Shown here piece after piece: positions 1 through 64,000 of a DNA stretch of 64,000 nucleotides. A program made the position numbers and the translations under genes. The stretch is from the NCBI GenBank assembly GCA_038373885.1, contig JAWZYV010001850.1:1-64000 (forward strand). The letters are read 5' to 3'. The stretch's first letter is position 1, and the number at the start of each line of letters is the position of its first letter. The DNA comes from Cheiracanthium punctorium (taxonomy: Eukaryota > Arthropoda > Arachnida > Araneae > Cheiracanthiidae). The notes under the pieces were generated by a model, which worked only from the letters and a program-made list of their open reading frames with translations, searched no databases and had not been told where the DNA came from.

Positions 1-832
1 ATCCTTAATACAGCCGAATTTTTTTAATTATCAACTATAACGTGTTTTATTCATCGTTACTCCGATGTACTAAATGAGAAGATTTCAATTTTCTGAAATT
101 TGGCGGAATTCCCCCAACTTAAATCAATGTACTCAATTGGTGAGAATTCTGAAGATAGATCGCTTGAAATCCCTTAATAACTGCATTATTTCTTCACGGA
201 TCATTAAAATTTAACGCTGTATTGTAATAAAACCTTTGCACTTGTTTTTAAAAATCTATTTCCTTAAGCTCTCAATAAATTGCGCCAAGCCGAAAACTGT
301 GCAAACTGCTAGAACTCACTTTCTCAAAATCAGCATTTGAGCCATTTTATTTTTTCGCCAAACTAAAAAAAATTACATATTAGCCTCGGAAATCTTCAAT
401 TCTTATTGTTTTGCGTATAAAACATTTCATTCCTGCTCTGATTTCCCATGCACACGATACTATAATAAAAAATTAATAATCTTACAAATATAAACTAACA
501 AAAAAATCATTATTATTCTTTTATTTTTACTTTGAGAATTTAAAACATCTTATTCGGCAAAATCGCCACACATGGCAACCACGATCCTTATTTCACACTT
601 TTTTCAGTACAGGGGTTACAATTACGGAAAGCTTTTTGCGTGGAGAACATAAAAAATCTCTTAAATTCCGGGAACGGGTGGACTTTCAAAGTTTTAAAAT
701 AGACTATGATTTATTATATATTATTTTACATATCTGTGCAAAATTTCAGGCTGATAGGTCCATTTTTGTGGATTTGTATACAACTCAAATCCACAAACAA
801 ACAAATAGAATTTCATTTTTATTTATAAGATA
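1..832 (+). repeat. Dispersed repeat, copy A (AAAC-tailed)
   Basis: This AT-rich repeat recurs almost base for base at 26953-27790 and again, lacking its first part, at 27793-28459. It starts at or before the window edge with an ATCC-TTAATACAGCCG motif. It ends in a short run of AAAC units (about 791-806) followed by a common terminal segment ending TTATAAGAT. No protein is recognisable; the small open frame near 636-833 recurs in all three copies but looks like repeat sequence. An AAAC-type microsatellite tail suits the 3' end of a non-LTR retroelement or a SINE, but no reverse transcriptase is present, so the class is unknown. Confidence 0.75.
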
Positions 833-835
833 AAG

Positions 836-1190
836 CCCCTTGTAAAAAAGTATCGGGTAACGGTTACAGTCTAGCATCGGTCAATCTCTAATATACATAT
901 ATACACATACATATTAAACGTCGATGAAGTTTGTTCACATAAGAATATCTTGAATTGCGGAAAGTGCGAAACACAAAGAAGCGTACATGCAAAATTAACA
1001 TTTTATTAACATTTTATATACTTAGTGCAACATTGTAAGGGCTTCTGTGTTAGTTTGAAACAAAACGTACAGTTATGATAAGCATTAAAAGTGTATTTTT
1101 TTGCACAACTTAAGTGAATAATGTTCGTTCAATTCGGTTACCAAGAGGTAACCTCACTTTTACTGGCGGATTATCAAAGCAAGGCGCTTA
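836..1190. other. No gene seen
   Basis: AT-rich sequence with short TA/CA microsatellite-like stretches near 890-915. No reading frame, RNA gene or repeat boundary can be supported here. Confidence 0.5.
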
Positions 1191-1436
1191 TGCATGAGCG
1201 AGATTAAACGGTTTAATGCGCCTGTCGAAATTTCCCCCCAATTCCTGGAGTAGAAAATCCTCTAACTGCTGTTTATTGCTAGGAAGACGTTGGTTCATCT
1301 CTCTTTAAAGTATTCTCCAAATATTCTCAATAGGAGAAAGATCTCGACTAGCTGCTGGCCACTCTGAAGCAGGGACACGTTTCGAACATAGCTATGTTTT
1401 TGTCATTCTTCTTTTGTCTATGTGCGGCCTTCTCCT

Positions 1437-2761
1437 AGACAGCACATAAGCTTAAATCAAGCTTGACATTTGGCTTGGCAATGCAAGCTTGGCTTAAGAT
1501 GGATTTTAGCTTGCAAAGTGCGCAGTGATGGCGCCATCTGTGAAAGAGAATGGACATTAATTGTCTAGCGTCCTCAAATTTGCTGAAAGTTTGTAAAAGA
1601 TGTGTTTTATTTTATTGCCAGTGCCATATTACCGGCAGGGCAAACGGGGCAATTGCCCATGGGCCTTCAGATTTTAGGGCCCAAAAATCTTACATCTTAC
1701 ACTTTTGTAATTTTAAAATAAAATTACAAAGGATAAAAAAAAATTCAGAAGTTAAATAATTTTTTTAATTATAAAGTATGAACAATGAAAATAATTCAAA
1801 TTTACATTTGTATAAATTAATTTAAACTTATTTTTAATTCTTCGAAATGCTCTATATCGATATAGCATACCAATATGTAGGAAAATAACCACATTTGTAA
1901 AGAGAATTTTTAGCGTTAAAAAATAGCAAAATTTTTCAATTATTTGTTATTTTAAGAAATATTTACAAAAATGACTAAAGTGTTTGTATTCCATACATGT
2001 TAGCAACTGTGATATAGCATTTCGAAGTAACGTTTAACTATCTGTTTCTTTGATTTCAGATTACTTAACACAAAATTTGTGTTAAGTAAGTAAACCCATT
2101 CTATATTTCCAAATATGGAAATTCTTCAAAATAAAATACAATTATACTACGAAATTGATTTCAAAATCAGTCGTTTGTCTCGATTTTGGCCAGCAGTATT
2201 GCTCAACGATGAGTGTTGCGATATTGAAAGTTTTAAAACGTGTCCTGCTTTTAAGTTTATATTATGCTTATTTCCCTATTAGTAGAGTCTATAAATCACA
2301 CATAACATTATTTAAATTTTGATTCATCCCATGGAAAAATAAAAGAAACTTATCAGCATCGCCCATACTTATCGATCTGGCGTGACAACAGTCACTTCAA
2401 ACTTTAGTCATAGCTGCCCGAGGCAATAATGGCCGAGCGGTTAGCACGCGTTCCTTCCAGCCTAAAGTTCCCGGGATCGAACCCAGCCGTCGACGTTTGA
2501 TGGAACAGATTAAAATAACTTAAAATTTCAGCATAGAGGGGGAAAATGCGCGGAAAAATAAAGTATGTGGGGCGCGGGCGCCCCGTGTATTTAGAAAATT
2601 AATTTTAAGCTTGAAATGTCAAGCTTAATGCAAGCTGGGCAAGTGTAAACTAGAACACTTGATTCAAGCTTGCATCAAGCTTACACGCTTGAAATTTTCA
2701 AGCTTATTGACTTGATAAATCAAGCTTGCTGCAAGTTTGATGCAAGTTTGCTGTGCTGTCT
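1437..2761. mobile_element. Transposable element inserted in the Tc1-like transposase
   Basis: The segment starts AGACAGCACA and ends TGTGCTGTCT, a 10-bp perfect terminal inverted repeat, and both ends are rich in subterminal CAAGCTT/AAGCTTG motifs (1448-1520 and 2605-2740). It separates the two halves of the transposase pseudogene, which supports insertion. I see no clear target-site duplication (left flank CTTCTCCT, right flank GGGGTGTT), so the superfamily is uncertain; subterminal short repeats are common in hAT-like MITEs. A GGGCAAACGGGGCAATTG-type motif at 1636-1665 is probably part of another old repeat inside it, and a tRNA-derived SINE-like segment sits at 2422-2490. Confidence 0.6.
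2422..2500 (+). repeat. tRNA-derived SINE-like segment
   Basis: The sequence TGGCCGAGCGGTTAGCACG resembles the A box and D-arm of a Ser/Leu-type tRNA. About 40 bp downstream GGGATCGAACCC resembles a B box. No acceptor stem closes around it, so it is a SINE head or tRNA pseudogene and not a working tRNA. It lies within the 1437-2761 insertion. Confidence 0.5.
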
Positions 2762-3440
2762 GGGGTGTTGACTTGTTAGAGATAATCTCGTTTTCTGCCA
2801 AAAAATCTGTGTGCTAATGGTCGTAGATTCATTTCTAAAATGCGTCTATATTCTTCAAGTCTTTGTTATGCTCCTCGAAGAAGTCAAATTAAAAACTCCA
2901 TTCGCTTACAAGCACTCGGATTATCCAATCACAGAGCTTACATTAAGAAGCATGCTCTTGTAACAAAACGGATCGTTTGTTTCACGCTTTTGCCTAATAA
3001 ACTTTCGGCCAATATTTACACATGGAACCTGAAAAATAAATTCCCCTTGTCCACAGTATCTTCTTCCACAGTATCTTGTCCACAGTATCTACTGAATTAG
3101 AATTCAGCTAAGTTTACATTTGGCCGACGAAATACGGCGACGGTTACTCAATGAAATGAGAAATGCTTTACGTCTTACTTTGTGTAATGTGTATCTACAC
3201 CTTTTGATATATCGACGCAGAGTTGCTTAGGAAATGGTCTTTTCAAAACTTTGCTTTTCGCAAGTGACAAGATCTGCAACTGCCAAATGTCTGTTTTTAC
3301 GAATATCTCTACGAAATAGTTTCCGACCAGAAGCCTTTCTTGAACGGTTATTTCCAGTTGTAGTGAATCATTTTGTAATACTATCCACTACAGATTGTGT
3401 CAAGTAGAATATTTGGCTAGTTTGGCGTTGCGAAACATTA

Positions 3441-4268
3441 TTTTAGTGCTACTGTATCATGTGTTTGCATTTTGCATGAGCAGTAGCCCCACCCCTCGCT
3501 CCATGCTTTCGTTTACTACAGATAACGATTGGGAATTGCTCGTCTTTGTATGCTGTTTCCTTCCTCTGGCGTCATTGACAAATTTTACACGAAACGACTA
3601 TTCTTGTTCGTTCAAATGAATAAACTTTATTGAAAAGCGTTGGGAATAAAAATGCAAGTATTATATAAACTTTCAATTCTTCCTTTTTTTAAGTTGTGGC
3701 ATTCTTACATAGTGGATATGTACATATATTTTTGAATTTTATAACATTTCGACCATCCTACATTTTTAAAATTACAAAAACCTCAGTGAACGAACATCAT
3801 TGACATTGACTATTTATGTAGATATATATATATATAAGCCAATTTTTCAATATTTTCTTAATGATATCGTTTATATATAAACCAATTAAATTATTTTTTC
3901 GATATTTTCAGTATATTATGTCTCAAAGAGGCAGTATGGATAGCAAATGATTGCTAATTGATTTTCGTTATTTTTTGTTTGCTTCATCAATTTATAAATT
4001 ATGTGAGCTATAATTTTATGTTAGATATTTCTTTTACACTTATCATAGGTGTAAAATACACAGACAACAATTATATTTTATCTCGAAGCTATTAATGAAA
4101 TATTTACTTATCCATCTTTTCCAATCAATTGTAACGTCAAATGAAATTTGCAAAGCATGCTCGTGGAGCAATTTAAATTTCATTATTATGAACATTGGAA
4201 CTGCTGGACATCAATCATAGTGTGAATGTACGAGGAATTTCCTATATGTTGATAAACTTTATATTAAC
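3441..4268. other. No gene seen
   Basis: AT-rich DNA with a short (TA)n tract near 3822-3835. It may include the outer part of the dead Tc1-like element, but no terminal repeat or coding block can be supported. Confidence 0.45.
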
Positions 4269-4988
4269 TTAACCCTTTCCCTGCCGCACATACTTCTGAT
4301 GAAAGTTTTTGCAAGATACTGTTTTTCTACGTTATATGCTTGCTAAATAACACATAAATGCAAACAAAAAAATTTTTTTTGTTATTTCTGTGGTAGCAAC
4401 AAAATGGTTCAAAAACGCACCATCAGCAGGAACCATTATGAAAAAGTACATACAAGAAAATATGAAAAATCTTACATAAAATCATTAAATAAATGAGTGG
4501 CTTCTGGAAGAGTCAAAAAACGTGTATTTCGATCAAAAAAACTAGCTAAAAAAAGAATGAAAATATCCAAGTCCAAATTTCTCTCATTCTATTTTTATAC
4601 TGCTTCATGCTGATAGTGCGTTTTCGCACCAATAATTTCAAGCTTTAAAAATACAAGGAAAAATTAAACAACGATCTTACCTGTAGATGCCATTTTGTTC
4701 TTAAAGAATAAAATTATTGAATTTTTTTAGCGAAGACGTGCTCATCATATGGCGCTATCTATTTTGAGATCGATGATCTCATTAAAAATTGAAACGTTAA
4801 ATTGCCTTACATTGAATTTTTTTAAATTACAAATAGGTACCAGTTAGTATTAAAAAATATTTTGTAAAATTATAACTCTTCATTTACATCAAACAATTAA
4901 ACAAAAACTGTTTGTCCCAATTTAAGGCCTTGAAAAAAAATAATTTTTAAATGGTGTGAAAACGCACCACCAGCAGGGAATGGATTAA
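4269..4988. mobile_element. piggyBac-type non-autonomous element (MITE) with TTAA target
   Basis: The element is flanked by TTAA at 4269-4272 and TTAA at 4985-4988. Inside these, the left end CCCTTTCCCTGC and the right end, read in reverse complement as TCCATTCCCTGC, match at 10 of 12 positions. TTAA duplication with CCC-starting ends is typical of piggyBac elements. Subterminal motifs around GCGTTTT..GCACCA recur in both orientations (about 4415, 4617 and 4960). There is no transposase frame, so it depends on a partner element. Confidence 0.7.
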
Positions 4989-7080
4989 TATTAAAGCAGT
5001 TATTACTTATATCTAAAAACAGGCAAGCCTCCTGACTGAGTACAATGTAATCCTGAGAAACATTTAATTTACTGTGTGAAAAAAAAATGAAACAGGGTAC
5101 AGGTGAGAAAAAAAAATGAGTCCTTTGTGATTATAATATTGCCTTCTTAAAAAAAGAAGAAACAAAAGAAAGAGAAACAAACAAACAAACAAAACAAAAC
5201 GCTATATTAATGTGTAAGAATTTTCACTTGATTAAATCCACCAAACAAAAATCTATCGTGTAAAGTGAAATTTGTGACACATGATTTAAATGTGTATCTA
5301 ATTGGAAATTTTGTTGAGTTACTATGATGTATATCACATATTTAATATTGATCCTCATTTACTTTCAGTTTTTTCAATTTAATCTATTCAAAATCATACA
5401 TTCTAACACATTTTTTCTGTTCTCAATTTCCCTCACTATGGTTTTCTGTTCGTATTTCGCTTCCTCCCGTATGCAGTATTTTTATTTGTTTATTTTTCTC
5501 ATGAGAACGTAGTCGCCATATGGGCGAAAATAGAATATATTAAGTCAATTCGCAATCGTAATGGGTTTTTTATTCCCTCTGTCTTGTCTTTTTTTTTTTT
5601 TTGGCATAAATTATTTTGATGCCCTGTATCATCATTCAAATATATCCGTTCGCGGTTTCGCTACTTTAAAGTTCTTGGTTTAAATTTTATGGTTGCTTTC
5701 TAATGGATGTTGTTAATGGGCGTAAGAAGTTCCGAAAGCTTCTAATTGATCAAAAAATCGAGCTATAAGCGCGATATATATGTACTTCTTTTACAGATTT
5801 ACTAAGTACAAAAGTATGTGTTTACAAAAGAACAAATAGATGAATGTGGAAAACCAAGTCATTTAGTTACCGAAACTAGTTACGGAAAGTTACAGACGGT
5901 TATTTTCTTGTTGGTCGATATTTCTTAATTTTCAACTGTATACAGGAAAGTACCGGTTAATCCTGTCGGAGATATCTACCACATAGACTAGATAATATTT
6001 ACACCGAAGGACCAGCAGGTTGGTAAAGAAAAAAGTTTATGGGCTGCTAGGCTACTTTAATCATTTTTCTAAGCCACTGAAGTAATTAAACACCTTCGTA
6101 ACAATAATTTAGTTAATAATGAACGCAATTTTAATACAGTGTTATATAAACTTAAAAACTTGTTTCTAAATTACTTGAATGAGTATTTTTACCTACAAAA
6201 AGTGATTGACAATGTTTACAAAAAATGATTGACAATGTTTAATAATATTAGTTATGTCAAATAAATTCGAAAATTGAATGAAATGAGAGTGAATATAAAA
6301 ATTTCATGAAAAAAAATCTATTTCAGGAAAATTGATTTTTTTAAAGTTTAGAAGGATATTTTAACATTTTAAGAGAATTTATATCTAATCGAAGCTTCTA
6401 AAGTGTGTGGCAAGAAATGCGCAAAAATGCCCCAAAGGTTTCAATATTAGTTATGAAAAGAAATATACAGATTTCTTATACCTTGCGGACCTAAAAATAT
6501 TATTTTAATAAAAGAAGGGATTTCACCTCTTGAAGAAAATTTGAGATGAGACAGCGGGGAAACATAAAATGAAGTGTGAAGTTTCCATTTTCTTTCAAAA
6601 GTTAAATGTATTTGGGTGAAATCATTTCGGAGATATATTTTTACAAGAATTCAAATTTACCTCTAGCTTTAAGGTTTCCTATTAAATGAACCTTCATACT
6701 TGCGGTGTAAGTTGTTTGCTCCACATTCTGCAATTTATATGTTTATTACTGAAAGGCGAACACTTTTATTGTCATAGATCTTTCACATTTAAATGCGTTT
6801 ATTAAGTTTTGCATAATATGACCAGTAGAATTTTTATATGTTATTTTTCAAAATCCGCAGCTATTTAAATTCCAGTTTCGCTCCTAAAGAAACAAAAAAA
6901 TCAAATGATTAGTTCTATTAGTTCTATTTGAAATAGTTCTATCGATAAACATTATTTCTCAAATATTCTTATTGCTTTTATGATTTTTATTAATCAGGGA
7001 GCTTTTCATACTTCGCATGAAAATAAAAATTCTCATAAAAATATTCACAAATGATTCCAAAGTGAGAAATAACTGGTAAT
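4989..7080. other. No gene seen, left flank of the palindromic element
   Basis: AT-rich sequence with A-rich simple tracts at 5080-5200, a 15-bp T run near 5590 and a short tandem duplication of TGATTGACAATGTTTA at 6204-6240. No supported coding region, RNA or transposon boundary. Confidence 0.5.
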
Positions 7081-7086
7081 AACACT
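7081..7086 (+). repeat. Left 6-bp target-site duplication AACACT
   Basis: AACACT directly abuts the first base of the left terminal inverted repeat. The same six bases abut the last base of the right one at 20942-20947. A 6-bp duplication is the size made by Maverick/Polinton integrases. Confidence 0.85.
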
Positions 7087-7098
7087 AGTAGTAGATAA

Positions 7099-7235
7099 AT
7101 GACAGTTCACCTCAGCCGGTACCATGTTAATTCGCCGGTACGCCGTACAGGTGCTTTCCCTAGGCTGAGCGGGGAAGGGGGGCGTGGTCGGACCGGATGT
7201 GGGGAGAGGAAGTTGGAAAGGGTTGATAAGAATTT
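7099..7235. promoter_or_regulatory. GC-rich terminal block of the left TIR
   Basis: A block much richer in G and C than its surroundings (repeated CGGTACC/CGCCGGTACGCCG motifs, then a G-rich run) lies just inside the tip and is mirrored at about 20793-20929. Open frames on both strands across it are mirror shadows without similarity to anything I know. It could be a replication-origin or promoter block; this is inference from position only. Confidence 0.3.
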
Positions 7236-7239
7236 TTTT

Positions 7240-7480
7240 CCTTTTTTTCAGATAAGGGTACTTGTAATTTTTTTCAGATTGTGACATATTTTTCAAATAA
7301 GGGGACTTGTAATTTTTTCAGACTTTAAGATATTTTTGAAATAAGGGTACTTGGAAAAATTTTCAGATTGTGACATATTTCTCAAATAAGAGGACTTGGA
7401 AAAAATTTTCAGATTGCGATGCATTCTCTCATGAAAAATAAGGGACTTTAACATTTAGTATCAAAATAAGAGACTTTGAC
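7240..7480 (+). repeat. Subterminal minisatellite 1, left arm
   Basis: About five imperfect units of roughly 45-50 bp, each containing AATAAGGGxACTTG followed by a T-rich stretch and CAGATTGTGACATATTT. The mirror copy is at 20548-20788. Confidence 0.75.
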
Positions 7481-7555
7481 ATAATTTTAAATAAGCTATA
7501 TGATCTAAACCTGAAATAAAAAATATTATTATAAAATGAGGACCCACCAGCCGCC

Positions 7556-7574
7556 CGGTAGAATTCGTCTACCG
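7556..7574. other. Small hairpin in the left arm
   Basis: CGGTAGA, five loop bases, then TCTACCG form a perfect 7-bp stem inside a GC-rich stretch (7545-7575). It is mirrored in the right arm at about 20454-20472. Function unknown. Confidence 0.4.
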
Positions 7575-7729
7575 CCTCATTTCAAATAAAAATTCTTACT
7601 ATGCTTTTCCACGTCACGCTAGCCTCGCATGAATGGAGACAGGGCGTAGCACAGCAGACGCGTTGTTGTTTTTGTTTCTTTAAATAATAATTAACTATGT
7701 GGAGCAAAGAAATGAACAACATCCCCAGG

Positions 7730-8290
7730 AGGCCTACGAACTTTAATTTTAAGTTAAATAAGTAATTTTACAACAAATATTTTTTTAATCAAGAATTAAT
7801 TTATTTTTTAAACAAGTTTTAATTTTAAGTTAAATATTTTTCTAAATTTATTTTTAATCAAGAGTTTTAATTTTAAGTTAATAATTTTACAACAAATATT
7901 TTTTTAACCAAGTTTTAATTTTTAGTTAAATAATTTTACAACAAATATTTTTTACCAAGTTTTAATTTTACAACAAATATTTTTTACCAAGTTTTAATTT
8001 TAAGTGAAATAATTTTACAACAAATATTTTTTTTACCAAGTTTTAATTTTAAGTTAAATAATTTTACAACAAATTTTTTTAATTAATTTTACAACAAAAT
8101 TTTTTTTAATCAAGAGTTAATTTATTTTTATTTTTTAAACCAAGTTTTAATTTTAAGTGAAATAATTTTACAACAAATATTTTTTTAATCAAATGTTTTT
8201 AATTTATCAGGAAAAAATTTTAATCAAGTGTTTTTAATTTATCAAGAAAAAAAAAAATTTAATCAAGAGTTTTAATTTTTTGTATACCGT
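7730..8290 (+). repeat. Minisatellite 2, left arm
   Basis: Many imperfect units of about 45 bp built from AAGTTTTAATTTTAAGT and AATTTTACAACAAATATTTTTT. The mirror copy is at about 19738-20298. Extremely AT-rich, non-coding. Confidence 0.8.
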
Positions 8291-8507
8291 ATTTTTGTTA
8301 AGTAGCCGTTTAACATTAAAGTAGGATTTAGGATACCCATACATTTTCTACAAATTTAATCTACTGTTAGGGAAGTGAGAAAATTATACCATAGAAAGAT
8401 TTTAGTACCTACAGATTTTACAAATAATGATTTGGATATAGTCTTATTTTCTATTGCGAGAAAACCACTTTAGCCATATATCCCCCAAAACTCAAGTTTT
8501 CGTATAC

Positions 8508-8585
8508 GAAATGCATGAATACGCGTTAGATCCCCTTAGAAAGTCTTCCTACCAAGGCACCCCTCATCCTAGGCAGATACCCCCG
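8508..8585 (-). repeat. Diverged SINE tail relic, left arm
   Basis: GAATACGCGTTAG ... CATCCTAGGCAGATA is the reverse complement of a segment that recurs, diverged, in two SINE-like copies at 58825-58890 and 59042-59115 (ATCTGCCTxxGxxGAGG ... GGAGGACTTT ... ACGCATATTCAC). Because it is in both arms, this insertion predates palindrome formation. Confidence 0.5.
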
Positions 8586-9714
8586 CGTGCAGGTTTACCT
8601 TAAAGCACAAACAAACAAAGTATTTATCTAAACATTTTTTCTTACCCACACATTTTTGATAAATCTTAGGCAACGATTATACTAGTTTATATTTTCTATA
8701 GATCAATTAGAGGAAAAAATGCATTTTTATTAATCCTACAAAACATTTTTTTACTGTATATCCCAAGTAGAGTAACTTGATTTATAGAATTTCAATACGA
8801 TACGAGTTAGATTGTTTATGTGCAACACTCATTTCACTTTGACTATGAAAGCATAATTTTATGCATGAATCAACCTTTTGAGTGGTATGCACTTAACCTA
8901 TTTTATAGAAAGGTGAGCATAACTAGCACAAACTTTTAGACTAGATAGTACTATTGTTAGAAAGTTGAACTATTGGAAATAAAAATTGAAGATCCGTTTT
9001 AGCACAATTGCATGTACATAAAATATCTTTCAATACTTAGATAGTTTAAATCACAAATCATTACTTAAACTAAAAAATACAAGGTTTTTACTTACGTGAA
9101 GGAGATCGTGCTAAATCTTCGAGTCTCTGGACAAAGTACCAACATCTATACGGCTAGCAAGACCGGAAAATCGAATAATGATTTAAAATACATTATCCCT
9201 AATTCCCGGTCCAACTAGCACATTTTCATTCATTCTTAATACCATCATATGCTGAAATAGGTATATTATTTTGACACTAAAAACAAAACACATTTGAAGA
9301 TATTAAACGCTTTAAAAGTAATTTTTTTTTCTTATAACAATTTACCAGATTCACAATGCTATTTTATGTAGGATAAAATTAGTTAGCAAGCGAAAATTTA
9401 ATCTTAGTTAGAATTTACTGAAATACCGTGCATGCCTTATTTTCTATTAGGAGAAAGCCCTCAAACCCCAGTTTTTGTATACAAACGGCATAAAGTACTT
9501 CTACCGATAATGCTATTAATATTAATTACACTGGATTACCCACTAAAAATTTCGCAAAACACCAAAATACAGAAAAACATACATTAACAAAAAAATCATA
9601 CTTAAAATTACAACACATCAAAAGTGCAAACTATAAGAACCGCATAATTATTTTCAATTAGAATTACGGTATCAACTTATATGTAACTAAAATAATAGAA
9701 AATATTACACTTAC

Positions 9715-9941
9715 CCTGTACTTGTACACGCGAGAGGTGAAAATAATAAAAATATTCGCAAATATATCCACAGCATAAGTAAAATCCACGTGCTGGCCAT
9801 ATTGCTGATAACAGAAATTGAGATAAAAAAGTGCCTTGAGGCTCTACAGAGCCGGTACAATAAGAGTTGGCCAGTTTGCCGATAAGATAAAACCAGGGAG
9901 GGTGCTAGGGGAATACCGAATTGTGGGGACACGTGTTTCAT
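9715..9941 (-). CDS. Possible first coding exon with signal peptide, left arm copy
   Basis: Read on the minus strand, a 76-codon frame ends exactly at a strong splice-donor sequence, CAGG/GTAAGTG (donor GT at 9713-9714). A second in-frame ATG at residue 48 has a favourable context (A at -3, G at +4) and begins MASTWILLMLWIYLRIFLLF, a hydrophobic run typical of a signal peptide or membrane anchor, followed by SPLACTSTG. This would be the secreted or membrane-bound start of a spliced gene pointing outward from the centre. The next exon is not certain: candidate acceptors lie near the mirror of 18770 (TTTCAG) and 18868. The left copy differs from the right by Gly for Asp at residue 9. Real expression is unproven. 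Confidence 0.35.
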
Positions 9942-10299
9942 TCTACGTTCAAAAATGGGGACTTATGGATGAAGATGTTTACTACATAAAAACATGATCT
10001 AATTTTTACAAACGCATTGGAACTTTGTATAGGATATCTATTGAACATGTATTAAATACATTATGATTATTCTTCTGATCGACATTATATCCTAAATTCA
10101 AATATCAAAGTTAAGCTACAACGATTAATATATTTTACGTAGTTTAGGAAAATAATGAATCATTAAATTAATTTCTGTGAAACAATTAGCAAAGATCATT
10201 GTACTAAAGCAAATTATTTTTGTTAAGTTTTGATAAATAACAGTAATAAATTATAGGCATTGCAGATGAATGAGTATTCACGTATAAAATAGGTATTAA

Positions 10300-10620
10300 A
10301 ATTATTGTTTAAAACAATTTTTAGAATAATAAACTAAAATTTTTATTTAATAAAGCCATAAACTAAAATTATTAATTAAAACTTGTTAATAAATTAAACA
10401 TATCAAAATTTTTTTTATAGACTTAAATTTTACATAGACATCCTTTTAATAAATGCATAAACTAAACTTATTGTTTAAAACAATTTTTTACAATAATAAA
10501 CTAAAATTTTTATTTAATAAATTCATAAACTAAAACAATTTTTACAATAATAAACTAAAATTTTTTTAATAAAGTCATAAACTGAAATTATTAATGAAAA
10601 CCTGTTAATAAATTAAACTG
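10300..10620 (+). repeat. Minisatellite 3, left arm
   Basis: Imperfect units containing AATAATAAACTAAAATTTTTATTTAATAAA and CATAAACTAAAATTATT, mirrored at 17404-17724. It lies between the signal-peptide exon and the promoter of the 515-aa gene. Confidence 0.75.
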
Positions 10621-10779
10621 ATTACTCTAAAAGATAGCTAATCACAACATATATCAGAAAAAATATAAGCAATTATAATACCTGAAAAATACCGGACAAC
10701 ACTCTTGTTACATGCGGACAAAACATCTGTTTGCACGGCTAAAGTATTCTTGGGTACCCGTTGCAGGAGAACTTACCTA

Positions 10780-11173
10780 CGCCCAACCTACAAACTCTAC
10801 AAATTTAACGGCAACTGATTTTCTCTTATCAGGTATCACAGATCAGATAAGAGATAAGGAAGTGACATGCGCAGAAGACACGTGATAGTGACGTGAGCAA
10901 ATCTGTGTTGATTGAATATCCGGTAGGTTTCTGGCAGGATGTACATTGAGTGGCAACTCTCTGTAACAGGCTAAGACAAGTTAGATGATGCAATATCTAC
11001 AGGGTTGAGGAAGGTAGAGGGCGCTTGGGTAATCACGTGATTTTTTAAAGAATCCGTATAGAGACATTTTAGTTAGATAAAGTGGCCAGGTGTGTGTTGC
11101 GAGACTCTCTTTACACTGTGTGCGCCTATACTTAAGACGTGTGTTTTAATTGATTTTTCACCGAGTTTCAAAA
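10780..11173 (+). promoter_or_regulatory. Upstream region of the 515-aa gene, left arm
   Basis: A less AT-rich stretch precedes the start codon. It contains a perfect 9-bp inverted pair TCTCTTATC (10822-10830) and GATAAGAGA (10846-10854), both GATA-factor-like sites, with a further GATAAGG alongside. Two CACGTG E-boxes follow at 10879-10884 and 11034-11039, the second inside the 12-bp perfect palindrome AATCACGTGATT. No clear TATA box is seen. The motifs are visible; that they drive transcription is inference. Mirrored at 16851-17244. Confidence 0.45.
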
Positions 11174-12721
11174 ATGTCTTTGCTTGAATCGATCGAAAAT
11201 AACTTTAACATTGAATACACTCCCGAGTTTTATACTCAAAGTGATGCCGATGTGTTGCTGCAAGAAATAATACAATTGCCTTTAGATGTAAAGCCTCTGC
11301 AAAGTATTGAAAAGAAAATTTCCCCCGAGTTTTATACTGAAAGTGATGTTGACGTGCTACAGCAAGAATTGTTTCAGTTACCCCTGCAAAGTAGTGAAAA
11401 GAAAATTTCCTCGACCCGTAAAGTAATTACTTTTGCTGATGAAGGAATCAATTACAGTTTACCTGGAGCAACAGTCTATGTTTACTCTTGGATACCCATT
11501 TTGCAAAAAATACGTGAAGATCTACAGAAAGTGACAAATTATGAATTTAATATGGTGCAAGTGAACTTTGGCTCTGAAGAACAACCTAAAATTGAAGACG
11601 GCAACTACGAAGATTTTAATCTAGACCTATCATCAGGTGTATGCATTCTAAGTTTTGGATCTAAACGAACTTTGGATTTTAAACCAGCGAACTGTGAAAC
11701 CGCTACCATTAAATTAGAACATGGCTCAATGTGTAAGATATATCCCCCAACCAACAAACTTTTAACGCATGGTATTCCTTCTGAACCTTATGTGACAGAC
11801 CCACACATTAACCTAACATTTGCCAAAATGTACATTTATGAGCCTTCCCCGAAAAGGGCAAAGTTGGAAAATTGGACGGACGATCTTTACCATAGCTTAT
11901 ATGCTTCTGTAAATAGTACATGGCACTTGGAAAGACTTATCTACGTTTCACTTCACGATGAAAGAACTGACTTGAAGATTTATATTAGACAATTTATTCA
12001 GAATACCCAATTAGACTATATACCAACCGGTCAGGGAGTCGTGATGAACCCTTCCACATGGATCGAATTTATTGTAAAACTATTAGATTTTAATATAGGT
12101 CATAGCAATAGCTCTTTTATTTGTAATAATCAATTATCTGTATTTAATGATGATGGAAAATGCATCTTACAACAAATTTACAAAACCGGAGATTCATTCT
12201 CGTTAAATCCAATTTCCTTAACACTTTTAAATGATCAAGTAAAAAAACTTTGCGAAATGAGAAATGAAATATTGGAATGCATTTTAAAAACGCTATATAC
12301 GACGACCCTACCCCATTTAATTTTAAAATTAAAGCCGCAAAAATGTAACCGTGAACCCCATTGTACTTATGATGAGGCTAAACAACAATTAATGGATATA
12401 GTACATCAGGAAATTTTTAAAAACATAGGCCGGGTTCAGGATCATCCTTCGCAAAGGATACATGCTTGCTCGAATAGAACACATGTTGATGAGAGAGAGG
12501 GTCTTATAAGTAGTAAAGCATGGTTTATGGTCGACATGACGTATATTGCAAGAGAGATATGCGAGAAAAAATGCACATGTATTTATGACGGAGAATTTTT
12601 TTCAAACATTTTCATTGAAGACTATATGAAGTATCTTCAAAATGTGCTATTTAATACATTTTTTCAACCGTTTTCAGATTTTGCTAATTCTAAGGATGGC
12701 AAAACATGTGTAATTATGTGA
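11174..12721 (+). CDS. AlkB-like/PC4-like protein with NLS and CaaX box, left arm copy
   Basis: 515 codons from ATG at 11174 (context AAAATGT); the open frame extends eight codons further back to 11150, but that would start at TTG. Residues 17-37 and 50-71 are a tandem duplicate, (S/T)PEFYTxSDxDVL..E..QLPL, resembling the N-terminal segment of AlkB homologues. Residues 82-223 resemble ALKBH2: DEGINYSLPG, W106-IP, a FNMV strand, LSFGSKR, LxHGSM, PTN...H199-GIP, INLTF. The HxD iron ligands align with Gly143 and Tyr145, and the two 2-oxoglutarate arginines with His211 and Ala217, so it is probably not a dioxygenase. PSPKRAKLE (224-232) resembles the Myc nuclear localisation signal. Residues 256-306 (IYIRQFI...PTGQGVVMNPSTW) resemble the ssDNA-binding PC4 domain. 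It ends in CVIM, a CaaX box. No introns; AATAAA at 12920. Confidence 0.85.
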   Translation: MSLLESIENNFNIEYTPEFYTQSDADVLLQEIIQLPLDVKPLQSIEKKISPEFYTESDVDVLQQELFQLPLQSSEKKISSTRKVITFADEGINYSLPGATVYVYSWIPILQKIREDLQKVTNYEFNMVQVNFGSEEQPKIEDGNYEDFNLDLSSGVCILSFGSKRTLDFKPANCETATIKLEHGSMCKIYPPTNKLLTHGIPSEPYVTDPHINLTFAKMYIYEPSPKRAKLENWTDDLYHSLYASVNSTWHLERLIYVSLHDERTDLKIYIRQFIQNTQLDYIPTGQGVVMNPSTWIEFIVKLLDFNIGHSNSSFICNNQLSVFNDDGKCILQQIYKTGDSFSLNPISLTLLNDQVKKLCEMRNEILECILKTLYTTTLPHLILKLKPQKCNREPHCTYDEAKQQLMDIVHQEIFKNIGRVQDHPSQRIHACSNRTHVDEREGLISSKAWFMVDMTYIAREICEKKCTCIYDGEFFSNIFIEDYMKYLQNVLFNTFFQPFSDFANSKDGKTCVIM

Positions 12722-12919
12722 TGTTATTGGTGTATAACTAGTATTGCAATTGTAAAAAAAAAAATTAAAACCATTGTGATTATGTAGAAAAGGCATGCTT
12801 GCTTCTACAACAGTAAGATATTACTGACTTGTGCATGCTTAGTTAAAGAATACTCATTGAAAAGTTATTATTTTCTTAATTGTGTAAATAGTTTGTGTAA
12901 TTTAAAATATATTTTTGTA

Positions 12920-12925
12920 AATAAA
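12920..12925 (+). terminator. Polyadenylation signal AATAAA, left arm gene
   Basis: AATAAA lies about 200 bp after the stop codon of the 515-aa gene and is followed by a T/G-rich stretch (TTTTCTGTGTTTTCTTTATGTGTATGTG) in pieces consistent with a downstream element. The mirror site is 15099-15104. Confidence 0.5.
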
Positions 12926-13627
12926 TAAGTTTAAATACGAAAACTTTTCTGTGTTTTCTTTATGTGTATGTGTGTGTTGATTACTTGCAATATAAAAATT
13001 TATAAAATTTTACTGAAGCAAAAAGTGGTAAAGTTAACATACTTGGTCAAGATTTAAGGTTCTCGTGTCGTGTTTTATACTTATCTTTTATACACTACAA
13101 GGTAAAAAGTTACAAATTTAACAAAATTTATTGAAGCATGTACTATGGAAACATTAATCTACTACATAGAAATAAAATGTTCTGATTAAAATCATAAACT
13201 TAAGTGTAATAGGTAAATTGAGTTACATGAGAATTCACAAAGTATTAATTTTTTTATAAAATGAACTTGGCTAAAAAAGTAAGTTTCCATAATTTTATAA
13301 CTTAATCGATTTTACATGTTTTTCAAAAATAAAGTTAAGTGAGATAAAGAAACTTAGAATTTTTAAATAAAGATTTTTTGAGGTATTCTTTAATGTAAAG
13401 ATCTTACCACATTTTACTTGAAGTAACAGAATATTTTAAATCAGACACTATGTTTTTAAAACATCAGAGTATTAACTTAGCATATTTTTATTAAGTAATG
13501 GGCTTGAATATTTTTATAAGAAATATCAACTAAGTGCACATATTACACATTTTACTGATTAAGATGGTTATGCTTACAAATTTTAAATAAATATGCTCTT
13601 ACTTTTATACATGTTACTTGTTCAAAC

Positions 13628-14204
13628 TAAGTGTACTTTTGATTTGTATACGTTTATGAGTTCTCATAAGTTATGAAATTATTTCTCGAAAGGAACTTAG
13701 CTATTAGAACTTTGTAAATTTTGTAGAAGTAGTATGCTTAACATGTTTTTCATGAAATGGATTTAAATTTGGTATAGAAATAATCAGTTATTTTTGCATA
13801 GATGTATAAACTTATCTTTATGTAAACCATAACTAATTAAAAGTAACATAATTTATGTCTATACAAAGTGAGGGACTTAAACTATTTTTCAGAATTATCA
13901 AGTAAAGGATTTTACAAAATACTTAGTAAACTGCATTAATAGATTGTAAGTTGTAATTTTTTTCTGTTAGAAGTTTTGCACATTGCTATATTTTATGTTC
14001 TGATAAGTCGTTGAATATATTCTTTAAATAAACTAACAGATCTGTACTTTGAAAATTTCATTGAAGTGTTGAACTTTGGTATTTTTCGAATGTTACGAAC
14101 TTGATACATTTTTTCTGAAGTGCTAGATATGTGAAATTGTCTTTTTAGAAACATTGAATTATTCAACTTAGTACATTTCAGTTACTCTTTCAAGATAACG
14201 GACT
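13628..14204. other. Palindrome-centre segment present on one side only
   Basis: AT-rich, non-coding. The segment lies between the end of the paired left arm and the inner hairpin and has no mirror copy. At the equivalent place on the right only 7 bases (14390-14396) separate the hairpin from the arm. The simplest reading is a deletion of about 570 bp from the right side. Confidence 0.7.
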
Positions 14205-14389
14205 TAGAATTTTTTTACAAATAGCAAGCTAGTAACTTGCTAAACGTGCTTCTTGCAAATATTTTTAAATACTGTTCTTAAAAATTATCAAAGTTGTAAC
14301 TACTAAAAAGAAATAAACAAATTAAAAAAATAATAAATTAAGTATTTAAAAATATTTGCAAGAAGCTTGCTATTTGTAAAAAAATTCTA
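14205..14389. repeat. Inner hairpin marking the original palindrome centre
   Basis: The left stem 14205-14273 (TAGAATTTTTTTACAAATAG ... AAATATTTTTAAATACT) pairs with 14341-14389. A 67-bp AT-rich loop lies between, and one extra segment of about 20 bp (14230-14249) sits in the left stem. The stem is centred near 14307, whereas the outer arms are centred near 14012; the 590-bp difference in mirror sums equals the one-sided 570 bp plus the 20-bp indel. So this is the continuation of the same palindrome. Confidence 0.75.
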
Positions 14390-15098
14390 ATTAAAGTTTT
14401 GAACAAGTAACATGTATAAAAGTAAGAGCATATTTATTTAAAATTTGTAAGCATAACCATCTTAATCAGTAAAATGTGTAATATGTGCACTTAGTTGATA
14501 TTTCTTATAAAAATATTCAAGCCCATTACTTAATAAAAATATGCTAAGTTAATACTCTGATGTTTTAAAAACATAGTGTCTGATTTAAAATATTCTGTTA
14601 CTTCAAGTAAAATGTGGTAAGATCTTTACATTAAAGAATACCTCAAAAAATCTTTATTTAAAAATTCTAAGTTTCTTTATCTCACTTAACTTTATTTTTG
14701 AAAAACATGTAAAATCGATTAAGTTATAAAATTATGGAAACTTACTTTTTTAGCCAAGTTCATTTTATAAAAAAATTAATACTTTGTGAATTCTCATGTA
14801 ACTCAATTTACCTATTACACTTAAGTTTATGATTTTAATCAGAACATTTTATTTCTATGTAGTAGATTAATGTTTCCATAGTACATGCTTCAATAAATTT
14901 TGTTAAATTTGTAACTTTTTACCTTGTAGTGTATAAAAGATAAGTATAAAACACGACACGAGAACCTTAAATCTTGACCAAGTATGTTAACTTTACCACT
15001 TTTTGCTTCAGTAAAATTTTATAAATTTTTATATTGCAAGTAATCAACACACACATACACATAAAGAAAACACAGAAAAGTTTTCGTATTTAAACTTA

Positions 15099-15104
15099 TT
15101 TATT
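15099..15104 (-). terminator. Polyadenylation signal AATAAA, right arm gene
   Basis: TTTATT on the + strand (AATAAA on the - strand) about 200 bp beyond the stop codon, the mirror of 12920-12925. The two genes are therefore convergent, with their 3' ends about 2.2 kb apart across the palindrome centre. Confidence 0.5.
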
Positions 15105-15302
15105 TACAAAAATATATTTTAAATTACACAAACTATTTACACAATTAAGAAAATAATAACTTTTCAATGAGTATTCTTTAACTAAGCATGCACAAGTCAG
15201 TAATATCTTACTGTTGTAGAAGCAAGCATGCCTTTTCTACATAATCACAATGGTTTTAATTTTTTTTTTTACAATTGCAATACTAGTTATACACCAATAA
15301 CA

Positions 15303-16850
15303 TCACATAATTACACATGTTTTGCCATCCTTAGAATTAGCAAAATCTGAAAACGGTTGAAAAAATGTATTAAATAGCACATTTTGAAGATACTTCATAT
15401 AGTCTTCAATGAAAATGTTTGAAAAAAATTCTCCGTCATAAATACATGTGCATTTTTTCTCGCATATCTCTCTTGCAATATACGTCATGTCGACCATAAA
15501 CCATGCTTTACTACTTATAAGACCCTCTCTCTCATCAACATGTGTTCTATTCGAGCAAGCATGTATCCTTTGCGAAGGATGATCCTGAACCCGGCCTATG
15601 TTTTTAAAAATTTCCTGATGTACTATATCCATTAATTGTTGTTTAGCCTCATCATAAGTACAATGGGGTTCACGGTTACATTTTTGCGGCTTTAATTTTA
15701 AAATTAAATGGGGTAGGGTCGTCGTATATAGCGTTTTTAAAATGCATTCCAATATTTCATTTCTCATTTCGCAAAGTTTTTTTACTTGATCATTTAAAAG
15801 TGTTAAGGAAATTGGATTTAACGAGAATGAATCTCCGGTTTTGTAAATTTGTTGTAAGATGCATTTTCCATCATCATTAAATACAGATAATTGATTATTA
15901 CAAATAAAAGAGCTATTGCTATGACCTATATTAAAATCTAATAGTTTTACAATAAATTCGATCCATGTGGAAGGGTTCATCACGACTCCCTGACCGGTTG
16001 GTATATAGTCTAATTGGGTATTCTGAATAAATTGTCTAATATAAATCTTCAAGTCAGTTCTTTCATCGTGAAGTGAAACGTAGATAAGTCTTTCCAAGTG
16101 CCATGTACTATTTACAGAAGCATATAAGCTATGGTAAAGATCGTCCGTCCAATTTTCCAACTTTGCCCTTTTCGGGGAAGGCTCATAAATGTACATTTTG
16201 GCAAATGTTAGGTTAATGTGTGGGTCTGTCACATAAGGTTCAGAAGGAATACCATGCGTTAAAAGTTTGTTGGTTGGGGGATATATCTTACACATTGAGC
16301 CATGTTCTAATTTAATGGTAGCGGTTTCACAGTTCGCTGGTTTAAAATCCAAAGTTCGTTTAGATCCAAAACTTAGAATGCATACACCTGATGATAGGTC
16401 TAGATTAAAATCTTCGTAGTTGCCGTCTTCAATTTTAGGTTGTTCTTCAGAGCCAAAGTTCACTTGCACCATATTAAATTCATAATTTGTCACTTTCTGT
16501 AGATCTTCACGTATTTTTTGCAAAATGGGTATCCAAGAGTAAACATAGACTGTTGCTCCAGGTAAACTGTAATTGATTCCTTCATCAGCAAAAGTAATTA
16601 CTTTACGGGTCGAGGAAATTTTCTTTTCACTACTTTGCAGGGGTAACTGAAACAATTCTTGCTGTAGCACGTCAACATCACTTTCAGTATAAAACTCGGG
16701 GGAAATTTTCTTTTCAATACTTTGCAGAGGCTTTACATCTAAAGGCAATTGTATTATTTCTTGCAGCAACACATCGGCATCACTTTGAGTATAAAACTCG
16801 GGAGTGTATTCAATGTTAAAGTTATTTTCGATCGATTCAAGCAAAGACAT
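15303..16850 (-). CDS. AlkB-like/PC4-like protein with NLS and CaaX box, right arm copy
   Basis: Second copy of the 515-codon gene, convergent with the first; the ATG is at 16850-16848 on the minus strand. The translated protein is identical to the left copy across all 515 residues, with the same duplicated N-terminal motif, ligand-poor AlkB-like region, PSPKRAKLE signal, PC4-like region, a cysteine-bearing C-terminal third (C391, C397, C463, C467, C469; metal binding possible but unproven) and the terminal CVIM. Perfect identity in an otherwise slightly diverged palindrome means either recent origin, gene conversion between arms, or selection. Neighbours and upstream motifs mirror those of the left copy. 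I do not recognise a named gene for the whole fusion. Confidence 0.85.
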   Translation of the reverse strand: MSLLESIENNFNIEYTPEFYTQSDADVLLQEIIQLPLDVKPLQSIEKKISPEFYTESDVDVLQQELFQLPLQSSEKKISSTRKVITFADEGINYSLPGATVYVYSWIPILQKIREDLQKVTNYEFNMVQVNFGSEEQPKIEDGNYEDFNLDLSSGVCILSFGSKRTLDFKPANCETATIKLEHGSMCKIYPPTNKLLTHGIPSEPYVTDPHINLTFAKMYIYEPSPKRAKLENWTDDLYHSLYASVNSTWHLERLIYVSLHDERTDLKIYIRQFIQNTQLDYIPTGQGVVMNPSTWIEFIVKLLDFNIGHSNSSFICNNQLSVFNDDGKCILQQIYKTGDSFSLNPISLTLLNDQVKKLCEMRNEILECILKTLYTTTLPHLILKLKPQKCNREPHCTYDEAKQQLMDIVHQEIFKNIGRVQDHPSQRIHACSNRTHVDEREGLISSKAWFMVDMTYIAREICEKKCTCIYDGEFFSNIFIEDYMKYLQNVLFNTFFQPFSDFANSKDGKTCVIM

Positions 16851-17244
16851 TTTTGAAACTCGGTGAAAAATCAATTAAAACACACGTCTTAAGTATAGGC
16901 GCACACAGTGTAAAGAGAGTCTCGCAACACACACCTGGCCACTTTATCTAACTAAAATGTCTCTATACGGATTCTTTAAAAAATCACGTGATTACCCAAG
17001 CGCCCTCTACCTTCCTCAACCCTGTAGATATTGCATCATCTAACTTGTCTTAGCCTGTTACAGAGAGTTGCCACTCAATGTACATCCTGCCAGAAACCTA
17101 CCGGATATTCAATCAACACAGATTTGCTCACGTCACTATCACGTGTCTTCTGCGCATGTCACTTCCTTATCTCTTATCTGATCTGTGATACCTGATAAGA
17201 GAAAATCAGTTGCCGTTAAATTTGTAGAGTTTGTAGGTTGGGCG
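16851..17244 (-). promoter_or_regulatory. Upstream region of the 515-aa gene, right arm
   Basis: Exact mirror of 10780-11173 by eye, with the same paired GATA-like motifs and two CACGTG E-boxes (at 16985-16990 and 17140-17145). Function inferred only. Confidence 0.45.
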
Positions 17245-17403
17245 TAGGTAAGTTCTCCTGCAACGGGTACCCAAGAATACTTTAGCCGTGCAAACAGATG
17301 TTTTGTCCGCATGTAACAAGAGTGTTGTCCGGTATTTTTCAGGTATTATAATTGCTTATATTTTTTCTGATATATGTTGTGATTAGCTATCTTTTAGAGT
17401 AAT

Positions 17404-17724
17404 CAGTTTAATTTATTAACAGGTTTTCATTAATAATTTCAGTTTATGACTTTATTAAAAAAATTTTAGTTTATTATTGTAAAAATTGTTTTAGTTTATG
17501 AATTTATTAAATAAAAATTTTAGTTTATTATTGTAAAAAATTGTTTTAAACAATAAGTTTAGTTTATGCATTTATTAAAAGGATGTCTATGTAAAATTTA
17601 AGTCTATAAAAAAAATTTTGATATGTTTAATTTATTAACAAGTTTTAATTAATAATTTTAGTTTATGGCTTTATTAAATAAAAATTTTAGTTTATTATTC
17701 TAAAAATTGTTTTAAACAATAATT
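17404..17724 (-). repeat. Minisatellite 3, right arm
   Basis: Mirror of 10300-10620, made of TTTAGTTTATTATT-type units. Confidence 0.75.
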
Positions 17725-18082
17725 TTAATACCTATTTTATACGTGAATACTCATTCATCTGCAATGCCTATAATTTATTACTGTTATTTATCAAAACTTA
17801 ACAAAAATAATTTGCTTTAGTACAATGATCTTTGCTAATTGTTTCACAGAAATTAATTTAATGATTCATTATTTTCCTAAACTACGTAAAATATATTAAT
17901 CGTTGTAGCTTAACTTTGATATTTGAATTTAGGATATAATGTCGATCAGAAGAATAATCATAATGTATTTAATACATGTTCAATAGATATCCTATACAAA
18001 GTTCCAATGCGTTTGTAAAAATTAGATCATGTTTTTATGTAGTAAACATCTTCATCCATAAGTCCCCATTTTTGAACGTAGA

Positions 18083-18309
18083 ATGAAACACGTGTCCCCA
18101 CAATTCGATATTCCCCTAGCACCCTCCCTGGTTTTATCTTATCGGCAAACTGGCCAACTCTTATTGTACCGGCTCTGTAGAGCCTCAAGGCACTTTTTTA
18201 TCTCAATTTCTGTTATCAGCAATATGGCCAGCACGTGGATTTTACTTATGCTGTGGATATATTTGCGAATATTTTTATTATTTTCACCTCTCGCGTGTAC
18301 AAGTACAGG
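18083..18309 (+). CDS. Possible first coding exon with signal peptide, right arm copy
   Basis: Mirror of 9715-9941. The exon reads into GTAAGTG with the donor GT at 18310-18311. The better start is the ATG at 18224 (AATATGG context), giving about 29 residues dominated by ILLMLWIYLRIFLLF, a signal peptide or membrane anchor. Downstream, TATTTCAG ending at 18770 and TCTTGCTAG ending about 18867 are possible acceptors; the segment after the latter stays open for 14 codons before a stop and is followed by another donor-like GTAAGT near 18929. Nothing here resembles a known Maverick protein. It could also be chance. Confidence 0.35.
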
Positions 18310-19442
18310 GTAAGTGTAATATTTTCTATTATTTTAGTTACATATAAGTTGATACCGTAATTCTAATTGAAAATAATTATGCGGTTCTTATAGTTTGCAC
18401 TTTTGATGTGTTGTAATTTTAAGTATGATTTTTTTGTTAATGTATGTTTTTCTGTATTTTGGTGTTTTGCGAAATTTTTAGTGGGTAATCCAGTGTAATT
18501 AATATTAATAGCATTATCGGTAGAAGTACTTTATGCCGTTTGTATACAAAAACTGGGGTTTGAGGGCTTTCTCCTAATAGAAAATAAGGCATGCACGGTA
18601 TTTCAGTAAATTCTAACTAAGATTAAATTTTCGCTTGCTAACTAATTTTATCCTACATAAAATAGCATTGTGAATCTGGTAAATTGTTATAAGAAAAAAA
18701 AATTACTTTTAAAGCGTTTAATATCTTCAAATGTGTTTTGTTTTTAGTGTCAAAATAATATACCTATTTCAGCATATGATGGTATTAAGAATGAATGAAA
18801 ATGTGCTAGTTGGACCGGGAATTAGGGATAATGTATTTTAAATCATTATTCGATTTTCCGGTCTTGCTAGCCGTATAGATGTTGGTACTTTGTCCAGAGA
18901 CTCGAAGATTTAGCACGATCTCCCTTCACGTAAGTAAAAACCTTGTATTTTTTAGTTTAAGTAATGATTTGTGATTTAAACTATCTAAGTATTGAAAGAT
19001 ATTTTATGTACATGCAATTGTGCTAAAACGGATCTTCAATTTTTATTTCCAATAGTTCAACTTTCTAACAATAGTACTATCTAGTCTAAAAGTTTGTGCT
19101 AGTTATGCTCACCTTTCTATAAAATAGGTTAAGTGCATACCACTCAAAAGGTTGATTCATGCATAAAATTATGCTTTCATAGTCAAAGTGAAATGAGTGT
19201 TGCACATAAATAATCTAACTCGTATCGTATTGAAATTCTATAAATCAAGTTATACTACTTGGGATATACAGTAAAAAAATGTTTTGTAGGATTAATAAAA
19301 ATGCCATTTTTCCCTCTAATTGATCTATAGAAAATATAAACTAGTATAATCGTTGCCTAAGATTTATCAAAAATGTGTGGGTAAGAAAAAATGTTTAGAT
19401 TAATACTTTGTTTGTTTGTGCTTTAAGGTAAACCTGCACGCG

Positions 19443-19515
19443 GGGGTATCTGCCTAGGATGAGGGGTGCCTTGGTAGGAAGACTTTCTAAGGGGATCTAA
19501 CGCGTATTCATGCAT
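19443..19515 (+). repeat. Diverged SINE tail relic, right arm
   Basis: GTATCTGCCTAGGATGAGG ... ACGCGTATTCATG, the mirror of 8508-8585 and about 70% similar by eye to the SINE-like copies near 58825 and 59042. Confidence 0.5.
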
Positions 19516-19737
19516 TTCGTATACGAAAACTTGAGTTTTGGGGGATATATGGCTAAAGTGATTTTCTCGCAATAGAAAATAAGACTATATCCAAATCATT
19601 ATTTGTAAAATCTGTAGGTACTAAAATCTTTCTATGGTATAATTTTCTCACTTGCCTAACAGTAGATTAAATTTGTAGAAAATGTATGGGTATTCTAAAT
19701 CCTACTTTAATGTTAAACGGCTACTTAACAAAAATAC

Positions 19738-20298
19738 GGTATACAAAAAATTAAAACTCTTGATTAAATTTTTTTTTTTTTCTTGATAAATTAAAAACAC
19801 TTGATTAAAATTTTTTCCTGATAAATTAAAAACATTTGATTAAAAAAATATTTGTTGTAAAATTATTTCACTTAAAATTAAAACTTGGTTTAAAAAATAA
19901 AAATAAATTAACTCTTGATTAAAAAAAATTTTGTTGTAAAATTAATTAAAAAAATTTGTTGTAAAATTATTTAACTTAAAATTAAAACTTGGTAAAAAAA
20001 ATATTTGTTGTAAAATTATTTCACTTAAAATTAAAACTTGGTAAAAAATATTTGTTGTAAAATTAAAACTTGGTAAAAAATATTTGTTGTAAAATTATTT
20101 AACTAAAAATTAAAACTTGGTTAAAAAAATATTTGTTGTAAAATTATTAACTTAAAATTAAAACTCTTGATTAAAAATAAATTTAGAAAAATATTTAACT
20201 TAAAATTAAAACTTGTTTAAAAAATAAATTAATTCTTGATTAAAAAAATATTTGTTGTAAAATTACTTATTTAACTTAAAATTAAAGTTCGTAGGCCT
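19738..20298 (-). repeat. Minisatellite 2, right arm
   Basis: Mirror of 7730-8290: repeated ATATTTGTTGTAAAATTA and ACTTAAAATTAAAACTT units. Confidence 0.8.
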
Positions 20299-20547
20299 CC
20301 TGGGGATGTTGTTCATTTCTTTGCTCCACATAGTTAATTATTATTTAAAGAAACAAAAACAACAACGCGTCTGCTGTGCTACGCCCTGTCTCCATTCATG
20401 CGAGGCTAGCGTGACGTGGAAAAGCATAGTAAGAATTTTTATTTGAAATGAGGCGGTAGACGAATTCTACCGGGCGGCTGGTGGGTCCTCATTTTATAAT
20501 AATATTTTTTATTTCAGGTTTAGATCATATAGCTTATTTAAAATTAT

Positions 20548-20788
20548 GTCAAAGTCTCTTATTTTGATACTAAATGTTAAAGTCCCTTATTTTTCATGAG
20601 AGAATGCATCGCAATCTGAAAATTTTTTCCAAGTCCTCTTATTTGAGAAATATGTCACAATCTGAAAATTTTTCCAAGTACCCTTATTTCAAAAATATCT
20701 TAAAGTCTGAAAAAATTACAAGTCCCCTTATTTGAAAAATATGTCACAATCTGAAAAAAATTACAAGTACCCTTATCTGAAAAAAAGG
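20548..20788 (-). repeat. Subterminal minisatellite 1, right arm
   Basis: Mirror of 7240-7480, with AAGTxCCCTTATTT and GTCACAATCTGAAAA motifs in tandem. Confidence 0.75.
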
Positions 20789-20941
20789 AAAAAAATTCTT
20801 ATCAACCCTTTCCAACTTCCTCTCCCCACATCCGGTCCGACCACGCCCCCCTTCCCCGCTCAGCCTAGGGAAAGCACCTGTACGGCGTACCGGCGAATTA
20901 ACATGGTACCGGCTGAGGTGAACTGTCATTTATCTACTACT

Positions 20942-20947
20942 AACACT
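20942..20947 (+). repeat. Right 6-bp target-site duplication AACACT
   Basis: Directly follows the last base of the right terminal inverted repeat and matches 7081-7086. The empty site before insertion would have read GGTAAT-AACACT-TTTTAT. Confidence 0.85.
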
Positions 20948-21983
20948 TTTTATGACAACCTGCGAAAAGCAAGGTAGTATAAGTCAAATGAATATTCTTT
21001 ATTCATTATGTCAGATTTCGAAAGCATTAAGTAACGAACTCCTACTGAATGCCAGCTTTTAGTTTCCCCTCTTAACATATGTTCGTAGATACTGTAGTAC
21101 AGTTTACTATTAAAATGCCTTTACGGATGACCATAACGTGACCTATATCTTTCCTGTTATTCACAGTCTCAATTTTTAAGTAGATGCGTTTTTGTAAGAT
21201 CTAACAAAGATTGAATTTCATTCGTATTCAATTTTATTTTCGTTGTGGGTCTGTTTGCGTGAATACGTGAATATTCGAAATTTTCAAAAGGTACGTGCCT
21301 TGTTAAGGAAAGCATTGTAAATGTGTTTGTGTTTCATATTTGACAGAAAACAAGAAGGAAATTTTTTTGCTTTGGTTGCTGTGAGACTCGATGCAGAAAT
21401 GACACTTGCCGTCAGGTTTGTCCTATTTGAGTATAGAGAGTTTGCATAAGTCAATTGGTTAAGTTTATTTTCAGTTTAAGAGTTTACATTGCTGCACCAG
21501 CTTTCGTAGCTCACTGAAAAAAACGTTTTGTTGAATCAACAAATTTATCCGGTTGAAATAAGGCCAACGAAAGTTTTGTGAAATTAGCTATATTATTTTG
21601 TTAAAATTATTTGGTTATTTCAGAAATGCATTTTGTCAATTTAACCTACGAATTTTGTTAAAATAAACAAACATTTTGTTAATTTAACAAAACTATTTAA
21701 CTTTTTGTTTAAACGGTGTATTTGGTTAAAATGAACCCGATTATTTGTTTGAATTAATATTTTTTTTTGTTTATTGGTATGCTCATACCTCCTTTAACAA
21801 AATTATTTTGTTGATTTTACTATATTTTTTTAACCCATAAACAGTTGGTTGAAAGTTTCAGAGGTAAAGTGAATTAAATATCTGTTCAGCAAAATTTACA
21901 GTTTTATTTGGGTGCTTTTATATATATCTACAAGATTAATTTTATTAAATTCAACGTCAGCTGTTTTTTCTCCGCATTCTTAC

Positions 21984-21985
<2 letters not shown>
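20948..21985. other. No gene seen
   Basis: AT-rich flank. A stretch at 21515-21850 is dense in TTTTGTT/AACAAAA words and may be an old repeat, but no boundary can be shown. Confidence 0.4.

Positions 21986-22024
<39 letters not shown>
21986..22024. repeat. (TA)n(TG)n microsatellite
   Basis: A short TA run passes into about ten TG units immediately before the GC-rich block. Confidence 0.8.
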
Positions 22025-22025
<1 letters not shown>

Positions 22026-22089
22026 AACATTACAAATCAAAAGCCCACGAAAATCTCATTTTTCTGGAACTACGCAGTTTAATTCAGTT

Positions 22090-22612
22090 AGAACAAAGAA
22101 ATCCGCGTTCGAAAACTGCAATTACTACATGGTCCCTTGCAATTCCTTTGTAACTTTGTAGACGGTCCCGGCAGCCAGCCACAAAGGCGTCTTAAAAGCC
22201 CTATCAAACGCTGGAAATACCGCTGCGCAGTTTTAGCTTGTGGCCAATAATTGCGATGATTTTTGGTTATGTGACACGTCCTTAGAAGGTGATAAAAGCG
22301 GATGCATCATCCCAGGAGCAGACTTTCCGCGTGACGCAGCTGCTAAGAAAAGATGTATCCTGTCATCCAATAAAATCATGTAATCGCAGTCGGAGTTCTA
22401 CTCATTTTCCGCCGAGCGCTCCCGGCGTTTGCCGGACAGCGACGATAAGCCGCCAACAGCCTCGACCCATCCGGCCCGGATTCTGCAATGGCGACTCTAA
22501 TCCAGAGTTCCAAGCCGCCGTCTAATACCCAACGCCAGGAGACCTCAACACCCTCGCCATGCCTCTCCCTCTGGTCCACGACTACACAGCACTCCATTAG
22601 CGCCCTAATACT
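22090..22612. other. GC-rich island, possible solo LTR or retroelement fragment
   Basis: Markedly higher GC than its surroundings, with overlapping 70-80-codon frames on both strands (22289-22525 +, 22376-22597 -) that match nothing I recognise. The unit could run from TGTAACATTAC near 22023 to AATACTACA near 22614, a TG...CA pattern as in LTRs, and both edges meet microsatellites. No target duplication or primer-binding site is visible, so this is only a suggestion. Confidence 0.3.
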
Positions 22613-22613
22613 A

Positions 22614-22640
22614 CATATATATATATATATATATATATAA
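22614..22640. repeat. (TA)n microsatellite
   Basis: Uninterrupted TA dinucleotides bordering the GC-rich island. Confidence 0.8.
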
Positions 22641-22649
22641 GCAGATATT

Positions 22650-24044
22650 TTTCAAAGAATTTGAAAAAAACAGTTTTAAAATTATTACTTTAGTGTTACA
22701 TTTTTATAAAGATTTTAGACTAAATGACGCGTTTCGAAACGTATCTCAAGTATCTCTGAATTGCTTGATGCTTTGACTTTTCGCAAACAGATCTTTGAAA
22801 CATTTGTTCTTACAAATGTCCGTGTTTAATTTACAGATTCTGTTTGGCAATCGTAAGTGCTCATCAGTTTAATCCATCTGACCGTTCTAATGTGTGTCAC
22901 TTCAGATACATTAATCCTTGTTCCTTCTATTGACATATTTAACTAACATCTTTATACGGCGTGCTTAGTTTGGATGCAGCATCGTAAAACTTATCTTATT
23001 TTGGGAAATCAGAATTAAAATGTAACGAATGTCGTTCCAGACAGCGGCTCTCGCTTAATTTTGATAAATGCAGGTGAAAGTCATTTTCTAAAGAGGAATG
23101 TTTTGGAAAGTATTTGAACTATGAACTGTATGTTTTCACTGCGAGATAAATCTTTTAACTTAAATAAACGTTTATATTCATATTTAAACTATTATTAATA
23201 CTTAACACATATCTAAGTGAATAACTAAGAGATGTGTGGATTTTATAAAGATGTTTGAACATGTTTGTTTAAACTTAGTTAAACAAACAATCCAAAAACC
23301 ATATGTATAGCTGTGTGTCTGAGTCATTTTACAACGGTGAATGATTTTAGAAAGGTGAAACGTCATATACTCATTTTATTGATATGATCGGCTTTGAAAG
23401 TGATTACAATTTTTCGTCAATCTGTCCACTGCGTTATTTTTATTTTTCGAACCATATTCGTTAAAAAAGTTGAAATATTTACTCATGCATTCATACAATT
23501 TTGCGTAACAAAAATATTAGGAAATATAGTCTGACAAATCATTCAAATTTTGCAAAAAATATTATTTTAAGAACACTGTTCAATTTATTTTATTACATCA
23601 TACATCAATTAAAAAGCATGAATGTTGAGTAAAACGAGGTCATCGATTGCTTTTAGATCGTTTTTCTGCAGTTGCTCTGCCTTCAAATACATTTAACATT
23701 CAATCTGAAATTTCGCATAAATTCGCCTAATATTTATTCCTTTGCATGCAGTTTTAAATGTGATGCTAAATTAAGTTAAGTTGTTATTTCAAAATTTAGC
23801 ACTGTAAATTAAGTTAATTTACTATTTATACATTATTTATATTTTCTATTTGTTAATCAGAGAATGATAATCTAAAAATGACAAATTAATTTAGTCGTTA
23901 TAGATTATACTTTTTTACACTTTCTTTTGAGGAAAAAACTATTCTTAATATTAATAGATGAAGCATAAACTAGAACAACTCAAATCGGTTATTGATTTTC
24001 TTTAGGGCATAGAATAAATCAAAAGCTTATATAACATATTTATA
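22650..24044. other. No gene seen
   Basis: AT-rich DNA without a supported frame, RNA or repeat boundary. Confidence 0.5.
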
Positions 24045-24487
24045 CAGGGTGAATCTAAACTCTTGTGCAAAACTTTAAGGGGTGATAGGACACATAATAA
24101 GGAATCAGAATCACATAGCAATGTGGGGTCATAAACGCAGTTTTCACTTAACCGGTAATAATCACTTTGTGAAAAGTATTGAAGTGTTCGTCTAATTTCT
24201 TAACCAAGTTTCATAAACAATAGGCTCGTCTCCAAAAATTTCATCCGTGAAATGAAATAGAATTTTTATACTATGAATTTTAGTCTTCTGTTTTCGGAGA
24301 AAAATACATTAGTTTCTGACGAACAATGGTCGGAAAGTGCACTGTTGTTTCAGCCCTTTTTCCAAAGTGATTATTAATAGCTGCATGAAGACGATGTTGG
24401 CGACCTCACATTGCTATGTGATTCTGATTCCTTATTATGTGCCCTATTACCTCTTAAAGTTTTGTTCAAGAGTTTAGATTCACCCTG
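24045..24487. mobile_element. Tc1/mariner-type MITE with TA target
   Basis: Starts CAGGGTGAATCTAAACTCTTG after TA (24043-24044) and ends with its near-perfect reverse complement ...TTTAGATTCACCCTG before TA (24488-24489). The inverted repeats extend about 90 bp (24045-24135 and about 24392-24487) and include AAGGAATCAGAATCACATAG. 443 bp, no transposase; TA duplication and CAGGGTG tips fit mariner-derived MITEs. Confidence 0.85.
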
Positions 24488-24489
24488 TA

Positions 24490-25730
24490 TATTTTGCTAT
24501 GTAGGCAAATACTAATTTTTAAAAACCTAGTACTATTACATTACAAGAAATATGATGAAAGTGATAATATTATTAGTGATATTAATTTGAGAATGCATGT
24601 ATTACAAATCTCACGAAAACGAATTGAATGAATAAATATTTTTTTAAATAACACTTTTCCCCCAAAGATACAAAATTCTATTATATGACATAACAATAAT
24701 TAAAAATTTAAATAAAAAATGGTAAAGTGTCTGGGAGGATGAAATGGATTAAATAAGAATTTCGGTTCAGATCATTAACCTCATTTTACAGTTATAAAAC
24801 AAATAATTCAAATTTCAGTATTGTCTGCAAAAGCCGTGACGCACAATTGTATATGCATTTATGAAACAGACAGATAATTTACAAATGCCCATTGTAGTGT
24901 TCATATTTTATGAGTATTAAAACTTTATAAAGTTTAAGTTTATATGTTTCCGGTTCATAATACTATGCTAGGGTATGAATGATAGGTCATATGACTATAT
25001 TTGATTATTTATAGAACATTTTATTCTTATAAAAATCTATTAATCAAAGAAACTTTTATTTTAATTTTATTATTTTTTATAGCAAAAATAATTTTGACAT
25101 CAGATTGTTATAAAATTTCTTTGTTAGATCAGAGTATTTTAAAGTGGTTTAATTTTATGACTTAATAATTATAATAAAAAATTCCAAATATTCCTGCATA
25201 AAATCTCATATTGAATGTGAGAATAATATTTCAGTAGAATAATCCCTTTATTATACTCTTATAAACATATAATTTCATATTTGTTTCTCAGGTAAATGGA
25301 AAGTATTGCCTCTTTTATTTTATCAAGACTAATTTTTCATAGTTCAGTATGAACTTGGAGAATTTACTTACTGCATATTTATGAATCCATATTGAATTTA
25401 TGTAAAATAAAGTATGCTATCTGAATTTGAAACATTTGAAAATTTTATTATTTAAGCAATGACTCATTTATTCATTAGAGAATATTTACCCTCCTACAGT
25501 TAAACCCTATGTTATGCAGATTAGCTTGAAAAATAAAACGTGTTTCACGTGTGTAAAACGTTCAGGGGAAAACGCAAGTATTTTACTTGCATTTTAATAT
25601 GTGAGCACATAGCAATACCGAAGATCTTGTACAAAGAGTCTTTCATTTATTTCCTTTAATCGTCGTTATTTTTGGATCTCGTGAACATTTAATCTGTTTC
25701 CCTCAGTATATTCCGTTGTTTATATTTAAA
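24490..25730. other. No gene seen
   Basis: AT-rich, featureless by eye. Confidence 0.5.
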
Positions 25731-26690
25731 ACTAGCTGAAGTACCCGTTCTTCGCACGGGATTGAATGGACTTTTTGATATTACGATTTGTGGTGATTAC
25801 TATTCATTGTAATAAAGAGATATAGCAAAATGGATATCGCATTATATTGTGTTCAATAACCATGCATACCGAATTTCAAGGCAATCGTTTGTACGGCGCA
25901 GAAGGCCATGCGGCGTAGCGCAATCTAGTGGCGAGTTTTAGCAAAACGGATACGGCGAAAATATTCTTCGCATTCAGATATCGATGAATACGAAATTTCA
26001 GGACGATCGGCTGGACAGCCCTGAAGTTCATGTGTTGACACGACATCAAACGCGAAACTCTTCCCCGTGTTCAAATATCTATGTATACCTATTTTCATAG
26101 CGATCACTTGCACAGTCAAGAAGTGATACACTGCAGCGCCATCTAGTGGTTAATTAAAGTAATGATTTGCTACAGTGCCGTCAAGTGGCGAGTTATAGCA
26201 AAATGGATAACGCCAAAATATTCTCATTGTTCAAATAGCTATGTATACTGATTTTCATAGCGACCGTTTGAATGGTCAAGAATTTGGCCTGCTGCAGCGT
26301 CATCTAGTGGCGAGTTAAAATAATAATGCATTGCAGTGCCATCTAGTGGTGAGTAACATGAAAAGGAACACAGTTAGAATATATTCTTCGTGCTGAAATG
26401 TGTAAGTATAAGAAATTTTATGCCGACCGGTCGAACGGTATAGAAGTTGATGCGTTGCAGCGCCATTTAGCGGCAAGTTACAGCAAAAGGGATAGTGAAA
26501 AATATTCTCCGTGTTCTAATATCCGCGTGTACTGAATTTCATCGAAATCAGTTGGACGATATTCGTATACCAAAAGGCTAAACGGAATAGAATTTGACGT
26601 TCTGCTGCGCCACCTGGTGGCAAGTTAGAGGAAAACGGATAGCATAAAAAGCTTCTCCATTATAAAAGACTTAGGTGAACCAAATTTGAT
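25731..26690 (+). repeat. Degenerate tandem repeat/retroelement tail with CATCTAGTGGCGAG motifs
   Basis: Begins ACTAGCTGAAGTACCCG and a small hairpin (CCCGT...ACGGG, 25744-25760), a motif common at the ends of arthropod retroelement-related repeats. The following 900 bp is a decaying tandem array: a CATCTAGTGGCGAGTTA-like core at about 25922, 26140, 26185, 26300, 26338, 26462 and 26608. The cores are mostly followed by TATAGCAAAAxGGATA and TATTCTTCGTGTTCAAAT segments, then a TTTCATAGCGACCG segment. Units are irregular (about 40-180 bp). No coding potential. Confidence 0.65.
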
Positions 26691-26952
26691 GGTGCAACGG
26701 TGCTCAACGGTGCTGGAGTTTTTCAACCTCATACACACATACCAACATTCATTTTTATCTATAACCAGTGTCATTATATATCCCAGTCTCAAATAAAATC
26801 CAGTTTCAAATTTTAACGTCGCCAAAGTGCCAACATACGCCATTTTGCAAGCGTTTTTTCAGGAAATCATTCGAAGCATTGACTTAGCAGCAATCAATAT
26901 GGGAAATAGTTCGACCACGAAAAAGTAAAGCAAGCCTTTTTTTGAAAGTGGA
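26691..26952. other. No gene seen
   Basis: Short spacer between two repeats. A 72-codon minus-strand frame crosses 26625-26843 but shows no recognisable similarity. Confidence 0.4.
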
Positions 26953-27790
26953 ATCCCTTAATACAGCCGAATTTTTTAAAATTATCAACTATAACGTGTT
27001 TTATTCATCGTTACTCCGATGTACTAAATGAGAAGATTTCAACTTTCTGAAATTTGGCGGAATTCCCCCAACTTATATCAATGTACTCATTTGGCGAGAA
27101 TTCTGTAGATAGATCGCTTGAAATCCCTTAACAACTGCATTATTTCTTCACGGATCATTAAAATTTAACGCTTTATTCTAATAAAACCTTTGCACTTGTT
27201 TTCAAAAATCTATTTCCTTAAGCTCTCAATAAATTGCGCCAAGCCCAAATCTGTGCAAACCGCTAGAACTCACTTCCTCAAAATCGGCATTTGAACCATT
27301 CTATTTTTTCGCCAAACTAAAAAAAATTTACCTATTAGCCTCCGAAATCTTCAATTCTTATTGTATTGCGTATAAAACATTTCATTCCTGCTCCGATTTA
27401 CCATGCACACGATATTATAATTAAAAAAATAAATAACCTTACGAATATAAACTAACAACAACAAAAAAAAAAACATTATTATTATTCTTTTATTTTTACT
27501 TTGAGAATTTAAAACATTTTATTCGGCAAAATCGCGACACATGGCAACCACGATCCTTATTTCACACTTTTTTCACTACAGGGGTTACAATTACGGAAAG
27601 CTTTTTGCGTGGAGAGCATAAAAAATCTCTTAAATTCCGGGAACGGGTGGACTTTCAAAGTTTTAAAGTGGACTACGATTTATTCTATATTATTTTACAT
27701 ATCTGTGCTAATTTTCAGGCCGATAGGTCCATTTTTGTGGATTTGTATACGAATCAAATCCGCAAACAAACAAACAAACAGAATTTATTA
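26953..27790 (+). repeat. Dispersed repeat, copy B
   Basis: Near-full copy of the repeat at 1-832, ending in four AAAC units at 27765-27780. It is followed immediately by a partial copy, making a tandem pair. Confidence 0.85.
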
Positions 27791-27792
27791 CA

Positions 27793-28459
27793 GCATTATT
27801 TCTTCACGGATCATTAAAATTTAACGCTTTATTCTAATAAAACCTTTGCACTTGTTTTTAAAAATCTATTTCCTTAAGCTCTCAATAAATTGCGCCAAGC
27901 CGAAATCTGTGCAAACCGCTAGAACTCACTTCCTCCAAATCGGCATTTGAGCCATTTTATTTTTTCGCCAAACTAAAAAAATTTACCTATTAGCCTCGGA
28001 AATCTTCAATTCTTATTGTTTTGCGTATAAAACATTTCATTCCTGCTCCAATTTCCCATGCACACGATATTATAATTAAAAAAAAATAACCTTACGAATA
28101 TAAACTAACAAAAAAAATCATTATTATTCTTTTATTTTTACTTTGAGAATTTAAAACATTTTATTCGGCAAAATCGCCACACATGGCAACCACGATCATT
28201 ATTTCACACTTTTTTCACTACAGGCGTTACAATTACGGAAAGCTTTTTGCGTGGAGAGCATAAAAAATCTCTTAAATTACGGGAACGGGTGGACTTTCAA
28301 AGTTTTAAAGTGGACTACGATTTATTCTATATTATTTTACATATCTGTGCTAATTTTCAGGCCGATAGGTCCATTTTTGTGGATTTGTATACGAATCAAA
28401 TCCACAAACAAACAAACAAACAAACAAACAAACAGAATTTCATTTTTATTTATAAGATT
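27793..28459 (+). repeat. Dispersed repeat, copy C (partial, in tandem with B)
   Basis: Starts at GCATTATTTCTTCACGG, equivalent to position 27137 in copy B, so the tandem period is 656 bp. Its AAAC tail (28406-28433) is longer than in the other copies, and it shares the terminal TTATTTATAAGAT with copy A. Tandem arrangement suggests unequal exchange or a satellite-like origin. Confidence 0.85.
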
Positions 28460-28499
28460 TTGAAACGGACGTTTCATTTTAATTAAGATGTTAACAAAC

Positions 28500-30685
28500 T
28501 AATTGAATGCTGCATTCTGTTACACATGCAAAGCAAACAAAAGCGGACACAGCCTAGCAGCAATACAAAAATAAGTGGGTGTGGCATCTTCAATCTATAC
28601 CTGATTGATGACAAAAGATTGACCAGAAATAAATTAAATTAATTTTAATTTTTTTTCTTATCTCTTATACTGTAAAATATAGCGTAATATGTAAATGGAA
28701 TTAATAATTATAATATTATGGTAATTGTCATTTTTATAAAAATTTGTACAATATTTTACTACCCATAATGATTGAATTACAGTTTTTCGTAACTTCTTAT
28801 GCTTTGTTTTAAGATATTAATACTTTTAAAAAATATAATTCACATATTATTATCATACAGTCAATGTCTCAAAACTACATAAGATAAACGGACCTAGATT
28901 TTTCGATAGAATTAATGTTAATTCAATGCAATAGTTAAATTTAAGAAAATGATTTTAAGTTCAGAATTAAATTTGGATTGGTCAGAAATAAATTTGGATC
29001 TTATTACTGGGAACATCTTTCCCATATATATAGATATGTAATGAAATTATAATCAATAAATTCTGAGTGATAGAATCTAAAGCTTTTCATTTATCGGCAT
29101 TTTAAAATCTCAACCATTTAGTCATTTCTTTACGCGAGGTTCTATCTCGCGATTGCCGGCCAGAGGTTGATGTATCAACCGTATATATTGAAGAATAAGC
29201 ATTAAGAAACCTCGTAAATTCAGAATTCCTTACCCACGCCTCATTTTTGGAGCAAACGTCAGAGTCTGGAAACCAGTTACCTAGGTTGCACGCCATGTAC
29301 TGTGATCTATCGCCTCGAATGGTAAGCGAAGTTCCCGCCTTAGAGGTCAGATGATATAGTATTTTTAAGGTGGTGCAACGAGAAGATAGGGATGATTCTT
29401 AGATTCTTAGAATTCATATTATTTTGGAATTTCTAAAGTATGTATGTCGACCTCTTCTTCGATGTAAGTTGATGACCGAATAGAATATTATGATATCTTT
29501 CGCATATTTTATTATTCTCATTTTTCATATATCTGTATATAATACAGTGTCCAAAAAAGGTGGTAATGGGTTTTAATTCTTTATATATTACAGTTAAATG
29601 GGCAATGTAAATTAAAAAAATGTTCAAAATAAGGTCGGAAATAAGTCTCCGCTAAGAAAAACTCCTCTCGTTAATTTTCAAAAAGTTATACTTTTTAAAT
29701 TTGTATACGACCCCCGTACAAAAAATTTCTTAGATAGCAAAACGTGCCCCATAAAATAATGAAGTGATATAAAAAATTTCAGCCTTAATCAAAAATAATC
29801 TCATAGATTTCTTAGAACACGGGGGCTATACATGATTTCGAATGCAAATGTTTATTAGTAGAGTGTACAAAAAATATTTCCATTCGTAATTTCTGTACAA
29901 TCCCTTAAATGCGGTCGTCCGACGTCATTCTTTCCATTCGAGAGCCTTTGAAAAGTCATTTAAGTCCGTATTTTTTTAGTCTTCACATCTGTGACACTCT
30001 TTAAAATATAAGTCTTAAATTTTGTATATCACCTTCCTATAGGTCACATTTTACTAACTAGGAACTTTTTTGTGCAATTTATTATGTTAAACCGTTGGAT
30101 CTTGTTAAACAAAACATCCTTATATATTGCAGCTGCACCCGAATCACTTTACTAATATTATTTTTGCATATTTTCAGCATTACAAATAATTCTTAAAATA
30201 TTTAATTGTGGAAATAATCTCATTTTTAAAGATATATAATATTACACTGAAAATTCTACGAACAAAACTGAAGTATCGGCACTGTTAGATATTTTATGCC
30301 GTTATCTGACGAGATTGACTTTTGATCGTGCTTATTTAATGTATAATAGTCTTACAGACTCGTCTTAGATGCGAATTAGTAGAGATTTTATTACAGAATT
30401 AAAATGTAATATGTGACATAGTTGAATCTATTCAAATATCAGGTGATTTAGGCGTTCAATCTTTATAAACCCGATTGCACGAATTTACTAAATTTGATAG
30501 CATATTTATTTCCCCCGGAGATTGGCTATTCCCAATTTACTGAATCTGATATGTAGAAAACAAATCTAGAAAAAATTATTCGAAAAAGTAAAGTATGTAA
30601 AAGTTTGGGATTCACAGAGCGTTCTGAACTTGCATAATTCTTTTAGACTTTCAGCCCTGATTAAAAAATTTCTCGTTCAATCAAA

Positions 30686-30738
<53 letters not shown>

Positions 30739-33042
30739 TTAAAATAGTGATACAATTTTTAATTAAAAAATAAAATTAATAATTGTGATTTCATAATTTT
30801 AGAGTATTTTTTTATCTAGAAACTAGGACATCTATTTTGTGCTATAGTATAGGTAATTGATGTGCAGTCAGTCGTGGACGCTGGGTTTGAAAGGATTAAG
30901 CAATTTTTATTGCTTACTTCATTTTAAGTATTACAGATAAAATTTTATTGAGACCAATACATGCATCTTTTCATGAGAAAAATATTTGTTGAAAGAATAA
31001 ATTATTTTTTGTTTTATACTTTTAAGAAAATTTTTCATAAATACTTTTGTATTTGATTAATTCATTTCTTTTATATGTTAACTTAACACGATACATTTAT
31101 CAAATTTTATACTCAGAATTATGATATATTTCTTTTAAATTAACAAAACTCTTTGTAAATCTAATTAAAAAATATTCATTTACAGGATTATTTTTGTCTA
31201 TCAACATGCCCGTTATCTTATTCCGTGTAAATACAGTAAAACTTCTTAAAGTTTATTTTCATAAAATGCATTTCATATACACATTATATAAATGCAGGTA
31301 TTAAATATGAGCTAATACGGAGTTTGCTTTATAAGTAAGTTAATTGTTACAAACACTTTAAAAATAAATAAAAATGAATTAATTTATATTAATTAACTTT
31401 TAAAAATCCCTGAAGAATTCATTAAAGAAGATGTAAATTTATATTTGAACGTATTTCTAATTTTTCTTTCTTCAATAATATTTTTAAAAATATATGCAAT
31501 TTCACCTGTATTTTTTAACTGTATTTTTTTTTCTCTTTCGCTACATATTTGCCAATTTTATTTAGTCATTGCGTGTTTTAGAAATGAAACACTAAAGATA
31601 ATATTTTACAAATTTATTAATTCTCAGTCAATTATCCACACGGTCACCGTATAAATACATTCTCAGTCAATTACCATTACAATAGCCCAAAATTTTAAAC
31701 TGCAATTAAGCATCCGTTTATTAGTTTGAATTCTAATTTTGATTAATAATGGCAAAGCATGCTACTTAAAAGTAAATCATTATAAATATCGCATTTACGG
31801 ATTTGCATGCACTGAAAATGGTACCGTATATTTAAATATTCCTTATAATGGCTTGGCTTGTTAGGTCAAAAAAGGATAATTAAAATGCAAAGAATTGAGT
31901 AAAATCAAATGAGATTTAATAATGATGGAGACTTTGGAACAAAACTTGTTAACGGTCATATTTACTATATTTTCACTAAATCAATTATAGTAAGTGTAAA
32001 ATTTATTTTAAGTACTTCTAAAACGCTATTTACATTGATTTATGACAAGTAACGTATGTAGGGTAACGAATCGTAAAGACACTCAGAAAAGTCGACATTT
32101 CTGCATCATACCCCAAATCTACCCTATTGGTAAATATATGTAGGCGTCTTCCGGTGGTTATCCCTAGCCGTCTTCCGGTGGCTAGTTAGTCACCGCTGAT
32201 GTCACTCCGAGTCATTTTCGATTTTTTGCCAGTAAATGGTTAACGGAATTGCTACAAAAAGCCTTCAAACACTTTTTAAGTATATCACTGCATAAACCCA
32301 GTTGTTAGAGAGTTTTAATAATAACTTTTCTGAAAATTTCGGATTGCTTCCTTCTGATTGGTTAAAAGTTTTAGCCTGAACAAAGCATTGTTTTGTGAAC
32401 GGCTGAAATTACTAATTGCAGGAAAGAATCGCACTTACAAAAGTAACTGTTTGGCAAGCTAGTTAACCACTAGCCAAATTTTATCTTTATTTTAAATACA
32501 TATATATACCTATATATAGAAATTTTTTAATCAGGGCTGAAACACACTTACTACAATTGGCTCATGTTTGCCACTGACTCGGGGAGAAAAGAACCACAGT
32601 ATTTTAAGCAAATTGGCATATCTCCATTTACCTCGCGAAACATCTCTACAGTGTATGTGATTCCCTCTTTAAAATGTTATACCCTTCTAAATATTTTAAT
32701 TTAGATTATGATGTCCGTACAAGATTCTCTTACACACTAGTCTAATAACAAGCAAAAGTATTTTATAACACCCTTAGACATCTTTTTATTCACCCGAATT
32801 TGCAACTTTTCTGAGGTATGAGGAGTTAATAATTTTTATTTTTTCGAACTCACACTAATAAATATCACTGGCCATCGACATTGCCAGGCGCAATGACGGA
32901 TTAAACGGGGGGAGCCGGAGGTTGGCTATCCACTCCGAGAAAAAAGAAATTAGTGTAAAAGATCTTGTTTTACTTCCATAAAATAAACGCATATGGGGGA
33001 AACTAAAAACTACCCCAGACCACGATAAAGCATATCAAGACA
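28500..33042. other. Long stretch without a recognised gene
   Basis: AT-rich DNA. It holds a (TA)n tract at 30685-30726 and a CAGTGTCCAAAAAAGGTGG motif at 29547 that could be one end of an old mariner-like element without a visible partner. A 64-codon minus-strand frame at 29102-29296 lies in a slightly GC-richer patch (29100-29360) and matches nothing I know. A GTCTTCCGGTGG duplication occurs at 32148 and 32169. Confidence 0.45.
30685..30736. repeat. (TA)n microsatellite
   Basis: Interrupted TA run with one CATA and GTATG variants. Confidence 0.8.
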
Positions 33043-33702
33043 TACACCCTCCAAAAAAAGTATTCGAGCAAGAGAGAAATTTCCTACGTTGGTTTCGTAT
33101 ATAAAAAATTATTTATCATAGAATATGAATTAGGCTATGTATAAATATGAATTTCCATATTTATGTCAGGTTGTGCGTTTTTCAAAAACTCAATTATTAT
33201 TCGCAAACCTAAAATAGGAAATTTCTCTCTTGCTCGAATACTTTTTTTGGAGGGTTTACATCGGCCTTCAGGGGAATGAGCGTGCGGATTTCCTTGTAAA
33301 GATGCTACCAACAGGACGGATATGAATGTGTCCATTGTAGAAACCGTAACTTTCCTAAAGGAAAAGCTGAAATCTCTGATGAAAGAAAACGGACAAAACA
33401 ATAGTCAGAAAGTACGAAAGGGCTCCACACATCGAAGAATTCCTTATCCCACGATCGGAATCCACTTTCTTTTTTGGACCAAATTCGTCTCTCCATTCCT
33501 CACAGCTCACGGCCCCTTCCCAGATTGTTTGTTGAAGGTCAATAAACATCAGAGTGGCTTATGTAATTGTGACGATCTCGGGGACGCCAAACACTATGTA
33601 CTAGACTGCTCCCGAACTGTGGCACACCATGTAGTGAGCTCTTCTGCAATACTTAGTCAAGTGTCGACTTGGAACATTGTCGGAAGTCCACACTCCGATT
33701 AA
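33015..33702 (+). pseudogene. LINE ORF2 3' fragment (RNase H and C-terminal zinc-knuckle region)
   Basis: With the MITE removed, the frame reads HIKT before the insertion and YIGLQGNERADFLVK after it, the conserved W/H-x-K-x-H-x-G-x-x-GNExAD block of the RNase H domain of I/Jockey-type LINEs. The frame then shifts. From about 33490 to 33620 it reads FLTAHGPFPDCLLKVNKHQSG and then CNCDDLGDAKHYVLDC, the typical C-terminal FLTGHG...C-x-C...H-x-x-x-x-C region. The rest of ORF2 (endonuclease, reverse transcriptase) is missing upstream, as expected for a 5'-truncated insertion. A 3' UTR probably continues to about 33970. Confidence 0.85.
33045..33256. mobile_element. Small Tc1/mariner-type MITE inserted in a LINE
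   Basis: 212 bp. CACCCTCCAAAAAAAGTATTCGAG at the left pairs over about 38 bp with CTCGAATAC...TTTGGAGGG at the right. TA flanks both sides (33043-33044 and 33257-33258). Removing the element and one TA restores a continuous LINE reading frame across the junction, which proves insertion. No coding capacity. Confidence 0.85.
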
Positions 33703-33979
33703 AAAATTTAAAACGTCTACGAATTCCGGATGGACCTTTGTATGTACTTTTAAAGGATCTTAAGCAATGTAACGAGGTGTCACTATATGATCCAGTCCCC
33801 CTGCGCGGGATATTGGCTGGGCCCGGACTACCTCCATATATATATATTTTTCTTTTTTTCAACTTCAAAATAAAATATCTCGGGTTGCCACAAAACTCTC
33901 TAGGGACGACTTTGCAACCCAAGCGGCAGAAAACGGTTTCCTATTCACCCCCACTCATAAATATGCATTAATGCGCCAA

Positions 33980-36650
33980 TGGCTGGACATCACAGTGTAC
34001 TATTTCTACTAACAGTGTATTATTTGTATTCCGCTAGCTGAGCACAGCAGACGTGGTGTCAGTCGGTGCACAAGTACTGGCAAAGGTTAGGTGCCTCTTT
34101 GGGTACCATGCACAGACATCCTTGTCTAGACAAATTTGTATATATTAGCACATTAAATTTGGTTTGTAAATGAACCTTTACAATTATCAATAATATAAAA
34201 TTAATCTGAAGTGTCTGTGTTCAATATATTTTAAAATGTACTAATTTGAAATCCATTCATCCTTTTTTAAACTCCCTGTATAAGACATTCCGTTCTAATA
34301 AGACTTTTTGAATGTGGGGTTTCAACTAATTTTTTCATTAAGACCTCATGATGCAGAATAAAATTACGTACTTGTGCATAGCTTGACATGGATAAAACTT
34401 TTTTTTACATACTTGCTAACAATAAATTACGTTCAGTAATTTAATTGAAATTCTGCTAGAGTATATAATGAAGACATTCGGTAGTAAAATTTTCACTAGC
34501 AGCTGAAAAAGAAACATATCATTTTAGTTTCAATGCATTAAAAATAGTTCTTCACGTTGTATTTGCAACTAATTATCACTTAAGAATTAACAGGTTTTAT
34601 CTTAATGCTATTATCGTAACTATCAATGATACTTCTTACACAGAAACAAAGAAACAGTGTAATACTACGTAATTTGTTGCATTTAACTACACCAAATATA
34701 TAAGAAAGAATTTAAGTACATACTTGCATACAGTTATGAATTACATTGCATCTCTTACGTAGGAATTGTAGTAATGCTGTACTTATGACAAACTGTTTTA
34801 CTGCGTGTTTTATATAATCCTACACAATTGGAAATTTTATGATATTTTTCATAAATATTTTAACGTAATTTAATACCGCAATTGGCTATACTGATATTTA
34901 AGCTGCATTAAGGCTCTTACGCTAAAACATTTACTATACGGATAAGTTATACATAATCCTTAATATCCGAAAGTAAAAAAGTTCAGCATGAACTTAAGAA
35001 ACTTTTAATAAAGCAATAAATAACAAAGCAACTTTTGGGGAATGTTTACAACTGTCGACTTACAAGCATTATAAACGCTTGCAAGAAAAGCTTGCAAGAT
35101 CCATTTAAAAAAGTATATCCATGTTGGATCATCGCAAATTAATGTCTCAACTTAGGAGCGCTTTGTTTTAGAAACTACAGGAGATACAAGCATTTAGGGG
35201 GAAAATAAATTAAAAGAGATATGTAAAGCTACTAATAGCATAAAGTTATAAATGTTCAGTGTAACCACTATCAGAAACACGATGGATATCCATCTATAAC
35301 ACAATTCGTCCCACACTTTTCCCAGCATGTCTGGTGTTACAGTTTCCACGACTGCATTTATTCTAGTATTCAGTTGAACAATGTCAACTGGTAGAGACGA
35401 AAACACGCTTTGAATACTTTACGTACCTTCAAAGAAAATAATCGCAGGGTGTTGAATTATGGATCGTGGTGGGCCTACGATGATGACGATAAATATCCAC
35501 ACAACTCTCGCCATAAAAGTAAAGAAAATAAAATTCATGAAACTTCTAAATTTCTCACTCAAACGAATGGGTGAAAGGAAGCGCTACCCTGTATTATCTG
35601 GATGGTTTTTTTATATGCCCTGTTAAATTTGCATATTTGCAGGACATGCCATTTGCAACGGAATAAACATTATTGCATACGTACATATGACACACATTAT
35701 TTTGTGCAACGCAGCCGCCATATTTACAGTATCGGAAAAAGGCCACAACAATAGCTACACTAAAGTAATGAAATCTCTTTAACTATGCTGGTATATGTGA
35801 AGGAAAAAAAAACTCGAGGGAATACTGCGAAAGTAATGCAAGTTCAATAATTCTGATTTTGCTGGGTATTTATGCTTTCACAGAATGCTTTAAAAAGTCG
35901 TGTATCGTAATATATTAACATTCCACTTGAAAATTCTTCAACAGTTTTATGTGAAAAGTTGAAAGCTCATCTTAAATACGCAGATATTTTATTCAATAAG
36001 GATTTTTGGATGTTAAGCGGAACTCCCGAAAGTTTTCACGACATTATACATATTTTAACGCCAAGTCGAAAAACGTAATTTGATTTTTCAAACCATTAAA
36101 CATGGTTTCGTGAGCATAGTTCAAAGGGATAATTCCAGCAATACGTGCGGTAATGATTTCGGGAATGGTTAATAATTCATGATATATTCTTAACTGACTA
36201 ATTGGGCAAATTAAAATTATCATATCGATGAGTGAAAGTGCGCTAGAGAAATTACAAAGAGTACATTAAGTGTTCCAACAGGTGTAAATGGAATATACTT
36301 GAAAGATTATTAAAAGAAATCAAGAAGGGTTAAATTATACTAATTACAGCATTGCCACCAATACACACAGAGGATTTATTTTTAGTAATTAAGTTACCGA
36401 AATTGCAAAATCGTGCCGTTTAGTGTTATTAATTATAATAAATGTTATGCATAAATGTTCAAGACTTAGAATTTACATTTTTCATAGTATCTATATTTTT
36501 CGTGATATTAACATGCAGTTATGGGTCCACCTGTGAAATTTCTTTACATGTTCAATTTACTTTTAAATTTATCCTCACAAGGTGGTTCGTTTCACGTAAT
36601 TAAGTAAATTATATCCTGTAAAAGAGTTAAGTTATGAGCCGTACAGCTAA
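33980..36650. other. No gene seen
   Basis: AT-rich DNA without supported features; the ORF at 35194-35406 (minus) is short and unmatched. Confidence 0.5.
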
Positions 36651-36652
36651 TA

Positions 36653-36832
36653 ATTGCTTAAATTCATTTTGTTCAAATTGACTCTTGCTGTAAAATATTA
36701 AAGGTATGGTATAAAAAGTTTGAAACTTTTCTAAAATGTGAGAATTACATTATATTAATTTTAACAAAATGCAATTAGCGTAACCAATCCGATTATATTT
36801 CACTGGATAAAAGATTTGATGGTATATGTATG
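36653..36832 (+). repeat. Direct repeat, first copy
   Basis: TTGCTTAAATTCATTTTGTTC ... TGGTATATGTAT is repeated at 37222-37408 with about 90% identity by eye. The two copies are in the same orientation, 569 bp apart. Confidence 0.8.
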
Positions 36833-37221
36833 TTAGTAATAATCATAGCGAAGTAAATAAACTGCATTTCCTTAACAGTTTCAGACATAAATCCATTATT
36901 AAATTCCTATTTAATTCAGTTTGTATAGTTTAAATCTGCATCAGATATCTTCCAACACCTATGGATAAGATCTATCCATATCCAAATCTATTTGATAAAG
37001 CCTTACAGCAATGTTTTCCTAGGAAATTCTTCATGTGAGAGTCCGTTTGATAGGGTGCAGAGCTCTGGGTCAGATGACTCCAGTTCATATTATAGCGACC
37101 AAAGACCACCGTGAGCATGCAGCGGGCGCGTACGTTATATTTGAGGCGTATTCGGAAAGTAAGTACCGTTTTTTTTTTTAAATAGTATTTTTTTCAAGCC
37201 AATTTTATTTTGGCATTGAAT

Positions 37222-37408
37222 TGCTTAAACTCATTTTGTTCAAATTGACTCTTGCTGTAAAATATTATAGATATAGTATAAACAGTTTGAAACTGTTCTA
37301 AAATGTGCCTTCCCGTGAGAATTACATTATATTAATTTTAACAAAATGCAATTAGTATAACCAATCCGATTATCTTTCTCTGGGTAAAAGACTTTCTGGT
37401 ATATGTAT
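37222..37408 (+). repeat. Direct repeat, second copy
   Basis: Second copy of 36653-36832, with an extra CCTTCCCG near 37306. The interval between the copies includes GAGGCGTATTCGGAAAGTAAG at 37142, resembling a mariner-type tip; the pair could flank an old insertion or be a segmental duplication. Confidence 0.8.
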
Positions 37409-37486
37409 AAACGAAGATCAAAAATTCTGGAACTATCCTGTAAACGCATAATTATATTAAAAACCATGAATAGAATTGTATAACAG

Positions 37487-37750
37487 GTGCTAAACATTCT
37501 ACAGCCATCCTGTAAACACATTATTATAAGCCACGAAAGCAAAAAGAGCAACAAGAAATCCCCGGCCGCATCTCGGCCAACCGTCTTCACGCGACTCCCA
37601 TTTCACCCGTACGACCCCGACGCGCGACTCCCATTCAACGTTGGGGATGTCCTCTCGGGACACAGTCCATGGACCATCCTAGCCGGAGTCCTTTTCTTCG
37701 TCTTGGACAATTTCCAAAGAATTCCCCGACAATTTGCTCTCATGCCCTGA
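37487..37750 (+). other. Unidentified 87-codon open frame in a GC-rich patch
   Basis: A GC-rich patch (37545-37745) contains an open frame with a duplicated motif RLPFHPYDPDARLPFN (the RLPF unit repeats; at DNA level CGCGACTCCCATT occurs twice, at 37591 and 37622). The C-terminal part, WTILAGVLFFVLDNFQRIPR, is moderately hydrophobic. I recognise no family. Position among repeats suggests a retroelement remnant. Confidence 0.25.
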
Positions 37751-39660
37751 TTCAGACGGGATTTTACCTATTGCTGTAGGGATGTTTTTAGGGAGCTATA
37801 CTACATAACTTTTCCTCTTCAAATTGATGTATAAAGTGGTTTTTATTTACAATTCTGATGATTTATTTCCAAAACTTCAAATAAAGATGTTAATTAACAG
37901 TTATATTTTCAAAATATAGCAAATTTCAACACCCATCAAAACCTATATATAGGTATGCTAAATTTTAAAATTTATCTAATTTCCCCTTTCATTTTTATAG
38001 CATTTATGTGATATCTAGCTCTCTTAAAATCTCTTTTTATTAAATAAGAAATAAATAGCTAATATATAGTCATGCAGTTAGTCTAACAATATTTCAGAAA
38101 TCAAATGAGTACATTATTTCTGATTTTTTAAGTTGAAAGTTTTGCTGAACATAACTAAATCATTAAGCATTATTTAATTAGATAATTAAATATAGTGTCC
38201 CATAAACTATACATATTGTGATATTCTGTGTATTTACAAGGGAATTTTTTTTTCTTTTATAAATTCAAAATGTCCCAGTTTCTTTCAAGGAAATAGCGAT
38301 TACATGTTTAAATTTATGAGACATGTTAAATGCGATACAAAGAAGCACAATTTTCTATAGAGAAGAATTTTTGCTAACGATACAGAGTATTTTTAAAAAT
38401 CTCAGAACATTAGTTAAAGAATAAAGAAAAGAACCTAGTTCATTTGCAAAGCTCACGTTTTTATTTCAATATTATAAAAATAAATACGTTTTCAAAAAGA
38501 TGTAATGGGAAAAAGTCTTATCAATATTTTATTAATTTTTCAAACATTCGATGTTTTATTCTTTTAAAAGGGCTGTAAATCATAAATTGCTTATTTCGAC
38601 TTCGGATCTAATTATACTATGCATGCAGTTTCATTTTCTGTTTAGTAGAGTTTCCTGAAGTAACAAAAGTACATTTAAGTAAACAAACACAGAAATAATT
38701 TACTTTCTTTTTAAAATTGTGTTTTATTGGTATGTTATCTCGTGCAAACCGTTTTGAATATGCCACACAGCAACATTTTGTCCCACAACACTGCATTTTG
38801 ACAAAATCTAAAAAATGGGAGAAGCTAGCAAAACACTCCCGAAAAAAATACTGCCAAGCAGAATGGAAAGAAGGCTTTTTATAGGATGGAATATAAAGGA
38901 AATAAGGGTGCGAAACTCCTTAAATCGACGTGAGGGGGGAGGGGGTAGCGATTCTGCACTAGGAAGCAGCATTTTCTTTCATCTCCCTTTCCCTCAGACA
39001 ATTAAGCGATAACTCTGAATAGTCTTTTCGAAGTCCGATTCCCATCTCGGTTGGACTGACAGAGCATACGTACGACCGAGCAGAACATTAAGGAAATTGG
39101 TACATTCAGAGATTAAATGATAAAAAGAGAAGACATGAAAATAAAAACTATTTTCGTCGTGTACCACGTAATACAAAAGTTGAAAAACTTTAAGAAAAAA
39201 GTAACGTTCCAAAAAAAAAAATGACAATCCCACAAAAATAAGCCATTTAGGAAAACACGAGGCACAACAGTATACTGAGGGGGAATTACCTTTGGCGTTT
39301 CTGGGTGGCAAGAATGAAAGCCAGTGCCAGCTAAAAGAAATAAGTACAACTAGACGAACCTGTTAACTCTAAACTACGACAGCCACATTAGCGAAGTTTT
39401 CTTGAGTGCTGGTGCGTAAGGATTTCGTTGTGAGATTTTTGCTTTTGTATTATTACTTTGGATGATTTTGCTTTTGTATTATTACTTTTGGATGCAACAA
39501 AAAAAGGTATTGCAACTTTAGTTAGTACAGGCTTCTCTGTAGTTAGTACAGCTTGGAATACGCGTTTAATTATTTTTAATTTCATGTAGTTGAACGTTTG
39601 TTAATGCAAATTTCCCAAAATATTTTAAACCAAAAGATTGCCTTTAGTAAGCCCCTTTCT
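37751..39660. other. No gene seen
   Basis: AT-rich DNA. A 29-bp unit with TTTTGCTTTTGTATTATTAC is tandemly duplicated at 39437-39492; a G-rich run lies at 38932-38946. Confidence 0.45.
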
Positions 39661-39670
39661 TTTCTTTTTC

Positions 39671-39672
39671 TT

Positions 39673-39703
<31 letters not shown>
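39671..39703. repeat. Poly(T) tract
   Basis: About 33 uninterrupted T residues preceded by CTTTTTCTTTC. It could be the poly(A) tail of a minus-strand retroposon, but no body is recognisable. Confidence 0.7.
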
Positions 39704-40179
39704 GATTTCAGATAGTTCGAGACCACAAGAAAAAAAAATAGACAATCCTGCTCTGCTAAGAAAAGAAACAATGCTGTGAAGACTATTATTTCTTCTAGTT
39801 TGGGTGGCTTCCAATCGCACTGTTTTTCTACAATGTACTTTCGAAAGATATGCGAATAAAAGAACGAAAAGTCCTAACTGCAAGGTTAATAAAACGGCAA
39901 AGGTTGTACTTTGAATGATAAAATATGAAGTTTAACAATGGAAGTGGATAATTTGAAATGCACAGCAAGTTTGACATTTATTGAATAGTTTTTGAGCATT
40001 TATTAACTAATTGGGATCATTTCTGAACACAATTCACCATGCAAAACGGCATCTGGTACACATTTTCGAATTGAACTTTTAAAATATCTTCCTTGAGGAC
40101 ATCTTGTGAACATAGGACATATCTCAAATTTTGTGACAATCATCTCATCTGTTTCAGAGCAGAAAGGTGCTCATTTGGG

Positions 40180-40263
40180 AAGTTAATTAAACTTCTGACT
40201 AATTAAACTAACTAAACTAACTAATTAACTAATTAAACTAACTAATTAACTAAATAAACTAAC
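40180..40263. repeat. AT-rich minisatellite (ACTAATTAAACTA units)
   Basis: Irregular repeats of ACTAATTAAACTA and ACTAACTAATTA. Confidence 0.7.
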
Positions 40264-40289
40264 CAATATACTTATTTCACGATTTCTAC

Positions 40290-40930
40290 AGGCGCTATTT
40301 TCTTCGAGCCCCACTCCAGAAACGGGTTAGGAGTCACCCCAGGGACTCTACCACCATAAGTATCGGAAAGCTTTCGGTAGCGAATATAGCCTTCTCTTCT
40401 CATGACATCACAATCCGAGAAATATCCGATATGCCCTAGCACGATCCTATCGTAATTGCTTCACTGTCATATACACTATCGGAAATAATGATGTCTTTTC
40501 CCGATACGTTGGATGAAGAAGAAAACTTGCATTCCGGTATCGGAGAGTGCAAGATGGGTGGGTTTTTATTGTGTGTATCACGGTGTGTCAAGTACTTCTA
40601 CAAAATGACCCCACTCCCTGGCACGGTGGGCCTGTCTAAAACCAGCTTCCACTCTTGATGGATGTCTTCGGAGTCTTCGAAAATTCTCAAGGCAATGCCT
40701 TCGTTTAATAAAAGGGGAGGAAGCCGTGTGTTTTGATTGGTTGATCGGTCTGAGGGCCAAATAGACCTTCGCAGGCACAAAAATACTCGCTTGTTTTATT
40801 CGGCACTCATCTTGCAAGCAGCAAAAGGAGAGTCACGGTTATTTATCCGAAGTATTTGACTATCCGAGAGCGAGAAATATCCGTCACGGATATTCTACGA
40901 TACCATGGTGCTCCAGCCCCTGGTAAGAGG
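40290..40930. other. GC-richer block, unidentified
   Basis: A block of mixed composition with repeated TCCGA/TATCGG motifs (AATCCGAGAAATATCCGATAT at 40411, and TATCCG near 40845 and 40860). It carries a 79-codon minus-strand frame (40578-40817) of basic composition. No family recognised; a retroelement untranslated region is possible. Confidence 0.25.
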
Positions 40931-42490
40931 AAAAGGAACCGATTCACGACTGTTATTAGTTTCGTTTATTCTTTCAGTAATGTTTGGATGGAAACCTTAC
41001 TATACCTACAACTTCTGAACGTGAAGCAAGTGTAGGCACTTTAAAACTTCATTTATCATCCGAAATTTATGTTAATTACAGCGCTTTGAAAATGCTATTA
41101 ATTTAGAAAAGTTCGCAAACTTTTCTGATAGTACAATGTTTGTCCGAAGAAAAATAACATTAGATCACCACTTCAAGTATGTAATACATTTCAATAAATT
41201 CGATGTTTATTTGATTTGAATTGTTGAGTATAATTAAATCTACATAACTTCCATAAATTTTGAAAATTCCACTGTTACGAATTTATATTTGTTATCGCAA
41301 AATTTCTCAATATCGGTACAACGATTTTTTTCGGCTGTTTTAACATAGTGCTCAAAAATTATTTAAAAGTAGTTTCTAAATTTTGAAAATCTGCTGTTAT
41401 TACAATTATGTATCATTTTTGTTTTACTTCAACGTCTGTATTGGAAAATGAATGTTCACCTGCAAGCCTACATAATTTTATTTCCTTCCTTCTAGCCTTT
41501 TGCGTGTGATGTGTCAACAAAAAATTTTCACGGGGTAACAAAGACTGGCAGAGAGTAACAGTTTTTCTGATTCCAAAAAAAATAAAACTGTCTTTCAGTC
41601 TTTGAAACAAAAGAAGTTTTGTTAGATTCCAGAGCGCTTGAAAGGATTAAATATCTCAAATTTTGTAATAACCTAAAACAGTGGTTTATGACATTTTTTT
41701 TAATTATATAGATAGCAGTAAAATATATTTAAAAATACAACTATGCTACCGATAAAAAAACCGCATTCACGATAGTGCATTTCTCTTATTTTTGTAAGAT
41801 AAATACAAAATCTCCTGATTAAGAATGGAGCTAGTGATTTTTCCGGATAACATTTTCATTTGTAACACATTTCCCTAAAGACCACCTTTTTTGTATATTT
41901 TTGCGTTGCAAATTATTCTTACCCAGAGAAAACATCCCACTGGATTTAGACATTAATCTTGTAAGACAACTGACATGTTTGTGTGTATAAATATTCATTT
42001 TTATAGACTGAGTATTAGAAGAATTATTGGACTAATCAAATACTAGAAAGTTATATAGTATTGCATTTTAGGTGTTGCACAGTATCAGAATGGAACAGCA
42101 AATTATGTGTCTTTAGATTTACTGTTTACAAAGAAAAACATCGATGCTTGAATGGAGTTTTAAATTATTTACTCACAATTGAATAAGGATTTTTTTCTAA
42201 TTTAGGAATTCCAACATGTGTGGTTCGTTTCGTGTAACTAATGTTGGTTATTTTTTTACAAATTCATTTTCCTGCAGAATCCTTTAAATGAACTATTATT
42301 TATCCGACACATTTATCAGTGCAACAATTCATAAAATAAGTCACAGTGTATCATATTAAGCAATGAAGGTTAAAAAAAAAATAAATAGGTCTGAAAAAGG
42401 TTAATAAATTCCAGCCAAATATTTTAGACTTCGTTCAACATGGTCCAAAATTTTTTAGTTTTTAACTATTAAACGGTTCTCTTTTTTCTG
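40931..42490. other. No gene seen
   Basis: AT-rich DNA, featureless by eye. Confidence 0.5.
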
Positions 42491-42496
42491 CTTTCA

Positions 42497-43650
42497 CATG
42501 TGGGGGAAGTTGGCCCAAAATGATCCTAGCGGGCAGAACGATCCACATATTTTTCTTAGATACACGCAGCGCCACATATACTAGGTAACTCATAAACTAA
42601 ATGTGCCAAGTCAATAAGAAGCAATGGCGATATTTAAGTAATCGGTGTATTACGTTTCGAATTAGCATTCTTCAAAAAAACTGGGTTTTATCATATATCT
42701 TATAAGGTAAGCACTAACTTTCCTATTTATTTAGAAATGCAGCCTTTAATATGGAGAAATATGACTTGGTTTACTGGATAGAGTATGTTTTTAGATGTGA
42801 CTTACACTTGCTATCTTTGTTATGTTTCTCGGTGTGTTCCAGTAATAATATGGCCTAAATTGGGAAGCTATATTGAAGGGTAAAATGATCCCTCGATTGA
42901 AGAAACTCCAGTACCAGGTACTAGGCGTCTTGGTAGTCCATCAGCCGCTCTCAAAACGAAGGACTCCACATTAAATAGTTTAATTTATTTCTGAGTTTAC
43001 TATAGGCCATAATACTTATAATTTTAAAACATTCCATTTTATTCTTTTTGACACTTTTTATTTTAAAATTTTCATAAAATAAATCATGCATACTGTATGA
43101 TTGCAAAATTTATTTTATTTCATTATGTACAGTCTACTTTTATATATTTTATTTTGCCGATAAGAAAAGTTTTAAATTATTTTCAAAGCCGCCCAGGTGA
43201 TGTAGTGGCTAGAGAAACATTCTATCACGCCGTGGGTCCGGGTTCGAATCCCGGCTTGGGCATGGATGTTAACTTGTCCGTCCCTTCATAGGGGGTAATG
43301 CTGTCCGCCCACTGGGTGCTCCCATAATAAAATAAACAGTGACTCGGGCCTTTGTAGTGGCGAATGCTTGATGAGCAAGTGCCCGCCCATTGGACAAAAA
43401 AAATATTTTCAAATGAAGGATCATTGTATCCTTTGGTTGAGGATAGAATGATCTCTTGGATACTTTTTCAAAGTTCCATATTCTTTTTTCATTACTCAAT
43501 GCGCTTTTAAAATATGATTAAAGTGTGTTAATAATGCAAATATAGTTTAAAATATGCTAGCAAAGTTCCAGTGTTTTATTTAAACATTTATGTTATTTCA
43601 TACAAGCTTTAAGTGAAGGGGATCATTTTGAGCCTCCTTCCCCTACTAAT
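42497..43650. mobile_element. TIR element with a nested SINE
   Basis: Left end ATGTGGGGGAAGTTGGCCC then AAAATGATCC; right end, reverse-complemented, TAGTAGGGGAAGGAGGCTC then AAAATGATCC. The inverted match is about 27 bp with four or five differences. Internal GATCATTxxA motifs recur. A tRNA-derived SINE lies inside at 43191-43403. The GGGGAAGTTGGC tip resembles pogo/Tigger-type DNA transposons. No clean target duplication is visible, so exact ends are uncertain by a few bases. No transposase frame. Confidence 0.6.
43191..43403 (+). repeat. tRNA-derived SINE (Asp-like head)
   Basis: The head 43191-43262 folds like a tRNA: GCCCAGG pairs with CTTGGGC, the A box is TGATGTAGTGGCTAGAG and the B box is a perfect GGTTCGAATCC. 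The region CTATCACGCC resembles the anticodon arm of tRNA-Asp. A 140-bp unrelated body (CTGTCCGCCCACTGGGTGC ... TGCCCGCCCATTGG) and an A-rich tail follow, as in SINEs. The weak anticodon stem argues against a working tRNA. Confidence 0.8.
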
Positions 43651-43916
43651 ATAAATATAAATAAAATGTTGTGAACAGGGTTAGTAACTCAATGCTCCAT
43701 TATAGTGAAGAAAATAACTTCTTATGTATATGACGAAGAAACTGCAAATTATTTTAGGTTTGAGGAACCAAAATTTATTTTATTACTCATAAACGTGAAA
43801 ATAATTTTTGATTTATAAATGTTCATACAAAAATGGCTAATATCGATGTTTATAAAAATGTAGATACAAAAAATTATGTGAAGCATTTTCTTTAAAAATC
43901 TTCAACAAACAATATG

Positions 43917-43924
43917 CATAAGAG
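43917..43924 (+). repeat. hAT target-site duplication, left (CATAAGAG)
   Basis: Eight bases identical to 45375-45382, directly abutting the element tip. Confidence 0.9.
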
Positions 43925-45189
43925 CAGTGATGTGGGGTGGGTAAATACCCACTGGGTAGGTAAATTTTTTGGGGTATTTACCCAAGGCCTGGGTAAATAC
44001 CCAAAAACTGGGTATTTTCAACTTAGAATGGAATCCCTACTAGCAGTTTTGCTCCGGCTACCACCGGCCACGCAGCCAGCCGATGACGGCCCGAGCAAAA
44101 TTGCTCGGGACATATTAAAAAGAGACATATTAAAAACATATTAAAAAATGCTTCAAAGACGACATATTAAAAAATGCTTCAAATGCCCCATTGGTTTAAA
44201 AAATGTTTTAAATCAGAGTGCAAAAGTTGTGCAAGAATCTGAAAGAATTAATAATGTTGATCCAGATGAACCCCCCCATCCAAGCTAGTGACATTACAAG
44301 TACATCGTCTAGAGATATAACAGCTTCTATACCTGGAACGACGGCTAACTCCTCTTTTGGTGATTCACCAATACTTTTAATTTTAACTTCATTTGTTGGC
44401 CGCATGGATGAACCATCAAATGTAAGTATATTATTATTGCATTAGAATTTTCCATATTAACAAAAATCAGTAAATTATTTGCTAATTGAAATTTTGCATA
44501 AATTATCTATTGATAAAAGCATATCAACGAAATTATGCATGCATTTAAGAAAAGCAGTTTTCCGAAAGCATTACCTCTCAACTGTCTTTTTGTCAACTAT
44601 TCCAATATACTTTTACAATTATTTATATGAATTTTTACTGTTTCCCCCAGTTTTTAAAATTTCGGCAGGTAAAAAAGAAAAATTATTACTATTTGGAAGT
44701 TTATGTAAAGTTTTCCAAATAAAAGGAAGTTATCAAAAAATCATGCATTTTAGATAAATCATACATTTCAGATTTCAGAGAGATTTCAACCTCTTCAGTT
44801 CTGACAAGACTTCAAAGGTCCATTAATAAATTTGCCCACTCCCAAAAATATATAACTATGCAATAAAAACAAAACTGAATTTTAAGTATTTGTAGCTTAA
44901 TGCTTGATTTACATACTAAAATTACAAGGCAAAAGAAGCACATTTCATACAGTAATAATTTAGACGGCTGTTTACCAATACATTGTTTGAAATGGTTTTT
45001 ATTGATGAATAACTGTTGCTTCCTATTTACAATTTTATTCCAATATTTATATTTAATCAAGTATTTTATTCAATATGTATCATATAGCTTCTTTTCATAA
45101 TTATATATTTTTAAGTTTTATGAAATTAAAAAGTTATAAAGGGTTCCTAAGTTTCTCGTTTTTCTTTTCTTTTCTTTTTTTTTATTTAG

Positions 45190-45237
<48 letters not shown>

Positions 45238-45374
45238 TATCCTTACCCACCAACACAAGCTTTTTTTAAACAATAGTGTTAATTCAAAAATAAATACCCA
45301 GGTAAATACCCCTTTTGGGTATATACCCGGGTATTTACCCTTGAAAATAAATACCCGGGTATTTTACATCACTG
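43925..45374 (+). mobile_element. hAT element (1,450 bp), decayed
   Basis: Begins CAGTGATGT and ends ACATCACTG, flanked by the 8-bp duplication CATAAGAG: the textbook hAT signature. Both ends carry many copies of GGGTAAATACCC/GGGTATTTACCC in mixed orientation (43938-44015 and 45293-45366), likely transposase binding sites. From 44163 a frame reads HIKKCFKCPIGLKNVL and continues about 40 codons to a stop. This H-x3-C stretch resembles the end of the BED zinc finger at the N-terminus of hAT transposases. The rest of the transposase is not recognisable, so the element is a non-autonomous or internally deleted copy. A (TA)n(TG)n tract lies at 45189-45234. Confidence 0.9.
45189..45234. repeat. (TA)n(TG)n microsatellite
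   Basis: A TA run followed by a TG run inside the hAT element. Confidence 0.8.
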
Positions 45375-45382
45375 CATAAGAG
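45375..45382 (+). repeat. hAT target-site duplication, right (CATAAGAG)
   Basis: Partner of 43917-43924. Confidence 0.9.
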
Positions 45383-46111
45383 TAAATAAATTTTCTCTAT
45401 TGGAAAGTGAACAGTCTGCATATTTAAGTTAAATTTTAAGGTTAAAAGAGTATAAAGAATTCTTCCGATAAAGAAGGTATATGTAATAAATGTTTAATGT
45501 AATTTTTACACGTTTATTTTATTGACATTTACAGTTCCCAATGTGCATCGTTGGAATAGTGAGGTATTGGGTAACAATTTTTATCATAAATGAAATAGTT
45601 ATGTGAATCAATAAACCAATATAATTTCCGATTAATACTTTTTTAAGAAGTAAGAGAAGAATACCTAAGTGAAATTTACTGTATATAGTGTAACCGCGTG
45701 AATTTAAGTTTCAATCAGTGAATGTTTAGCAGGTTGGCCCTCCTTAATGTTTTGCGATTTACTTCGAAAATAGGCAGAATAAAATGTGCATCACTGTAAA
45801 AGAAATATTATTCCTAATGTACATAACGAGGAGCAAAAACTTACAGTTAGAAAGTATTGTGAGTTATTCAATAACAACTCTGCACAGAAGGCGTTACACT
45901 AACATGCTATTAAACTTACCTGTGAATTATGCAAGGCCCGTGTAGCTTAGTTTGAGAACATTTATTTATTACTTAAAGGATGTGTTCTGTATATATTTCT
46001 TTACGAAAGTAATAAGAATTTCTCGTATTTATATTTTTCATTTCATTTTTCATGGCTTTCAAAATTATACTAACTTTTAGTTTTTAAAACATTGATTTCA
46101 TAATTTATCCC

Positions 46112-46262
46112 GGGCACAATCAATTCATTTTGATCGCAATATTTTTATTTCAGAATTTAAATTTATCGCAGAATTTTAATTTATCGCGGGCAGAATCAAT
46201 TCATTTTGATCGCAATATTTTTATTTCAGAATTTAAATTTTACAGTATTTTAGTTATAATAA
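46112..46262 (+). repeat. Tandem duplication, 76-bp unit
   Basis: GGGCACAATCAATTCATTTTG ... at 46112 recurs at 46188 with almost no change: two head-to-tail copies. Confidence 0.85.
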
Positions 46263-47085
46263 ATTAAGAATTAATCTGAATTTATCGCTTTTTTTTTAGA
46301 TTATAAATATATTTTCTGCCTCAAATCTGAAATGTTCTCTTCATTTTGCAAAACTAATCCTTTTGCAATACTTCAAACTTTAACCAGGTAGACTACTTTT
46401 GAATATAAATGTGTTGCATTCAAGTTGTGCAGAATTTATTTCTGTGCTAACTTTTAATATGCAGTTGAAAATCCCAAATCATACATTATCACAAACTACG
46501 AAAGGGAAATAACTTCTACGGAACATATACTCCTATATCCGTGCTTCCCTTTGGTAAACAGTAGACGAATTTTTAAAATGTATTGCATAGTATTTTAGAA
46601 AATGTACCAGATGCTTAGGATAAGTAATTCTAATTAGCTGAGCGAATTGCCTAAAACTTTGGAAAATTTTCATTACTAAAATTTATTCATTTGTATCTAA
46701 TTAACTTTGTTTCTAAGGTGTGTGAATCGTGCAGTAACTCGTGTAAATTTGTTGTTGTAATACTTGGCCAAGAGGAAACGAAACTTTTAAACTTGTCTAA
46801 TCTATAAACGTAACACGGAAGTCATTACGAATTTTATAAGGTGCAACAATTATAATTCAACAGAAATAATAAAAATAAATTCTCATTAATCTAATTCTTT
46901 ACACACATATGAAGAGTTACAAATGAATAATACAGGTATCATTATTATAATCAGCTACATAGGTAACTATTTAGAGTGAGGTATATTTATCATACACAAG
47001 AGGACTGATTGAACAGAATATTTAAAATTTATTTTGGTAAGTGTATAATTACATAAATAGAAAATTATTGGAGAAGACTCCTTTC

Positions 47086-47210
47086 TTACGTTTTTCTTGC
47101 TTTTTCGTGATGATGCGATGCTGAATGCCTTTTACAGACATGCTGAATGCATTTTACTTACGTTTTTCTTGCTTTCTCGTAGTGATGCGACTCTGAATGC
47201 CTTTCATAGA
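47086..47210 (+). repeat. Tandem duplication, about 70-bp unit
   Basis: CTTACGTTTTTCTTGCTTT ... GATGCGA..CTGAATGCCTTT occurs at 47086 and again at about 47157, slightly diverged. Confidence 0.75.
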
Positions 47211-50200
47211 TATGAAGAAAAAATAAGATAACACTAAGGATGCAAATGCACTAAAAATCCGTGAAGATATCTGCATTACCTTGTTAAAAAAGTATTATCT
47301 TCTATTCTCAAAATCAGCGTGTCATATAACCCTTAAACCTGTTTATTCTTGATTCCCTTTACAATGTCGAGAGATTATATCTCATATAATTTAATACAGA
47401 TTTAACATAAAATATATACATTTATGAAGCGTTTTCCTTTTTTAAATTATTTATGAATAGAACTTTAAAATATAAAAATCATATATTCTTTATTAAAAAT
47501 GTACTCATCAAAGAAAGTACATTAACAGCAATAGAGCGAACACGTAATTATTTCTGCATAACACCTGCTCACGCTTATAGAACAGTACAGGAACGCAAAT
47601 GCATTAATGAGTTCCGCATTTGTTTGAGCAATTATAACAAAACAAATTAATTTATTCTGAAATTTCATACTGGTCATCTAATTAACGAACACATTAAATT
47701 TACGTTTTAAACTATTTATTTAGAAGCTGACTGTTGAAACTTTTCAAACAGTTCAAGTAACACTGAATTTATTTAATTACTGTGAAGCAAAAGCCCAACA
47801 GTAATTGCTGAACACAGAGTAGATTTTGATGGTGAATGACGTTCACAATGTCTAGCAACGTTAATTTGATTGTGCCAAAGTCTACAATTACTAAAGATTC
47901 CGAATAACCATCCGTTGCAATAGGTGAGTCTGATAAATACTCTATTAGATGATAAATGCAATGTATGCACTTGTTTACGCAGAAAGTATACAGTTTAGTG
48001 TTTGTCACATCTTAAAGGTAACATAATAAGTATGGTGAATTCAAGAACTAATGCAGATTGTCTAAAATTCATTCAGAGCTATCGTCTTGCAAATATTACC
48101 TTTCATATTTATTAAAATTTTCTAGTAAGACTGAATCTAATTTGTGAAATATTTAAATGAACATGGAATAAATGCCTCATATTTAGAATCTCTAATAGTA
48201 ATTATTCATATATAATATGTAATAAATAGCCTACATATTTTTAAAATTATGTAATATAAGTACCGTTAGAAAAGAGTTATAATGCAAAATATCTTCAACG
48301 TACGATTGCTGAAAGGTTATCTAAAAATGCTATTTGCTGGCCTTCAAAAACATTTTCTGTGAGTGTAATTACTTATATAAAATTTATGTCACATTTTAGT
48401 TATTAATAAAATTGTATATTTTATTCTCAGTTGATACTCATCTAAATTGCAATTAAAAGTGTATAGTCTAAAATTAAATACAGTATAAAAAACCTAAAAT
48501 GTACGAGTGGATTGTTTTATAATCACTATTTTAATACTATGACATAGAAAGTCACATTTTGATGCATCTAATCTTTTATGAAGTTCTTGATCTTACTACT
48601 AGCAAACATGATGCGTTCTATTATTTACGATATAATATATTGCTTAGTCAGTTTCTGCATTGGTTTTCTTAGAAATCAATTGTCAGACTTCTGATTACTA
48701 TTAATCCTAATTCATTTTGTGATATGATTGGCTTTGTAGCCAAGATGCTGCTAAAGACGAGGATGATGTTATAGCGTTATAGCATATGTTAAGTTTTTCT
48801 AAACGGTGACCTTTCTAATCTAAATGCAAGACAATATGGGGATCACGATTACATAAATAAACCCAGAATTCATTTCATTACATCATGTGTATGGCAATAA
48901 CTTGATAATGCAAATATAAGGTAAGGGGTTGTGAAGACAGGATCTTTCTTTTTGAATGTGCAAATATGAGATATGAACGCTATTAATTTGTTTTGTATAG
49001 ATACATGCATAAGGTACATGTAAAATCAAGTTTTTTCTTTTTAATTCTTACACATAATCTTGCAACAAAGCAAAAATAAGCATGTGGAGACATATTTCTC
49101 GTATAGTTGTGGGAAGAAAAACTCGATACAGAAATGAAATAATTGAAGTTTAAATCTAGTTTTTTATTTTATATTTTGTATATAATAGTGTATATTATAA
49201 TCGGACAATCCCTTAATAATCTTTAAAATATATATGAAGGAAAAAATTTATATTTAAAACATTAAACTTAAAATTAAAGTTGAGATTTTAATTTACAAAA
49301 TTTACGTTTTGCTTAAATTAATTAAATTTAAGAAATATCCAGAACACCTAGATTCGAAACTAACCAAATCATAAAACACCAAGATTACAATTTAAAATTC
49401 TGAGTACAAATTGGAGTAAGACAGACACATTGCAAATGGAAATTCAAGATGATCTTTAGATATTGAGATTCTCACTTGCAACATGTGCTGTAACACTGTT
49501 GCAATACCGTGCTATAATATTGCTACAGCCCAAAAGATATACCAATGCTTGAGTAGAAAAGAGACCTACAGAAGAGTGATAGCGTGACAACAAATCTGGA
49601 AAATGACGTTATTTAAGAATAGGGCACAAAATGTATGACTTTTAATTTGAGTTGCGAAAAAAATTTGATCTTTTCCAGAACGTATTCCTCTAAGAACAGT
49701 AGTCTCTCTACGGACATTATTGAATAGGAACATTCTCCTCTTCATAACAATCTAAAAAACTGGGTATCATATTTCAAGTCAAGTTGTTGGTAAATTAATA
49801 GTTGATTTAAAATTTGATTAATGAGTCAGAAAGTATTTTACCTTTTAAATGTAAACAAGTGGAAGTACAAAACAGATGAATAAAGCTGGATTGATAAGAC
49901 ATTTAGAGAAAAGATTGATAAGATATTAAAAAAGAGATAACGAATTTCTTTCAGGAGAATTCATTTTTAAGGAATGCAGAATTGCAGCGAAAGCTCATTG
50001 GAAGGACTTAATTGGGGAGTCATACTTCCAAAAGTAGGTGAATTTAGGGTTATTGCGGGCTATAACATTGTGATCCATTAAAAGGAAATTTTCGGTTTAA
50101 TTATACAAAAATCGATTTTTAAATACAACGACATATTACTAACGCCCCTCCTCAATAGTTTGTGTTTGTTATTTTTGATGATTCCATCGATAAAGTTGCT

Positions 50201-52910
50201 GCTTCCGTGAGTAGGCCTGCACTAATGTAGATGCTTCCATCAACAGATCATGCGAATAGTGACAACACTTCCCACAGCACAGAAAATGGGAAATCATGTT
50301 TTGAAGAAATCTAGTCTATTCCTCATATTAGAAAATCTGAAGAGTTCTTTAACTCTTCTGTTTGTTTCTTACGCCGCAAGAAGTCAAAAATGAAGAAAGA
50401 GAAGAAAATAAAATAAATATAACACTCAAAGAGAATCCTCAAGCACCCAAAGAGAAGAAAAGATATATGTGGTAAAATGCAACAGAAAATCAAGAAAAAT
50501 GTTGTCAAAATACAAAGAAATAAAACAACAGAGAAATGTACAAGTTCGTGTTTCTCAAGTGGAGAAAATACCTCTGGATAAAAGTGGTGACATCTTTGGA
50601 TGAGATAACTCATCACAATTTCTGAACTGTACAAAATATATTATTAAGCCACAATTAGTTGCAAGTGTGACTTAATTCCGTGCATGAAATGCAAAAACAA
50701 GTTTATATTTTCCCTACATAAATGGGAAAAGATGTGAAAATTACACAAGTTTATATCACATTGAAATGCATTATGTGTGCTTAAATTTCAAATGTTTTAA
50801 ACAAAAAAAATTCTCCAGTATGTGGAACTTCCGACAATTTATCTAAAATTATTTTCAATTAAATAAATGTTTTTGGTGGTAAATGCCACTTTCAATTCTG
50901 TACATTTATGATGATGTCACTTTTGATGTCATGCATAAGATATTTAAACTTTATTTCGAAAAATCTGTTCAATTTAAATCGTAGCGTAAAATATGTTATT
51001 TAAATTGCATGTCACAACTTGTTTATTCAGGAATCTCAATTAAAAACGTTTGTCAATTGGCAATAAAGTTTTAAATGTTGCCAGACTATTTGCGTCTGTA
51101 TCATTAATTAACATTTGAAATTTCGCAGAAGTTAATTTAATGCGTCAGATTTAGTTGCAAATAATATGTTTAAAGTAACTGTTTGTGTGATCAAGCATCG
51201 TACTCTCTATTACTACCTTCAAATACTTTATCATTTTTTTTACTCTGTTCAACTGCTCCCAAATGTGGAAAAACAATTTTTAAATTACTTATAGCATTTG
51301 AAATAATTTCGATAGTTAAAATTAAAATTTAAGTAAAATACTGAAAATAATAGTCTGCTCTTACTCGGATTAAAATACGAAAAACTGAAAAGTTTATTAT
51401 ACTTATTTCCGTGTACTTACCCAATAAACATAAATTTCGCTATTTAACATGGGCTTTTGCGTTAAAATTTCTGACATTTCCATAAATATTTGACTATATA
51501 ACATGCTTACGTAGGTCCAAAAATGGCTTATATGGAAGTTGCCTGTGGCATTAGAAAGACTGCAAAACTGGAGGCGTAGAATTGCGTGATAGTTTTCGTA
51601 AAATCGCAGCATTTGGGGTGAAATTTTGGCGAGAACACTTTACATGTCAGACTAGAACTGTGAATAACTCTATGCTGTAGTTTTTATGAAACAAATATAA
51701 CTTCACTGCATATTGGTGATAGCTACATTAATAATTAGTAACTAATTATACCAGCACGAAGATGCTCTACAAGGGATATATTCTTTAAAAAATTAGAATA
51801 AGCTGATATTTCCGTTTTCGTACAGAAATCAGGTCGCTCGAAACAGATTAAGGAGTATCCATTTACATATTTAAAAACTGAGTGAAATTTTATATGAATA
51901 TATTTCAACCATCTGTGCACAGTTTGGAGCTTACTGGTGTAACACTGTCAGAAACACATTCGGTTTAAATAAAAGTCATTTTTTAAAAAATGCAATTGCT
52001 TTCCAATGTAATGAGGCTTTTTACATTATAATACATAAAATAGAATATGCTCACTTGCATAAAATCAATTTTTTACCTCTTAGATATTTTTATTCTCTGT
52101 CGCTTCCGTATATACAGAAACGTAGAAGTTGTGAAAATAGGACCCTACAAAAATATATTTTAAAAAAATGTATGCATGATAAACATCATTTTCATAAATT
52201 GAAAGAATGATTTTACTTTCAATTATGATTTGGAATATGTCACTTTTATCACATTTAAAAAAATTAGCTGAAATGTAATATTCAAATAGCACAGTAAAAG
52301 TATAAAATATGCAGCTAGTCACTTTATCATGCTGTGCATAAACTCATTGCAATTAGAAATACTATGTATATCTGAAATAAATTTAACACTAAATTCTACT
52401 TCAAAAAACAGAATGTATCTCAAAAGTCCTACATGCTGTAATTTCATTGAAAACGAATAATAAATACAATACTTTCAACTACTTAAACTACCGTTTTCAT
52501 TACAAATATTTAGTCAACTGTATGTGCAATACTCTCATTTTATTTGACTTAGTGGAACATTGTCCGAAAAATACGGTTCTCTGAAGCATTTGCCTTGACG
52601 CAAGTTTTCTAGTCTTAAACTTATATTTTAATGACGCACGAGATAAACTAAGATAACTTAGAAGCTAATGGAGCAACTTTTGAAAGAAGATAAAATACAG
52701 GCACTATAACTTAAATTCTATTCATGCAGCAAACAGAAAAAAATATTCTTACTTTCTTCCACAGAATAATATGTTTTATTTTTTTTTTTTTTTTTGATGA
52801 GATAATTTATGTTTCCTGGCTGAAAAAAAATCTCAAGGTCCAAAATACTTAATACTAAAGATATTTTTTAATGTTCATAATGTTAAACTACTTTAAAACT
52901 GAAATTATTA
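47211..52910. other. Long stretch without a recognised gene
   Basis: AT-rich. Small frames at 47453-47650 (+), 47769-48008 (-) and 50323-50634 (-) show no recognisable similarity. The last is a hydrophobic shadow of an A-rich, Lys/Glu-biased plus strand. A plus-strand stretch reading AHWKDLIGESYFQK near 49995-50036 is faintly reminiscent of a MADF-type domain but is too short to call. Confidence 0.4.
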
Positions 52911-52916
52911 GATTTT

Positions 52917-53505
<589 letters not shown>

Positions 53506-54222
53506 TTTACTTTCCGTACATGTACCATGTAAGGAAAGTATTAGGTATGATCATGAAAAAAATCGACTTCGAAATTATAGTGTATTTACACGTTTTGCGG
53601 TCTTCTGAATTCATTTATGCTATTTTTACGAGATGTATGCATGTATGTATGTATGTAAGTATGTCTGTGTGTGTGTATGTGTGTATGTGTCTATGTGTAT
53701 GTATATATGTTTTCCTGTGTACGTGAGTGAACACGATAGCTCCTAGACGGGGCATTCTACTGATCTCAAATTGGGGATATATGTTATAAACCACCGTCGC
53801 AAGACCGGTATTGATTTTCGTGTGTATGGAACTTATAGGTTTTCTACAGGGCTACGACAAAGATTTCCTTTACATTATGGTCTATGGGGGTAAATTCTTG
53901 AAAGTGCGCTAGCGTTTAAACGGTACATTCGATTGAGCTCAAATTGGGTATATATGTTATAAACCACCCTCGTAAGACCGGTGTGGATTTTGATGTGTTT
54001 AGGACTTATTGTTTTTCTACAGGGATACGACAAAGATTTCTTTTACATTACGGCCTATCCGGAGAAATTCTTGAAAGTGCGCTAGCGTTTAAACGGAGCT
54101 TTCGATTCAGCTTTAATTTGGTATATATGTTTAAGTTATTCATCGATTAAAATTTATTTAAATGCTTGGCAATGATCGTAATCTTAAAGTTCGGAAAGTC
54201 AAGTGGAGTCCCTCCAGATAAT
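53506..54222 (+). repeat. Dispersed repeat unit 2 of a tandem dimer
   Basis: Same order as unit 1, but the (TG)n tract is replaced by a decayed TATG/TGTG stretch (53633-53712). The following segment of about 186 bp (from the ATTCxACTGAxCTCAAATTGG motif to the CGCTAGCGTTTAAACGG motif) is present twice in a row (53745-53930 and 53931-54115). Ends GGAAAGTCAAGTGGAGTCC. Confidence 0.8.
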
Positions 54223-54229
54223 TTAATTT

Positions 54230-54870
54230 TAATTTTCTTATAATATACCATATTGTATGTTCATAATATTTCATAAATGCTCATTTTTAAACATGTGATT
54301 ATTATACTTTTTTAAAGATTAAACGAACAAAAATGAAATTTATGAAGTGCATTTAAATTTAAAAATGTGTCAAAAACAAATTCTCAGATTTTCATTACAC
54401 CGAAAAACAATGTTGTTGAGGTGAATTTTTAAAGGATGTACAGAACTTACATGTTGAAATGTGAATATTGTATGTTGAAATGTGCCTTAAGTGTGAATAT
54501 TTTATTTAATTTCGGGATTACCTCTCAAAGTATTAAAGGTGCATGATCGTTAAATATGGTAAATTCTTATATTAACTTTTACAGTTAAAAAAAAACATTA
54601 GTAATGACGAGTTATTTTTTATTACAATTGATTTTGATTTAATATATTGATTATTAAATTAATTTTATACTAAAAAGTCATTCGACCAAGGCATGCATTC
54701 CATAGGTAAATGCTCCTCATGTGGGCTTGCATTAACAGAGACTTCTTTAGAACAATCTATAGTTTCATACGTACCGCAACAAATACACTTTTTACAGTTT
54801 GTCAAAACAAGACAAGGTAATAAATAAGTATCAAGAAACAACTTATTAGATCCCAAAACAAAAATTTAAA
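54230..54870. other. No gene seen
   Basis: AT-rich. A minus-strand frame at 54665-54856 includes a CKKCICCG cysteine cluster but matches nothing I can name. Confidence 0.4.
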
Positions 54871-54874
54871 TAAC

Positions 54875-55125
54875 TGACCGATTTCAGCATGTATGACAGG
54901 CCGTCATCAGGGCTAGAATGAGAATGCCAGACACTTGCTCTATTTACACAAAAAGGGGAATTAGGTCCTCACAAAACCCTCTTCTGAATCCCTGCTTTCT
55001 TACTCTCGTAAACACTATCTCGAACCCCACCCCCCGCTCTCTTTCTATATAAACAGAGCAAATTCTTGTCATTCTCATTCTAACACTGACGACGGCCTTT
55101 CATATATGCCGGAACCGGTCTGCTA
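54875..55125. mobile_element. Inverted-repeat fragment resembling a Penelope-like element terminal repeat
   Basis: GACCGATTTCAGCAT ... GGCCGTCATCAGGGCTAGAATGAGAATG on the left pairs imperfectly with CATTCTCATTCTAACACTGACGACGGCC ... GCCGGAACCGGTC on the right, about 55 bp each side. Between them a TCTATATAAACAGAG sequence looks like a TATA-box promoter. GATGACGGCC...CCGAAACCGGTC-type motifs are common in terminal repeats of Penelope-like retroelements. No reverse transcriptase or GIY-YIG frame is present. Family assignment is tentative. Confidence 0.5.
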
Positions 55126-56460
55126 TTTTAATTTTTGTATTGGTGCTCGTATAGGTTGTTTCTTGATGCTTCTTTGTTACCTTCTGCACCAAGCTACGTT
55201 TTAGTACTTTAGATCGAATGTTATTGGTAAGGGCACTTTGAAAATGAGGAAATAGTATTAAAACTAATCCATCCGCATACGTGACACTTACTTCTTTTAC
55301 GAACTGCAAAACATTTAATCTTTCGAAAAAGTAAGCCGTTGCATAAAGAGTAAAATACTTATATACAATTTTTCATATTGCAGCAAAATGATAAATCCTT
55401 ACTAAATCTGATTGGAACACCAAAGAAGTCAAAGACGTTAGTCGATCAAAACACACTATTTCAAAAACGCTCACTGTTCAAGATATCTCCGGCTTTGCTA
55501 TGAAATACAAGGTTCCTCTTTCCTTTATGGCAGATAAAACCGGAGCGATACGTTATGATAGAAGAGTATATTCTGAGGCATGAACAGAAAATATTTAAAC
55601 TTTCTTCTTTCAAGTGGTTTTGAATACATATTTTTAAAACAAGCAAACTGATACTGGATATGTTTATTGATATTTTATGTGTAGATGTTATTATATTTCA
55701 CGTTTTATAAACTCTTATGATTTGTTATGGTATTCCTGTGTATTCTTATCTGCGGTACAACATTTTTCAATACATTCCATAATGAAAATCCTAATGCATC
55801 TGCTAGAGATATTAAATCTCTAAAATATTATTGCAGTACTTCAAAGAAAAGGAGATTTGTGTGCTCTTAGTGGATATAAAGACCTCAAATTTCACAGAAA
55901 AGTCCTATATTTCAGTAAAAAGCCTACTTTTACTGAGAAGCTAAAGTTCCTTATGTAATATTTTAAATGACCCTCTCTTTTTCAGTCAAATAGGGATTAA
56001 CTGTGAAATATATTTTATGAGCTGGTGGTCCATACTCTAGCCATTCGGCCATTTTTAAGGTTCTCGTTTCGATTGAATAATTGCTAACAAAACGGAAAAA
56101 TTGCTTGACAAGTATTGCGTTTTGAACAGGTAAGGAGGCTTTGCAGTATATTTTCTGGAACATTTATTTATCATTACACAACTTGAACAGAACATTCTGT
56201 TTCCAAAGCGAACATACCTACGAACACAGATGGACATAATCTATATACCAGAGTTCCCTATTAGAATACTTCTGCCTGTGTGGTGCTGCTATCTACACTT
56301 ACTTGTGCTTATTAAAAACACCACAAGAGATAGTGTGGCCTACTGAGGATTTATCTGGATAGACGGTTACTAATCTTGACAAGACTGTTTTACCTATCAT
56401 CAGCTACATAAAAATTGTCAATACTGCGCCTAGTAATAATGTGAATCAGCCGTTATTTTT
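55126..56460. other. No gene seen
   Basis: AT-rich DNA with several short unmatched minus-strand frames (55100-55309, 55461-55646, 55963-56237). Confidence 0.45.
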
Positions 56461-56792
56461 AATAGTTGCTAGGTTCACTGCGCCGTGGAACGATTATTTT
56501 CACGACATGAGCGGAGAGACGGATCACGTGGTTTCTCCCTGAATGGTGTATTTTCACGGCAACAGCAAGCTAGCCGGTGCACACAGGCGTATTTTCAAAT
56601 ATTCGCGGTCAAAACCCCAATACACGAAGTAAGCCATAACAATCACGTTACTTATTTTTTCGATTCTTATTGATTTCTTGGACCCAATGACAGACTTCAT
56701 AATATTTCAATCGAATGTTTTAACGGTCAACCACTATTGAAAAGTTTATCGTCTCCTAAATAAAAACTCATAATTTTTTTAGTTTAAAGTTA

Positions 56793-57073
56793 TTAACCCA
56801 TTTATGCCTAGTGTCCCTTTTTTGGGACGGCATTTTCGCTATTAGTCGAAAACGTTATTTATTTTTCCTAGCCTTTATTCATGAGTATTGAGCCTCAACT
56901 CTACAAAATATTTTAACATGACCAAGTAGGATGTTGATATTTCGATTTTTATGCATCATGATTTTAAAATAAATCATCCCTTGTTCAAGTTGACATCAGA
57001 AATTTATCTATTATTTCTGTTATCAGTAAAAACCGAAGAAAGTCGCAAAAATATCCAGGCACAAATGGGTTAA
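56793..57073. mobile_element. piggyBac-type MITE with TTAA target
   Basis: TTAA at 56793-56796 is followed by CCCATTTATGCCTAG. The right end CCAGGCACAAATGGG precedes TTAA at 57070-57073. The inverted ends differ at two of 15 positions. 281 bp, no coding capacity. It contains the self-complementary GTCCC...GGGAC near the left tip. Confidence 0.85.
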
Positions 57074-57409
57074 AAAGAAAAGTTCCCTTGCTTTATAAGT
57101 ATTTAGTGTAACTTTTATAATGGATTGTGAACTTGGGGGTATCTATTTGTGCATTTAAAATAGAGTTATTATTTTCTTTAGTTCATTTTCTAAAATCAAA
57201 AAAAAAATCTTTGAGTTAAATTTCATTTAATGATTAACTTTATTTAGCTATAAAGTTATAAACTCATTAGAATCAGGCTACGTTATAAAGATTTTAATAA
57301 AGTTCCCCATCGTAGCTTAACGTCTGCGTTAATTGTAGTTGCTAATATTTGTTACTCTCCTAATTATTAGATAATTAATAAAAAAATAAAAAACACTAAA
57401 ATATCTCTA

Positions 57410-57829
57410 TTGAATTATTTTTTTTTTAAATCTTTTCAGAATGTCATGATATGTCGTGAACAATTAATTGAATATTATAGAGACTGTAATTCAAAAGATA
57501 ACAATAAAAAATTTGAAAATCTTGTCGGCAAAGTAAACATTTTTTGGGGTGTTGAAGATGATTTAACAGAGAAAATTATATGTGCTTTTAGTATATGCCA
57601 ATCATGTTTTTTTCAATTTATTAAATTTTTTAAATGTTTAAATCCATCTATACGTTTTGACCAAAAATTTTTAGAAATCCGCCTGTGTGCGGTGTTTTGC
57701 GATGAGCTCTGGGAATGCGCGAGGACTTATTTTTCGCGGATCATCTGGTTTCTCCATGAAAGGTGGATTTTCATGGAGTTAAAAAAACTATTCATTTCGG
57801 TTTCAAACACCTTGTTCGTTGTTGACTAA
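57410..57829 (+). CDS. Unidentified 139-codon open frame
   Basis: The longest frame outside the palindrome. A pyrimidine-rich acceptor-like sequence (TCTTTTCAG ending at 57439) precedes NVMICREQLIEYYRDCNSK, so the frame could be an internal exon starting there. The middle is rich in Phe, Cys and Ile (CAFSICQSCFFQFIKFFKC). From about residue 85 it runs into the repeat copy at 57685-57778, so the C-terminal part is repeat-derived. I recognise no domain; a transposase remnant or chance frame is possible. Confidence 0.2.
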   Translation: MNYFFFKSFQNVMICREQLIEYYRDCNSKDNNKKFENLVGKVNIFWGVEDDLTEKIICAFSICQSCFFQFIKFFKCLNPSIRFDQKFLEIRLCAVFCDELWECARTYFSRIIWFLHERWIFMELKKLFISVSNTLFVVD

Positions 57830-58388
57830 CCGTAGATTCCATTTACTCGATATTAATGTCACCGACAAATTATACAGTCAATTATTCTGAAGATCTAATT
57901 TCTTTTTTGCGAAAATAAATTCTATATTTTGGTAACATCTTGCTTTAAAATATTTAAAATTATGAATTGTATTTTAAATTTATGAAAACTAAAAAATTAT
58001 TCATTCAAAATTTTAAATATCTGATTCATTTTTAGGATGCAGTGTATTCTTTCCAAAATATGCCCATCTCCCCCCCCCCTCCCAAAAAAAAGCAATTTTA
58101 GCTTGAAATTTTTTAAGCCACTTAGCATAATGATTTTTTAATTCCTAATTTTCATATATATGACACAATAAACATTTCAGATTATTTAACAATTCCTTGA
58201 TTTTACTTGATTTCTAGTTAATTTTTTAGGCATGCAGTACAAATAATATATATGTATATGAAATCTTCGCTAGTTTAGATATTACAATTTACAATAAAAA
58301 TTTTATAATTTTAAATATGCAACATTCATTCATAGTTAATTTATTTAGCAAATTATTTTTCAATTAATTAATTTAGTATCAAGTGATA
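57830..58388. other. No gene seen
   Basis: AT-rich DNA with a C-run at 58071-58082. Confidence 0.5.
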
Positions 58389-58390
58389 TA

Positions 58391-58600
58391 CACCCTCTCA
58401 AAAAATGTTTGAGCAAAATTTATTATGTCAGTTTAGTATTTAAAATATTGGTTTCCGCAAAAATTAATTATGCTGTGTTTAACAATGACTAATGGTTTCC
58501 CATATCTCTTTCTAACAGTATGTTTTTCAAATATTAATTAATTATTGATAATACTGAAATAGGGACGTTGGCTATTACTCGAATACTTTTTTGACTGGAC
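58391..58600. mobile_element. Probable diverged relative of the 33045 MITE
   Basis: TA then CACCCTCTCAAAAAATGTTTGAGCA at the left, and CTCGAATACTTTTTTGACTGGACG at the right, resemble the two ends of the MITE at 33045-33256 in sequence, orientation and length. More decayed, so the right boundary is approximate. Followed by an (AC)n run. Confidence 0.45.
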
Positions 58601-58601
58601 G

Positions 58602-58605
58602 TCCG

Positions 58606-58636
<31 letters not shown>
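58602..58636. repeat. (AC)n(TA)n microsatellite
   Basis: About 14 AC units followed by TATATATA. Confidence 0.85.
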
Positions 58637-58637
<1 letters not shown>

Positions 58638-58817
58638 AGATAAATTGACAGATAGGCATGGAATATTATGCACGCACTGTTGAGTTACGACACCACATCA
58701 CTTTAAATTTCATTACATATTTCAAAATACACACATACTTAAAAATTTTTAATCCAGTTTATAACTAGCTTATTTATTTTTTGGGAATTCATTAATCACT
58801 CTGATATCATGTACTTG

Positions 58818-58995
58818 ACGGCCATCTGCCTAAGAGGAGGGGATGCATCAAGCGGAGGACTTAAAGGCGTTCGAGATCGTATTCACTTTATATTGGAGAA
58901 AATTGCCTAAAATTATAGACTAAACAGCCCAAAACAGCCGTCCGGAAGGCCCGAACCCGGGACCTTATACTTCCGCTGTCTACCACTGTTGGAGT
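58818..58995 (-). repeat. tRNA-related SINE-like copy 1
   Basis: On the minus strand: TGGTAGACAGCGGAAG, then GGTCCCGGGTTCGGGCC (A- and B-box-like), a body, then GTCCTCCGC ... CCTCTTAGGCAGATGGCC. It matches the next copy in the same order. Boxes are diverged, so the tRNA origin is probable rather than certain. Confidence 0.5.
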
Positions 58996-59035
58996 ACGAA
59001 GAGGATTTTATTGTGTCGTGTTAAAGCAAATCTAT

Positions 59036-59215
59036 ACGAGGGCTATCTGCCTGGGGGGGAGGAGTGGTTTGGGCGGAGGACTTTTTAAGCCCTAACGCAT
59101 ATTCACGTAATAATATATGGTGAAAACCGTGCATAATTCCAGACCGGTAGATTAACAGCCGCACGATTGGCCAGAACCCAGGACCTTCATACTTCAGCGC
59201 ATCTATCATGATGCA
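59036..59215 (-). repeat. tRNA-related SINE-like copy 2
   Basis: On the minus strand: GATAGATGCGCTGAAG, then AGGTCCTGGGTTCTGGCC, then AATATGCGTTAGGGC and CCTCCGCCCAAACC, ending CCAGGCAGATAGCCC. Same architecture as copy 1, and its tail matches the relic inside both palindrome arms. Confidence 0.55.
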
Positions 59216-59289
59216 AACCCACAGACTTCAGTCCTGAAGGCCAGTGATCTATACATTTGGGGGTAGCTGGCCTCCGAGCACGGCAGGTG

Positions 59290-59990
59290 AATATATTTAT
59301 TTATAATTATAAAGTGAATAATTAAGGGGGAAAATAAGTTGTTCAAATTATACAGCATTTAAAATTTTTTTGAAGGAAAAACGTATTCAACTTGTCATTA
59401 TTTACTGTTTGCCAATCCAATTTTTGACGAAAATAGTATGAATATCTTTACAGCCAAAAATTAAATTTTTATTTAACATAGGATGTTCACAACATATTAA
59501 AAGTATTTGAATACTTTTTCTATAATAAAAAAAACAAATAATAGAAGGAAAACAAAATAAGCGGTTCATCAATATTATTGCATTTTAAAAGCACTTAAAA
59601 GGAAAATATATCCTGAACAAATGTTTCTTTCCCTATCTCAAGACATAAAAAATAAATTAAATTAAATTTTAGAAAACGAAAACCAATTTATTTTTAAAAA
59701 CCTGCATATTTTTCAAATAATATATATTTATTTAATTTCCAAATCAAATTGCTAAACATTAAAATCTATTTAGATATTTAATTGTTTAAACTGCTCAAGT
59801 GATAACACAGCTAAGCCACGTAAAACCAACGCCGCTTTACGCCAGTAATATACATACATCCATTATTAATTCTTTGGCACGTTTCCCTACTTATACATCA
59901 ACGGACCTGCCTTTTCCTTTTCCACCTGAAACTTAAATTTATGCCAGAAAAACTAAGTCCGTACACAATTCAAAGATCTCACCGAAACAC
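59290..59990. other. No gene seen
   Basis: AT-rich DNA inside the candidate 3.6-kb element. Confidence 0.45.
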
Positions 59991-60636
59991 ATCCACCGTG
60001 AAAATACATCGTTCATGGCGAAACCAGGTGATCCGTGACGCATTTGTCGTCGCTCCTCCCATGCCGTGAAAATAATCCTTCCACGTCGCCGTGAACCTAC
60101 TTACTGCGTTATTTTTAAAGCGTGGTTTGTTATTTCTGATGGCAAGGAAAAGCCGACTTAAATTCGCTGAGAGAAAGAAGTTTCTGCCTTCCAGACAAGT
60201 GTAAAACCAATTGAGTTACATATGTGGAAACAAGCACCTTTCAGTATACTGTGTTTACAGATAATTCATTGATTAACTACTCGATGCATTTTTCATGGTA
60301 TAATTACAGCTCAAAATATGCATTACACCCTAAATGGACTCATTTGGTTCAAGTTCCTAACGTGGGCTAAACGTAAATATTACCGTTACTCCGTTGCTCA
60401 CCTAATTATATTTCCAAAAGAAAAACGGTGTTTTGACGTTTAAGGTGCCTCGTACCATGTAAAAGTGATTAAAGAAAATGCTTTGATGTGTATGATTTCA
60501 TATTTCTATAAATAATTTATATTTTCATATCAATACAATAGTCTTTCTGCTTACATTAATGTCAATTAAAGATTTCCAAAGTGTGTTAGGAAATTTAAGT
60601 TTATTAACAGATTAAAATAAACTATTTTCTATATGT

Positions 60637-60943
60637 GGTTCACTGCGAGCAGGCCAACAAGCGTAAAAGCCACTTTACTGACTCAATATTTTTTTACTTA
60701 CACTCTGATAATGCATAGTTGAAAAAACCTATTTTTATACCTGACGATATATAACTTTTTAATTTACAAATGATTTAATTTGTTAATTACTGAAAACAAT
60801 AATTAATTATATTTCTGTAGATAAATATGTAAAATCTACATAATAATAGGTCTTTTTAATTATGCATTATCAAAATGTAAATAACAAAAACTATTGAGTC
60901 TGTAAAATTGTTCTTACATGTGTTAGGCTCAGCGCAGTGAACC
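60637..60943. mobile_element. Small TIR element (MITE)
   Basis: GGTTCACTGCGAGCAGGCC at the left and GGCTCAGCGCAGTGAACC at the right form an 18-19-bp inverted repeat with two or three mismatches. The tip GGTTCACTGCG also occurs at the left end of the 56470 repeat, suggesting related families. No clear target duplication. Confidence 0.6.
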
Positions 60944-63900
60944 AAATATGAAAAATTAGTTGTCTTTAATAAGTGAATATATTAATTATTCGTAATTAAT
61001 TTAAAAACTTTTCAAGGCATTAATACAAACAGGAAAGGCCAATGTATTGATATATAAAATTTTTTGCATGCAAATGAATTATTTTTGTAAATACAGGAAC
61101 ATATATATGAAATAACTTTTTACGATTTTTCCGATTTTTAAAAGGTACAAAATCCCTTAATGTTTTATCGGTATTTTAAATGACTTCTTATACTCACATT
61201 GAAATTTTATTACGATATTTTAAATATGCCTGATTAGTGGAAAATTGAACAAATGTGGAAAAAATGCACATATTAACATATTAGTTTGAATTTAAGTGCA
61301 TTGCATAGTTTCATATTCCTCGGTGAAACAAAATTTTTAGGAACTTGTAGCAACAGGGAAGTATAAGTACTGAAAGTCGTTCATCATTTTCATGATCTGT
61401 ACCAATTTATTTTAAATTTGTTATTCAGATAATCAGAACATGGAACTTCATAAGTAATACATAAAAACAGCAAGTTATATTTTATGAATATCATTTGCTG
61501 TTTTTATCTACTACTTCCTACTATATCAAGCATCCGACGAGCTGAGAATTGCATTCATTTAAAACGCATTAATCTCAATAGATGCGCTTCCTAATCCTTG
61601 CCATTACACGTCACATAGTAATCTCTTAGAAGTCCCAACAAATTGCTAGCAGTGTTCGAGGAGTGATATCGCGATAAATTAATTACCGTGTAAATGCATC
61701 CAATTTCACGCTCAGAAAGATGTTAACAAAAGTAATATCACATAAACCCTATTAATATAGAGAATTTGTGTTGGTGATTTTCCCTTTCTGTGGCTGCTCT
61801 TGAAGATAAAATATGAATTATTGTTTATAATTTTTTAGAATGCATAGAACTGTTGTTTATATCTTATTTTTTGCAAAAGTAAATATGCCGTAAAATTTTC
61901 TTTTTTCGCATCTCTTAAGTTAACAGGCAGTTCTTAAAACGAATATACTGTCAATTTGAAAGTCAAGTGCAAAATTCTTTTATTTTTTTATCACTTGTAT
62001 TCACGTAATACTATTGTCTAGCATCATAATAATAATTCAAAGTACGCCAACTCTGGCCGATAACCCTATTTTATATTCATAAAACATATAGATCCATGCA
62101 TTTCCTAAACTATGAAATTTATTTATGACAGCCTACAAAATATTTGTCTAAACTCCATAAATAACTAATTAACTAATTGAATAAAATGCTTATAAAAATA
62201 TTTAAAAGTATGTTTATAAATAGTATGTGTGGTTTCGTCCATTAAAAAATAATGTTGTTTTGAACATACTATTATTGAAAAAAATCCATATACAAATCTC
62301 ACATAAACTAAACTAGACCATTACTACAGCTAATGTAGAATCAGTTTTATGCATTTCACTGCTTCACATGCAATTGAAACTTTAGTTATCTTAAGATTGC
62401 CGCAATCAAAGAGAATGTTTTATTATATTCAATATACTAAAGGTTCTAATTTGTATAAAAGTTTATTATAATTTATAAATTATTCCTCTGAAAATTTAAA
62501 GTTACTTTATTTAGCCTGTTTTCTGTAAAATGCCTACCTTCCATTAAATAAAAATGTATTTCTCAGTGTGGTATATCGCCTGATGCTTGTAATACTCTAA
62601 ACCCTTTAAACATATTGTTTTACATTCATTACATACGCCTAACGAACACTGTATGTATTCCTAGAAAACAGCATAATGTATTCTCAAGCTATCAAACTAA
62701 ACAGCAGTATTAAAGTATTCGTTCGTATTCTAAAAACAAAGAATATCATGTAAAAAATGGTGAAAATGAAAACTTTAACGTAAATAAATTCCATTTTAAA
62801 ATATCGCCTACCTGTGCAATCGCAGCTTCGTTGTTTTAATACGAAGGTAAGTATTTTGATTGTGTTGAATCAGTACAGTCTACTTCAGAAAATATTTATC
62901 AATGCATAGTGCTGAAAAATACCTGTGAGAACCTGCCAATGAGAAAACTTACTCCATCTTTTTCTAACCTACGTGTTTCATGTTTGTCTTAATACGGTCG
63001 AGAATCAATGCACAAAATATGCTTAAAACTCTTTTTTTTCTTAAAAAATATGAAAAAATGGAGAGACATTCATAAAAAAATTTAATAACTCTCACTATTT
63101 AATTTAGAACTTTTCAATTATAATCAAAACTTCATAATTTATTTTTACACCCAAAAAGTATAAATGTAGACTTCCAACTCCATACGAATGTGTGAAATCC
63201 ATGAAACTTTCATTTATTCTTCAAGTGTTTAAGAGAGCGTTGCAGAACATGTTAATTATTCTTTTATACAAATCATTATCTTTTCTAAATAGAGAAATTT
63301 TCTTTTCTGTTAAGTGCTTTTTATCGGTGTAATGAATCCCACTTAGCGTAATGCATTATGAATCATTCATGACAACAAGTCTTCCAGAGATAAAGACAGG
63401 ATGTCTAAAGAAGTTGCTTTTAGTTTGATTGAGAAATGTAATTTATTATTCGTGCATAGTTCCTTACGCATTACTTAGACTTTCTTTTCAATTTTCCAAA
63501 TTCCTTAACATTACCCTTGAAATAGGTTATACATTATAATGGTCATTTTGTTGCGTCATTGGAAGTTGATTGTGAGTTTAAAGATTGGTAACGACATTTT
63601 ATCGTTTTTTAACAAATATCAGCAATGCACAAGCAGTTTATTTATTACTACCAGTTTTCTTTTAGCAGTTATTATCTCACAATATTCTGGCTGATGCACA
63701 TGGCGTATTCTTTTTGTAATAACAGTTCACCGTATAATGCTTAGAAAGACATAGAAGTCTTTTTGTGCGAAAATTTGCTTAGTAAATTACTCATAATAGT
63801 CAAAATGTCGAAATCTCCAAAAAGTGAACATAGCAGATATTCATTTGACAGCGACGATTTCTTTAATTTGTACGTACTTTGTATTTTTGAGTTTCAATGA

Positions 63901-64000
63901 AAATTTCCAATGCCACATCTTATATAATAAAATACTCGAAAAAAAATGTTTGTAGTAGACTATGTATGAAGTTTTGTGACCTCCGATCTTCTTATGCATG
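60944..64000. other. No gene seen to the window end
   Basis: AT-rich DNA with no frame over 60 codons and no repeat boundary I can support. Confidence 0.5.

What the first reader, a model, noticed from the sequence alone, without database searches (positions are those of the whole stretch)
7081..20947. A Maverick/Polinton-like element that is one giant palindrome
Seen: a 13,855-bp inverted repeat with exact 6-bp direct repeats (AACACT) outside and AGTAGTAG...CTACTACT tips. Known: Maverick/Polinton elements make 6-bp duplications and have short tandem repeats at AG/CT tips, but their TIRs are usually under about 1 kb around a 15-20-kb gene set. Here the arms are about 6.5 kb and only one gene type remains, in two copies. 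Inference: a snap-back, head-to-head product of protein-primed replication, similar in logic to defective-interfering genomes, that was then integrated by enzymes supplied in trans. This form of element seems undescribed.
Basis: partly seen in the sequence, partly recalled or inferred. Interest (0 to 1): 0.88.

Follow-up and report, generated by a model that had tools for sequence, protein, structure and literature searches.

The report
Palindromic satellite of a Polinton transposon
Here is a jumping element whose two halves are mirror images of each other; it occurs many times in this animal genome and appears to be a parasite that borrows the copying and inserting enzymes of a virus-like transposon (a Polinton) with the same ends, which makes an unusual way of copying DNA open to study.

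Summary
In detail: 7087-20941 is a 13,855-bp element with 99.8% identical inverted arms, tips AGTAGTAG/CTACTACT and the 6-bp duplication AACACT. It is not a one-off: the same 2.5-Gb assembly holds many copies. Apexes were read in 20 of the 24 other facing gene pairs; all 20 fold about one central loop (67-92 nt), the usual form being a 13.4-15.2-kb palindrome. The window copy has lost ~590 bp beside the apex. Of 19 tip pairs read, 17 have a perfect 6-bp duplication. Its kin: a 28.3-kb PolB-encoding Polinton in the same assembly (C6745; about a third of it read) has the same tips, the same terminal ~1.2 kb, its own 6-bp duplication and an AlkB-PC4 fusion gene; the palindrome's version has lost the iron ligands but is under purifying selection. 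Tips differ between elements (22 distinct among 24), yet the two tips of an element usually agree (16 of 20), even where inner arms are identical between copies. So arms seem to be copied from one another about once per mobilisation, as a snap-back (hairpin) cycle predicts. Tips also carry a two-part motif written twice. Best reading: a palindromic satellite of Polintons. Replication itself is inferred, not shown; no integrase was found.

The parts
7081..7086 (.). left target-site duplication AACACT
   Evidence: read directly
7087..13626 (+). left arm of the palindrome (tip to the deletion point)
   Evidence: 99.80% identical to 14398-20941 reversed
7087..7101 (+). left tip AGTAGTAGATAAATG
   Evidence: similar tips at the other copies and at the C6745 Polinton
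7115..7122 (+). first copy of the variable tip motif X (GCCGGTAC)
   Evidence: the two copies of X agree in 24 of 24 elements, one tip each
7134..7141 (+). second copy of the variable tip motif X (GCCGGTAC)
7087..7415 (+). terminal stretch shared with the end of the C6745 Polinton (79.5%)
7742..8285 (+). AT-rich subterminal tandem repeats; 7837-8318 shared with the C6745 Polinton (77%)
11150..12721 (+). gene for a 515-523-aa protein: AlkB-like domain without iron ligands, then a PC4-like tandem and a helical end
13627..14203 (+). arm sequence whose mirror is missing on the right side in this copy (deletion of about 590 bp)
   Evidence: other copies have it on both sides
14273..14341 (.). 69-nt apex loop of the palindrome, flanked by TAAATAC/GTATTTA
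14398..20941 (-). right arm of the palindrome
15303..16874 (-). second copy of the AlkB-PC4 gene, mirror image
20927..20941 (-). right tip CATTTATCTACTACT
20942..20947 (.). right target-site duplication AACACT

Best explanation
The element is one copy of a multi-copy, non-autonomous satellite of PolB-encoding Polintons (Mavericks). Its usual form is a palindrome of about 14 kb: two arms of about 7 kb around a loop of about 70-90 nt, each arm carrying a Polinton-type end and an AlkB-PC4 gene. SHOWN: palindrome, apex, 6-bp duplications, shared ends and gene with a 28.3-kb Polinton in the same assembly, purifying selection on the gene, agreement of the two tips of most elements together with strong tip differences between elements. 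INFERRED: a helper Polinton's polymerase starts protein-primed synthesis at a tip; the displaced single strand folds on itself into a hairpin of about 7 kb that needs only one tip as origin; copying round the loop makes a new palindrome whose two arms come from one arm; a helper integrase inserts it with a 6-bp duplication. The PC4-like protein probably coats or guides the single strand. The variable repeated tip motif is perhaps the recognition site by which the satellite is accepted by particular helpers.
For: Multi-copy: 84 of 84 scored protein hits (3,358 first-look candidates) have no stop; 50 of the 84 form 25 inward-facing pairs (counted by hand). Of 20 of the 34 unpaired hits that I checked, 15 have mirror-arm or tip sequence near where expected, 5 have none. 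Apex: 20 of 20 facing pairs read fold about the same loop; over 150 bp each side 19 have 0 mismatches and one has 1; these are the 20 of 24 other pairs with the usual spacing. Duplications: 17 of 19 tip pairs are perfect 6-mers (the window, 9, 9). Tips: in 16 of 20 elements the two 71-nt tips are identical, while 22 distinct tips occur among 24 (both counts include C6745). Mosaic: C1752 and C11040 have 0 mismatches and 2 gaps over 3,949 inner-arm columns but 82% identical tips. Helper: C6745 tips at 139668 and 167930 are 100% alike over 250 bp, duplication TTCGGT, PolB ORF with N-terminal C2H2 fingers, AlkB-PC4 fusion 34% identical to the palindrome protein, E 4e-98, end shared at about 74-88%. 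Gene kept: pN/pS 0.28 pooled over 11 partial copies.
Against: No replication intermediate, terminal protein or read data were examined. No integrase was identified in C6745 (about 9 of its 28.3 kb were read) or in any other helper. Gene conversion or recombination could also make arms alike, and Galileo shows copies with two like TIRs around an unlike inside. Some elements have unequal arms: C8106a and C8106b differ by 21-30% in some 200-bp bins of repeats; C12579, C3771 and C6063 differ by 5, 3 and 2 nt in the 71-nt tips and C8106b by a short indel. Four facing pairs with shorter spacing were not read at the apex. Five of 20 checked unpaired gene copies have no mirror arm. The insides of the nine tip pairs were not read, so some may be other elements with these tips. 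For three other PolB loci the guessed tip position held no such tip.
Confidence: 0.72

Rival explanations
1. A foldback-type transposon: the inverted repeats of a Polinton derivative grew inward by recombination until they met, and the arms are kept alike by gene conversion or ectopic exchange between copies in the chromosome, without a hairpin replication step.
For: Galileo of Drosophila shows TIR growth, chimeric copies, including copies with two TIRs of one subfamily and an inside from another, and is explained by ectopic exchange (PMC3573991, passages seen). Mosaics of tip and inner arm are seen here too.
Against: Galileo TIRs reach only about 1.26 kb, and its twelve copies with two unlike TIRs lack matching duplications; here 17 of 19 tip pairs keep perfect duplications. 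In one copy (C8471: 13 mismatches, 6 gaps between arms) the arms have drifted apart, so conversion after insertion does not keep all arms equal; this is one copy only.
Confidence: 0.18
2. The integrated palindrome is a head-to-head dimer made at or before insertion from a roughly 7-kb linear molecule with one closed hairpin end (a distinct satellite virus-like genome), rather than a 14-kb element that itself snaps back.
For: Near-perfect symmetry about a 67-92-nt loop in 20 of 20 apexes read, with the loop found in both orientations along the contigs.
Against: No second ORF of 120 aa or more, so no closed-end resolvase, lies in the window element; loop orientation on a contig also follows from insertion orientation and so proves nothing; the cycle is hardly separable from the favoured one.
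Confidence: 0.07
3. Assembly artefact: a fold-back chimera of reads or contigs.
For: Contig C8106 holds two copies in a larger inverted duplication whose outer flanks are near reverse complements, which could be such a chimera; a few apex loops look half symmetrised, as if two orientations had been averaged.
Against: A read fold-back would mirror the flanks too; the flanks are marked by exact 6-bp duplications in 17 of 19 tip pairs, and the same apex recurs in 20 places on 19 contigs.
Confidence: 0.02
4. The element is autonomous: the AlkB-PC4 protein is itself the replication or transposition protein.
For: It is the only gene of 120 aa or more in the element and is under purifying selection.
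Against: AlkB-PC4 or its separate halves sit in Polintons that also have PolB and, in C11358, protease-like and packaging-ATPase-like genes, so it looks like an accessory gene there; Pfam and the 50 Foldseek rows shown gave no nuclease or integrase.
Confidence: 0.01

Closest known systems
Polinton/Maverick (adintovirus-like) elements
   Same: AGT-repeat end motif and 6-bp target duplication as in PMC8097293 (passages); same tips, subterminal repeats and AlkB-PC4 gene as the C6745 Polinton of this assembly.
   Different: No ORF for PolB, protease, ATPase or capsid; inverted repeats of 6.5 kb (about 7 kb in the usual form) against 46-1,447 bp in vertebrate Mavericks; the whole element is a palindrome.
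Foldback/Galileo long-TIR transposons
   Same: Long, internally repetitive inverted repeats; chimeric copies; TIR more variable than the inside (passages).
   Different: Galileo belongs to the P superfamily with 7-bp duplications and TIRs up to about 1.26 kb; here tips and duplication are of Polinton type, the arm includes a selected gene, and new tips mostly come in matching pairs.
Snap-back or inverted-duplication defective genomes of protein-primed viruses (adenovirus-like; recalled, not looked up)
   Same: Head-to-head symmetry with one viral origin at both ends, dependence on a helper.
   Different: This is an integrated, multi-copy lineage with its own conserved gene.
MITEs and internally deleted non-autonomous transposons (recalled; listings only)
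   Same: Mobilised in trans, share ends with the helper.
   Different: About 14 kb, palindromic, carries an intact gene that has diverged to 34% identity from the helper's.

Membership tests
Polinton/Maverick | AGT-repeat tips, (AGT)2//(ACT)2 | tested here: met
   met by the window; among the elements read, C7726 (both ends) and C12579 (left end) start AGTAGGG and C11410 AGTAGTAA; definition from PMC8097293 passages
Polinton/Maverick | 6-bp target-site duplication | tested here: met
   17 of 19 tip pairs perfect, window included
Polinton/Maverick | protein-primed DNA polymerase B gene | tested here: not met
   only AlkB-PC4 ORFs of 120 aa or more in the window element; present in the helper C6745
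Polinton/Maverick | retroviral-type integrase gene | tested here: not met
   no such ORF in the window element; not located in the helper either, of which only parts were read
Polinton/Maverick | protease, packaging ATPase, capsid genes | tested here: not met
   no such ORF in the window element; protease-like (E 0.013, below cut-off) and ATPase-like genes are in the related C11358 Polinton
Polinton/Maverick | terminal inverted repeats of tens to about 1,450 bp | tested here: not met
   6.5 kb here, about 7 kb in the usual form; range
Non-autonomous derivative of a Polinton | ends shared with an autonomous element of the same genome | tested here: met
   tip plus terminal 1.2 kb shared with C6745 at about 74-88%; that C6745 is fully autonomous was not shown
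Foldback/Galileo (P superfamily) | 7-bp target duplication | tested here: not met
   duplications are 6 bp; 7 bp for Galileo
Defective-interfering genome | suppresses growth of its helper | not testable with these tools
   no experiment possible
Snap-back replicon | extrachromosomal hairpin or palindromic molecule | not testable with these tools
   no reads available

The most novel reading that the evidence does not exclude
A new class of mobile parasite: a genome that replicates as a self-folded hairpin of about 7 kb driven from a single protein-primed tip and inserts as its palindromic dimer. It parasitises Polintons, and its tips carry a combinatorial two-part recognition code, {GGG, CCG, GCG} + {GTG, GTA, CAG, GAT}, each code written twice, that is shuffled and rewritten on both ends in every cycle so as to match the fast-changing zinc-finger arrays fused to the helpers' polymerases. 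(I lowered the probability from 0.30 on rechecking: the finger arrays do change fast, but not preferentially at presumed base-contacting positions.)
Probability: 0.22. Interest if true: 0.94.

Novelty: new variant of a known kind. Interest (0 to 1): 0.84.

Why it matters
Polintons have been treated as autonomous virus-like transposons and as relatives of many viruses; in the search listings that I saw there was no palindromic satellite of them. A family in which each insertion seems to freeze the state of both arms at birth gives a natural record of how protein-primed DNA is copied, whether strands snap back, and how ends are exchanged. The paired tip motif, and zinc fingers on the helper polymerases, make helper recognition testable from sequence.

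Tried and rejected
REJECTED OR EMPTY. (1) A single snap-back accident: rejected, because the palindrome is multi-copy. (2) The 771-bp centre as an original loop: rejected. (3) Unpaired gene copies as autonomous elements: three of the five without a mirror arm were read on; they stop near the apex and the rest holds no ORF longer than 129 aa. (4) The C1077 and C11358 Polintons as direct helpers: their ends do not match the arm, though C11358 carries AlkB and PC4 as separate end genes. (5) Viral contigs: no relative. (6) NCBIfam: no family. (7) First structure model from two sequences: useless, pLDDT 29. (8) Foldseek: the 50 rows shown are all AlkB/FTO-type, no PC4; the PC4 reading rests on sequence: PF02229 at 7.5e-9 in the C11358 protein, hhalign of the second half of the fusion family (9 sequences, the window's included) to C11358 and C1077 proteins 99.3%, E 3e-20, and only weak direct Pfam hits for the palindrome protein (E 0.06-0.18). 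(9) Tips beside three other PolB genes: none at the guessed place; the stretch asked for at a fourth (C13400) lies beyond its contig. (10) Host: not identified; one named relative of the fusion protein is from the spider Stegodyphus mimosarum (33% identity), a weak hint. (11) pN/pS: partial copy L057 was dropped for gaps; ten full genes had at most five changes each and were not pooled. (12) Tree: 8 of 11 rows of A2 used, three short ones dropped. (13) Zinc-finger contact enrichment: my first impression that C6745 and C7250 fingers differ mainly at base-contacting positions did not hold: 5 of 16 presumed contact positions differ and 24 of the other 92. (14) Whole-genome queries with the centre DNA, the C6745 fusion protein and a tip pattern did not complete.
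Full report
WHAT IS THERE. The element 7087-20941 has inverted arms 99.80% identical, tips AGTAGTAGATAAATG, and AACACT on both sides. Each arm holds subterminal AT-rich tandem repeats and one gene, transcribed towards the centre. There is no other ORF of 120 aa or more in it.

IT IS A FAMILY. The protein matched 84 scored places, none with a stop (3,358 first-look candidates; only the best were scored, so intact copies are over-represented). By my count 50 of the 84 are 25 inward-facing pairs. I checked 20 of the other 34 for a mirror arm: 15 have arm or tip sequence there in the right orientation (one of them only a tip, a few shifted by deletions), 5 have none. Three of those five were read further; they end near the apex, and the rest holds no ORF longer than 129 aa.

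THE USUAL FORM. The apex was fetched for 20 of the 24 facing pairs other than the window (two of them, C8106a and C8106b, lie in one larger inverted duplication). In all 20 the sides complement each other around one loop (TGTTCTTAAAAATTATC...TAAATTAA, its reverse complement, or a variant); over 150 bp on each side 19 have no mismatch and one has 1, and 67-92 nt lie between the TTTTTAAATAC/GTATTTAAAAA borders. These 20 are the pairs with the usual gene spacing, 3,137-3,213 bp; the 4 pairs not read have 1,439, 2,048, 2,440 and 3,079 bp. The window has 2,588: it lacks about 590 bp on one side of the apex, and its 771-bp 'centre' is the leftover. Tip to tip, the nine other copies with both ends measure 13.4-15.2 kb. 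A few loops (C8169, C2075) look partly symmetrised, and I cannot tell biology from averaging by the assembler.

INSERTION. Both ends were read for the window copy, 9 further copies and 9 tip pairs: 17 of 19 have identical 6-bp duplications. The exceptions are C8106b, offset by one base, and C11410 (5 of 6). The insides of the pairs were not read; seven are 12-16 kb from tip to tip, C6063 is 6.3 kb and C11410 25.8 kb, so some may be other elements with these tips.

ARMS SEEM TO BE COPIED FROM ONE ANOTHER. Over 3,950 bp of inner arm, nine copies show 1, 0, 1, 1, 1, 4, 1, 0 and 13 mismatches between their own arms. Tips behave differently: against the window's tip the others are only 80-88% identical over up to 264 bp, even C11040, whose inner arm has no mismatch to the window's in 3,949 columns (2 gaps). 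Windowed comparison of window, C8106 and C8169 arms puts the variable part in about the outer 1.8 kb. Yet the two 71-nt tips of one element are identical in 16 of 20 elements, and 22 distinct tips occur among 24 elements (both counts include the helper C6745, and C8106a and b separately). The four exceptions are C8106b (a short indel, hence 37 shifted differences), C12579 (5), C3771 (3) and C6063 (2); C8106a and C8106b also differ between their arms in the repeats, 21-30% in some 200-bp bins. So a new tip, acquired by recombination, usually reaches both ends. Copying one arm to make the other, once per cycle, does this directly. In C8471 the arms have drifted apart (13 mismatches, 6 gaps), which suggests that the equality dates from insertion rather than from constant conversion; that is one copy. 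All this is inference, but it makes a testable clock.

A TWO-PART TIP CODE. Around ATGTTAA each tip carries a motif twice, for example GCCGGTAC in the window (7115 and 7134). Calling it as {GGG, CCG, GCG} followed by {GTG, GTA, CAG, GAT}, both copies agree in 24 of 24 elements, taking the left tip where there is one; shuffling the second copies among elements gives 3.4 on average and at most 10 in 20,000 shuffles. The right tip of C3771, not used there, has one changed base in its second copy. All nine combinations of the three first parts with GTG, GTA and CAG occur, plus GCG+GAT. The alphabets were chosen after seeing an initial set of tips, and the elements are related, so the shuffle is descriptive. 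A direct repeat that changes in step looks like two sites for one DNA-binding module.

THE HELPER. PolB (PF03175) has 34 matches in the assembly (91 of 364 candidates scored). Around the one at C6745:163733-165238 a tip was found at 167930, and its 100% identical (250 bp) mirror at 139668: 28.3 kb with TTCGGT on both sides. Its tip is AGTAGTAGATAATCAAGAGTTCACCT..., X = GGG+GTG. Its end aligns to palindrome arms over the tip and about 1.2 kb of repeats (main blocks about 74-88%). It encodes a 480-residue AlkB-PC4 fusion frame, 34% identical over nearly full length to the palindrome protein (E 4e-98), and its PolB frame begins with C2H2 zinc fingers and has an endonuclease VII motif. Only about 9 of the 28.3 kb were read, so completeness is not shown. 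A second Polinton, C11358, with 6-bp duplication TAAGTA and tip AGTAGTGGGG, carries AlkB and PC4 as two separate genes at its two ends, plus an ATPase-like gene and a weakly adenovirus-protease-like one. I did not find an integrase; that a helper has one is inference from the duplications.

THE PROTEIN. AlkB part: human ALKBH2 is the best solved relative (E 1e-15; Foldseek E 2e-14 on a pLDDT-72 model). The iron motif HxD is GNY here, HKY in P0001, HRD or HKD in seven relatives that cover it and CKD in P0006; the two arginines of RISLTFRK are lost in both the window protein and P0001. The second half of the fusion family matches the PC4-domain protein of C11358 (hhalign 99.3%). The window protein and P0001 form a clade (100/100), sister to the C6745 fusion with moderate support (81/86) in a tree of 8 of the 11 rows. 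P0001 comes from an unnamed data set on a 1,963-bp contig, so whether it sits in a palindrome is unknown. Pooled over 11 partial copies against the window, pN/pS is 0.28.

MECHANISM. Shown: anatomy, kinship, selection, arm concordance. Inferred: helper polymerase starts at a tip by protein priming (recalled for this PolB class); the displaced strand folds into a hairpin with one double-stranded tip; extension round the loop restores the palindrome; helper integrase inserts it. The lost iron site argues that the protein keeps a binding rather than a repair role; perhaps it competes with the helper's protein. The zinc-finger arrays of two closely related PolB genes (C6745, C7250) differ at 29 of 108 residues while the 35 residues behind them differ at 2, so the arrays change fast; but presumed base-contacting positions (assigned by recalled rules) are not over-represented, 5 of 16 against 24 of 92. 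That leaves helper tracking possible but unproven.

NOVELTY. Vertebrate Mavericks have (AGT)2//(ACT)2 or (AG)3//(CT)3 ends, 6-bp duplications and TIRs of 46-1,447 bp (PMC8097293, passages). Galileo is the nearest long-TIR analogue (PMC3573991, passages). Two preprints were checked by term search only (PMC11071296, which notes zinc-finger-like genes in some adintoviruses; PMC11071308, no occurrence of the terms). The listings showed no palindromic Polinton in titles or abstract starts; the papers listed were otherwise not opened, subscription papers are not in that library, and Repbase was not available. I therefore call it a new variant of a known kind, with a bolder reading in the section on the most novel reading, whose odds I lowered after the recount.

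Noticed in passing
L084:439-4688 (contig C1077): Next to a different Polinton (C1077) a 2-kb stretch of its terminal repeat lies in inverted duplicate (439-2447 against 4688-2680, 96%), perhaps another head-to-head derivative from an unrelated Polinton family.
   Followed up: partly
contig C8106 (L027, L028, L029): Two palindromic copies sit in a larger inverted duplication whose outer flanks are near reverse complements of each other; real duplication or assembly fold-back.
   Followed up: partly
L090, L092, L096 (N-terminal part of PolB frames): Zinc-finger arrays of related Polinton polymerases (C6745 and C5453 alike, C7250 different) change much faster than the protein behind them: 29 of 108 against 2 of 35 residues between C6745 and C7250.
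   Followed up: partly
L086:4856-5437 and L087:2775-3779 (contig C11358): AlkB and PC4-like proteins are separate genes at opposite ends of this Polinton but one fused gene in C6745 and in the palindrome; the PC4 gene points the other way, so joining them involved an inversion, or the split arrangement is the derived one.
   Followed up: partly
window 3-805 and 26956-28422: A dispersed repeat of 0.6-0.8 kb present three times (93-95% identical), twice in tandem.
   Followed up: no
window 60521-61060: A 540-bp self-complementary stretch (71% identity to its own reverse complement), possibly an old foldback element.
   Followed up: no
window 43191-43262: A tRNA-like match (Rfam RF00005, 33.3 bits), the only Rfam hit at gathering threshold in the window.
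   Followed up: no
L068, L070, L078 (apex loops of C8106b, C8169, C2075): Some apex loops look like mixtures of the two loop orientations, as if both existed at one locus or were averaged in assembly.
   Followed up: no
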